Below are positions 1 through 64,000 of a stretch of 64,000 nt of DNA, in pieces; position 1 is the stretch's first letter, and each line of letters opens with the position of its first letter. The notes below the pieces were generated by a model that was not told where the DNA came from, did not search any database, and was given only the letters and a program-made list of their open reading frames with translations. The position numbers and the translations under genes are program-made. This stretch comes from Saururus chinensis (Eukaryota; Streptophyta; Magnoliopsida; Piperales; Saururaceae): NCBI GenBank assembly GCA_035235625.1, contig CP141150.1, positions 30,024,756 through 30,088,755 on the forward strand, in the 5' to 3' direction.

Positions 1-3000
1 TGTCACTTTGGTTTCTGGAAATTTTGGTGGTTTTGTTCTGCATTGGAGGTGTAGAGGTACCATACATTATCTTTTGGTTTTTAGAATCTGGAAGTATTAG
101 TTGATTGTCACTTTTCATATATATATAAATCTTTTTAATCATTGCTTCTGGATTCCCTTTTGTAAATTTAGGGCCTTCAAACATGCTTGGTGGCTTTGTT
201 ATCCAGGTTTGTATTCATTATGAATTTACTGCTTCATGTGATAGGTACACCTTGACATGTCATTGGCATCCTACCCAACTTGTTGACATGTGAACAATTC
301 TCTGATAATCACAATTTTAATCCATGTTTCATACACCAGTATGTTACTGTCACAGCATTTTTATCATAAGTATAATGCACTGCAAACAATTGTCTTGTGT
401 CTTGTGCTGCGTGAAGGGCTGCTAGATGATGTAAGTATTATGATAAAGTTGATTGGAAAGAATGTTATAGCTGTGTCTATGTTTCTCAAAATGAAATGAC
501 TCAACTACAATGAAATTCATTACAACAGAATTCAATTACAATAATCTTAATTTTGTATGAGAGATTTTCTATGACAAAGTCAATCTCAACAAATTTTGTT
601 GGGACATAACTTGTGGGTGCCATAGCCGCTTCCCTAGGTTTCCGTTTCCCTAAAAGATGGGTTGATGGGATTGTGCATATATGTATACCAAGGTAAACTA
701 TCTCGGTCTTGGTCACCACTTCAGTGTATTTTAAGATCTTTGCGAGATCAAAAAAGTTTCTTTTTTAAGGAGAGCAAAACACAGGGTGTGAGATCAAAGT
801 TGTTGTGCCTACTGTTTCACATTAGTTCATTCTTTCCACATGCACTTTCAGATCCAGGTTGAGTGCAACCTATTAATAAAAACAACATCAACATCATACC
901 TTTTTACAAAATGGGAAATTTATCACTTGAAACAAACTCTAAAAGACATCAAATAGTATTAGACAATATTATTTTATTTTTCTAATTCTATTTCATGCAG
1001 AATAATAAATCTTTAGAAAAATTGTGGAAATGCAGATAAACTTCTTCAAAATTTAGTACTACCATCGTTATTAGTTCTATAGCTTTTGGTTTGGTCATAG
1101 ATGATGTATCAAAACATGAAATTACAGTAATCTGAATAACAGAAATAATATGGATGTTAACTTCATCTTTCCCATCAAATCTTTACTACAATTATAAGAT
1201 ACAAATATGAATCAAATCTTTACAATCTTTATTACAGTCATCAGATACTACATTCTTTGGTTTGGTCTTAAGATACCTCACTGGCAAATAAAACCAATAT
1301 GACTCATGTAGCAAAGCATCCTGATCATTTCACTGACCTCAAATTCAAAACTTGGTTGATGATTGTTTTGATGAAGCCACTTCTTCTCTGTCTTAAATTT
1401 GGCTGCTTTCTTTTGTTTACTTATTTCTTTTTTTTTAAGGGGCAATCCCCTTTTCCTCCTAATAGAGTGTTCAGGGCACTAGTCGTTTTGTTAGTGACTA
1501 TCAAGGCCAAATCGGTTCTCTTATCATTTTCTTTCAGTCTCATTGTTGATTGGAATGTGTCATGCTTTATACCTCCAATTCCTACTTAAAAAAAAAAGAA
1601 AAGGAAAGGAAAAAGTATTTCCCCTGAAAAAAATTAATTTCCTATACTGGGCCGGGAATTATGTTCCATTGCCCACAAAATCCCCATTTGTTGACCTCTT
1701 TAAATTCCATGACAACCACAAAATTCTGATTATCAAAATTGATTTTATAAATAAAACTTCTCATTAGGGCGGGTGTTGCAGTGGGGGAAACTTAAATTAC
1801 AATGAAGCTACAGTGGTACACAATTTCTATGCTGGAAGTCATCTATGATGAATCTCCTGGATGGAAGTCTGTGATGATAGAGTGGCTGGAATAGATGGCA
1901 ATAAAGTGTTGGAAGAATTATTGGAAAAACTATTTAAGGATAAAATGAGTGTTATATTAATCACAATTCCAATATTTGCCATTGTGGTGAATCCACTTGC
2001 AAAACTTCCTTGAAATTTGCATATTGGGTCATTGCAAATGACATGGACTTTTTTAATTTTTAGTGCTCTTAGCATGCTTTCTATAAAAGTTTTGAGATGA
2101 GCTGATCTCAAGAAGTGGTTCTATGCTGTGGGAGAGGAGGGTGGAGAAGGGGAGTTGTTTGTTCAGAACTCCCTTGCTCAGTTTGTACTTTGGAAAGATG
2201 GAAATAAGAAATATGAACAACCCTCCTAGGGTTTTCAGAAAGTGCTGGACAATAGAGAACGAATCAAATAGCTTGATCCAAAATTTTTAGGTTTCTTGCT
2301 CACATTTGCTTTTAAAATGCAAGTTTTTTTAATTACTAATTTTTTTTCTTTAATCACATTCGTCTTGGAAGTTTCTGCATTTCAGAAGATATTCCTTGTA
2401 GGCATTGTTTGCATTGTAGAACCTGACAACAGGTGTCTAATTGTCTGCTATGTTAGAGGAGTATTTGCTCTTGTGCTTATGTATTTGTTTCAAGTCATTA
2501 GTATAAAGTTTATATTAGCTAGATTTACATTAAATTTGCTAAATTGTCATTCAGCTACTTTTTCACATGATTCTTGTCTCACAATATTCATAAGTTGTTA
2601 CTCTATTTTTTTCTACTTACAAGTTTCATATGTTTGATGAGCATCAAATTAATTAAGTGGATGATCCTAGGTGGTTTAAACGTGGTGGAGAGTCATTTGT
2701 CAAAGTTCCATTTTTTGGAGCCGTATCATACCTTACACTTGCTATACTTCCCTTTTGCATAGTCTTTGCTGTTATTTGGGCAGTACATCGACGAAGTAAA
2801 CTTGCCTGGATAGGCCAGGACATTCTTGTAAGTGTTCTTTTGTCTTTTCAATTTATTTGGCTGGAACTGATTGTTTCTTTCTTTGCTTCGTCAATGTTGA
2901 AGATTTTTAAGTATATTTAATGCATGAATGCCCATGGTTTTTCTTCTCAGTTTGATTCTATCATTATTCATTATCATAGTCATTTGATGTGTTGAATGCT

Positions 3001-6000
3001 CTGAATCATAAGGTTTGTTTTTTCTTCATGTAAGTATTTCATGATTTCCTAGTCCTGTTTTTGTTTCCTTTGCCTGGAGATATGACATTTTGCTTTCTTT
3101 CTATCATTTTTGTTTACGAAATATTTTACTTTCTTAAAACTACATTTTGTTGTAATTCCCAATTTATTACTGATTTTTCTATTTAAAATGCAAGAATTGG
3201 TTAACATACATTTAGTTTTACACAGTCACTGTCTTGTGGATTGTTCACAGACGTTTTCTTTCTATATACATCTATACTAGAATGTGTCTCACTGCCTTAA
3301 CATTTTCCATACTAATTAATCCTGAACGGTGTTCCTTAAGTTGTGCTTTTAAGAACCTGATGGATAGTTCAGAAAATAAATGTCCAAGCTTTTGTTGCAG
3401 TCCTTATTTATTACTGCTTTTTCTATTTAAAATGAAAGAATTGGTTTACATACATTTAGTTTTACATAGTCAGTGTCTTGTGGATTGTTCACAGACGTTT
3501 TCTTTCTATATATATCTATACTAGAATGTATCTCACTGCTTTTCACATTTTCCATACTAATTAATCCTGAACGGTGTTCCTTAAGTTGTGCTTTTAAGTA
3601 CCTGATGGATAGTTCAGAAAATAAATGTCCAAGCTTTTGTTGCAGTATCAGTTTTTCCTTTACTATATCAGGTCTTTGTTAGAACGGAGGACAAAAAGTG
3701 AATTTATTGGTGTATTGAATTGGTTTCTTAACAGGGTATAGCACTGATAATTACAGTTCTTCAGATTGTTCGGGTTCCTAATCTCAAGGTAATCTTCCCA
3801 CTTTATCCCCATCTCTTTCAAAACGTGATGCAGATCATCTCTGTAATTTAAGGAGAGTATTCTACAGAAACTGTGAGTTGTTTCTGTGGTTGTTGAAGTT
3901 TTGATGTTTTCATTCATTGAGAAGTAGCAAACAAAATGTTAAATGGTGTTTTACATTGTAATCGAAGTTTGTTGTCCATTTATGACTGAAAATTTTCAAG
4001 TCTCTTATTTTATAGCTCTAATTATTTATATAGTTTATACAAGATGTTGTCCTCATATAGCAGTCTCCTCTGCAAATTTTTTATATAAGGCATTATATGA
4101 TGTGGTCATTTGTCCATGATTAAGTAATCTCAAATTTCTCTTTTTACTCTAGGGTGGTTTTGAGCATTCTGTTGAATGAGGACATAACATGTAGGGTTGG
4201 AGAGGGCGGCAATGGTTGGACATGTTATGTTCCTCATTAATCCTGTCCAACAATTCACAGTAGGGTGATAGGAGAGAAAAATTTTCAATATAACATTTTT
4301 TTGAACACCAAATTTATACAGTTTGAAACAAGTAAAAAAGTTTTGTAAGACCAAGCTTCCTTTGAAAAATGGTAAAAAATAAAAACTAACGGTTCAGGTT
4401 TCCCTTGTCACCCCTCTTGAATGTGGTTTGAGTCATCCTGAATCCATACGTTTCAGTTTGTAGCTTAGGGATGAACTTTTGAAGAGATTACTAGTTGCAT
4501 TATGAGTGTTAGAAAAAGTTACCTCAAAAGTTTGAGCTGTTAAAGGAACACAACCCAACAATGTATATCAAGCCTAGTCTGGCCGAAACAGACAGATGCA
4601 AACAAATTATCCAACACCCCCTGCACGAGAAAGCATGATTTAACAAATGCAGGTGCTTGCATGTGTACTTGCAGTGGCAGGGGCAGGGATTGAAACCAGG
4701 ACTTCCCAGCTCTGATACCACAAAGTTGCCTCAAAAGCTTGAGTTGTTAAGGAATTTCTTAACAATGTATATGAAGCCTAGACCAGCCAAAACCGATAAA
4801 TTTAGACGGATAAATATTTGGAACCTCATATTTCAGACTATACAAAATCAAAATGTTGGCAGTTGAAATCACAAGTTTTGGACTGGCATAAGTTCAAGCT
4901 AGAAGTACTTTAAGAATAAAGAAGAAGGTGTTAGGATGGAGAGAAAGAAGTGGAAAAATTGGTGGATGCTGGTATAGCAATGTCTAGGTTTAGTCAAAAC
5001 CAAGTGGCAAGAACTAGGGTGCTCAACTGCAGAGGCTTAGGTAGTTGTGAACATTGTCATGTCTGATCCCCCATAGGTTGGATACAGAAGGCTGGATACA
5101 CAGTTATAATTTTCCAGATTTGGGCATTTCCATGGCCATGCTGGAAATGTCATATCATTGATGACTTAACTTTCCGGAACCAAGAAAATGTTCATTCTAT
5201 CTTTTATTTCCAGCATTTGGAGGGGTCATTTTTGTTAGAAACCAAGTTGCCTCGAAAGCTTAAACTGTTAAGGAACGACTCAACAATGTATATCAAGCCC
5301 GGATTGGCCCAAACAGATTGATGCAGACACACATATTATTCAACGCTCCCATGCATGAGTAAACATGATTTAACGGATGTAGATGCTTGCACATGCATGG
5401 AATTTTGAGGTAGGGGTGTGGAGCGAAACTGGGATCTCTTAGCTTTGATACCGTGTTAGAAACCAAGTTGCCTTAAAAGCTTAAGCTATTAAGGAATGAC
5501 TCAATAATGTATATCAAGCTCGGATTGGCCCAAAGAGACTGATGAAGGCACACAGATTATCCAACAATTTTAAGCGTAACAAACTCTAGGATACTCTCAC
5601 TTTTGATGTAGATGATGCATTATAAAACAATGTGGAATTGTGTCACAAATATAATCCGGAAGCGCCTTTTTCCAAGAATTTGGGTCATCGACACGGAACT
5701 TGCACTTTCACTTTAGTCTGCGTCACACCAACTCTTTTGTAGGATATAGCGCGCTGCCCCTGGTTCCCTAACCCACTCACTGAGGAGCGGGATCCTTATA
5801 AATCCTGCTGACCCTTGTAAAGTCGACTTCTCCCCTCTTTCTACACACTTCTCAAATGGGCACTTCTAAGCAACTTTTTTCATGCACTGTTATCTCTTTA
5901 CTGAAATCATGTGAAAGATCTAACTGCTGACTTGATTTGGTTAATAAACTATCAAGTAACATCATGTTTTGCACTTGATTAGCGTAAATTTAGTTAATAC

Positions 6001-8115
6001 AAGTATAATCTCATGAATTTATAATTGCTTGAGGTTAGTATTAGTCTTTGTGGATGTTAATATATAAAATTGTCAATACTATGTAAGAAACATCTTTAGG
6101 ATCACCGAGATCATTTTACCCGATCTCCTCGAGTTCTCGTCTCTTTGGCTGACCGAGATCCAAGATAGGGAACCTTGAGCATAAACATATCCTTATTAGA
6201 AATGATACTCCACATCATAAGAAGATATGCTAGCTAATGACCAGGCAACTATACTGGGTGTAACTGTTTTAGCCAATTACGTGCAACTCCTTTTTTCAGG
6301 TTGTTACCTCTAAGATAACTTGATTACTATTTGATATTTGAATATCTGTGATCTCATCTTGATGCGCTACAAACTACATCTGTTCGATATTGTCAAGTGT
6401 AGTTTTATTTCCTTTTCAATCATTTGGTCTTTTTAACATATCTGCAGTTAAAGTTTAGTTAATCATAGAGTGGACTAATTTATTAATTCAATTTTAAACT
6501 TCTGGTTGTTACCTCACTTTTCTCATGCGGACTTTTGCCACTGTGCATGACTAATTTGTTTCCATTTAGAGTTCATATTTCCTCTGATGTTCAAGGAGAT
6601 GTTCTTACTGCTGACTCAACAATAATTTATTTATCTTATGGAATTAGGTGGGCACAGTGCTTCTCACTTGTGCGTTCTTCTATGATATCTTCTGGGTCTT
6701 TACTTCAAAGAAATTTTTCCATGAAAGTGTTATGATTGTGGTACGTTTCTTATCTTCTACATTTTCATGTCTGCAGTTTTTACTGGATATTTTTAAAATT
6801 TGAAAGAGAATGTTAATTGTCTTATTTTGTAGGTTGCACGGGGTGACAAAAGTGGAGAAGATGGTATTCCGATGTTGCTGAAGATCCCTCGAATGTTTGA
6901 TCCATGGGGTGGTTACAGCATCATCGGATTTGGTGACATCTTACTGCCAGGATTATTAGTTGCTTTCTCGTTAAGGTTTGAAAATTATTGCAGAAAATAC
7001 CTAACAAAAAAATTACCAAGGATATTTTCTTTGTGAAAAGAAACACCATAGGAAATTTTCTTTGTGAACATTTATCAATTTTTTTGAGTTTCTGCTTCAT
7101 TGTAATTAATTTTCTTTTAAGTTATTTGAAGAATATCCACCATCATTATCATTGGTCTTGGAACTGTATGTAACCTAGACAGCTTTGTCTGGCACTTGCA
7201 GGTATGATTGGGCCTCAAAGAAGAATTTACGTAATGGTTACTTTTTATGGACAATGATAGCTTATGGTACAGGTGAGCTAATTCATTTTTGTTCTTCTCT
7301 TCAGCAATTTACGATATAGGAAATTTTCAACTAACATGTCAGTTTTTCACTGTATGTGAAGAAAAAAATGTTTTTTTTTATATCAGTGACATATTTCTGA
7401 TCTGTGTATTCCTTTTCTACACTGCACATACAAAAAGATGTTGTAATGCTTTTATATTAGAATACATTGATAAATTTAGTTTTTATTGAATATGCAGGCC
7501 TTCTTATCACGTATGTAGCTCTGAATTTGATGGATGGTCATGGCCAGCCGGCTCTTCTTTACATTGTTCCTTTCACTCTAGGTAGGTCTAGTAGCAGTTG
7601 ACAAAGGGTAATCATGTAGTCTTTCTTTGTATAGGCTGCATGGGGATGTGTACACATTAAAAAACGTACACTCAGTACAAAATTTTAGTAACTTGGTTAT
7701 ATGTTTACGTCTATATATGTAGCAATTCTGATAACCACTTCTAAAAATAGTGCTGTACTGTTAGCTCCGCATAAAAAATTTGTCCCCATGACATGTACCA
7801 AGTTGCAATGAAACAAAATTGGCAATTGTTCACATGGTTTCCTCATTGCTTGTGAATCCCTTACAGCTGTCTTGAAGCAACAACAGGATAATTTAAACTG
7901 CGGCATATGATTGCAATGCTGCCACCTTTATTGAATTTGTCACGGGACATCTATGATTACAACCATCATGCGGGTTTATTTTCTGACCACTTTCTGTTGA
8001 CTGTTTTTCAGTGACTGTTTTGGCATTGGGAAGAAAAAGAGGCGAGCTAAAAAATCTTTGGACAAGAGGAGAACCTGTTAGGGTATGCCCTCATGTTCAG
8101 CTTAACCAACAGTGA
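1..8115 (+). CDS. Signal peptide peptidase-like aspartic protease (SPPL2/4-type), 3' part, spliced
   Basis: Intramembrane aspartyl protease of the presenilin/SPP family; plant SPPL2-5 proteins are multi-pass endomembrane proteins that cleave type II membrane segments. I read nine exons: 1-56 (5' end outside the window), 172-206, 2671-2827, 3735-3788, 6648-6740, 6833-6975, 7202-7272, 7498-7581 and 8012-8115. All have GT-AG borders and compatible phases, together 264 codons and a stop. They give the family sequence in order: [55 protein letters not shown], the first catalytic motif in FFYDIFWVF (YD), [20 protein letters not shown], the second catalytic motif GFGD, and the PAL motif in [11 protein letters not shown]. 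The protein ends [17 protein letters not shown]. All three catalytic signatures are present and no break is seen. The last exon reads through a possible donor after EPVR, which the conserved CPH tail supports. Phase and motif order make the family certain; the exact paralogue (SPPL2, 4 or 5) is not. Confidence 0.95.
207..2670 (+). other. Long SPPL intron, no recognised element
   Basis: The 2.46-kb intron lies between the exon ending ...ALLS and the exon starting with WFKR. It is AT-rich and holds only short open frames without family resemblance. I see no exon, RNA gene or clear transposon ends in it. Confidence 0.6.
3158..3645 (+). repeat. Tandem duplication, 244-bp unit, in SPPL intron
   Basis: Two adjacent copies of a segment containing TTGTGGATTGTTCACAGACG occur, the second shifted by 244 bp (motif at 3234 and 3478). 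Only scattered differences are visible. The duplication ends about 90 bp before the exon at 3735, so it lengthens the intron without touching coding sequence. Confidence 0.9.
4516..5575 (+). repeat. Cluster of ~220-bp dispersed-repeat copies in SPPL intron
   Basis: A segment starting near TTGCCTCAAAAGCTTAAGCTG, continuing through AATGTATATCAAGCC and ending with TTTGATACCGTGTTAGAAACC occurs about four times: ~4516-4730 (complete), ~4725-4800 (partial), ~5239-5460 (complete) and ~5455-5570 (partial). Adjacent copies share their junction sequence, as in a tandem array, with unrelated DNA between copies 2 and 3. The CTGATACCA-like terminus resembles the antisense of an initiator-tRNA primer site, so a retroelement-derived repeat is possible. 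The family is not identified. Confidence 0.7.
5590..6640 (+). other. SPPL intron stretch, unidentified
   Basis: No exon is seen. The part from ~5690 to 5860 is richer in GC and includes a TATA-like CCTTATAAATCC followed by a pyrimidine-rich stretch. This could be the promoter part of an old LTR, but I found no paired ends. Confidence 0.35.
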
Positions 8116-8690
8116 ATTCTATGAGCCTTATAGAAGAACTAGTGTATGATATTTATTGATGTACTGCCATGTATATCCCACAACCATAAGAATTAGGTAA
8201 AAGGTTTTTGAAATGTATAAGCTGATTGTGAGTTGTATCTCCAGATAAAATTTCTACAAGAATCTTGCAATTAAGTGGTGTAATCTGTTATTGCAACTCT
8301 CAAGATCATTGAATTCCAACAAATTGAAATGTCATTGATTCGCCTCACACAAATTTAATGGGGTTGTGCTTATCTGTTAGTACAAATGGCTCTATAAATC
8401 TGGTCAATATATGGTTGTTCCCGGCAATCAATAACAATGCATATTTTCTATGTAGCCTAGCGGTTGGTAATTGCAGTATTTGTAAAAACTACATGTATGA
8501 AAACTGAGTTAATTGAATTTGATAGTAAAAGCAGGTGAACTAATGGGATTAATATGAGATGACCAGAAAATATAAATGGCGTAAACAAAATTATTGATTA
8601 ACGTAGTATTCCTCTTACAACTGATTGTAAGATGGGTTTCTCTGATTGGTATATTAGCCTTCTGCAAAGCTCTCATTAGTTGTCTACAAT
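8116..8690. other. Intergenic, SPPL 3' side
   Basis: AT-rich sequence after the SPPL stop. It holds the unseen poly(A) region of SPPL and the 3' flank of the neighbouring 8-cysteine pseudogene. No gene is visible. Confidence 0.5.
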
Positions 8691-8699
8691 AACAAACTT

Positions 8700-9175
8700 T
8701 TACAAAGTGCAAATGACATGCGATACATGCAAAGCCAGCATATAGATAACGACACTGATAACAAAGAGGGAAGGATGCCCAGCCACTTATTTATATTTAT
8801 TCCCACTTTGATTAAATTATTAATTTGATCATCAAGTATCTTGATGACCGCAGTTAACTTAGCACACAAAACCAACTGGGAAGGTTCTGCCACATGCGTC
8901 TAGCATCACCCCGATGGGCTCGCCAAGATCGACAGCTATAAATCCTTCCCCATTGTAACCACAAAACAATCATTCCTACACTCGTAGCACGAGTAATTTG
9001 AACTTAAACTGCATCTGAAACATCCATATTTTGGAATGGCGTCAAAAGGTTCTTTTGCAGTTTTTCTCACCCTCAACCTCATCCTCTTCTACTTGGTAAC
9101 AGCTCGAGTTCCAGTTACCATCTTCTGAAGTTTGCCCGATGGATGTTGCATAATTGACGGTATGTGCAGATCTGG
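8700..9175. pseudogene. 8-cysteine hydrophobic-seed-protein-like pseudogene 1, internally inverted
   Basis: Relic of the gene that is intact at 16474-16806. The 3' part (8700-8935) is in minus orientation and encodes the C-terminal end and 3' UTR. It is joined directly to a segment of about 230 bp (8936-~9164) in the opposite orientation, holding the TATA box, 5' UTR, ATG (9036) and signal-peptide codons MASKGSFAVFLTLNLILFYL. After that the minus-orientation promoter flank resumes (GGCTTAGCAAAAGTAAAATT). The middle of the coding region, between the second cysteine and the NLD segment, is missing. The plus-strand piece also has a one-base insertion after VPV that leads to a stop. This is an inversion plus deletion inside one gene copy; it cannot make the family protein. 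Confidence 0.88.
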
Positions 9176-9179
9176 CTTA

Positions 9180-9775
9180 GCAAAAGTAAAATTTCAATTA
9201 ATGTTACATTAAATTATATCAGTGTGTTTCTCCCAAAATTGAATTCAGTACTTTGTCAACTTTTTGAATCCAATACTTTTCAAAGAATTCTCAAAAGTGA
9301 AAATTGATATCTGATATGGAAATAGTTGAATCGTGACTTATTAATTCTCCAATCCCACCACCAGCCACAAGACACGAATTGAGGAATGGTGCAAGGTTGA
9401 GTTTGATGCTATTCCACATATAGGAACTTTTTGTGCAAGTGCGTGAATGGTTAGAAAAACCTGAGTTTATATCCTTCCAATGCGCAAGAGATACCATTGA
9501 AAATTGAAATTACTGTGAGATCACAAAGATTTAAACACTATAACTATACAAGTACATACTTCCAAGATCATAATGAACATAAGTTATATGCAATATAATT
9601 ATAAGCATTAGATCAGCCCGTATATGCTTATAGTAAACAACTTTGAGTCCAAATTTCATTAGTTTAATATTAGGCCATAGGTAGTCTGAGGATAATTGTG
9701 ATCGAAAGATTTTACATGTGGAGAGTGCCCTTCCCATTCAATATTTGTTTGGCAGCTACACGTCCCCCTTCTTCT
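9180..9775 (-). repeat. Upstream module of the 8-cysteine gene family (copy 1)
   Basis: This flank matches 16930-17470 and 25770-26190 with few differences; shared landmarks are AATTGATATCTGATAT, ATTGAGGAATGGTGCAAG and AACACTATAACTATACAAG. In each case it lies on the promoter side of an 8-cysteine gene copy. It therefore marks the ancestral duplicated block and is not a gene. Confidence 0.8.
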
Positions 9776-12085
9776 AGGTACTGTGAATGTATTTACTACT
9801 AAGGAAAATCAGCTGAAAATTCTTTTTACAAGTATACAATATATGTAATACAAAACAAAGATCAAATTATATGATTAGACTTCTAGAGAGCATAATAATT
9901 TAGTGCAAACCACTATTTATTTCCTTTTAACCAAGCTCAATCCCAAGAAGAGAATCTCTACAAGTTTTAATTCCTTCATATATAGCTCACTTTGTTTTAC
10001 AAATCATTGGGTATAATAGTAGTAGAAGAAACCAAAACGCTAATTTTAGGTGGACTCATTATATAATCATGTTAGCTTCTACTTATGCTAAGCCATATGT
10101 CAACTGTGCAACATCTACATAAGGGAAAATGGCTTCCTAGTAAGATGTTGTTAAACTAAAAGTTTCTCAAGCAAAGTTCCTCAAAGTATGCTATATACAC
10201 TGAAATTATTGTATTTGTCTTCATTCACAAGGGTGACACCAAAAGAAATTGAATTTATTAATATAACAGATCTAATTCTTATCAAATACTTTATGTATAG
10301 TCCTTCCTCTAGTTAATGGCCATATCCTTGGTAATCTTTTAAAATCATAATGTCTTGCTCTTTTTTTTTATTCAAGAATATTTCACCCATCCAGATTTTC
10401 TTACTAAAATGCCACAACCCCTTTCGCTATCTAATTCACCATACACACCCATTTCCCAAGATAGTCTCAATCATATGTGGATTCCTTTACCAGATTTATG
10501 CCTCACACTTTGGTTCGCACTTATACATACAAATTAATTAAGATAGAATAAATTAAATTAAATTAAAGATAGAGTTTGTATCAAACAGAGGTATCCTTTG
10601 CAAGATATCCATTCAAATCATACTTCCAAATGAACACAAGTTATGCACACATATAATTTGACACCCCATATATTTCAAGAAAAATATAATCTTTTGTATT
10701 CAAATTTTTTTGTCATCAGCAAGTCATCGACATATTAGTGCTCACATTGATGTCGGTAAGCATCGATGTGCTGATTGTTACGTCAATAAAATGGTGAGTT
10801 GCATTTATTTCAAAAATTGTAGAAACATTTGCAATTCGAGATATTTTTAGTGGTTTTTGCCTATTAAAATGGAGAAAATCATGAGATTTTGGGTTTTAGA
10901 TAAATCTTGGAGAAGTCCAAGCATTAGTAGGTATTTTAGAGCAGAATAGCAAGAGGACTCATGCCAAGAAGAATGTTTAGTATGGATTCAAGGTTGGATT
11001 GCACCCTTTTCTATTATATAATGTTGGCATACATGTTTTTCATTCTTTCATGTGTTTTAGGCAAGTTTGCATGTATGCATTATAATTTTCTTTGAGGACT
11101 TTTTCCATATGTAGTGCAGTAATGGTAATTTCATTTCTCAATGGTTTTGCAGTCCATTTTTTAGTATAAACAATAAAGAACTTAATATTTGTAAGGATTC
11201 TACCTTATTTTTTTGGAAGAAAATGATATGAGAATTGGTGTGGTCTCTATTTGTTTTCTTACCGAACATTGGCACAACTACTTATATGTTAGTGATGAAA
11301 AGAAGATGAACAATATCGACACTAACATGCTGAGTCGTGTTGGTGTTTAACTAGTCATTGGTAGTCTGATTGACACATCGGGGTGGCATTTGAAAGGTGG
11401 GCTATCACATCCAAGCCATTGTCGCTACGGTTTTGATGCATCGATGGGATGTCAATGACCATTGACATCCTGGCTGACACGTCAGTGTAGTCATCGATTG
11501 TACATTGACACTTTGAATTTCAAGTATGATTTATGATAATGTTTATGCTATTTGTAAGTAATACAATTGTATGGTTTTTTTTGCATATGGAAGCATGAAT
11601 GGAATATGTTATGCACATATTATATTGGGGTAATAAGTCTTATGTATGTGTGAATCCTTGCAATTGATAAACACCCTTGACCATTGCATTTCGACACCAG
11701 AGGACAAAGGATCAAAGTGTCGGTCGGCTTCAAACGTGAGTTGTTTTAGCCACGTAGATGGAACAGTATAGTATGGATAGGATCTTGGTCTCCTAGATCT
11801 CCAAAGTGTGTGTTATATGTAAAGCGATACCTCTCGAGAAATTCATTCAAATAGATCATAGCATCAAAAGATAAATGGTCCAGTACAAACATAATGTAAA
11901 AAGTTTCGATGATCATAGAAGTTGAAATCTCAACCTCTTGGTCCATGAGCCCTTAAAGGCCTTTGTTTTATGGCATAAATGGAATTTGGCATAGATTTAG
12001 GAAAAAGATGAAGTTGAGTTTGTAGTAGTTAATTATCTTATGAGGTAAAGGCTAAAGTTGAGCCCTTGTTCCATTCCGCCCTATA
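9776..12085. other. Gene-poor AT-rich stretch, possibly old transposon DNA
   Basis: Short open frames show no family resemblance. Between ~10720 and 11520 repeated ATCGATG/GACATT/TGACACATCG words occur, as in decayed repetitive DNA. The region leads straight into the copia fossil at 12090 and may include its decayed 5' part. Nothing else can be supported. Confidence 0.4.
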
Positions 12086-12089
12086 CTAA

Positions 12090-13290
12090 CTCAAGCAACA
12101 TACTGATGGGCTATTGATAGCTACAAAGTTCACTTTGTTGCTAAGGGTTATAGTCATTAGTAAGGTATTGATACTACCTTGTTCATATGAGAATGAGGAA
12201 GTCATGTTCTCCTCTTGGAGATTCATGTGGATGATGTTACTCTTACATGGAGCTGACTCCACACTCATCCAATACTTTCTTCAAAAATTGTCCACCCAAT
12301 TTGATATGAAGGATTTTGGCTCTCTACATTTCTTGTTGGGTATGTTTGTTGCTTGCAGTGCAATTGGCATTCTCTTATATCAGAGCCGTTATACTCTTCA
12401 ACTACTAGATATATTTGATTTGATTGAGATCAAACCAGCTAAAAATCCCCTTGTTGCCGGCATTCAGCACTCTGCCCAGCCCGGCTATCTGACCCATCTA
12501 TTTATCAGATGGTCCGCTTCCTTCAATATCTTCCAATTACTAGTCACTAGACCTGATTAGCCTTCGCAAACAATCATGTTTGCCAATTTATGCCAACACT
12601 GTCTATAATTCGCTTCGAGGATGTGGAAGCGTTACTAACCCCGTAACCAGGCTACATGGGGCTCCGGACGTAGAACATAAGGGGCCTAGATTCATGTACC
12701 ATGTCTAAAGCCCCGTGTGGGGTGGTCACGGAACTTGTCATAATTGAACTGATTCTTTTCACTATGTCAAGGGCACACTCTCCTATGGTCTTAAAATGTA
12801 TAAGAGCTCTAATTTCTCCTTGGAGGCTTATTCTGTTGTAGATTGTATAGGCTGTCCTCACACATGGAGCTCCACTACTGGTTATGCAGTGCTCTTGGGG
12901 CATAATCTTCTCTCATGGGGTGCTAAAAAAAAGGTTATTGACTTCCGGTCTAGCACAGAAGCAAAGTATGGGGCATTTGCTTCCATGTCCATTTTTTCTC
13001 CATTTACTTCGCTGCTTGCAGCTCCATCTTTCTAAAATCCCAGTTATTGGGACAACATTAATGTCAATCATTTGGCCAAGAACCATTTTTCCCATAGCCG
13101 CTTGAAGCACATTGACATCCATGTCGATTATGTTCGTAAACACGTCCTTCATGGTGCCATCCAGGTGTTTCAAGTACATGCCAAGCACCTAGCAACATGC
13201 TGATGTATTTAATTACCATGCGAACCCTCGCTTCCAGCATCTTATTTCATAGCAATCCCTCTATGATCTTGAGGGGGGATATGAGGAAAG
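12090..13290 (+). mobile_element. Ty1-copia fossil: reverse transcriptase/RNase H end, broken
   Basis: The sequence shows recognisable Ty1-copia pol parts in order: the start of the reverse transcriptase domain, the stretch around LSTQFDMKDFGSLHFLLGM, the RNase H region with HTWSSTTGYAVLLG and STEAKYGAFAS, and the C-terminal LKHIDIH-type segment. A purine tract (TTGAGGGGGGATATG) follows near 13270. No upstream gag or integrase and no paired LTRs are evident. It is an old, truncated copy with several breaks. Confidence 0.88.
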
Positions 13291-13499
13291 AAATATTGGC
13301 AAGCAATGTGGCTTGAATGTGTAACGCCAGCAATTCAATCACAACATACAGAACCTGAAGCTGCTGCACGAGTCCCATTTTTTACCAGAACCTGCCTGAA
13401 ATTCTCCAACCCTTACATTTTTCTTCAACGAATTACTTGTTAAACTTCCAAGTGTTTACAGTCAAGTCTGAATCACCTTGGCCCGTGCAAATGCTGCTT

Positions 13500-14042
13500 G
13501 AATCTGCCTTCTCAAATCGAAATGGTCCATTCACGTAGAAAACGAGAGTCTCTCTTTTTATTTGTTGGACGACAACCACAAACACAAACAATAACAGGAT
13601 GAAGGGTTTGTTTATTTATACCTTTAAAAACTGACACTGACAACAAAGAGGGAAGGATGCCCGGGCACGTATTTATATTTATTCCCACTTTGATTAAATT
13701 ATTAAATTTGATCGCCTAGTATCTTGATGACCGCACTGAACTTAGCACTCAAAGCCATCTGGGAGGCTTCCTCCACATGCGTTTAGCACCCACCGGATGG
13801 GCAAGTCAAGTTCGACATTAACTACACACCGGAATTGAGGGCACTGCAAAGGCAAACAGCTGCCTCAAGGGCAAGCAAACCATCAATTACAGAGCAGCAA
13901 GGTTGAGTCGTTAAGGATACTCCAAGCGGACCTGCACATACTCTCAATCGGGCAAACTTCAACAGATGGTACTGGAACTTGAGCTGTTACCAAGAGAAGA
14001 GGATGAGAAAAACTGCCGAAGAACCTTTTGACGCCATTTAAA
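13500..14042 (-). pseudogene. 8-cysteine hydrophobic-seed-protein-like pseudogene 2
   Basis: A diverged minus-strand copy of the gene intact at 16474-16806. The block starts at ~13500 with the shared 3' flank (CTTCTCAAATCGAAATGGTCC) and runs to the start codon at ~14038. The first codons give MASKGSSAVFL; a deletion in the signal-peptide region then shifts the frame into a stop. Further small gaps follow, although the stretches for CCSL and the C-terminal cysteines remain recognisable. It is the most diverged copy in the cluster, so probably the oldest. The promoter homology ends just upstream of the ATG, where a ~175-bp repeat block begins. Confidence 0.85.
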
Positions 14043-14099
14043 AATATGGATGTTTCCTATTCAGTTTGAGTTCAAATTTATATTTATATCTATACTATT

Positions 14100-15570
14100 T
14101 TTAAAGTGGAAAATTGGGTAGATATTTTATCATTATGTACCTACATTGCACTTTGAAATGAACTTTTAATCAATTTAGAAAAAGTGAGAAGGGGTGGGGG
14201 GATATTTTTTTCACTCTATAACTATAAGAGCTTTTAATCAATTTAGAATTCAAGAAATTTAAAATACTATAATAATTTCTTAAATATATGTACATAAATA
14301 TAAATATTAAAGTGAGAAAGAAGGTGGAGATTTTTGCCGCTCTATATTTATATTGCCCTTTGAAAGGAACTTTTAATTAAGGGAAATTTATTTAAATAAT
14401 AATTTTTTAAAAAATATTTACCAATTTAAACTATTTTGGAAAATATTTCTCAAAGTGGTGTTACTTTTTGCCACACAGGCGCTAGCGAACGCAAACGCCA
14501 GCAAAGCAACGGGCGCCTGCGTAGCTTTTTTTGAATTTTTTATTTCGTCCTTTAGAAGGACGAAATCAGTACTTCTCTCTGCCCCCTCCCCTCCTCTCTC
14601 TCTCTCTCTTTACTCTCTCTCTCTTCACACACTCTCTCTCTCCTCTCTCTTCACTCTCTCTCTCTTCTCTCCTCTTTCTCTCTCTATTCACTCTCTCTTC
14701 TCTCTCTCCTCTTTCCCTTCTCTCTCTCCTCTTTCTCTCTCCTCTTTAAGAGAATGAATAGAGAGAGAAAGAGGAGAGAGAGTGGAGAGAGAGAAAGAGG
14801 AGAGAAGAGAGAGAGAGTGGAAAGAGAGAGAATGAAGAGAGAGATAGGAGAGAGAGTGAGGAGAGAGAGAGAGAGAGTGAAGAGAGATAGAGGAGAGAGA
14901 GTGAAGAGAGAGAGAGAGGAGGGGAGGGTAAAGAGGGAAATCAGTACATAATATTGATTTTATCTTTCTAAAAGATAAAATAAAAAAATTTTCAAAAAAA
15001 AGCCACGCAGCTGGCGCCTGCGTGGTAAAAAGCAACACTACTTTGGGAAATATTTCCCAAAATGGTTTAAATTGGTAAATATTTTTTAAAAAATTATTAT
15101 TTAAATAAATTTCATATTAATCAATTTAGTATTTAAAAAACCTAAAATATTATGATGATTTCTCTATTATTTATAAACTTGGATTTTATAGTCCTAATTG
15201 GTTTAGAACTTATTAAAGTGGCAAAGGGGCCAAAATTTTTGCCACTATATACCTATATTGTCCTTTCAAAGAAACTTTTAATTAATTTATAATTCAAAAA
15301 ACCTAAACTATTACAATGATTTCTTAAATATGTGTAACCTTATATTTTATATTCCTAATTATTTTAGAACTTATTGAAGTAAAAAGTGGGGCAAAAATTT
15401 TTGCTACTCTATATCTATATTGTCCTTTCAAAGAAACTGTTAATTAATTTACACTTCAAGAAACCTAAAATATTACAATGATTTTTCCAATTAGTATGAC
15501 CTTGGATTTCATAGTCCTAATTAGTTTAGAACTTTTCAAAGTAAGAAAGTGAGAAAGATCTCTCATCTAA
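14100..15570. repeat. Satellite-like block 1, ~175-bp monomers
   Basis: Monomers of about 160-190 bp repeat around the words GGCAAAAATTTTTGCC, CTATATTGTCCTTTCAAAG, AACTTTTAATTAATTTA and CCTAATTAGTTTAGAAC. Clear consecutive monomers lie at ~15190-15560 and more decayed ones at 14100-14380. The block is in the opposite orientation to the related blocks at 21.6-23.0 and 29.8-31.1 kb, and is split by the foldback element at 14383-15113. Confidence 0.8.
14383..15113. mobile_element. Long-armed foldback element with (CT)n/(GA)n core
   Basis: The first ~200 bp (GAAATTTATTTAAATAAT... through GCGCCTGCGTAGC and GTCCTTTAGAAGGACG) return as an imperfect inverted copy in the last ~170 bp. The loop between the arms is itself palindromic: a CT-rich stretch (~14577-14745) followed by a GA-rich stretch (~14757-14935). 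The flanks carry similar AT-rich words (TTTAATTAA left, ATTAATCAA right) that may be ~9-bp target duplications. No transposase is present, so it is non-autonomous; Mutator-type is possible but unproven. Confidence 0.8.
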
Positions 15571-15574
15571 ACTT

Positions 15575-15782
15575 TGATTTGCATGTTCTTGGTGGCGTTT
15601 TAAAGCTATTTTTGTCTACTTGATAATCCCATAGGTTCAGACACAAATTTCATCTTTTGAGAAAGTTATTCTAATAAATTTCATCTATTGAGAAAATTAT
15701 TCTAATAATAAGGCCAATGAGTCAAATAAGCTATTTACCACGTGTTTAATTTTTATAACCTAAGAAAATCTGGGATATTACA
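15575..15782 (+). mobile_element. LTR end fossil, same family as 58487-63163
   Basis: The terminal part resembles the last ~200 bp of the 58.5-63.2 kb element: CCACGTGTTTAATTTTTATAAC, CCTAAGAAAATCTGGGATATTACA. It is a solitary LTR 3' end with no internal region nearby, old and incomplete. Confidence 0.65.
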
Positions 15783-16310
15783 AACTTAGATCAAAGAAGA
15801 ATGAGAAGAAAGACACTACCCCTAAGTTGCCCATATCCACATTTTAACAGCTTAAATATGCCTTCTCAAATCGAAATGGTCCATTTACGTAGAAAACGAG
15901 AATCTCCCTTTTTATTTGTTGGACGACAACCGTTAGCACAAACTACAAACCATCAAAACCTGAAGGGACTTTCAAAGGCAACAATAACAACCAATGACAG
16001 CCGAAGAAGCAATATTTCATGAGTTGTCTATCTATACACTTAATACTGCTTAACATAACCCAAAATCTGTAGTTAAAATTTAAAAACCGACGCTAGAGCT
16101 ATGTTTAGTGACATTTGTTGAAGAGGCATGCCCATATTTCACTTGGCACTTGCGTTTGTCTGACCAGACTAGTTGTCGTCTGGGTTGTACTTAAATGAAG
16201 TAAATGTCAGTAACGAAATCTCACGCTCAACTTAGATCCCCTCAAGACAGGTGCTAAAACAGAAACTTCCACATTTATTATGTACTATTCCAGTACAGAA
16301 AGAGTAAATC

Positions 16311-16316
16311 TTTATT
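16311..16316 (-). terminator. Poly(A) signal of 8-cysteine gene copy A
   Basis: AATAAA on the minus strand (TTTATT on plus), about 160 nt beyond the stop at 16474. Another AATAAA lies closer, near 16413. Both are conserved in the other units. Confidence 0.5.
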
Positions 16317-16473
16317 ACAAAGTGCAAATGACATGCGATACATGCCAAGCCAACATATACATAACGACACTGATAACAAAGAGGGAAGGATGCCCAGCCA
16401 CTTATTTATATTTATTCCCACTTTGATTAAATTATTAATTTGATCATCAAGTATCTTGATGACCGCAGTTAAC

Positions 16474-16806
16474 TTAGCACACAAAACCAACTGGGAAGGA
16501 TCTGCCACATGCGCCTAGCACCACCCCGATGGGCACGTCAAGATTGACAGTAACTATGCCCAAAACATCGGCCTTGAGAGCAGCGCAAAGGCAAACAGCA
16601 GCCTCAAGGTCAACCAAACCCTCCAGTAGAGAGCAGCAAGTCTGATCAGTTGATAAGGTTCCTCCAAGCAGACCCGCACATACTTTCAATTGTACAACAT
16701 CCATCGGGCAAACTTCAGAAGATGGTACTGGAACTTGAGCTGTTACCAAGTAGAAGAGGATGAGGTTGAGGGTGAGAAAAACTGCAAAAGAACCTTTTGA
16801 CGCCAT
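16474..16806 (-). CDS. Secreted 8-cysteine hydrophobic-seed-protein-like (HPS/DC2.15-type lipid-transfer fold) protein, copy A
   Basis: Intact single-exon gene of 110 aa. Residues 1-23 (MASKGSFAVFLTLNLILFYL then VTA) form a signal peptide, followed by a short VPVPSS linker instead of a long proline-rich region. The eight-cysteine motif is complete: C33, C43, C57-C58, C72-L-C74, C100 and C110. [18 protein letters not shown] and a NLDVPI segment are diagnostic of the hydrophobic seed protein/DC2.15/pEARLI1 group. Members are small wall or surface proteins with an all-alpha disulphide-bonded fold; exact ligand and role vary and cannot be read here. A TATA box lies 93 bp before the ATG and poly(A) signals follow. 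It differs from copy C only at residue 62 (E against D). Confidence 0.95.
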   Translation of the reverse strand: MASKGSFAVFLTLNLILFYLVTAQVPVPSSEVCPMDVVQLKVCAGLLGGTLSTDQTCCSLLEGLVDLEAAVCLCAALKADVLGIVTVNLDVPIGVVLGACGRSFPVGFVC

Positions 16807-16898
16807 TCCAAAATATGGATGTTTCAGATGCAGTTTAAGTTCAAATTACTCGCGCTACGAGTATAGGAATGATTGTTTTGTGGTTACAATGGGGAAGG

Positions 16899-16905
16899 AT
16901 TTATA
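16899..16905 (-). promoter_or_regulatory. TATA box of 8-cysteine gene copy A
   Basis: TATAAAT on the minus strand inside GCTATAAATCC, 93 bp upstream of the ATG at 16806. The same box sits at the same distance in the other intact copies and is kept in the orphan promoters. Confidence 0.8.
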
Positions 16906-16929
16906 GCTGCACCAAAGAGAAGCTGGCTT

Positions 16930-17470
16930 AGAAAAAGTAAAATTTTAATTAATGTTACATTAAATTATATCGGTGTGTTTCTCCCAAAATTGAATTCAGT
17001 ACTCAAAAGTGAAAATTGATATCTGATATATAAATAGTTGAATCGTGGCTTATTAATTCTCCAATCCCACCACCAACCACAAGACACGAATTGAGGAATG
17101 GTGCAAGTTTGAGTTTGATGCTATTCCACATATAGGAACTTTTTGTGCAAGTGCGTGAGTGGTTAGAAAAACCTGAGTTTATATCCTTCCAATGCGCAAG
17201 AGATACCATTGAAAATTGAAATTATTGTAAGATCACAAAGATTTAAACACTATAACTATACAAGTACATACTTCCAAGATCATAATGAACATAAGTTATA
17301 TGCAATATAATTATAAGCATTAGATCAGCCCAAATATGCTTATAGTAAACAACTTTGAGTCCAAATTTCATTAGTTTAATATTAGGCCATAGGTTGTCGA
17401 GGATGATTGTGATCAACAGACTTTATATGTGGAGAGTGCCCTTCCCATTCAATATTAGTTTGGCAGCTAC
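16930..17470 (-). repeat. Upstream module of the 8-cysteine gene (copy A)
   Basis: Conserved 5' flank shared with 9180-9775 and 25770-26190. It holds the same short words and no open frame of note. In unit 2 the homology stops at ~26194, where an LTR fragment is joined. Confidence 0.8.
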
Positions 17471-17499
17471 ACGTTTCCCTTCTTCTAGGTACTGTGAAT

Positions 17500-17990
17500 C
17501 TATTTGCAACGCATACCAACAAACCATAGCTAATACAATTCAAGCCTCCGCCACCATGCATATTTGCGACATTTTTTTTGAAATGTCACAAATAAATGGT
17601 GTATTTTTACGCATAAAAATACATAAGGGTATTAGCAATGTATGTAAATATCCGTCACTAATACCCATATTTATAGATATTAGATATAAAAAAAATTAAA
17701 TAAAAAAATAGCGATATTTGAGACCCATAGAGCGGCATGTCGCAAATACCCTAAAGTATCAGCAACAAATAGATATGAGCATCGCAATATTTGCAACGCA
17801 TAGTATTATACATTGCTAATAAACTTCGTATTGGGGATGCATATTAATATGCATCATAAATACCTTGTTGTAGTTGCGACGCACAATTCTATGCGTCACT
17901 AAAGCCCTTAATTTTTTAAAATTTAAAATTCTCAAATATGATTTAATTATATTAATACATACTATATAATTACCAAAAAAATAGGATAAT
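17500..17990. mobile_element. CACTA (En/Spm)-like fragment, present only in unit 1
   Basis: Repeated short words such as TTTGCGACGCA/GCGTCACTAA and TTGCAACGCATAG, in both orientations, resemble subterminal repeats of plant CACTA elements (for example GCGACGCACAATTCTATGCGTCACTAA). No transposase and no complete ends are seen. Unit 2 lacks ~750 bp at this point (joined at ~26194). That reflects either an insertion in unit 1 or a deletion in unit 2. Confidence 0.5.
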
Positions 17991-18127
17991 TTGTATAGTA
18001 TTTGGTGATGTGGGCTCTGACTTTCATAGGCATCGATTCGATAATCGACTATGCGTGGGGGCATGCATACTGGATGTCCAATGATTTATATGTGATGTCC
18101 AACAGTATGAGGGCTCCCATTGAGGTC

Positions 18128-19453
18128 GTATCATATCGGAGTATTTCAAATCACAGTAGAGCATTCCAGAGTAATTCAAATCGCAGTAGAATAAATCAAA
18201 GTAGATTAAATAGGAACATATCAGCATATATCAGATTAGCAAATTATATATCTTAATTAGTATATTACTAATTATGATATGCATTCATATAAATCATATT
18301 AAACTAGAAGGTCAGAAAAACGTACTCCCCTACAATTCCGGAAGTGGCGACATTCAAAGTTACTCATTTCCTCAGGGCGTCCTCACTTTCTAATTCGGAG
18401 ACAGCGGGCAGAACCTCTTCTAACTCCGGAATACTTTTCTCTTTCAATGCCCGTAGGCTACGGGTGGAACTTCCCCTTGACTCGGGATCACTTCACCCTT
18501 CATGTAGGCGTCAGACAGAATCTCCCCATACCCGGAGACACTTTACCCTTTATACGCCTGTAGGCAGTGGACAGAACCTCCCCTTACCCAGAGACACTTT
18601 ACCCTTCAGGCGCCCGTAGGCGGCGGATAGAACCTCCCCTTAATCGGAGACACTTTACCCTTTCCGCACCAGTAGACGACGGACAGATCCTCCCCTTACC
18701 TGAAGACATTTTACCCTTTCTGCACCCGTAGGCGGCGGACAAAACCTCCCCTTGCCCCGGGACGTTTCCCCTATATAGGGTAGCTAACTTGAGGTATAGA
18801 TACTTCAATTGTGTAGAACACTATCGAATTAGCAAAGAACACTTTTTTAAACTGAAGAAAACGGACTCAAAATGACTCCAGAAACTCCACCGGAAGAATG
18901 AATAGAGTTCGGAATTTATAAGAGAAGTCCTGCGAATACACGGCATGTGCGCGCATGTGCGCGCGACACGTGTCGTGCTCCTACTAGCTGAAATGGCAGC
19001 ACTGTGCATGTGACACGCGCGCAGTGAACGCATCATCCCGCATAGCACGGCAGCTATTTTGTCTGTTTCTTAATTTTTTAAAAATATTTTATTATTATTT
19101 TAATCAAATACAATTCAAACTTTAAAACGCGATACTTCTTATCCTGAAGTCGGAATTGCAAGTTCTTGGTACTGATGGACTCGTATCGACAAGCCCTTCG
19201 AAACTAGACCTCACATGGGTAGGTTATCTCACTTTTTTAAAGTAGTTCTTGCCACATTGCACGTTTCCCGAGGTTGTAACTTTCGCTTCCTACCCTCCAT
19301 TTCATGCATTTCTTGGTTCGTTACTCTCGTTACCTTGAGCTCTAACAAAATACGGGAATTTTATCCCTTAAAACTATTTAAAAATTTGACTAAAATTATA
19401 TAATTACACCTAACTCTTTTGGGTTAAGCGTAATTGAAACATGGGGTGCCACA
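18128..19453 (+). mobile_element. Truncated LTR (family of the solo LTR at 55499), unit 1
   Basis: Matches the right two-thirds of the solo LTR at 55499-57505, from the TATCATATCGGAGTATTTCAA region to the end GGGTGCCACA. It includes the ~57-bp GC-rich minisatellite (~18400-18760) and a promoter-like CTATATAGGG at 18771. The left end is missing. No internal retrotransposon genes are attached. Fossil, older than the unit duplication. Confidence 0.85.
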
Positions 19454-20735
19454 ATTGTGATTTTCAACTCTATAAAATAAAACTTCAATGGAAGGATGTA
19501 CTTATGTCACAACTTGGTATTAAATAAGGTGAGTGTGTAAATTAATTTTAAATAGAAGTTTCAGGAATTTATTTTTTTTAAATTAATGTTTATTTAAAAA
19601 AATACTTTTGGAGAGATTTGAGGAGGGGGTAACAGAGATGATCATCTACATAAATTATGTAACACACCTTATTCACTTCTCGCCCCCCATGGTGTTGAAA
19701 TCCTAGTTTTGCCCCTGCATGTACTGTATACTTGTGAAAAAATGTTATTGATTATTTACCTAATAAGAATTACATTCATGCTACCTTGAAGAAGGGGAAC
19801 ATATAAGCCACAAAACAAATCCTGAATGGGAAGGCCACTCTCCACACGTGAAGTTTGTTGGCAACATAATACTTTAAAACATATGGCTTAATATTAAACC
19901 GGTGAGATTTCGACTCACATTGTTTACTATAATCATATTTGGGTTAGTCTGGTACTTATAATTATATGACATGTAACTAATGTTCATTATGATCTTGAAA
20001 GCATATATTTTAACCATAGCATGCAAGGGAAACCTCCATTTGAAACGTACTTAATATTTATTTACACACGCAATGCACTTTCATTCTTGCTAATTAAAAA
20101 CAAACAAAAAATGTCAAACAACAAATTGGGAATTTGTATTGTTATAGTGTTTAATCTATGAGAGTTTAGAATAATTTCAATTTTTAATACTATCTCATGC
20201 ACATTAGAGGGATATAAACTCTTGTTTTTCTTACCATTCACATGCTTGAACAAAAATTTTCAAAGTGGAGAGTGGCCCGAAACTCAAACTTTCACCATTC
20301 CACAATTCTTGTCTTGTCACTGTTGTGGGGATTGGAGAATTAATGAGACATGATTCGGCTATTTCAATATCAAAAATTACTCTTAATTTTTCATAATGTA
20401 CTTGTAAAAGTACTAAAATCAAAAAGTTGATCTAGAATTGCATTAAAAAAAGTTGATCTTGAAAGAAAAACAAACAAATCTCTTTACATTAATACCAATC
20501 TGAAAATTGTAAACAAAGACCAGATATACCAACATGTAATGGTCAATACCAAAGTTCAATTCAATTTTAATGGAAAAAGGGACATATACCAAATTTGGGA
20601 GATACGCATTGACACAATCTAAAGTAACATTAATTAATATGTTACTTTTACTAAGCCAACTTCTTTTTGATGCAACTATAAATCCATCCCTAATGTAACC
20701 ACTAAACAATCAGCCCTATACTCATAGCATTGTAG
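19454..20735 (+). pseudogene. Inverted orphan promoter of an 8-cysteine gene, coding region lost (unit 1)
   Basis: From ~19800 to 20735 the plus strand carries a diverged copy of the upstream module (GGGATTGGAGAATTAATGAGAC, GTTACTTTTACTAAGCCAACTTC). It ends with the 8-cysteine promoter itself: ACTATAAATCCATCCCTAATGTAACCACTAAACAATC, followed by TACTCATAGCA. No ATG, signal peptide or cysteine motif follows. It is the 5' flank of a vanished gene copy pointing opposite to the intact gene. Sequence at 19454-19800 is unidentified. Confidence 0.8.
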
Positions 20736-20739
20736 TAAC

Positions 20740-21640
20740 TAGTCAATGTGTGGTTAATAAAGAGCATTGACTTTTATTTGGCATATAAGTGGATGCGTAC
20801 TATCGCCATTTTTCTATTTAAACCTATAAATGATAAATGGCAAAATTGTTGATATGCACTTGAGGTGATGTGATCTCTATTTAAGCTTAATATAAATGAG
20901 ACAATAAAGCGTAATGACAATTTTACACCACAAATACTACAATAGAATGACAACACGTTTTATTTGTATTTTATAATTCTATGTTTTGTAGTTTTTGGCA
21001 AATATAAGATCAAATATCATATATTTTATTATTAAGATGGACATAGAAAAGGACAAAAATATTCACTCACACCAACTACTTAGGAAAAGTGTATAAAAAC
21101 TAATAATAAAGTAGTTTAAAATTTTATGAGCAACTAAACTCTTGGTCCCTATTATAGAACATCATTGCTTTAGTTGATTCTCACAACTAAAAAGATTAGG
21201 AAACAAAGGATGCGAACGGTAATGTGCAACCCACCACCCAAAAGCCCAACTCTCGAAGGCCCAACACTACCCCCTAGTAAATACCCGCTTATTATGTTTC
21301 ATTCACCTCTTTCCCTTGGGATTTCTCTACTTTAAGGAAACCTACTTTACATAGAAGTTACTTGTGATGACTTTGGAAGGCACTTGGATGGCCATACTTA
21401 TTAGAGCCCTAAAAATGAAAAAGGATATAACTATATGTATTATTATTTTAAAAAGTTAATATAAGCATAATGTGGTAAAATTTTTGGCACCCTTTTGACT
21501 TTGATAATGACTAGTAGAAGTGTACGTGCATAATGCATGTGTTGCACTCCATAGATTTGGAGTCTTACATTATCATATGCAAATTGAGCTTCAACTTTAA
21601 TTATCATACCCAATCTATAGACAAGAGTTCATAAATAATA
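20740..21640. other. Unit 1 spacer without recognised features
   Basis: AT-rich single-copy-like spacer, repeated in unit 2 at ~28890-29800. It contains a CCACCACCCAAAAGCCC patch but no coding signal. Confidence 0.5.
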
Positions 21641-21644
21641 GTTT

Positions 21645-22960
21645 TGGTGTATCGGGGGTAATTTAGGACTTATATGACAAAAATCTCAGCCCCCTTTATC
21701 ACTTTGATAATAATATATATTAGGGGTAATTTAGGATTTTTATGACAAAAATCTTTGCCCCCCTTCTTGCTTTAATAAGTTATAAACTAATTAGGATTAA
21801 GGGTATTTTAGGATTACTATGACAAGAATCTCTACCCCCTTCTCAGTTTAATAATTTTTAAACCAATTAGGATTATTAAAATCAAGGTTATACGTATTGG
21901 AGAAATTACTTTCATATTTTATGTCTCTTGAATTCTAAATTAATTAAATATTTTATTGAAACGGCAATATTGGTATAGAGTGGCAAAACTCTCTTTGGAA
22001 TTTCTATGACAAAAACATCTTCTATTTTTCTCACTGTAATAAGTTCCAAATTAAATAGGACTATGAATCCAAGGTTATATGTATTGGAGAATTTTTTTAA
22101 TATTTTAAGTCTCATCAATTCTAAATTAATTAAAAGTTTCTTTAAAAGGACAATTAAAATAGGTATAGAGTGACAAAATTCTCTTTAGGAATTTTACGAA
22201 AAAAATCTATGGCCCTTTCTCACTTTAATAAGTTCTAAACTCATTAGGACTATGAAATCCAAGGTCATACTAATTGGAGAAATTATTGTTATATTTTAGG
22301 TCTCTTTAAGACTAAATTAATTAATAGTTTGTTTTAAAGGGCAATATAGATATAGAGTGGAAAAAATTTCTGCCCCACTTTTCACTTTAATAAGTTCTAA
22401 ACCAATTATGACCACGAAATCTAAGGTTACACATTTTTGAGAAATCATTCTAATAGTTTAGGTTTTTTGAATTATAAATTAATTAAGAGTTTGTTTGAAA
22501 GGAACGTATAGACATATAGTGGCAAAAATTTGGCACCTTTGTGACTTTAATTAGTTCTAAACCAATTAGAACTATGAAATTCAAGGTTATAAATATTAGA
22601 GAAATCATTGTAATATTTTAGGTTTTTTGAATACTAAATTGATTAAAAGTTCTTTTCAAAGGGCAATATAAGTATAGAGTAAGTATAAAGTGGCAAAAAT
22701 CTCCACCTCATTTCTCACTTTAATATTAATATTTATGTGCATATGTATTTGAGAAATTTTTATAATATTTTAAATTTCATGAATTTTAAATTGATTAAAA
22801 GCTCCTTTCGAAGGGCGATATAGTATAGAGTGACAAAAATCTCCCCTCACCCTTTCTTACTTTTTCTAAATTGATTAAAAGTTCCTTTCAAAGGGCAATA
22901 TATATAGATATAGAATGACAAAATTTCTACCCTTTTTTTACTTTATTAATAGTATAAATA
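21645..22960. repeat. Satellite-like block 2, ~175-bp monomers (unit 1)
   Basis: About seven monomers of ~160-190 bp built around CTTTAATAAGTTCTAAACCAATTAGGA, ATTTTAGGTTTTTTGAATT, AAGTTCTTTTCAAAGGGCAATAT and TAGAGTGGCAAAAAT. Monomer starts (word CTTTAATAAGTTCTAAA) fall near 21842, 22032, 22213, 22385, 22543 and 22717. Orientation is opposite to block 1. Confidence 0.85.
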
Positions 22961-23880
22961 TAAATATAAATTTAAACTCGAACCGCATAAATACAAAATA
23001 CTTTCAAACTGGTGCTGCCAAGGCCATGGCCGCCGGGTGGACCCAAGTCCAGTGGAGGGCGACGACAGCACACCTCGTTGGAGGCTAGCAGAATGGGAAC
23101 CAAGGGGTTCCCTGGAAGAAAAACCCGATCGCAACTCCGCGGAGCTGCGATTCGGTTATAACAAGTTTTCATTATTATGATTATTATTATTATTTCTTCT
23201 CTCATCCCCTTTTTCCATCATATCTCCAATTCATGCATGGAAACTATTCTCCCACTCACCTGAGTCCCATCGAACACGCCAAAGCCCTCATTCTCCACAT
23301 AAAGCCCTCTTTAAAGTGCCTAAGCCCTCTATTATACTTCGAACCCCTTTTTACTTGTCAAACATTATTTTATGCGTTAAACCCTTTTTTTCTCCTTTTC
23401 TCTTCCATTTACATTGTTTTTCTCCTTTTACATGTTGTAAGCTTCTACGACGAGTTGATGCCTCCGATGTGCAACTAAGCTCCACATCAGGCTCTAGAGG
23501 TACAAATATCCGTGTAAAATATGAAAAATAAATTCACTAAAGTGTCGAAATTGCCAGTTGGAAATTGAGTGAGAAAATAGCATACAAGGTTGCAGAAAAT
23601 TGTAGAAAAGTCAAGGATGTTACATTTTCTTGCAAATGAAACAATCATTGTTTTGTTTATTGTATTACTTCTTCCATATGCATTGTTTGTTCGAGAGCCT
23701 ATTCTAGTTCCTTGGTTTCTCTTTCCTCTACCATGAAATGAATTATTTTAAAAAAAATTCCTCCATTTTCCTTTTTCTCTTTGAAATTAAATTTGGATTG
23801 AAAAGCTTAATCCATGGAGGAAAGAGTAAACTTTTTAATACCTGATTTGTGAGTTTCCATAGAAGTCATCAACTCATGCA
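22961..23880. other. Unit 1 spacer with GC-rich patch and short ATT repeat
   Basis: A GC-rich patch at ~23010-23150 (GCCAAGGCCATGGCC, CTCCGCGGAGCTGCG) stands out from AT-rich DNA and is followed by a short (ATT)n run. Open frames at 23233-23530 are unlike any family I know and differ in length between units, so I do not call a gene. Confidence 0.45.
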
Positions 23881-23887
23881 TACTTAA

Positions 23888-24460
23888 TTATGATAAATCT
23901 CTTACCTCTTCAATAGCGGCCACAACATGTTCAAATTTGGCTGACATGCTTCTTAATCCTTTTTCCACAATCTTCTTATCCAAAATGCTATTTGCATAAC
24001 TTATAATTTGATTAACTATGGTAGAAAATCTAGAATTGAAATCTTGAATATTCTCACTATGCCAAATTATCAAAATCCCTCTATAAAGTTTGAAGCTTAA
24101 TAGAAATTATATTTTTGGTCTCGTAAAATTAATTTTTCAAATTTTCACATACTTCTTTAGATCTTGTTCAAGTTATAATTCTTTAAAAAATTATTTTGCT
24201 CACCGCTTGTTGTATGTTAAATAGGGCTTTTACTTTTTGTTTTTTGTTCTCTTTGTATGTCTTCATCTTCTCTTCATCCAAAGTGCATATGACTTCTCCG
24301 TCTTCTAGTTCTTCGTCATTTATATGCTCTAAAAATCATAGTTTTCCCCATTAAATGTCTTTAATGAAAGTTTCTCTGATGAAGAACGTGAGCATTACGC
24401 CATAGTGGTTTAAGGGATCCCAATGGGTTTGCTAGATTGGCTTTGATACGTAATTTGTTG
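23888..24460 (-). mobile_element. Ty1-copia gag fossil with degenerate primer site (unit 1)
   Basis: The minus strand encodes a gag-like stretch (IQDFNSRFSTIVNQIISYAN and FEHVVAAIEEVRDLS) typical of copia gag in plants. About 370 bp upstream in that orientation, TATCAAAGCC resembles the initiator-methionine tRNA primer site next to a 5' LTR. No pol domains are attached. Broken fossil with several breaks; the same fossil recurs in unit 2. Confidence 0.8.
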
Positions 24461-25323
24461 GAATAGATGGAAAAGAGGGTGAAAGAAATGTTAAATATAT
24501 GATTTTGGATATAATAAATCAAAGATTTCACTATTGAGAAGATGAAGAAGAAAGGGGCAGCGAAGCACTGTTTTCCCCTTTTTTAGCCGAGGTTAATGTA
24601 GCACTTTTTTTATACTGTAGCTGCTTAAAACCTTCTTACAAAATGAGCTATATGAAAAGAATGTTATACTACGTAAAGGCCCATATCCACATTTTAACAG
24701 CTTAAATATGCCTTCTCAAATCGAAATGGTCCATTTACGTAGAAAACGAGAATCTCCCTTTTTATTTGTTGGACGACAACCGTTAGCACAAACTACAAAC
24801 CATCAAAACCTGAAGGGACTTTCAAAGGCAACAATAACAACCAATGACAGCCGAAGAAGCAATATTTCATGAGTTGTCTATCTATACACTTAATACTGCT
24901 TAACATAACCCAAAATCTGTAGTTAAAATTTAAAAACCGACGCTAGAGCTATGTTTAGTGACATTTGTTGAAGAGGCATGCCCATATTTCACTTGGCACT
25001 TGCGTTTGTCTGACCAGACTAGTTGTCGTCTGGGTTGTACTTAAATGAAGTAAATGTCAGTAACGAAATCTCACGCTCAACTTAGATCCCCTCAAGACAG
25101 GTGCTAAAACAGAAACTTCCACATTTATTATGTACTATTCCAGTACAGAAAGAGTAAATCTTTATTACAAAGTGCAAATGACATGCGATACATGCCAAGG
25201 CATCATATAGATAACGACACTGATAACAAAGAGGGAAGGATGCCCAGCCACTTATTTATATTTATTCCCACTTTGATTAAATTATTAATTTGATCATCAA
25301 GTATCTTGATGACCGCAGTTAAC

Positions 25324-25656
25324 TTAGCACACAAAACCAACTGGGAAGGTTCTGCCACATGCGCCTAGCACCACCCCGATGGCCACGTCAAGATTGACAG
25401 TAACTATGCCCAAACCACCGGCCTTGAGAGCATCGCAAAGGCAAACAGCAGCCTCAAGGTCAACCAAACCGTCCAGTAGAGAGCAGCAAGTCTGATCAGT
25501 TGATAAGGTTCCTCCAAGCAGACCCGCACATACTTTCAATTGTACAACATCCATCGGGCAAACTTCAGAAGATGGTACTGGAACTTGAGCTGTTACCAAG
25601 TAGAAGAGGATGAGGTTGAGGGTGAGAAAAACTGCAAAAGAACCTTTTGACGCCAT
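25324..25656 (-). CDS. Secreted 8-cysteine hydrophobic-seed-protein-like protein, copy B
   Basis: Intact 110-aa single-exon copy with the same signal peptide and all eight cysteines (33, 43, 57, 58, 72, 74, 100, 110). It differs from copy A at six places, all C-terminal to the CC pair: E62D, A75D, D80G, V81G, P92A and S103T. This is the most divergent of the three intact copies. The changes fall in the loop between C74 and C100, which lines the hydrophobic cavity in this fold, so ligand preference could differ (inference). TATA box, 5' UTR and poly(A) region are conserved. It lies in the middle unit of the array, followed downstream by the junction with unit 1. Confidence 0.95.
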   Translation of the reverse strand: MASKGSFAVFLTLNLILFYLVTAQVPVPSSEVCPMDVVQLKVCAGLLGGTLSTDQTCCSLLDGLVDLEAAVCLCDALKAGGLGIVTVNLDVAIGVVLGACGRTFPVGFVC

Positions 25657-25748
25657 TCCAAAATATGGATGTTTCAGATGCAGTTTAAGTTCAAATTACT
25701 CGTGCTACGAGTATAGGAATGATTGTTTTGTGGTTACAATGGGGAAGG

Positions 25749-25755
25749 ATTTATA
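25749..25755 (-). promoter_or_regulatory. TATA box of 8-cysteine gene copy B
   Basis: TATAAAT on the minus strand, 93 bp upstream of the ATG at 25656; the 5' leader is nearly identical to copy A. Confidence 0.8.
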
Positions 25756-26267
25756 GCTGCACCAAAGAGAAGCTGGCTTAGAAAAAGTAAAATTTTAATT
25801 AATGTTACATTAAATTATATCGGTGTGTTTTTCCCAAAATTGAATTCAGTACTATGTCAACTTTTTTAATCCAGTACTTTTTGAAGAATTCTCAAAAGTG
25901 AAAATTGATATCTGATATAGAAATAGTTGAATCGTGGCTTATTAATTCTCCAATCCCACCACCAGCCACAAGACACGAATTGAGGAATGGTGCAAGTTTG
26001 AGTTTGATGCTGTTCCACATATAGGAACTTTTTGTGCAAGTGCGTGAGTGGTTAGAAAAACCTGAGTTTATATCCTTCCAATACGCAAGAGATACCATTG
26101 AAAATTGAAATTATTGTAAGATCACAAAGATTTAAACACTATAACTATACAAGTACATACTTCCAAGATCATAATGAACATAAGTTATATGCTACCTAAA
26201 TGATTTATATGTGATGTCCAATGATTTATATGTGATGTCCAACAGTATGAGGGCTCCCATTGAGGTC

Positions 26268-27605
26268 ATATCAGATCGGAGTATTTCAAATCACAATAGA
26301 GCATTTCAGAGTAATTTAAATCACGATAGAATAAATTAAAGTAGATTAAATAGGAACATATCAGCATATATCATATTAGCAAATTATATATCTTAATTAG
26401 TATATTACTAATTATGATATGCATTCATATAAATCATATTAAACTAGAAGGTCAGAAAAGCGTACTCCCCTACAATTTTGGAAGTGGCGACATTCAAAGT
26501 TACTCGTTTTCTCAGGGCGTCCTCACTTTCTAATCTGGAGACAGCAGGCAGAACCTCTTCTAACTCCAGAATACTTTTCTCTTTCCATGCCCGTAGGGTA
26601 CGGGTGGAACTTCCCCTTGACTCGGGATCACTTCACCCTTCATGTAGGCGGCAGACAGAACCTCCCCTTACCCGGAGACACTTTACCCTTCATACGCCCG
26701 TAGGCAGCGGACATAACCTCCCCTTACCCAGAGACATTTTACCCTTCAGGCGCCCGTAGGCTGCAAACAGAACCTCCCCTTAATCGGATACACTTTACCC
26801 TTTCCGCACTAGTAGACGACGGACAGATCCTCCCCTTACCCGAAGACACTTTACCCTTTTTGCACCCGTAGGCGGCGGACAGAACCTCCCCTTGCCCCAG
26901 GACGTTTCCCCTATATAGGGTTGCTAACTTGAGGAATGAATACTTCCATTGTGTAGAACACCATCGAATTAGCTAAGAATGCTTTTTTAAACTGAAGAAA
27001 ACGGACTCTAAATGACTCGAGAAACTCCTCCAGAAGAATGAACAGAGTTTGGAATTTATAAGAGAAGTCCCGCGAACAGATGGCATGTGCGCGCGACACG
27101 TGTCGTGCTCCTACTAGCCGAAATGGTAGCACTGTGCATGTGACGCGCACGCAGTGAACGCATCATCCCGCATAGCACGGCTCGGCTTCAGCAATTACGC
27201 CAGCTATTTTGTCTGTTTCATAATTTTTTTAATAATATTTTATTATTATTTTAATCAAATACAATTCAAACTTTAAAACACGATACTTCTTATCCCGAAG
27301 TCGGAATTGTAAGTTCTTAGTACCGATGGACTCGTATCGACAAGCCCTTCGAAACTAGACCTCACATGGGTAGGTTATCTCACTTTTTCAAAGTGGTTCT
27401 TGCCACATTGCACACTTCCCGATGTTGTAATTTTCGCTTCCTACCCTCCATTTCGTGCATTTTTTGGTTCGTTACGCTCGTTACATTGAGCTCTAACAAA
27501 ATACGGGAATTTCATCCGTCAAAAACCCTTTAAAAATTTGACTAAAATTATATAATTACCCCTAACTCTTTTGGGTTAAGCGTAATTGAAACATGGGGTG
27601 CCACA
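26268..27605 (+). mobile_element. Truncated LTR (family of the solo LTR at 55499), unit 2
   Basis: Counterpart of 18128-19453 with the same left truncation, ~57-bp minisatellite (~26530-26900), TATA-like CTATATAGGG at 26911 and terminal GGGTGCCACA. Upstream, a short ATGATTTATATGTGATGTCCA word is present twice in tandem (26208-26245) where unit 1 has it once. Confidence 0.85.
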
Positions 27606-28890
27606 ATTGTGATTTTCAACTCTATAAAATAAAACTTCAATGGAAGGATGTACTTATGTCACAACTTGGTATTAAATAAGGTGAGTGTGTAAATTAATTT
27701 TAAATAGAAGTTTCAGGAATTTATTTTTTTTAAATTAATGTTTATTTAAAAAAATACTTTTGGAGAGATTTGAGGAGGGGGTAACAGAGATGATCATCTA
27801 CATAAATTATGTAACACACCTTATTCACTTCTCGCCCCCCATGGTGTTGAAATCCTAGTTTTGCCCCTGCATGTACTGTATACTTGTGAAAAAATGTTAT
27901 TGATTATTTACCTAATAAGAATTACATTCATGCTACCTTGAAGAAGGGGAACATATAAGCCACAAAACAAATCCTGAATGGGAAGGCCACTCTCCACACG
28001 TGAAGTTTGTTGGCAACATAATACTTTAAAATATATGGCTTAATATTAAACCGGTGAGATTTCGACTCACATTGTTTACTATAAGCATATTTGGGTTAGT
28101 CTGGTACTTATAATTATATGACATGTAACTAATGTTCATTATGATCTTGAAAGCATATATTTTAACCATAGCATGCACGGGAAACCTCCGTTTGAAACGT
28201 ACTTAATCCTTATTTACACACGCAATGCACTTTCATTCTTGCTAATTAAAAACAAACAAAAAATGTCAAACAACAAATTGGGAATTTGTATTGTTATAGT
28301 GTTTAATCTATGAGAGTTTACAATAATTTCAATTTGTAATACTATCTCATGCACATTAGAGGGATATAAACTCTTGTTTTTCTTACCATTCACATGCTTG
28401 AACAAAAATTTTCAAAGTGGAGAGTGGCCTGAAACTCAAACTTTCACCATTCCACAATTCTTGTCTTGTCATTGATGTGGGGATTGGAGAATTAATGAGA
28501 CATGATTCGGCTATTTCAATATCAAAAATTACTCTTAACTTTTCATAATGTACTTTTAAAAGTACTAAAATAAAAAAGTTGATCTAGAATTGAATTAAAA
28601 AAAGTTGATCTTGAAAGAAAAACTAACAAATCTCTTTACATTAATACCAATGTGAAAATTGTAAACAAAGACCAGATATACCAACATGTAATGGTCAATA
28701 CCAAAGTTCAATTCAATTTTAATGGAAAAAGGGACATATACCAAATTTGGGAGATACACATTGACACAATCTAAAGTAACATTAATTAATATGTTACTTT
28801 TACTAAGCCAACTTCTTTCTGATGCAACTATAAATCCTTCCCTAATGTAACCACTAAACAATCAGCCCTATACTCATAGCATTGGAGTAA
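27606..28890 (+). pseudogene. Inverted orphan promoter of an 8-cysteine gene (unit 2)
   Basis: Counterpart of 19454-20735: diverged upstream module ending with TATAAATCCTTCCCTAATGTAACC and TACTCATAGCATTGGAG, with no coding sequence behind it. Together the two copies show that the loss of the coding part preceded the unit duplication. Confidence 0.8.
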
Positions 28891-29800
28891 CTAGTCAATG
28901 TGTGGTTAATAAAGAGCATTGACTTTTTATTTGGCATATAAGTGGATGCGTACTATCGCCATTTTTCTATTTAAACCTATAAATGATAAATGGCAAAATT
29001 GTTGATATGCACTTGAGGTGATGTGATCTCTATTTAAGCTTAATATAAATGAGACAATAAAGCGTAATGACAATTTTACACCACAAATACTACAAGAGAA
29101 TGACAACACGTTTTATTTGTATTTTATAATTCTATGTTTTGTAGTTTTTGGCAAATATAAGATCAAATATCATATATTTTATTATTAAGATGGACATAGA
29201 AAAGGACAAAAATATTCACTCACACCAACTACTTAGGAAAAGTGTATAAAAACTAATAATAAAGTAGTTTAAAATTTTATGAGCAACTAAACTCATGGTC
29301 CCTATTATAGAACATCATTGCTTTTGTTGATTCTCACAACTAAAAAGATTAGGAAACAAAGGATGCAAACGGTAATGTGCAACCCACCACCCAAAAGCCC
29401 AACTCTCGAAGGCCCAACACTACCCCCTAGTAAATACCCGCTTATTATGTTTCATTCACCTCTTTCCCTTGGGATTTCTCTACTTTAAGGAAACCTACTT
29501 TACATAGAAGTTACTTGTGACAACTTTGGAAGGCACTTGGATGGCCATACTTTTTAGAGCCTTAAAAATTAAAAAGGATATAACTATATGAATTATTATT
29601 TTAAAAACTTAATATAAGCATAATGTGGTAAAATTTTTGGCACCCTTTTGACTTTGATAATGACTAGTAGAAGTGTACGTGCATAATGCATGTGTTGCAC
29701 TCCATAGATTCGGAGTCTTACATTATCATATGCAAATTGAGCTTCAACTTTAATTATCATACCCAATCTATAGACAAGAGTTCATAAATAATAGTTTTGG
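28891..29800. other. Unit 2 spacer without recognised features
   Basis: Near-identical to 20740-21640. No gene or RNA signal seen. Confidence 0.5.
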
Positions 29801-29804
29801 TGTA

Positions 29805-31100
29805 TCGGGGGTAATTTAGGACTTATATGACAAAAATCTCAGCCCCCTTTATCACTTTGATAATACTATATATTAGGGGTAATTTAGGATTTTTATGACA
29901 AAAATCTTTGCCCCCCCTTCTTACTTTAATAAGTTATAAACTAATTAGGATTAATGCTATTTTAGGATTACTATGACAAGAATCTCTACCCCCTTCTCAC
30001 TTTAATAATTTTTAAACCAATTAGGATTATTAAAATCAAGGTTATACGTATTGGAGAAATTACTTTCATATTTTATGTCTCTTGAATTCTAAATTAATTA
30101 AATATTTTATTGAAACGGCAATATTGGTATAGAGTGGCAAAACTCTCTTTGGAATTTCTATGACAAAAACATCTTCTATTTTTCTCACTTTAGTAAGTTC
30201 CAAATTAAATAGGACTATGAATCCAAGGTTATATGTATTGGAGATATTTTTTTAATATTTTAAGTCTCATCAATTCTAAATTAATTAAAAGTTTCTTTAA
30301 AAGGACAATTAAAATAGGTATAGAGTGACAAAATTCTCTTCAGGAAGTTTACGAAAAAAATCTATAGCCCTTTCTCACTTTAATAAGTTCTAAACTCATT
30401 AGGACTATGAAATCCAAGGTCATACTAATTAGAGAAATTATTGTTATATTTTAGGTCTCTTTAAGACTGAATTAATTAATAGTTTGTTTTAAAGGGCAAT
30501 ATAGATATAGAGTGGAAAAAATTTCTGCCCCGCTTTTCACTTTAATAAGTTCTAAACCAATTATGACCACGAAATCTAGGGTTACACATTTTTGAGAAAT
30601 CATTCTAATAGTTTAGGTTTTTTGAATTATAAATTAATTAAGAGTTTGTTTGATAGGAACGTATAGACATATAGTGGCAAAATTTTTGGCACCTTTGTCA
30701 CTTTAATTAGTTCTAAACCAAGAACTATGAAATTCAAGGTTATAAATATTAGAGAAATCATTGTAATATTTTAGGTTTTTTGAATACTAAATTGATTAAA
30801 AGTTCTTTTCAAAGGGCAATATAAGTATAGAGTAAGTATAAAGTGGCAAAAATCTCCACCTCATTTCTCACTTTAATATTAATATTTATGTACATATGTA
30901 TTTGAGAAATTTTTATAATATTTTAAATTACATGAATTTTAAATTGGTTAAAAGCTCCTTTCGAAGGTCGATATAGTATAGAGTGACAAAAATCTCCCCT
31001 CACCCTTTCTTACTTTTTCTAAATTGATTAAAAGTTCCTTTCAAAGGGCAATATAGATATAGAATGACAAAATTTCTACCCTTTTTTTACTTCATTAATA
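29805..31100. repeat. Satellite-like block 3, ~175-bp monomers (unit 2)
   Basis: Same monomers, order and orientation as block 2, with scattered substitutions and small gaps (for example a few bases missing near 30720). Block 3 is therefore a copy of block 2 made with the whole unit, not an independent expansion. Confidence 0.85.
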
Positions 31101-31343
31101 GTATAAATATAAATATAAATTTAAACTCGAACCGCATAAATACAAAATACTTTCAAACTAGTGCTGCCAAGGCCTTAGCCGTCTGGTGGACCCAAGTCCA
31201 GTGGAGGGCGACGCCAGCACACCACGTTGGAGGCTAGCAGAATGGGAACCAAGGGGTTCCCTGGAAGAAAAACCCAATCGCAACTCCGCGGAGCCGTGAT
31301 TCAGTTATAACAAGTTTTCATTATTATGATTATTATTATTATG

Positions 31344-31415
<72 letters not shown>

Positions 31416-31990
31416 TCTTCTCTCGTCCCCTTTTTCCATTATATCTCCAATTCATGCATGGAAACTATTCTCCCACTCACCTGAGTCCCATCGAACACGG
31501 CAAAGCCCTCATTCTCCACATAAAGCCCTCTTTAAAGTGCCTAAGCCCTCTATTATACTTCGAACCCCTTTTTACTTGTCAAACATTATTTTATTCGTTA
31601 AACCCTTTTTTTTCTCCTTTTCTCTTCCATTTACATTGTTTTTCTCCTTTTACATGTTGTAAGCTTCTACAACGAGTTGACGCCTCCGATGTGCAACTAA
31701 GCTCCACATCAGGCTCTAGAGGTACAAATATCCGTGTAAAATATGAAAAATAAATTCACTAAAGTGTCGAAAGTGCCAGATGGAAATTGAGTGAGAAAAT
31801 AGCTTACAAGGTTGCAGAAATTTGTAGAAAAGTCAAGGATGTTACATTTTCTTGCAAATGAAACAATCATTGTTTTGTTTCTTGTATTACTTCTTCCATA
31901 TGCATTGTCTGTTCGAGAGCCTATTCTAGTTCCTTGGTTTCTCTTTCCTCTACCATGAAATGAATTGTTTTAAAAAAATTCCTCCATTTT
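31101..31990. other. Unit 2 spacer with expanded (ATT)n microsatellite at 31318-31414
   Basis: Counterpart of 22961-23880. The ATT run, only a few repeats long in unit 1 (23173-23190), is about 30 repeats here. The GC-rich patch (31140-31310) is retained. No gene is called. Confidence 0.8.
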
Positions 31991-32108
31991 CCTTTTTCTC
32001 TTTGAAATTAAATTTGGATTGAAAAGCTTAATCCATGGAGGAAAGAGTAAACTTTTTAATACCTGATTTGTGAGCTTCAATAGAAGTCATCAACTCATGC
32101 ATACTTAA

Positions 32109-32690
32109 TTATGATAAATCTCTTGCCTCTTCAATAGCGGCCACAACATATTCAAATTTGGCTGACATGCTTCTTAATCCTTTTTGCACAATCTTCTTAT
32201 CCAAAATGTTATTTGCATAACTTTTAATTTGATTAACTATGGTAGAAAATCTAGAATTGAAATCTTGAATATTCTCACTATGCCAAATTATCAAAATCCC
32301 TCTATAAAGTTTGAAGCTTAATAGAAATTATATTTTTGGTCTCTTAAAATTCAGTTTTCAAAATTTCTCATACTTCTTTGGATCTTGTGGAAGCCATAAT
32401 TTTTTAAAAAATTATTTTGCTCACCGTTTATTGTATGTTAAATAGGGCTTTTACATCTTGCTTCTTGTTCTCTTTGTATGTCTTCATCTTCTCTTCATCT
32501 AAACTGTCTACGACTTCTCTATTTTGTGGTTCTACATCAGTTTGTATGCTCTATAAATCATAGCTTTCCCATCAAATATCTTTAATGAAAGCTTATCTGA
32601 CGAAGAACTTGAGCATAATGTCATAACGGTTTAAGGAACCCAATGGGTTTGCTAGATTGGCTTTGCTAGATTGGCTTTGATACGTAATTT
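32109..32690 (-). mobile_element. Ty1-copia gag fossil (unit 2)
   Basis: Copy of the fossil at 23888-24460, carrying FNSRFSTIVNQIKSYANN and FEYVVAAIEEARDLS on the minus strand and the degenerate primer-site region near 32680. Broken, no pol attached. Confidence 0.8.
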
Positions 32691-33557
32691 GTTGGAATAG
32701 ATGGACAAGAGGGTGAAAAAATATAAAAATATAAGATTTTGGATATAATAAATCAAAGATTTCACTATTGAGAAGATGAAGAAGAAAGGGGCAGCGAAGC
32801 ACTGTTTTCCCCTTTTTTAGCCGAGGTTAATGTAGCACTTTTTTATACTGTAGCTGCTTAAAACCTTCTTACAAAATGAGCTATATGAAAAGAATGTTAT
32901 ACTACGTAAAGGCCCATATCCACATTTTAACAGCTTAAATATGCCTTCTCAAATCGAAATGGTCCATTTACGTAGAAAACGAGAATCTCCCTTTTTATTT
33001 GTTGGACGACAACCGTTAGCACAAACTACAAACCATCAAAACCTGAAGGGACTTTCAAAGGCAACAATAACAACCAATGACAGCCGAAGAAGCAATATTT
33101 CATGAGTTGTCTATCTATACACTTAATACTGCTTAACATAACCCAAAATCTGTAGTTAAAATTTAAAAACCGACGCTAGAGCTATGTTTAGTGACATTTG
33201 TTGAAGAGGCATGCCCATATTTCACTTGGCACTTGCGTTTGTCTGACCAGACTAGTTGTCGTCTGGGTTGTACTTAAATGAAGTAAATGTCAGTAACGAA
33301 ATCTCACGCTCAACTTAGATCCCCTCAAGACAGGTGCTAAAACAGAAACTTCCACATTTATTATGTACTATTCCAGTACAGAAAGAGTAAATCTTTATTA
33401 CAAAGTGCAAAATGACATGCGATACATGCCAAGCCAACATATACATAACGACACTGATAACAAAGAGGGAAGGATGCCCAGCCACTTATTTATATTTATT
33501 CCCACTTTGATTAAATTATTAATTTGATCATCAAGTATCTTGATGACCGCAGTTAAC

Positions 33558-33890
33558 TTAGCACACAAAACCAACTGGGAAGGATCTGCCACATGCGCCT
33601 AGCACCACCCCGATGGGCACGTCAAGATTGACAGTAACTATGCCCAAAACATCGGCCTTGAGAGCAGCGCAAAGGCAAACAGCAGCCTCAAGGTCAACCA
33701 AACCGTCCAGTAGAGAGCAGCAAGTCTGATCAGTTGATAAGGTTCCTCCAAGCAGACCCGCACATACTTTCAATTGTACAACATCCATCGGGCAAACTTC
33801 AGAAGATGGTACTGGAACTTGAGCTGTTACCAAGTAGAAGAGGATGAGGTTGAGGGTGAGAAAAACTGCAAAAGAACCTTTTGACGCCAT
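33558..33890 (-). CDS. Secreted 8-cysteine hydrophobic-seed-protein-like protein, copy C
   Basis: Intact 110-aa copy, identical to copy A except D62 as in copy B. Signal peptide, eight-cysteine motif and NLDVPI are complete. The locus is a mosaic. Its coding region and 3' flank match units 1/2. Its 5' leader and promoter (GTTGCAGATGCAGTTTAAGTTTAAA, GATAGAAGTTGGCTTAGCAG) match the pseudogene at 37787-38116 instead. This is expected if unequal crossing-over or conversion took place within the gene. The promoter joins truncated kinase DNA at ~34045, so the longer upstream module of copies A and B is absent and expression may differ (inference). Confidence 0.95.
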   Translation of the reverse strand: MASKGSFAVFLTLNLILFYLVTAQVPVPSSEVCPMDVVQLKVCAGLLGGTLSTDQTCCSLLDGLVDLEAAVCLCAALKADVLGIVTVNLDVPIGVVLGACGRSFPVGFVC

Positions 33891-33982
33891 TCCAAAATAT
33901 AGATGTTGCAGATGCAGTTTAAGTTTAAATTACTCGTGCTACGAGTACAGGGATGATTGTTTTGTGGATACAATGGGGAAGG

Positions 33983-33989
33983 ATTTATA
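33983..33989 (-). promoter_or_regulatory. TATA box of 8-cysteine gene copy C
   Basis: TATAAAT on the minus strand, 93 bp upstream of the ATG at 33890. Only ~55 bp further upstream the sequence switches to kinase-derived DNA. Confidence 0.75.
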
Positions 33990-34764
33990 GCTGCACCAGA
34001 TAGAAGTTGGCTTAGCAGAAGTAAAATGTAAATTAATGTTACTTTAGACCAAATGATAAATATATACCAGGCTAATTATCCAAACGAAAATTTTCTTCAT
34101 AGTTACATTCAAAGATTTGGACTTTTAAAGATTTTTATGTTTTACCTTGAAATCACGTGAATGAACCTTGATTCCCATGGATTGTGCTACCGCATCCATG
34201 CTTGAGATTATTGTCTTTGCAGGTTTACGCGAAACGAAACGAGTTTGACGTTTTACACAATCCTGCTCAGGCAGTCAAATTGGCCAAAGTTGCTTTTACT
34301 TACCAGACAAAAATTAGAAATACAAGAACCAGATTGCTCAAAAATATAGACCCATATTAACTCCTACGTAACATATTTCAAACCAGTATAGCATAACAAA
34401 CAGAGATAGACAAGATATCAGTTGATATGGAGGGTATAAATTTTAAGGGAAAAAGTCTTTCCAGGTAAAAAAAAAAAAAGAATCCGGGTAAAAGAGCACC
34501 CAAATGCCATATTCATCAAATTTGGCCACTAAAATAAAAGAGAGTACGGAATATAAGGCCTCAAAATCTTCGTTTCAACAAAGACACATTTTAACAGTTA
34601 CCTAGTAATCTGAATCAGCGATTTCAAAGTGACATACATCTAAATCAGCAATTTTAGGCGTCATGTTATCATGAACTTTGTTTAAAACCATGAGGCAAAC
34701 GCAAAAAGACAAGATAGTTTACTTTTAAGAGTAGGATTTCTTTTGCACAAATGGTTTACAACAA

Positions 34765-35478
34765 GAACGTAGCTATTCAGACCCCATTATTTTCCCAGTG
34801 TCGTCTAAAGTAAAGCGAAAAAAGTAATTTTATTTTTACTTCATTCCCCCACTTACCCTCCCTTATTTTGCACATGCTTCCCCCACTTCACTAAAACTCC
34901 TATTTGTCTTCCAGCGACGGCAACATAAACTCCAACGACCATTTCGAATCTGACTTGCGCACCGGCAAACTGGCCGCACAGCCTGTGCAGATCCGGCCAC
35001 GGCAACACAAGCCGTAGCCAGTGCGGACAGATTCGGCCGTGCTGGCGGCGGCTTGCACTGGCCACACGCGGCACGGACAGATCTGGCCGAGTGCGGCGGC
35101 CTGCGCTGGCAGCGCACGGCAGGCAGGATTTGGTCGTGGCCTGGCAGCGGCCTGCGCTGCCAACACGCGGCGGGCTGGATCTGGCTGCGACTTGGCAGCA
35201 GCCTGCGCTGCCAATGCGCGGCACGGCCAGATCTGGCCATAGCTTGCGCTGGTCGAGCACAGCACGACTGGATTTGGCTGTGGGCGGCACAGTTTTGGCT
35301 CCTGTGGCGCCGGTGCTGGTGCCAGTGACCGGTTTCACCGGAGAAGAAGATGGGGAAGGGGAAGAGTGGTATTTTTTTTTAAGTATTGGGGATAAGTGAG
35401 AAATTTTAATAACAAGAGTTAGGGTAAAGGAGAAATTGGGGACAGAAGGAAAAAAGTGAGGTTTGAATAGCCACGTTT
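34765..35478. mobile_element. Non-autonomous Mutator-like element in D1 with a GC-rich cargo
   Basis: A 714-bp insertion with terminal inverted repeats (GAACGTAGCTATTCAGACC at the left, GGTTTGAATAGCCACGTTT at the right). The flanking 9-mers are TTACAACAA and TTACCCCTA. The corresponding empty site in D2 (~38999) is TTACAGCTA, two changes from each flank, which supports a 9-bp target duplication as in Mutator elements. The ends resemble those of the D2 element (GAACGCGGCTATT). The middle (~34900-35340) is strongly GC-rich, unlike anything nearby, as in Pack-MULEs that carry captured sequence. No transposase. Confidence 0.82.
35050..35265. repeat. 51-bp minisatellite inside the D1 Mutator-like element
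   Basis: CCTGCGCTG recurs at 35101, 35152 and 35203 with related words at ~35050 and ~35244, a 51-bp period of about four units. Since 51 is a multiple of three, several frames stay open, which explains the long frames here. They are low-complexity (Arg/Ala/Pro-rich) and I do not call a gene. Confidence 0.85.
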
Positions 35479-37786
35479 TTACCCCTAAGATTTAGTACCA
35501 TACGTAAATATACAATAATATACCTGTCGTCCATCAAACAACGCTGAAAGATTCAAAGCCCTGAGACAATGTAATCATCTCAGAGGCATTCATTATTATA
35601 TGGCCTCTTTCATCATTTCCCACTTGCTCAGACACATATTTATCCTGCAAAATCACAATATGCACAATAATCTCCTTCAAAAACCTGAGAGAGCATCTTG
35701 ATGTGCTCGTCCTAAAGAGTTATACTGGAATGGTAATACAAGGCATAGACATATGAAGTAAATGTTTGCATTCTCGAATTTCGATGTGGAATAGAAGAGA
35801 AGAGAGTAGCTACCTCTATGTCATCAAAAACTGCACTAACATCGTCCAAGCTAACTTCTTCTTTACTACATAGGTTTTTTTCTAAACCATGGATCGCTTT
35901 TGATTTGTTCAATTAGGATTTGCTGCGAAAGAACAAATAACAACTTACATTATCCGCACTTTTTTAATTGAACTTTGACGGAAAAACAGTATCACAGGTT
36001 TCTTTCAAGGAGAGTTCATTCATATACAAATAATTTCTACTTTTGTACACAAGATTATTAGTGAAACTCGAACAATTTATTTTACCACTCCACTCGGTGA
36101 TGACTATACCCCTTTCAAGTTCAGAAAAAATCTCCTTTGACTAATTCTAACTACATAATCATAATTAGATAGTATAAGATCATTGATATAGATCTTATGG
36201 CTCTATTTAAGCCTATTTTGTGCCAACTATTTCCTAAGAGAGAGCAGTCAAATCTTCATTTGTTAACTTCATCCAACTTTTCTTAGGTATCATTCTCCTT
36301 CTTTTAGAATCATTTACATGCATCCTTTTCAACCTAGTCTATTTGGTCTTCTTTATATATGCCCATACTAATGCAACTTATATTCTTTAAGTTTCTTCCT
36401 TAAAGGTGTTACTCTTAAGTTCTTATGAATATACTCATTTCTAACCTTATTACTCCTAATTACTAATATCCACCTTAGCATCCTTATTTCAACTATATTC
36501 ACTACATAATCTACAAAATTAACCAGATAACTCATAACCCCTGTTTATCTATACCTTCCAGACAATAAATGCTGCTAAGAAATTTTTTGAATGAATTGTC
36601 CACGGAGACAGTGTAAAGACATCTAACTCAAGGGCCAACAGAATTCATGCCACCTTGTTGGTCTGTGGGTGGGTGGGTGGGTAGGGTGGGCTGGAAGAAA
36701 AGAGAAATAACCGAGAGGGGAACATCATATTATCGGGGTCACAAAATTTTGCCCTGCTCTAAGCAGTAGGACAAACATTATGCCAAACTAAATATCAAGA
36801 AACCTGAGTCCTAACCAGGCCTAATCTCAGATGGGGCCCAAATTTTGTGGCGACCTTACTTTTAAGGTACTCTTTCTATCCTACAAGCTGATGATGGCGG
36901 TCCCTTTGAAAGCTAAAATTTGCATGATTTTCCCCTAAAGACGGTGTATAAGAGAAAACTGTTCAATGTTGATAATGATACTGCATATAAGAGGGTTTCA
37001 AAAATCTCAATACCCAAGTTCGCATATGAAAAATACCAATGCCCTGCAAATCAAATTCCATCAACAAAGAAACAATTTAAATTAAAAACCAAAATTATTT
37101 TAAGATATTACACTCGAAAATACAAGTATGCGCAACTATATTTACATTTATTATATTCCCTAGTTGTCTTGGAAAAATTTTATATAACATGTCAAAATAG
37201 TTAAAATTTGTGAGAAAAGATCGAGTATTTTTTTAATTAGTGGAGCTGCACCATGAGAGAACCAAGGAGGACATAAGAATTGAGCTGCATTGATCTGCAA
37301 GAATCCACAGTCTTAAGTTTAGTCAGTTCTAACAAACAATCAGTTCTAACTCAGAACAATAACACGGTGTATACAAATAGTCTCATGATTACTTTCAAAC
37401 ATCACTAGGACGCCTAGAATTATTCCATGTCAACTCACCTTTCTGTATAAAGTTCGAAGATCAACTTCATCAAAGGGAAGATACCCAGCTATCAAGACTA
37501 AAAGGATGATACCACAAGACCACACATCGGCAGCAGCACCATCATACCCCTTATTGCCGACCTATCCAGCTAGTCAGTAAGTTCAAAACTTGCAATCTCA
37601 ACGTTTCTCATATGCCAATAAAACTCTTTCTTTTAAGAGTCATGGTATGCGATACATGCCGAGCCAGCATATAGATAACGACACTGATAACAAAGAGGGA
37701 AGGATGCCCAGCCACTTATTTATATTTATTCCCACTTTGATTAAATTATTATTTGATCATCAAGTATCTTGATGACCGCAGTTAAC

Positions 37787-38116
37787 TTAGCACACAAAAC
37801 CAACTGGGAAGGTTCTGCCACATGCGTCTAGAACCACCCCGATGGGCACGGCAAGATTGACAGTAACTATGCCCAAAACACCGGCCTTGAGAGCATCGCA
37901 AAGGCAAACAGCAGCCTCAAGGTCAACCAAACCGTCCAGTAGAGAGCAGCAAGGTTGAGTTGATAAGGGTACTCCAAGCAGACCTGCACATACATTCAAT
38001 TATACAACATCCATCGGGCAAACTTCAGAAGATGGTACTGGAACTTGAGCTGTTACCAAGGAGACGAGGATGAGGTTGAGGGTGAGAAAAACTACAAAAG
38101 AACCTTTTGACGCCAT
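37787..38116 (-). pseudogene. 8-cysteine hydrophobic-seed-protein-like pseudogene 3 (unit D2)
   Basis: Minus-strand copy with the start at 38116 and a recognisable signal peptide, but the glutamine codon after MDVV is a stop (TAA). A small deletion also changes GGTLSTDQTCC to GVPLSTQPCC. The cysteine-rich downstream part ([35 protein letters not shown]) remains readable. The TATA box (38209-38215) and 5' leader are kept, so it could still be transcribed. It sits between the two kinase fragments at the D1/D2 border. Confidence 0.92.
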
Positions 38117-40766
38117 TCCAAAATATAGATGTTGCAGATGCAGTTTAAGTTTAAATTACTCGTGCTACGAGTATAGGGATGATTGTTTTGTGGTTACAAT
38201 GGGGAAGGATTTATAGCTGCACCAGATAGAAGTTGGCTTAGCAGAAGTAAAATGTAAATTAATGTTACTTTAGACCAAATGATAAATATATACCAGGCTA
38301 ATTATCCAAACGAAAATTTTCTTCATAGTTACATTCAAAGATTTGGACTTTTAAAGATTTTTATGTTTTACCTTGAAATCACGTGAATGAACCTTGATTC
38401 CATGGATTGTGCTACCGCATCCATGCTTGAGATTATTGTCTTTGCAGGTTTAAGCGAGACAAAACGAGTTTGACGTTTTACACAATCCTGCTCAGGCAGT
38501 CAAATTGGCCAAAGTTGCTTTTACTTACCAGACAAAAATTAGAAATACAAGAACCAGATTGCTCAAAAATATAGACCCATATTAACTCCTACGTAACCTA
38601 TTTCAAACCAGTATCGCATAACAAACAGAGATAGACAAGATATCAGTTGATATGGAGGGTATAAATTTTAAGGGAAAAAGTCTTTTCAGGTAAAAAAACA
38701 GAAAAATGAGGAAAAATAAAAGAATCCCGGTAAAAAAGAGCACCCAAATGCCATATTCATCAAATTTGACCACTAAAATAAAAGAGAGTACGGAATATAA
38801 GGCCTCAAAATCTTCGTTTCAACAAGACACATTTTAACAGTTACCTAGTAATCTGAATCAGCGATTTCAAAGTGAATTACATCTAAATCAGCAATTTCAG
38901 GCGTCATGTTATCATGAACTTTGTTTAAAACCATGAGGCAAACGCAAAAAGACAAGATAGTTTACTTTTAAGATTAGGATTTCTTTTGCACAAATGGTTT
39001 ACAGCTAAGATTTAAGTGCCATACGTGAATATACAATAATATACCTGTCGTCTATCAAACAACGCTGAAAGATTCAAGCCCTGAGACAATGTAATCATCT
39101 CAGAGGCATTCATTATTATAGGGCCTCTTTCATCATTTCCCACTTGCTCAGACACATATTTATCCTGAAAAATCACAAAATGCACAATAATCCCCTTCAA
39201 AAACCTGAGAGATCATCTTGATGTGCTCGTCCTAAAGAGTTATACTGGAATGGTAATACAAGGCATAGACATATGAAGTAAATGTTTGCATTCTCGAATT
39301 TCGATGTGGAATAGAAGAGAAGAGAGTAGCTACCTCTATGTCATCAAAAACTGCACTAACATCGTCCAAGCTAACTTCTTCTTTACTACATAGGTTTTTT
39401 TCTGAACCATGGATCGCTTTTGATTTGTTCAATTAGGATTTGCTGCGAAAGAACAAATAACAACTTACATTATCCACACTTTTTTAATTGAACTTTGACG
39501 GAAAAACAGTATCACAGGTTTCTTTCAAGGAGAGTTCATTCATATACAAATAATTTCTACTTTTGTACACAAGATTATTAGTGAAACTCGAACAATTTAT
39601 TTTACCACTCCACTCGGTGATGACTATACCCCTTTCAAGTTCAGAAAAAATCTCCTTTGACTAATTCTAACTACATAATCATAATTAGATAGTATAAGAT
39701 CATTGATATAGATCTTATGGCTCTATTTAAGTCTGTTTTGTGCCAACTCTTTCGTAAGAGAGAGCACAGTCATATCTTTGTTTGTTAACTTCATCCAACT
39801 TTTCTTAGGTATCATTCTCCTTCTTTTAGAATCATTTACATATATCCTTTTCAACCTAGTCTATCTATTGGTCTTCTTTATATATGCCCATGCCAATGCA
39901 ACTTATATTTTTTAAATTTCTTCCTTAAAGGTGTTACTCTTAAGTTCTTATGAATGTACTCATTTCTTACCTTATTACTCCTAATTGATAATATCCACCT
40001 TAGCATCCTTATTTCAACTATATTCACTACATAATCTACAAAATTAACCAGATAACCTATAACCTCTGTTTATCTATACCTTCCTAAAACAGTTACAGAT
40101 AATAAATGCTGCTAAGAAATTTTTTGAAGGAATTGTCCACGTGGAGATAGTGTAAAGACATCGAACTTAAGGGCCAACAGAATTCATGCCACTTTGTTGG
40201 TGGGTGGGTGGGTAGCGTGGGGTGGAAGGAAAGGGAAATAACGGAGAGGGGAACATCATATTATCGGGGTCACAAAATTTTGCCCTGCTCTAAGCAGTAG
40301 GACAAACATCATGCCAAACTGAATATCAAGAAACCTGAGTCCTAACCAGGCCTAATCTCAGATGGGGCCCAAATTTTGTGGCGACCTTACTTTTAAGGTA
40401 CTCTTTCTATCCTACAAGCTGATGATGGCGGTCCCTTTGAAAGCTAAAATTTGCATGATTTTCCCCTAAAGACGGTGTATAAGAGAAAACTGTTCAATGT
40501 TGATAATGATACTGCATATAAGAGGGTTTCAAAAATCTCAATACCCAAGTTCGCATATGAAAAATACCAATGCCCTGCAAATCTAATTCCATCAACAAAG
40601 AAACAATTTAAATTAAAAACCAAAATTATTTAAGATATTACACTCGAAAATACAAGTATGCGCAACTATATTTACATTTATTATATTCCCTAGTTGTCTT
40701 GGAAAAATTTTATATAACATGTCAAAATAGTTAAAATTTGTGAGAAAAGATCAAGTATTTTTTTAA

Positions 40767-42052
40767 GAACGCGGCTATTTCCCCCCCCCCACCCCACGCC
40801 CAATATTCACTCAGGGCCCCCCAAATAAGAAATATATGGGTAATTTTTTTATTACTCAGCACCCCCCACACTATTCTTAAGGCACCCCAGTTAAGAAAAT
40901 AAAAACCCCCACGTTCATGAACTTCTCACCGGCGGCAAGAAAGTTTGTGAGCGCCCGAATTGTACAAGGTAATGTCCCTCCCAACCTATAATGGTCGTCC
41001 CTCCCAATTGCTTCTTAATGCACGAAAATAATGTTGATTACAGGAGTTCATCCCATCTTCCTCCCTGCCTGTAATGGTGTTCATCTCAATTACTGTAATG
41101 GCGTCCCTCTGTATGCACTTAAAAATCTTTGCTTCCCATCAAACTTAAAAAATTCATTTCTTTGGGTGATTAGCAAGTCAATCTTTATTGATTTTCTGGG
41201 CATTCAACGAATAGAATTTGGGTTGACAATGCGCCATGGCTAACTGAACTTTAACGTGCATGAAGTTTTCAAAGCGTCATTCTACCAGAACTCGTGACAG
41301 GGGCTACCACCCGCCATTACAAACTGATTTATACGGGGACTAAATATCCCCATCAATTTCTTCCAAATATGTCGATGACCTCTCCCTGCCAGAACTCGTC
41401 CAGAATGTTTAATGGATGCGAAAATCTTCTGGAAGTTGTCTGGTGGGGGGTACCCCCTGCCACATTCAATGCATTCATACAGGGATGTATGTCCCTGTAA
41501 AATTATTCTCAATTTGTCGGTGACCTCTCCCAGCAAGAACTCGTCCAAAAGCTTTTAAAACCCTCGAAAATCTTCTGGAAGTTGTCTCGCGGGGGGTACC
41601 CCCCGCCAAATTCAATGCATGTATACGGGGACGTATGTCCCCGTAAGATTATTCTCAATTTGACGGTGACCTCTCCCCGCAAAAACTCGTCCAGAAGGTG
41701 AGGCGAATAGACAGGACGGGCCTAGAGGGGAGGAGACAATACAGGAGGGGAGAGGAGGGGAGGGGAGGAGAGGAGACAAGACAAGACAGGAAGGCAGGGG
41801 AGGGGAGGGGACTTCACCGGAGGAGAGGGGACTTCACCAGAGGAGAGGGGACGGAGGGGAGGGGATTTCACCGGAGGAGAGTGGACGGAAATGGAGAAGA
41901 TGAAGGTGGGGGGCACAGTCCAAATGGGGGGGGGGGGTTTACTCAGTCTTAGGTTGAGGGTGGGGTGTAGGGAAGTAAAAACAGTAATTTATGTGGGGTG
42001 TGCAAAGTGTGGGGGGCCCTGAGTGAATGTTGGGGGGGGAATAGCCGCGTTC
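40767..42052. mobile_element. Non-autonomous Mutator-like element in D2, 1286 bp
   Basis: The ends are inverted repeats beginning GAACGCGGCTATT and continuing through a C-run and ATTCACTCAGGGCCCCCC (~60 bp). The insertion is flanked by a perfect 9-bp duplication TTTTTTTAA (40758-40766 and 42053-42061). D1 has a single TTTTTTTAA at the matching point (~37231), the empty site. Inside are ~165-bp tandem repeats (~41285-41695) and a GGGGAGG-rich stretch (~41735-41890). No transposase frame is present. The perfect target duplication indicates a young insertion. Confidence 0.93.
41285..41697. repeat. ~165-bp tandem repeat inside the D2 Mutator-like element
   Basis: GGTGACCTCTCCC(C/A)GC followed by AACTCGTCC and, further on, TCTTCTGGAAGTTGTCT and GGGGGGTACCCCC recurs about two and a half times. 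The GGGGGGTACCCCC word is itself a perfect palindrome in each unit. Confidence 0.8.
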
Positions 42053-43599
42053 TTTTTTTAATTAGTGGAGGTGCACCATGAGAGAACCAAGGAGGACATA
42101 AGAATTGAGCTGCATTGATCTGCAAGAATCCACAGTCTTAAGTTTAGTCAGTTCTAACAAACAATCAGTTCTAACTCAGAACAATAACACGGTGTATACA
42201 AATAGTCTCATGATTACTTTCAAACATCACTAGGACGCCTAGAATTATTCCATGTCAACTCACCTTTTTGTATAAAGTTGGAAGATCAACTTCATCAAAG
42301 GGAAGATACCCAGCTATCAAGACTAAAATGATGATAGCACAAGACCACACATCGGCAGCAGCACCATCATACCCCTTATTGCTGACCTATCCAGCTAGTC
42401 AGTAAGTTCAAAACTTGCAATCTCAACGTTTCTTATATGCCAATAAAACTCTTTCTTTTAAGAGTCATGGTAAGGAAGGAGAATCCAGCAATAATAAAAC
42501 ATTATTTGACAGCTTAACAATCTAATGCCATCAAATTACCTTCAACAACGAATCTATGGATTTTGCCTAAGCAAGAACAAATATCTTTAAATAAAAAAAA
42601 GGTCTCTTATAAAAAATTCAGTCCCTTAGCCGATAGTGATGTGACCAGGATCAATTCACATAACCAGACTAAAAGACTGATCTGAGAACAGTTATGGAGC
42701 TTTTTGTTCAAATTTTGAGAGGAAAGAAAGGATTGCAAAGTTCCAATCTTTAGCTACTGGAGATTGTGCCTCATCACAGTGTGAAGGATGACTTTCGCAG
42801 CTAAAATGTGGGTTCATTAAGTCTGACCAATATATAGCTTCAATGGTGCTCCATGCTTCCCCTCCACCGACAAATATTTCCCTCCTAAAAATTGAGAAAT
42901 TTTCTCCAAACCTTACTTTCTATCGTACACTTTCTCAACGCATTGGAATATGAACTGACATGGCTACACCACGAACACAATACAACTACAAATTATTAAC
43001 TAAATGAGGTCACTCAGTCATAATAGCATCAAAATATTCATGTTTCAACCATATCTATGGCTTTTCCTCATTTTTATGGTCCAGATAAGGAAATGTGATT
43101 GCTAGCATTCTTGTTAATAGCATAATTTTTTTGCCTCTGCTACTTGTAGTTCACGATAGTTCACGATGTTATGGCATAGAATTTTCATTTTCTTTTCACA
43201 GTTCCTGGCAGCTCTGCCTGCACTGTCTCAACATCATCTTTTCCTTCCCTTGATTTGTCCTTTTTATCTTCTGGAGGGGAAATTTTCGTTTGTAATCATC
43301 ATGATCATAATGTCCATATAGTGCGTACCTCAGGCGCCACATAATTTGGAGTTCCGCATGTGGTATGAATAAATATTTAGGTGAACATAGGTTTCTGAAG
43401 CACTAAATAGAACTTATATGGAAATCTAAGGTTACTTTCTGAGGTAAAGCACTAAGGCCAAAATCTGAAACTTTCAATCTTCCTTGGGAATCAAGAAGGT
43501 TCTCGGGCTACAGAACAGCATCAATAAGTTGCTGAAAGTACCTTCGAGATTCATTCTCTCGCAGCCTTCCTTGATGGACCTAAGGGTCCAAAAACATAA

Positions 43600-44020
43600 A
43601 AACCTTAGGACAAAGTTTTCCTTTATCACTATCATGTATGTTATATCGAAGTGAGTTTTCCTCAGTTACTCCAGGACCTATCTGACTATACTAAATGCAC
43701 CCTAGATGACTTAATTTATTTGACAAAATGAATGAAGTTAGCAAGAAGGAAAACATACTACATTTGTCATAAGTTGTATTGATACTCTACAGAAAGAATA
43801 CGGTGTCTCAAGGACGGCAATAGGTTCTTAAAAAATTCCATATAAATAGTATATTTAACAATAGTCCATAACAAAATGAGAGACAAGCCAAGTGGATTTC
43901 GTCAAATCAAGCTCAGGCGGGCATCACGGCAGACACAAACTTACACTCTCAAATATAATTTAACATCTGCAGCATTTATTGGGGATGGTCCCACCTGCTA
44001 AGATCATTCAGCGGCAAAAT
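43600..44020. other. Short intergenic gap between kinase relic and LeuRS 3' end
   Basis: AT-rich, no exon. The LeuRS poly(A) site must lie here; there is no room for the missing kinase N-lobe exons. Confidence 0.5.
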
Positions 44021-47000
44021 TTAAGATACTAAGAGTTTGGATATCGCTGGGTATTCAGAGCTGTTTAGAAATATTGATATTGGCTTCCCAGGTGATGGGG
44101 GGTTCTTCTTGAGAACCCCACTGTGTGGTCCAGCCTTACTGTAAGCCACATCATCTGATGAAGTTATCACTTCTACATGCTCAAGACCCAACTGCCTCTT
44201 TATCAAATCCAAATTCTCCAAAAGGACATCAGCTTCACCAAATGGAAGCTTCAATTCCAAAGCATGACTCCCGACAGTAAGTACTTCATCTTTCTTGAAC
44301 TTCAAAAAGGGCATGCATTCCTTTTGGATCTGCTTAAAATTTAATTGTTCCTTCAGTAAACCAAGAATCTCTTGATCAGGCCTAAAAGAATGTGTTTCCT
44401 CATTATAACTTCTTCGAAGAACCATCAAGCATTTTGCCTTCCAACCATCATATTGCTCATTTACATATATAAGCCCAACATTGGGTTTGTTGTCCTCTGA
44501 AGAGGTTGCCTGGACTATCCCTTTTTTGACCTTCTTTCCCCCTGATATTTGCTTTTGAAGCATCTTCCTTGTAGACACAATAGAATCCTGCAAATACTTG
44601 TTAGCAGCTTTGAGTACGAGATCAGGTGCAGCTGCATCAGGCCACCCTGCCCTGATTGCAAAACCATTGTTCTTCAAGAGCTCTTTCCACACATGTTCTG
44701 CATAATGAGGGCAAATGGGTGTGATTAAACGAGTCTGAACATCCATAAACCGCCACAACAAGTCACGGTTCATTCCCCCAGCCCCACATGAAAACCTGTA
44801 CTCATCTCTTGCAGCTTGAAGATCATAAAATCCTGTTTTAAGAGCTTCTCTGAACATAAAATGCTTGTAATGCTTTTCAGTTTCTGTGATAGCGATATTT
44901 ATTTCATTGGCAAAAACCTTATCTGCATAAGTGGAAAGAGGTTCATTTCTAAGAGATGGCTCAGCTGACATAATTTCTTCCATCCATGCAATTTCTTTTG
45001 TTAGACGCAATATGGCAGCATTAGCTGTTTCAAACACAAAGTTCGCATCATCCATGCCATCCCCAGCATCAGCTAGAGAAAATCTTGTTGCATCACTAGA
45101 GAACTCCTCTATCGCCTGGTGCAAGGTCCTGAAAGTTTCATGAGATTATTACTCATAAAACTAAATAAAACCACAAAATACTTTCAAATAAAACATACCC
45201 ACAATGGAACAGCAAGACAATAATGGTTCATTCATCTTTTTAACCATCATAACTATAATTTTCTTTTCTTATGAGAATAACAATAAATTTAAAAGTTACT
45301 AATTATATCATGTAATCACAAAAATAAACTTAGTTGCTAGTTTTTTGGCCAAAAAATAATAATATTAGTGAAAGAATACCATTTCTACAAACAAAAATGA
45401 TAAAATAAAATTTAGGCAAATAACATAAAAGCCTAGACTAAGAGTTATCTCGTAGACAGTAAAGACAAGATCTCACAATGCAAATCAGTGAACTTCGCAC
45501 TTAGTTGTTGCCTCTCCTTAATTCTCCAAAGCTATTTCGGTTTCCGGACTTAAAAGGCAAATGGCGCAGATGTAAATTTGAGTTATTAGACTCTTCCTCT
45601 CTAGTAATGGAATTTGGGACTAAGACCCAAGCATATTAAGCAAAAAAAACAAAAAAAGAGAGACAAAAAGTTTATGCACCTGAAATTTCCAGTTGATTTG
45701 GACATTTTTTCTGAGTTCAGCATCAGATGTCCATTGCATCTAAATGCACGAGGCCAATGATGTTTGGGTAAAATGGCAGTATGATTGTAGATGCAAAATG
45801 TGAGGTGGTTTTGTATAAGGTCTTTCCCTGAAACTCGTAAATCAAATGGGTACCAGTACTCAAACTCCTGCCTCATTTTGGTAAGAACAGGAGAAGGAAT
45901 GTCTGTTCTAGGGTGTGGTCCCCCACAGAAAATGAAATCCCAAACTTCATCCGTCATTTGTTGTGGTGTCATCAATGAAGTATGAGAACCAAACATATCT
46001 CCATTTTGCAGTAAATGGGCAATTGTGTAATAAGCCATGTAGAGCGTCGAATCTGATAATGATTCCACAAGAAACTGCTCATCCCAAGGGATCTTTGTCC
46101 CCAGACCAAAGGATCTTGAACAGGCCCACTGGTTCAACCAGCTTAAAGTGTGTTCAAAACCATGTCTTGTTTCATCAAAGAAAAGTTCCATCTTTGAAAA
46201 ACACTCCTCTGCCTTTCCTTTCCATTCTGTCTCACCGTAAATTATGTACCATTGATCTGTAAGGGCCACCACACATTCATCCCCAGATCTTGACATAACC
46301 TTTTTCTCAGGTTCACTGTAGATAACTGCTTCATCCAACTCAACCAGCTTACTCCTAATTGACGGCTTTGCGTCCTGAACTTTTTTACCCTTGAACTCTC
46401 CCACAAGCATTACTCCATCAGTGAAACCTTTCAAGTATGTCAATCTCTTAGCCTCCGCAAGTTTTTCCTTGTCATTTTGGCTCTTTATTTTCAAATCCAT
46501 GCACACTTTTTCCGCAGATTTATCCCCAAATTCTGGTATATTAATGATAGGTATTACGTCATATGGAAGAACCCACTCATCTTTCACCCCAAACTTTTCT
46601 CTGAGGGCTTGTTTGGATTTAAGGTCATGCAATGCCATGTAATCATCAGGGGAATCACTCGGCACACTAGTTACAATACCGGTACCTTTGTCAGTCAAAA
46701 TTGTCAACATGGGAAGAGCGTATATCACTTCATTCATGGCAAGGGGAGACTTCAGAGGTAAGCCAATTAAATGACGACCTTTAAGCTTAAGCAAGCAAGA
46801 GTGCTGCTTGGGAGTTCTAGACAACCCCTGGTATGCAAGATTTTTTGCAGCCCTTTCCGTAACAATGAAAACATCAGTCTCATTGACCTCAAAGGCTCCA
46901 TAATCCCCATCAGGAAGGACCCAAGAATTTGTTTGGCCATACATGGTTTCTGGCCTCAAAGTAGCAGCTGCTAAGAAAACTTTCCTTCCTTCTAGTACTT

Positions 47001-47874
47001 TCAATTTAGAAGGAAAAGGTGGGATTACCTCCATCTTGATGAGTGTATACTCTTGTGGTTGGACACCTTCCCCAGAAGCTCTATCATGATCTGCACAAGG
47101 TTGGTCATCTAACGGAGAGTATATAGTGTATCTCATATCCTTAACTATCTTCCCCATTGACTTCAATTTTCTCACTTGCCATCTAACGAAGGAATCATAA
47201 AATGGGTTCATCTCTGTAGTTATAAATGATCTCCGCCAATCACAACCCAGCCCAAAGGCCTTGAGGTCTTCCTTTGCCAATGGAGGAAAGAACTTCAACC
47301 AATGGTTTGGATCTCGGAATTTAGAAATTTCAGCATCAGGAAGACCAAAACTCTTCATAATTTCCCATTGAAATTTAGCACCACCTGATTTCGCTGCTGC
47401 CTTCGACCTCTTGCTCTTGAACTTATCAGGTATTTGCCCTCCATCAGCACTTTCCTCTTCCAGCTGTTGTTTATCAGTAGTAGCTTCTTGATCGACTTCA
47501 TCCTCCAAGGAAGGGAACACAGGCGGGTTTCCATACTGTTGAATCTCACGGTCAAGTTTATCAGCTGTGGCTTTGATAGGCATCCCAGTACAGTGAAAAG
47601 CGAATGGAAGAAGTACATTACAGCCTCTCAATCTGTGGTAAGCCGCTGCAAATTCCAGTTTTGACAAAGAAAATGCATGTCCTAAATGTAGTAGACCATT
47701 CATGTAAGGGTACGGGAAGTTTCCAAAAAATTTATCTCCAGGTTCAGGAGGCTTTTCGCAAGGCTCTGCATTAAATACATTACATTCTTCCCATCTTTTC
47801 TGGACCTCTGCTTGAATTTTAAGTAATTGATCCCGTCTTGCAAAGCTCCTACCACCTTCATTACCCAATGCCAT
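44021..47874 (-). CDS. Cytosolic leucyl-tRNA synthetase, two exons, complete
   Basis: Charges cytosolic tRNA-Leu with leucine (class Ia synthetase). Exon 1 is 47874-45680, exon 2 is 45128-44021; the join is ...GNF-AG|G-ACC (R732) with GT-AG borders. The product is 1100 aa, close to the ~1090 aa of plant cytosolic LeuRS. Visible signatures: PYPYMNGLLHLGHAF with the HIGH-type motif HLGH at 63-66; CTGMPIKATADKL; the CP1 editing domain (roughly 260-520) with TLRPETMYGQTNSWVLPDG and GTGIVTSVPSDSPDDYMAL; and KMSKS at 723-727 just before the intron. Exon 2 encodes the anticodon-binding and C-terminal domains (RFSLADAGDGMDDANFVFET, NPPSPGKPISIF). I chose the ATG at 47874 because MALGNEGGRSFARRDQLLKI aligns with known starts; the open frame further upstream lacks an ATG. 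Confidence 0.97.
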
Positions 47875-47893
47875 TTCTTTGTTGTTGATAAAT
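47875..47893 (-). promoter_or_regulatory. LeuRS leader just before the ATG, with likely 5' UTR splice acceptor
   Basis: Reading the minus strand, TTTTGTTAG|ATTTATCAACAAAGAAATG gives a plausible acceptor 19 nt before the start codon. This suggests that an upstream leader exon is spliced in. Confidence 0.45.
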
Positions 47894-47921
47894 CTAACAA
47901 AACTGTATAAAACCAATTCAT

Positions 47922-48455
47922 CACTCACATATTGGGAGTTTGGTTAAGCTAGAAAAAAAAAAGTCAACACCTAATTTAGTGATATCATATTTACAACATG
48001 GGAGAAGAAAGCAAACAAATTTCTCACACACACCATTTTCCTCCAAACCTAATCACCACTCACATATTGGGAATTTGGTTAAGCTCAACATAAAATTCAA
48101 CACCTAATTTAATGATATCATAATTACAACATGAGAGAAGAAAGCTAACAAATTCCTCATATACACTATTTTCCTCCAAACCTTATCATCACAAACATAT
48201 TGGGAATTCGGTTAAGCTCAACAAAAAATTCAACACTTAATTTTGCGATATCATATTTACAACATGAGAGAAGAAAGCAAACAAATTCCTCATACACACC
48301 ATTTTCCTCCAAACCTTATCATTGCACACATATTGGGAATTTGGTTTAGGTCAACAAAAATTTCAAAACCTAATTTAGCGATATCATATTTACAACATGA
48401 GAGAAGAATGCAAACAAATTCCTCATGGAACATTTTCGTCCAAATCTTACCATTA
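47922..48455 (-). repeat. Four tandem copies of a ~133-bp repeat upstream of LeuRS
   Basis: CACATATTGGGAATTTGGTTAAG recurs at ~47926, 48061, 48194 and 48327 (periods 135, 133, 133). Each is followed by CACCTAATTTAGTGATATCATA, TTACAACATGAGAGAAGAAAGC and TTTTCCTCCAAACCT. The first unit starts within 50 bp of the LeuRS ATG, so the array lies in the leader intron or promoter. Confidence 0.92.
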
Positions 48456-48985
48456 TGCCAAAGGTCAGCATCCAACAATATATGCGCAAGAAATGAGAAA
48501 ATCCAAATAATTACTTTTTTAAACAAGTGATTTCAGCTAGGCTGAAACCAGGCAGGAGCTAGGCCCTCAACCTAGCCCGCGAGCCTATTTCCAGGCCCTG
48601 GCCAGGTCCTTGAAAGTTTCACCTCTAATTTCAACTCAATGCAGGGGTAAATATCTGAAATCTAACATAAAATCCAAATATATATTTATATATGCTATGC
48701 ATGATCCGTGAGCATTAACTGTATCAAAAAAGAAGAAATTCAACAATAAATATGAACTTGTTACCGCATACCAAAACTAATCACCCAAAAGACAACCAAT
48801 TCAAAAAATAAACAAAATTTCTCCCTGAGGAATAATGCAAAAAGAATTCAGCCATTCAATCTTAACCCGCCACAAACAAAATAATCATTCAATTTTTCTA
48901 CACTTGAAAGAATGGCATAAAAGTAAAAAAAATAGCCTGAAAAATTATAGAAACGAGATAATATGACCAATTTTCAACAAATAAG
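48456..48985. other. AT-rich stretch upstream of LeuRS
   Basis: No coding signal beyond short frames. Probably LeuRS leader intron if the exon at 50162-50430 is used. Confidence 0.4.
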
Positions 48986-49101
48986 TTACACAGACCCGTT
49001 CTTGAATCCCGAGCGGGCAGCTACAAGTGAAGCCCGATGGCCTACAAGTTGGGAAGCCAGCAAAAGCAGTTTGGAGCTTTCATCCACAGGACCCTCTTTC
49101 C
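48986..49101 (-). other. Exon-like open segment of unknown origin
   Basis: On the minus strand a good acceptor (TTTTCTTCTTCAG at ~49113-49102) is followed by an open frame reading GKEGPVDESSKLLLLASQLV, then GHRASLVAARSGFKNGSV and a stop at 48986. It has coding-like composition, but no ATG exon in a matching phase can be found upstream. The GC-rich, CT-rich stretch at ~49240-49330 could be a leader. I do not recognise the peptide. It may be the last exon of a tiny gene or an alternative LeuRS leader exon. Confidence 0.3.
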
Positions 49102-49349
49102 CTGAAGAAGAAAACCCATATTCACATATATTCATTTCCATGATAAAAAGAAGGCTCCAAATGCATACCAAATGTCTCAACATAACACAAGGTCTGGGAT
49201 TTGGCCAGAGGATTCGAATTACCATTAGACCCAAGGAAACCCATTTGTCAAGGGTGGGAAGCGGAAGCGGTGGGAGATTTTGCGGCAAATGGTAGCGGAA
49301 GATTGTGAGAGATGTAGGGGGGAGGGCGAGGCTAATAAAATGCTAGGGC

Positions 49350-49628
49350 TTCCAAATTCGTTTTATTTTGCAGCTATGACAAAGTTTTGTCATTTTTAGC
49401 TCAACTAACCGGCTTTTGTAGCTTATAGCTTATGCAGCTGCCAGAATAAAAAGAGGTTTGCAAGCTTAAGCAGCTTATGGCTTAAACCAAACCAAATATG
49501 CTATTTGCACTAATAACAAAGGCATTTGCATGGGTTTGTTATTTGTATAGGTTTACTAAAGGGTATTTATTCATAATAAGTACCTAATTTTCATAAGCTC
49601 TTACAAACTTAAGCTGTAAAAGCTAGGG
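49350..49628. mobile_element. Possible small DNA-transposon-like insertion
   Basis: GCTAGGGCT flanks the segment on both sides (~49345 and ~49623) as a possible 9-bp duplication. The inside is rich in AGCTTATAGCTTATG/CTTAAGCAGCTTATGG inverted words. Terminal inverted repeats are not clear, so the call is tentative. Confidence 0.35.
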
Positions 49629-50161
49629 CTGCATCTCGGGTAGGGTGGGGTCAGGTACTGCAGTACCTACCTGGCCCTACCCAAGATAGAACCTAATTTC
49701 TATCAAAACAAAAACATCTGTATGATGATTCTTCAAAAAGAATGGGAATAAATACTAAGATATGAAATAATCAAATATAATTTTTCAACAAGAATAAATA
49801 CTTGCACCTCGAATCTTACTTGACATCTATATATGAAAAACATGTTACTACTAAACCTGGAACGAAATAATCACAAGCAGTAATTAAATTTTGACAATGC
49901 AACAACCACAAAGGGGCAGCACAAAACTTGTCGATGAAATTACAGAAAATTATTTCATTGAATCAGAATCCAGACATTTTCATACATTGAATCAGAATCA
50001 AGAAAAGGAAAAAAATACAAGGAGTAATCAAATAACACATATACTATGAAAAATAGACATTCAGTACAGAAAGAAAATAAAACGAAATTCATAGTAGCCT
50101 CAATGCAAATAAAAAAAACCAAACACAAAAAATTAAAAATGCAAACTTCTTCGTAGCATAC

Positions 50162-50430
50162 CTTATGAGTTAGGACTCTCCACGCCTCCACTGCTCCACA
50201 TGCCAGAGGCTGACCGTCTCCAATTCGGGTTGGCCAATGATGGTGAAGGAGGGGCGTGGATGATGAGGAACTGAAGAAGAGGGGAGGGGAAGGGAAAGAG
50301 AAAGGGGGATGCCGGCGTAGTGGAAGGGAGGGAGACTGAGGGCGGAGGACGGCCGGACGGACGGGGAGGAAGGCGGTCTCCCCGGAGAAGCGAGGTTCGA
50401 AGGTTGAAACAAATGGTAGCGGAAGTAGGG
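50162..50430 (-). promoter_or_regulatory. Probable first (leader) exon and promoter of LeuRS
   Basis: A GC- and pyrimidine-rich segment (CTCCCTCCCTTCC, TTTCCCTTCCCCTCCCCTC on the minus strand) ends in a strong donor, CATAAG|GTATGC at 50162. It lies upstream of LeuRS on the same strand with no other gene between. It contains an ATG at 50412 and an 80-codon upstream frame that closes at 50170, eight bases before the donor. The word AAATGGTAGCGGAAG occurs here (~50411) and at ~49287, suggesting a duplicated leader. Splicing to the acceptor at 47894 would give a 2.3-kb leader intron. Confidence 0.45.
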
Positions 50431-50454
50431 TTTAGAGTTTAGGTAACGTTGTTA

Positions 50455-50585
50455 CATTAAGTCGGGTCGGGTTTTTAGTTTTTTCTGCTAAACTCGACCC
50501 GACCCGAAATTACCCAACTCGAATTAATTTTGGGTTAGTTCTCGGGTCGGGTCGGGTCAGAGTTTCACCCAGAGTTAGGGCTGAG
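50455..50585. repeat. CGGGTCGGGT-rich inverted repeat
   Basis: TCGGGTCGGGTTTTTAG is answered by CTCGACCCGACCCGA within 45 bp, and again by CTCGGGTCGGGTCGGGTC further on, so strong hairpins are possible. Such GGGTCGGGTC ends occur in small hAT-like elements of plants, but no target duplication is evident. Confidence 0.5.
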
Positions 50586-50838
50586 GAGTGAGCATGGATA
50601 AATACAACTTTAATGGTTTGGAAAGTGGGAAAAGGAAATAAATCTTCTTAAAATCTCCCAATAGCAATTGATAAAGTATTTGGTGCAATTGATAAAGAGA
50701 AACTAAGTGAAAATTAAAAGAAAATGGACGAAGAAACTAAAGTGAAAACTGAAAGAAAATTGATAAAAAATTAGCTCAAAAACTTTTCACCTATCAACCC
50801 ATACATTTTGGGAAAAAATCAGTGCACTAAAGACTTAT
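50586..50838. other. AT-rich spacer
   Basis: No gene, no recognisable repeat ends. Confidence 0.4.
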
Positions 50839-50839
50839 A

Positions 50840-51215
50840 TCTTGCCACTACTACCACCATCATTATTGTCACCGCCTCTACTATTGCCACTGTCGTTGCC
50901 ACCACCGCTGCTACCGCCACCACCACTATCATTGTCGCCACTGCCACCACTGCTACCACCGTCACTGCTGCCATCACCACCCCCACCACCGCTGCTACCA
51001 CCACCGCTGCTACCGCCGCCGCCGCTACTGCTGCCATCGCCGCCACTACTACCACCGCCACTACCACTACCACCACTGCTGCTACCACCGCCGCCACCAC
51101 CACTACCACCACTAATACCGCCATAACCACCGCCGTTGTCACCACCATCACCGTTGCTACCACCTCAACCGCCACCACCACTACCACAACTACCACCACT
51201 GTTACCATCAATTTT
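50840..51215. repeat. Degenerate trinucleotide microsatellite (CCA/CCG/CTA-type)
   Basis: About 375 bp of imperfect triplets (ACC, GCC, ACT). All frames of both strands stay nearly open, giving Thr/Ala-, Pro/Leu- or Val/Ala-only peptides. This is repeat composition, not a gene. Confidence 0.9.
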
Positions 51216-53500
51216 CTCTAACATCATTTATGCAACCAAACAGTAAAATTTTTTTAGGAATCTCCTAGTTTCTCTTCCACTTGGATTCACTTTCTCTTTC
51301 TCTTCCCCTCTCCCGATTTCCACCAATCCAAACAAACCCTAAATGATATAATACAATGCAAAGTTAAATTCTTTATGTAATTAGACCAAATTTGATTGAG
51401 TCCAATAAAGTAGATTTTACATTTTTCCCAAAAGAACATGGGACATTAATTGATTAGATTGGAACTCCGATCTAACAATTAGTTATGATGCCTTAAGACC
51501 AGGGGCAATGAACTATGGGTGACGCCCATCCTGTATGTTGGTCCCTTGCCTAGAAATTAGCACTAGGTTGTTAACTGTTAAAAGAGGACGCTTAGTATGC
51601 ACCATAGACTAAGCACTTCGTTATTTGGCACTCTAGTCATCAGATCAAGGGGAGTGCTCACTAAACAACATAGTACTTTAAATCTTTGTTATATTGTTAC
51701 TTAACACATTACCTAGTTAATATTTATACATTTACATGTCATTTAGATTTTCTTCAAAATACATATAGGTCATTGCAAGTACAAAATGACCTTTTTTTAG
51801 TGAATTCTAGGTATATGTTAGCCAATAAGGTTAGGTTGGAATGTGGAATCCATCCCCTCTTTCCTTAGTTGCAGTCACCCCTTCTCTTCCACCTTTGTTG
51901 GTGCAAACAAAAAGCTCCACTACCAGCTCAAGCTAGGCCACGACCAAAGGCCCTGGTCGTGGAATTAAAAGCCGCTTTCATGCCTCCAAATTAGGTTTGA
52001 CCACATGCATGTCATACTACTTGAGGAGCCCCCTTATGGCCTGGATGAAGCAATGTCGAGGATTCACCACCACGGAGCCCTCACTTGGGGTCTAGATGAA
52101 GCAATACCGATAGATCAATTCAATAATATGTTCCTCATCCCACGCTTCTTGTTTTATTTTTTGGATAAGCAGTTTGTCACCCCATGTTTAATCTAACTCA
52201 CCCTGCTTATACACACACTATAGATATCCGCCACTGTGTTAAGAGGGGTGGGAGACTTCTCACCTTTCTTTTTTATACATGCCCCCCTTCTTTTTTTGTG
52301 CATGTATATAAAAAAACAAATCAATTCAAGGATATGTTCCTCCTACTTTTTGGTTTTTATGAATGTTTGTGATTGAACAATTGGCTTGATGATATCATTA
52401 CATTGTTGAATCAATTTGACAATATTTTCAAAGTAATTCAACAATATAAACACATTATCAAATTGATTTAACGTTATGATCATATCATCCAACTAATATT
52501 ATCATATTGTCAAAACGATTTAACAATAGGATGATATCTTCAAGTCAATCCAATAAAATCAAATTGTCGTTAATTCTTGGGTGTCTTCCAATCGATATGA
52601 ATTCCCTTATGTGCTATCAAGACTATTGAAGTCCTCTATTGTTCTTTAAGTTGATTGACTTTGTAGGATAGTATGTTTGAGGCCCCTCTTGGAGGTGACA
52701 CTAGGTTTATAGTCTGCTTTAATATAAAGGGTCAGACAATGATATATATACTTCATAGTTTGTACATATCATTGAAACAATACAACAATATAGTTGAAAC
52801 GATACAACAATATTGTTGAACCTATTGTACATATCTATATACACATCATTGAATCAATATGACAATGTTGTTGACTCGATTCAACAATACTGTTGAACCT
52901 ATTATACAATATGTACATAAATCGAATTGATACGATAATATTGTGAAAGTGATAGAACATTTTTGTTAAATTGCTATGTACTAATTATTGGATCAATTTT
53001 ATACTATTTACCATGTTGAGGATGTTATTAGAAGATGTTCTTGTATTGGATTTAAACATGGAGCAAGACTTTTAGGGATTGCACAAAGGCCTTGCAAAGA
53101 TGCTGGAGGATGAAGGGTTTGGGGGATATATATCCTTAAGTTCAGACATTATAGGGCCATGGAAAAGAAGTTATTTATGTGATGGAGGAAAAACTCTTGA
53201 AGTTTTCTACTTTTGTTGGTAGCACTCTAAATCTTCCCAGGTGAAGAAATGGCCAAAGAAATGTTAAGGTGGGAGAGGGGTAAACTTTAAGAAGCGGTAT
53301 GACTGGAGAATGAGAACGGTAAGAGGTGATTAGGATTTGTGTAAGATATGGCCGAAGAAGAAAGAGAAAGTGGATTAGGTTTAGTGTTTGTAAAGATAGC
53401 ATGTGGGGATAGTTTGGGGGGGGGGGGCGGGGGTTGTTCAATATTGACAAACTTTTTCAAATGCAGTAGATAAATTATGGTACCATTTTTTTTCTTAAAT
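51216..53500. repeat. Gene-free stretch with degenerate TTGAA(T/A)CAATACAACAATATTG repeats
   Basis: From ~52375 to 52560 and ~52760 to 52960 a ~20-25-bp word (TTGAATCAATTTGACAATATT, GAAACGATACAACAATATTG) repeats in decayed form. A G-run (12 G, C, 5 G) lies at ~53415. Open frames elsewhere are short and unrecognised. Confidence 0.55.
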
Positions 53501-55245
53501 GAAACCAATCAAAATATATTATCATTGTTGTGAGTTTAATATTAATCACCCTAGCGGATCACCACATTGCCCATAGCCCAAATACTTAAACAATTAAGTA
53601 ATGAGCTACAAGGTATGACTTCTTTGCAGAATTGTGAAATAAAAACTACTAAATCACTATCAATCACGCAAAGATTTTTATGTGAAAACCCAACATGGAA
53701 AAAATCATGGTAGCCACTCTCTAGCTAAATCAATGAACTAAAGATTTGAACTTACAAAACACAAAGCAACCAACCTCTGACCCACACTAGAATTTCCCTC
53801 TCTAGTTAAAGTTGTTGACCATCAAGTCTCCTTGATCCATGACCCTTTTCCCTTCAATTTTGTTCTTTGTCTTCTCAAAGCACTTCAATCAAAACCCCTT
53901 CTTATTGTTGATGTAGAACTCCTTCAGTCTCTCTTGTGAAGAACTCCTTTAGCAACTTTATTGTGTTGTGATGTGATATGTGTGAATCACTTAAACTTTA
54001 TTCTAGAAAGTGAGTATGAAACAAAGTTGTCACCTCTCTTAATTTTCTCTCAAATTCATAGGTGAATTAGGGAAGAACTAATAACTTGAAGCACTTTTTT
54101 TCTCACAAATTTTGTTTCCCCATGTGTTATTTTGTCTAAAGCAAGCCTTTAAATTGTGTCTCATTAGGGTTTTAGTATCCTAGTTGGTAAGTAACTCATT
54201 ATGGATTTCTTAAACTAGACAACTAATTTATTAATTGATCGATCATTCTCTAATTTGTTCGAATCTAGACACTCAATGTTTCTATCATTTCCATCGATTA
54301 TACACCTGTGAAAAAATCCCAAGAACATTCATACCTTATCAATCCTTTACTAACTGTCGATCGATCGCTTATGAACAATTATTGCATTTTTTTTCTTTTT
54401 TGTCCAAAACATCCAACAAGACTTTATAAGGTTTTTCTAATTAAAATTTAAGTATTTTATGCATGCGAGTATATGTAAAGTTTATCTTGAATAAAAAATA
54501 ATTTATTTAGTTTTCCACCTTGAAATTCGGAACTTGTCAACTCCTCTTTTTCAAGTCAATCAATTCTAAATTTGACTTTGATCACATCATTAATCTAATC
54601 AAATTCCAAAAACTTAAACATACACATTTAGACATAGTTTGATCATCGAAATAGAATCAATTAAAAAAACATATCCAAAAATGTTCTAACAATGGCTTTT
54701 CACAAACCTCTACCATACTATGTAATATATGTGACCAAAGCATGAGACAAAATCCATCGTGTGCAAGTGAATCACAATTCTAAATAACAAACCTTTCACC
54801 ATTGGGCAGCTCCTACACTACACCCGACATGACTGCTCTTTAGGACTTGCCCACTAGCCACAACAACACAAAAACTAAAAGCAACAACAAAGGAAAAACT
54901 CTTTAAATTAAGAGACCATTCCATAATAACTAGAGTTTAATTATCATTAATTGAATTAGGCATATACAAGATGTATGTATTGGCAACTCTCATGACAAAA
55001 ACATTAGCATGTGTAAAAAGAGAATATGCTTTGTAACTTAGATTTGATAGGGTTGTCTAAAAGGCAAAGTGAATTTGTCGTTGCTTCAAGTAATGCAAAA
55101 AGATGGAAGATTCAAGACAGAGGAATTCAGGTTAAACCCATGTGTAATGATTCTACCTAAAAGCATGTGACCCGTGGATCTATACTTTTTGGAAGGTCAA
55201 TTCTATTTATTTTCATGTTTTTATGTTAGAACATATGGGTATATG
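53501..55245. other. Probable old LTR-retrotransposon DNA, unresolved
   Basis: Words such as TATGTGAAAACCCAACATGG and CTCTTGTGAAGAACTCC are common in plant LTRs, but no paired ends, primer site or protein domain could be fixed. No gene seen. Confidence 0.35.
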
Positions 55246-55498
55246 TGTCACACCCCCCCACTTCCCCTTGACCCAAACCCGGTCCAAAGAGATCTAACGA
55301 AGGTGCGATGAAGAGGAAAGCTAACCCAACACGGGCTAGATCGAAGTATACAACACTTCCTTTTATGCAAAGTAATTAATGGAGGAATAAAGAAATTAAT
55401 TAAAGTATCTCACATACCTACATAATCTCATCAAGCAACATAAATGGTATCAAGCCTTAAATGGCAAAACACATATCTAAGCCATTAAACAAGGCTAT
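55246..55498 (+). mobile_element. Outer LTR start, interrupted by nested insertions
   Basis: TGTCACACCCCCCCACTTCCCC at 55246 has the form of a plant Ty3-gypsy LTR start. The sequence continues to 55498, is interrupted by the solo LTR, and seems to go on after 57511 and perhaps after 63163, where CATGATCA-rich text of similar style recurs. The right end is not located. Broken fossil. Confidence 0.5.
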
Positions 55499-57505
55499 TG
55501 TAACACCCCGACCTGCAAAACCCGACCCGGACCGGGGGTTAGTTCAGAAGACAGAATCGGAGTGTATAAAATAAGCGGAAAAAATTTAATATCGACTAAC
55601 CAGGAGCTGCAAACTCTGATTGCGAGAGTCATAACATTCTTCTACGCACTACAAAGCTATAATGTTTCATCCTTGCACTACAGAGCTTTAACGTTCCATT
55701 GTGTGTAGATTAGAACAAACCTAATTTTATAACTAATTTGGATCAGGCCAATGTTAATGTATTGTTGGTTTCCTATGTACGTATTGGATACCATCTCTGA
55801 CGTTATTCCAATACGATCGAATCCGAACGTAGTTTTGCCTAACGGCTAATACATGCATCAGGCATCACAAAATCATATACGTTAAAATACATATATCTTT
55901 ATATCCGAATAATCATTCGGAATCAGACGAAAATCTTATAAATCATTGGAGTCAAACGAAAGCCAATAAATCAGTAAAATACACATCTCACATAGGTGAG
56001 CAGAACACTAACAAAAATACACGTCTCACTCTATCATAGAGCAAAGCATAACACATTACAGAACATGTTGGATCATATCAAATTTTATCAGATCGTATCA
56101 GATTTCTTCCGACCATATTGATCATATCAGATCGGAGTATGTCAAATAACAATATAGCATTTCCGAGTAATTCGGATCACAACAGAATATATCAAAGTAG
56201 ATTAAATAGGAACACATTAGCATATATCAGATCAGCAAATTATATATTTTAATTAGTGTATTACTAATTAAGATGTGCATTCATATAAATCATATTAAAT
56301 TAGAAGGTCAGAAAAGCGTACTCCCCTGCAGTTCCGGAAGTGGCGACGTTCAGAGTTGCACGTTTCCTCAGGGCGTCCTCCCTTTCAGGTCCAAAAAAGG
56401 TGGGCATAACCTCCTCTAACTTCAGAACACTTTACCCTTCCTGCGCCCGTAGGCGGCGTACAACACCTCCCCTTACCTGGAGACACTTTACCCTTCCCGC
56501 GCCCATAGGCAGCGGACAGAACCTCCCCTTACTTGGAGACACTTTACCCTTCCCGCCGTCATAGGCGGCGGATAAAACCTCCCCTTAACCGGAGACAATT
56601 TACCCTTCCCGCGCCAGTAGATGGCAGACAGAACCTCCCCTTGCCCGAAGATACTTTACCCTTCCCACCCCCTAGGTGGCAGACAGAACTACCCCTTACC
56701 CGGAGACACTTTACCCCTCTCGCGCTCGTAGGCGGCGGATAGAACCTCCCCTTGCCCAGGGATGTTTCCCATATATAGGGTTGCTAACTCGGGAATAGAT
56801 GCTTTCATTGCGTAGAATACCCTCGAATTAGCTAAGAACATTTTTTGAACGGAAGAAAACAGACTCAGAACGACTCCCGAAACTCCTCCGGATGTTTGAC
56901 GAAAATGAGAATTTATAAGAAACTGGCGTGCGAGCGAACGGGGGAAGCCGAAATATGCGCTCACATGCTTGCGCCACGTGGTGCAATATGATTGGACCGC
57001 CACACTAGTAGGCGCACGTGACGGCGCGGCAGCACCACGTCCGACACGCGCATTCGGCACACGTCGCGCGATCTGCCACGCATCCCGCGGCTCGGTACAG
57101 CTTTGATGACGTCAGCTATTCCGTCCTTTCTTTATTATTTTATTAATATTTCAACCAAATACAATCCCAACTTCAAAACGCGATAACTTCTCATCCCGAA
57201 GTCGGAATCTCGGGTTCTTGGTACCGATGGACTCGTATCGATGAGCCCTTCAAAACTAGACCACACATGGGTAGGTTATCTCACTCTTTCAAAGTAGGTC
57301 CTGCCCATATGGCACGTTTCCCGATGCCAAAACTTTCACTCCACAACCTCCATTTTGCTTGTTCTTTGGTTCGCTGCGCTCGTTACTTTGAGCTTTAATC
57401 AAATACGCAAGTTTCATCCCTTGATACCCTTTAAAATTTAACTAAAATTATATAATTACCCCTATCCCTTTTGGGTTAAGCATAATCAAAACACAGGGTG
57501 CCACA
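55499..57505 (+). mobile_element. Solo LTR, 2007 bp, probably Ty3-gypsy
   Basis: It starts TGTAACACCCCGACC and ends GGGTGCCACA, flanked on both sides by GCTAT (55494-55498 and 57506-57510), the 5-bp target duplication of LTR elements. It contains a ~57-bp GC-rich minisatellite upstream of a TATA-like ATATATAGGG at 56771, where the element's own promoter would be. No internal region is present, so two LTRs have recombined to leave one. The whole outline is preserved. Two truncated relatives lie in the tandem array. Confidence 0.93.
56436..56760 (+). repeat. ~57-bp minisatellite in the LTR promoter region
   Basis: About six units of CCTCCCCTTACCCGGAGAC, then ACTTTACCCTTCCCGCGCCC and GTAGGCGGCGGACAGAA. 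The same array is in the truncated LTRs at 18400-18760 and 26530-26900. Confidence 0.92.
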
Positions 57506-57510
57506 GCTAT

Positions 57511-58486
57511 CCATAATATGTAAAGAAGCAAAGTTCTAACATAAGTCATAAACATATGTCTATCACATCACATGAGAACTATCCCATGCTCCATGCATCT
57601 ATTCATTGCCTCCATGCTCATAGAAAGGATCATCCTGAGTAGCTGCATGACACAATCATGCATCCCTATAACAAATACTTAAAAGTGGGTGAGCTTACCT
57701 CAATAATGGTTTTGAAAATAATAAGTCCACATTAATGCCAAAACATAATCCTAAAGAATCATAGCATAAACCTCATGTAAACCGGTATTAATAACATAAG
57801 AGTATATTCATTCCCTCACACACATACATCATGTGGAAATCTCATTCATGCATCAATATATACATAAACAACACATGTGTACCATGGTCTCATTTGTATC
57901 TCATAATCACATACACACAACATGTGCATTCAATGGACATATCCGTAAACATCCTACATGATCACATTTCACAATCCATGCACATCCTGCATGATCGAGT
58001 ATAACATTTCATACACATCATGCATGATCAAGTCTCATAATCCATACATCCTAACATCATGCATGATCAAGTGTCATAATTCATACACAACTTGTGTAAA
58101 TATAAGCATCATTATCCCTACACATAACTTGTGTAAATAAGCATTATAATCCATACACAACATGTGTAAATAGTAAGATGAACATCTCACGATAGAGAAA
58201 TTAACCTTGTCACCCTAGCCAAAGCTGGAGCAAACATGCTCATCCTGGAAATTCTAAAAAGGAAGACCAAAATCCTATAAAGGAAGACTATAGTAGTTTG
58301 GGCAAATATTGACTGGAAGTGCCTCCTGGTAAGCCAGTGCACAAGGACAAACCAGCATGTATTCTCAAGTCTAGAAACAATATAGTTTATCTTATTATAG
58401 TATTTCGCTCTTCCCACCTGGGGAGGAAACATGCCCTCAAGGAACCGCAAAACGACTCGCCTATTGGATGGAAAATCGGCAATTAA
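57511..58486. repeat. Outer element continuation with CATGATCA/CATACACA repeats
   Basis: From ~57890 to 58180 a ~35-45-bp word (CATCCTGCATGATC, ATAATCCATACACAACATGTG) repeats about seven times in decayed form. No gene. Such repeats are usual within long plant LTRs. Confidence 0.6.
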
Positions 58487-59179
58487 TGTCACGACCAAGA
58501 TTTTTAAAACCATTTTTTGAATAAAGGACATGCGATAAATCATGATAATTTTTTCTCTCTTTAAATCAAATCAAATCAATCGACTAAAATATCCAAGTAG
58601 TGATAGCTAGGGTTCACAAATATGAATATCAAAACATATGATATTATTACACGTGTAAAAATTCAATAAATAGCAAGTTTACCCTTTAAGTACAAGTCTG
58701 TCATCTGTCTGAAAATAAACAACCAAGTAAAGTTGGCTCTCACACCAGTAATTACAATTACTTACAAGATTGCAAAAGTAAGAAACTAGATCCCACTAAT
58801 ACAACGTCGTCCTCAAAAGCCCACCAACGTCATGATCTCGCAACAACCTCTTCTAAAGAACCTGCAAGCAAACAAGACCAAACAACAACCAAACATCTCC
58901 TCCCCTTGGAGGAGCATTTTAAAAGAACATAAGTGTTAATTAATATTTTTCGGATCAGGCCAACATCACCCGATGTTAGTTGCCTACGTACTCATCTGAC
59001 AACATCTCCAATGTTTCTAACAAGATCGGATCCATACGTAGTTTTTCCTAAAATCTATACTATTCTAAGAAGCATAACATCACAAATGCAATGCTTAAAG
59101 TATTATAAAACAACATACATTTTATGCAAGTCTTTTAATCGTTCCACTTGTTCTAATTAAACAAGCAATATCAAACAAT

Positions 59180-59218
59180 GTTATTAATTATCTCTCGAAC
59201 CATTGTTCGATAATTAAT
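59180..59218. repeat. AT-rich hairpin
   Basis: ATTAATTATC...TCGAAC, then CATT, then GTTCGATAATTAAT: inverted arms of about 14 bp (left arm with a four-base bulge) close around a four-base loop. Confidence 0.75.
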
Positions 59219-59324
59219 ATCCCTGTCTAATCCCAATGACAGACAGACTCATCAGATGTCAACCTAAGTGACAAATGATACACTCACCATAGACCACTGA
59301 TCGTTTATAATTAAACCCTTTGCA

Positions 59325-60740
59325 ACTATACAAGGTAATTGTACTAGGATGAGTATTTAAGGGTTGCCGAACCTCAGGGACGGATGAATTATTACTAAAT
59401 CTAAAGAGGAATTTGCTGATTAAAAATTAGAAAGAACTTAAAGTTAAATTAAGTAAAAGAAATAATCACTAAATTAAAAGTAGTATATTAATATGATGGA
59501 ATTTACTTAGGAAATCAAATCCACTATAGAGCTATAACAATTTCTTAACTTTTAATCTAAATCTAGTGTGAATATGAACAAGTATTCTCAGCTACAAGCT
59601 AGAATTACTTCAGAAAGAATCATTAATTAACTTCCATGGCATGAACTATTTTCGACAATAGCACGAATCATCTACACTAAACTAGTTATAGGCATGACCC
59701 GTCTAATCTTAGTATAACTCATCCAAGTCATTAATTATCTGAACATTAAAACTATTGCATGACCATCTCATCTAAATCACAGAAATTAGAATTGATGTAA
59801 ATATCAAAACCACATCAATCTATCATCTACAAGACAATAAATCAACATAAATTTGAATAAACATGAAAAGCTCTTCCATTAAAAGGAAATCCTTATCATA
59901 CAATTGTCATAATTGACAACTGAGATCTAAATTAAAAAGAAAAGAAACTGAAACTTATCTATAGCTTCATCAACTCCTAAGTAAAAGAAAAGTCTAGCCT
60001 TCCATTGTAGAAGAAAGCATTTGAATCTCCATTGAAAGCTTTGAGTTTTTCTCCATCTTCTTCTTCCTTTTTCTCTTCAAAAAATTTACTTGCTAACTCC
60101 CAATTTCGAGCCAAATATGTCTTTATATAGGCATAAGATCCGTAGGAAGGAGTACAATATGAAAAAGACACGAAATTGGCTGAAATAAGGAAACTGTGCA
60201 TTATCCTGTTCGAACGCCCTGCATGCCTGTTTGAACGCTTATACTGCATTTTTCATCAAAATTACGTTATCCCGTTCGAACGTGTCGAACGTCATGTATG
60301 CCCGTTCGAACGACTACACTGTTTCTGCAATCTGGACAGTTTTTCTGGACAGTCCATTTTCTGTTCATTAAGCTCTTTCTTTCATGTCCATATTAATTTC
60401 CAACATGTTTATAACTTCGAAAAGTTGTCCAAATCACTTTAAAGCATGTCAAAACTATTTTGAATTATTTCAAACATCGTCCAAGTACTTTGATAAGTGC
60501 ATTTTCTCTACAAAACATAAAAATATCACATTTTAGACATATATAATATAATTAAGATCCCAATTTGATTTAAGTACATGCCTAAACTACTAATAACTTC
60601 AAAATTATTAATAATTAAACTAAAATACTAATATCTATCTTAATCTAAATAAACCATAACTAACTCTAAATTAACCTAATCTATGTTAGCAAATAAGGTA
60701 AAAAGGCATATAAAATAGATATATATTTCGTACTTATCAA
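59325..60740. mobile_element. Nested repeat within the 4.7-kb LTR element, family unresolved
   Basis: A segment of different character runs from about TGCAACTATACAAGG through GGTTGCCGAACCTCAGGGAC to TTTCGTACTTATCA. Similar start and end phrases recur in many plant intergenic repeats as I recall. The borders are approximate and the class is not decided. Confidence 0.4.
60205..60315. repeat. Cluster of CGTTCGAACG-type palindromes
   Basis: GTTCGAACG occurs at ~60209, 60273 and 60303, with near-matches at ~60230 (GTTTGAACG) and ~60285 (TGTCGAACG), several preceded by CC or CTGC. The full word CGTTCGAACG is a perfect palindrome. Confidence 0.7.
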
Positions 60741-61979
60741 CCACCGTCAAAGGTAAATCCATGATAAAAACCCTGAAATCCACTAGGCCCTTGGAATCCA
60801 CTAGTAAGTGTCATCACCCATCCTAGCCCATAAATGACTTAGCCATAGTGGAAGGGCATGTCCAACAACTGCACTTGAATAGAAGTGGCGGGAAAAGCTA
60901 ACCAACCAGGATGTCGGTTAATCCAAATGCGTGTACACTACATGATCCTCATTAGATCGGAAGTGAACTAGTCCCAAGGCAAATCGTCAGGTCAATGGCT
61001 TTGTTCACTCTATGAACTAGTCCCAGACCTCTCTGAGGTATTTTAGTTTTTATCTTGATTAGGTGTTCTCGCTCAATCCAAAGTTATATAACACCCTTGA
61101 TTAATCTTTCAATAATCTTAAGCTAGTGATAAGTTATTATCATAACATCAATAGCAAATATTGAAACAATGAACAACATAAACAATTAGAACCACACAGG
61201 TCAAAGCAAATCATAATATCTATGACCAAATTCAATAATGATATTAGATTATTCGAGCTCTCGTGCCCTAACCCTCCTTGGGTTAACTTATTAAATCTCT
61301 ATGAAAATTGATCATAATGCATCTAAGGGCATTAAGATAATTATTTTTACCCAGGATAAGACCCTCTCTGTTCTCATGAAAGTCTTTAATTACTCAAGAG
61401 ATTTCTGTATCATATTGGCCTGTTAATTTCATTCATGCAAAAGTGGGCCGATCAGCTCATAAGGGTAATTATGTTATTTTTCTTAGGGCTTTCTTAAAAC
61501 CTAATGGGTTCAAAACTAATCTTAGTGGTACTCCTCAATGTTATGAACCAAAGGTATTTTTCATGCCATTTAACGAGGTTGTAAACCCATTGAACCAACC
61601 TCGGTTCAATTAACTGTCTTACCTTAACCCTAGGGGTAAAATAGTTAAATATCAATTTATTGGGATTTTCTCATAACTTATGGCTTAGTACAAATTTAGG
61701 ATATACACTATAATATCACTAAGATTTTTCTAAATTTTTGAATCCACTCATAGGCCCCTAAATCGGAGCCCCTAAATATGGTCAATAATTATTATTCTAT
61801 GCTTCAACTCACAAGGGTAAATTAGTTATTTCACAGCCTCAGGAATTTTTCCCTAGTCTAAAATCTAGTTGGGACTCTTGAAATACTTCTCTGGGTACTC
61901 AATAATTTTTATGAATTTTTTTCCAGTCTTTAAGCTAGTGAACCAAAACCAGTTCAATAATACTTCTTCCTTTTTATAA

Positions 61980-62450
61980 AAAAAACCAGACCGAATAGGG
62001 TCAGACCCATTCAGGCCCAGTCCTGGCCAATGCAGTTCGGGTTGCCTGACCCGAAACCACACCCGATGACCCGCGATGCGCGGGTCATCTCCCTCGCGTC
62101 CAGCCAGAGGTTGGAAAGCCCTTGGTGGCGAGGCCGCCGACCGTCACAGCGGGACAAGTCTGGCCCCACTAGATTGCCTCTCAGAGGGATTTCGATGGTC
62201 CAGGACTTGCCCCTCCCCGACAGCCGGTTGGGGCAAAAGCTCACTTTTTTTTTAACTGTGCGGTGGCGGCAGCAACTTCTGATGCCGACGCAGCCATGGC
62301 CGGCACGGCCATGGCCAGTGTGGCCAATGCCTTTTTTTTCTTTTCATTGACCGAGTGCCTTGCTCGTCGGCCACCACATGCCGGAGCCTAGACCTCCACT
62401 GAGAGAGTCCAGAGTTAATGGACCAGCCAGTCACCGGCTGTCAAATAGAA
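61980..62450. other. GC-rich patch inside the LTR element
   Basis: Markedly GC-rich (GATGACCCGCGATGCGCGGGTCATC is palindromic at ~62065-62089). Several overlapping frames on both strands are open only because of composition. No gene called. Confidence 0.5.
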
Positions 62451-63168
62451 TTAACACAGACGACGGTGACTGCAGAGATCACTGTTCATCGCAATTATAA
62501 TGAACAACAACTGTAGAGATAACTGTAATTTCTAAAATTACACTATGTAAATTGCATAACACACTAATAATACAATTTACATTCTAATTAACTAAATAAA
62601 ATACCCATTAATCTCAACTTGAACTTTAAGATAGTGATCCTACCATAATTGATGTTTATCATCAATCCACCGCCGCCTGAGCCTTGCTTGAGCCTCGCCG
62701 TCTAGCACCTTCTCCCTCGCTTAAGGCCAAAAAGCTAAGAGCCCCCTAATTGTGCCATAAGCAACCCTTTTTATAAGCATGGGGATTAGGGTTCCTAATC
62801 TCCCTACAAGTTGGTCAATCCTCCTCCCTTAGGCAACCTAATTGGGCCTCTAAAAATAAATTTCGGAACTTTAATTGATCGGGCTCACAAAACGACTTAA
62901 ATGGCCCAATTACATGTTTAAATTGGGTAAACGGGCCCTATACGATATATTCAACTTCGAATAGTCGTATCTCCCTCATCCAGGCTCCGATTTTTGCATT
63001 CTTAGTGGTGTTTCGAAGCTCTTTATGTATACTTTATAACCACATATTTTAGCCACTCATTATATCTAGGGAGGAAGTTATCCTACTAAGAATATCAATG
63101 GGTTAAATACCCAATTTTCCACGTATTTAATTTTCGAAACCTAAGAAAATTCGGGATATTACAATTAA

Positions 63169-64000
63169 TCTCTGATGTAGCTAATCCAGAAAACTACAGT
63201 ACCCAACTTAGTTAATCATGACTTAACAAATTATTATAACATATGAAACATGATATATACATGAGCAAGCTAGGTACATATAAGCATAGGTAATCATACC
63301 CTAATCAGTCCTATTATGCATGAGACATGGTCCATAAGTGGCAAACGGGGTCATGTAACCATAAACAATCCTAAACATACATGATCATGTTCACAACTAA
63401 GCCTAAACATGTGAAACATGGTTCATATATAATTAATGTTTCCCACCAAGTGCCACACTAATTATGTCAAATTGTCATTTAATTCTTTAATTAAGGAAGT
63501 AGGCCCCACCTTAAGGCCCACATTAACCTAGGCACTAATGTTTGCGGGTGGAATCATATTCTTGAAGAATGGATATGACTTGAATAGGTTTTAGTCTCAG
63601 TTTTGGATTCACAACTATGTTTCAAATACTTTTACTTTGAGTTTTCCTCTCAATTTGTTTTTGGAGTAATTAGCATGTCTAGATAGTATTTCTATTTTTT
63701 TAGATTTTTCTAGCATAAAATGTATTTATTATATTTTTTAAAATATGTATTGTACAGTAATATAGTTATCTATTTCCAAGTTTAGAAGCGTGTTTAGGGA
63801 TGAAAACATATGATTTTTTGTTCCTTCTTTTTATTATGGATTGGTTAATGTGTTATGAGCTTTCTGTAAAAAATTCAAGTCGTTTGGAGCATGGTAAGTC
63901 AATGACATAATCATTAATTTGAAGCTTGACAGTTCTCGTAGAATTGCAAAGTCTCATTAATTAAATATCAAATATTATTTTTGTACTTATTTTCATATAA
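63169..64000. other. Right edge of the window, repeat-like DNA
   Basis: CATGATCA/ACATG-rich sequence to ~63440, possibly the outer element again, then AT-rich DNA. No gene seen. Confidence 0.4.

Follow-up and report, generated by a model that had tools for sequence, protein, structure and literature searches.

Results

Tandem copies D1 and D2 and the elements they carry

The window, the whole stretch of 64,000 nucleotides that we analysed (C11:30024756-30088755), lies in the 516-Mb genome of Saururus chinensis, which comprises 11 contigs. It contains two adjacent tandem copies, D1 and D2, both with coding stretches that we named HyPRP/LTP-like and kinase-like by reading their translations; those of D1 lie on the minus strand. 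Self-comparison of the window and alignment of the copies with each other and with a relative on contig C7 gave the following features:

33417..37646, no strand assigned: tandem copy D1, from self-comparison of the window and alignment to D2
34756..34764, plus strand: left target-site copy of the D1 element, TTACAACAA, from alignment with D2 and the C7 copy
34765..35478, plus strand: D1 element, 714 bp, non-autonomous MULE of the GAACGTR type
35479..35487, plus strand: right target-site copy of the D1 element, TTACCCCTA, from alignment with D2 and the C7 copy
37228..37236, plus strand: empty site of the D2 element within D1, a single TTTTTTTAA, from alignment with D2 and the C7 copy
37647..42472, no strand assigned: tandem copy D2, from self-comparison of the window and alignment to D1
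38999..39007, plus strand: empty site of the D1 element within D2, TTACAGCTA, its letters identical in the C7 copy
40758..40766, plus strand: left target-site duplication of the D2 element, TTTTTTTAA, identical to the right copy (9/9)
40767..42052, plus strand: D2 element, 1286 bp, non-autonomous MULE of the GAACGCGG type
42053..42061, plus strand: right target-site duplication of the D2 element, TTTTTTTAA, identical to the left copy (9/9)

A larger tandem array (window 8700-42472) takes in the left part of D1/D2, with related blocks from about 8.7 kb onward: 15829-17303 is 96.4% alike to 24679-26192, 15829-16962 is 98.5% alike to 32912-34046, and 18073-23193 recurs at 26213-31342 with 96.3% likeness. 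The HyPRP/LTP-like stretch falls in the repeated part of this array, and its frame in D2 (window 37790-38130, minus strand) has an in-frame stop where the D1 counterpart is open. A one-base length difference between the copies shifts the frame of a kinase-like exon in D1 (window 35520-35660, minus strand), and the D1 element stops about 45 bp short of an apparent splice site of the kinase-like exon. Both copies also contain a dispersed repeat of about 320 bp (window 39700-40030), which had 37 relatives at 73-77% among the best 40 of 671 candidates.

The D1 element has inverted ends of about 30 bp, a G+C content of 55%, internal G+C-rich repeats of 48-51 bp, and overlapping frames of up to 161 aa in its interior. 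The inverted ends of the D2 element extend over about 43-57 bp with gaps and include a poly-C tract of unequal length; internal tandem repeats are present in this element as well. The original prediction gave both elements GAACGYRGCTATT-type ends, which is as we found them except that the right end of the D1 element is spelled AAACGTGGCTATT.

Polarity of the two events

Alignment confirmed that D1 and D2 serve as each other's empty site for two elements, as predicted, each element being missing from the other copy. The D2 target is indeed single in D1, and the duplication around the D2 element is exact over 9 bp. The target copies of the D1 element agree at only 6 of 9 positions. As 137 of 756 mismatched controls score this high or higher, it is the empty sites that carry the argument for D1.

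A search with window 38400-40700 found, among the best 40 of 671 candidates, one full-length relative besides D1 and D2 (C7:16228724-16231139, 83%), and C7:16229100-16231700 was aligned with both tandem copies. Over gap-free columns this C7 copy is 89.9% identical to D1 and 89.8% identical to D2, and it carries neither element. At the first site it matches the TTACAGCTA of D2 letter for letter, with no footprint; at the second, C7 has TTCTTTTTA in place of TTTTTTTAA, and conservation in C7 is poor to the left of this site. Since the C7 copy lacks both elements, as the sister copy lacks each in turn, the alignments confirm that both events read as insertions rather than deletions, made after D1 and D2 had separated, which is the order originally proposed; the first site is the cleaner case. 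Had either element predated the duplication and then been excised or deleted from the sister copy, the D1 target copies might be expected to look as they do, more changed than the D1/D2 split predicts, as if the insertion were older. That history, however, needs precise removal of the element plus one target copy, and by the evidence of the C7 copy, with its footprint-free first site, it appears largely refuted; we regard it as very improbable. We instead favor, at a probability of about 95%, two independent insertions of short non-autonomous MULEs, one per tandem copy, after the copies separated.

Divergence of the copies and age of the insertions

With the elements and one target copy each removed, D1 and D2 differ by 88 mismatches and 15 gaps over 3491 aligned bases (K2P = 0.0257). 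Substitution rates used for dating range from 6.5e-9 to 1.3e-8 per site per year, at which the copies would have split roughly 1-2 million years ago, provided that gene conversion has not reset their divergence. The nearest near-full-length copy of the D2 element besides itself is 91% identical (best 40 of 341 candidates), and the best such copies of the D1 element are 75% and 76% identical, with shorter genomic pieces reaching 85% (best 40 of 247 candidates). Given these values and the date of the split, the suggestion that the family moved recently here is not upheld, and nothing shows a recent burst. Nor can the perfect duplication in D2 mark it as the younger insertion, as had been proposed, because perfect flanks are the commonest class among the sampled pairs (16 of 28, see below) and 18 bases would be expected to gather only about 0.2 changes.

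The D1 target copies carry 4 changes in 18 bases, against about 0.2 expected at the D1-private rate; relative to TTACAGCTA, two lie in the left copy and two in the right. The Poisson chance of at least four changes is about 5e-5, a post hoc figure that involves fewer events if AG to CC was a single one. Three more D1-private changes fall within 45 bases to the right of the insertion and none in about 260 aligned bases to the left. This cluster, together with the uneven spread of D1/D2 mismatches (0 to 12 per 200 alignment columns), would fit real insertions into copies that were later partly homogenised by gene conversion, in which case the duplication, and with it at least the D1 insertion, would be older than the 2.5% divergence suggests. 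Private changes are nevertheless balanced overall (25 in D1 and 26 in D2 over 2380 columns), and error-prone insertion or chance would equally yield a local cluster, such that we consider homogenisation rather unlikely; it is compatible with two insertions and does not exclude them. Wicker et al. (PMC5023962) describe strong mutation clusters at excision sites but no more than a slight rise where elements insert. The D1 excess may stem from gene conversion elsewhere, from error-prone insertion or from chance.

Mobility of the ends across the genome

The exact 13-base end GAACGYRGCTATT occurs 561 times in 516 Mb, against 15 occurrences of the reversed control pattern, so the ends are not chance. 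From 52 loci (L001-L048 and L079-L082) we collected nearest pairs whose two ends each had at most one mismatch. The loci were a non-random sample that came first in chromosome order, had top search scores or, for L079-L082, were picked for facing exact ends. This yielded 28 non-redundant pairs, the window's two included; two pairs (at L033) have one end in common. Their flanking 9-mers agreed at 9/9 in 16 pairs, 8/9 in 6, 7/9 in 1, 6/9 in 2, 4/9 in 2 and 2/9 in 1. Agreement of 8/9 or better was thus seen in 22 of 28 pairs, whereas mismatched-pair controls reached 8/9 in 6 of 756 and 9/9 in none of 756; once the window's own two are removed, flanks are perfect in 15 of 26. Of 19 target sites with 9/9 flanks (19 of 20 such sites, one TA-repeat site being omitted), 15 begin with T and 15 end with A. 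The genome therefore holds further copies with these termini and 9-bp duplications, as the original prediction anticipated.

One sampled locus, L080 (C2:55838300-55841450), contains at 139-2997 a 2859-bp element with GAACGTGG ends, a 9/9 duplication and an interior that is possibly captured sequence; only its ends match the D1 element. Throughout L079-L082, matches to the D1 element are confined to terminal stretches of 40-106 bp, one D1 end being 80% identical to L082 over 56 bp.

The internal tandem repeats of both elements could be taken to mean that they are mere tandem-repeat or G+C-rich expansions and not transposons. This reading is refuted by the common inverted ends, the 9-bp duplications, the hundreds of dispersed ends and the linked transposases described below, and we assign it a negligible probability.

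Two lineages of ends and their linked transposases

Beyond their ends, the D1 and D2 elements have no similarity above that of shuffled sequences (best local score 28; best of 100 shuffles 32). At L082 (C3:30761851) we found a 2042-bp element with GAACGTGG ends, a 9/9 duplication and a 214-aa frame. Pfam detected no MULE or transposase domain in this frame, only two sub-threshold unrelated matches. The frame has at least 151 genomic matches (best 150 of 247 candidates scored). Among these relatives is L083, 81% identical over the match, whose 618-aa frame contains the MULE domain PF10551 (85.1 bits, cut-off 27.6); the MULE domain evidence thus comes from this family member.

Linkage between ends and transposases was assessed with 94 of the 151 matches, the higher-ranked ones, three second fragments of a locus being left out. 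Ends of the GAACGCGG type, taken as 121 exact GAACGCGGCTATT followed by C or T, faced inward within 6 kb of the 94 matches in 6 cases (0.13 expected) and outward in 3. For GAACGTGGCTATTTR ends (first 100 of 175) there were 8 inward cases (0.11 expected) and no outward ones, 2 of the 8 being both ends of L082's own element, the query. None of the 67 sites of GAACGTGGCTATTCAAA, the subtype found at the right end of the D1 element, lay within 6 kb of a transposase match. Transposases beside GAACGTGG ends are 62-100% identical to the query and those beside GAACGCGG ends 52-59% in five of six cases and 73% in the sixth. These five form one lineage, 83-100% identical to L084 (second search, best 150 of 230 candidates), and the L084 transposase is 59% identical to that of L083. 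As an exception, one GAACGCGG end lies 5.6 kb from, and points towards, a match belonging to the other lineage (C7:31572310).

The assignment of both elements to one family is consequently not supported, as their interiors are dissimilar and each end type is found mostly beside a transposase lineage of its own. We place them in two sister lineages that have about 13 terminal bases in common, with ends GAACGTGG/GAACGTAG in one and GAACGCGG in the other. The D2 element matches the 5' part of L084 (C1:3567000-3571000), which bears a transposase and has the same end type, over 305 bp at 80%; a further 72 bp match at 79%, and there are weaker matching stretches in the opposite orientation. This common internal sequence points to the D2 element as a probable non-autonomous derivative of the linked transposase-bearing lineage. 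The D1 element has no match in L083 or L084, and the transposase pieces that we tested by tblastn matched neither element at E<=0.01. The inverted terminal repeats, the target duplication (here 9 bp; 8-11 bp in the superfamily) and the linked MULE-domain transposases identify the insertions as Mutator-like, as proposed.

Of the expected autonomous element with a MULE transposase, linked transposases were found, but for the D2 type we read no complete transposase-bearing element that combined both ends with a target duplication. L084 displays only its 5' end, L083 shows no convincing end in 4.8 kb, and the L082 element has both ends but encodes only a 214-aa piece. A genome search for PF10551 listed many MULEs, and ends with at most one mismatch occurred in 0 of 30 of these loci within 1.5-kb flanks. 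The lowest match in that search scored 89.9 bits (best 150 of 2831 candidates), which is probably why L083, at 85.1 bits, was not among them. Against solved structures, the L083 transposase gave one non-significant match.

Neither element encodes a transposase, and their ends could be used by a MULE transposase encoded elsewhere, which would mobilise them in trans and cut a staggered target to leave the 9-bp duplication. Each transposase may prefer its own end type.

An OTU-like region downstream of the transposase

The one member read from each lineage (L083 and L084) has, downstream of the transposase, a region that is 64% identical between the two over 123 residues and includes DGHCGFH. In L083 (3304-4572) the motif region occurs twice in tandem in a single reading frame. 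DGHCGFH was found in 0 of 30 other PF10551 loci, with flanks of only 1.5 kb on each side. The region's best matches among solved structures were three VCPIP1 deubiquitinase sequences (E = 0.45-0.5, not significant), and Pfam gave one sub-threshold cysteine-proteinase match on L083. From the motif and these weak matches, we take the region to be OTU-like. We tentatively propose, at somewhat below even odds, a clade of plant MULEs with an OTU-type deubiquitinase-like domain after the transposase, split into two lineages that recognise different one-letter "dialects" (GAACGTGG, GAACGCGG) of a common 13-bp end, each driving its own non-autonomous set.

Discussion

The elements are non-autonomous MULEs, a known kind, and with the insertions, their polarity, the 9-bp duplications, the copy number and the end-transposase linkage all observed, they make an unusually well documented case of ordinary transposon biology. 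Some MULEs carry ULP1-like protease domains (KI, CUMULE); the lineages described here resemble these in adding a cysteine-protease-like region to a MULE and differ in that the motif (DGHCGFH) is, by reading, OTU-like. They resemble plant TIR MULEs in the 9-bp target duplication, the inverted ends, the PF10551 domain in a member of the linked transposase family and a SWIM-like C-x-H...C-x-H stretch, also named by reading. Unlike in those elements, the ends are short (about 30 and 43-57 bp), although still inside the 14-500 bp range that PMC6446971 gives for MULE terminal inverted repeats. Table 1 of that source lists "Ovarian Tumour Gene" for the MuDR-6_HM group of Cnidaria, which is alike in tying an OTU-type motif to a MULE and different in its animal host. 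Our literature search for OTU-bearing MULEs found this cnidarian group in the sources available, and such proteins may well have been annotated in plants.

At this locus, a tandem sister and a diverged paralogue display the pre-insertion sites, giving insertion polarity without a second species and making changes in the target copies directly countable. With the linked transposases one can examine how two related enzymes partition ends that are nearly the same; they also serve as a test case for the OTU-like region in this genome's MULEs.
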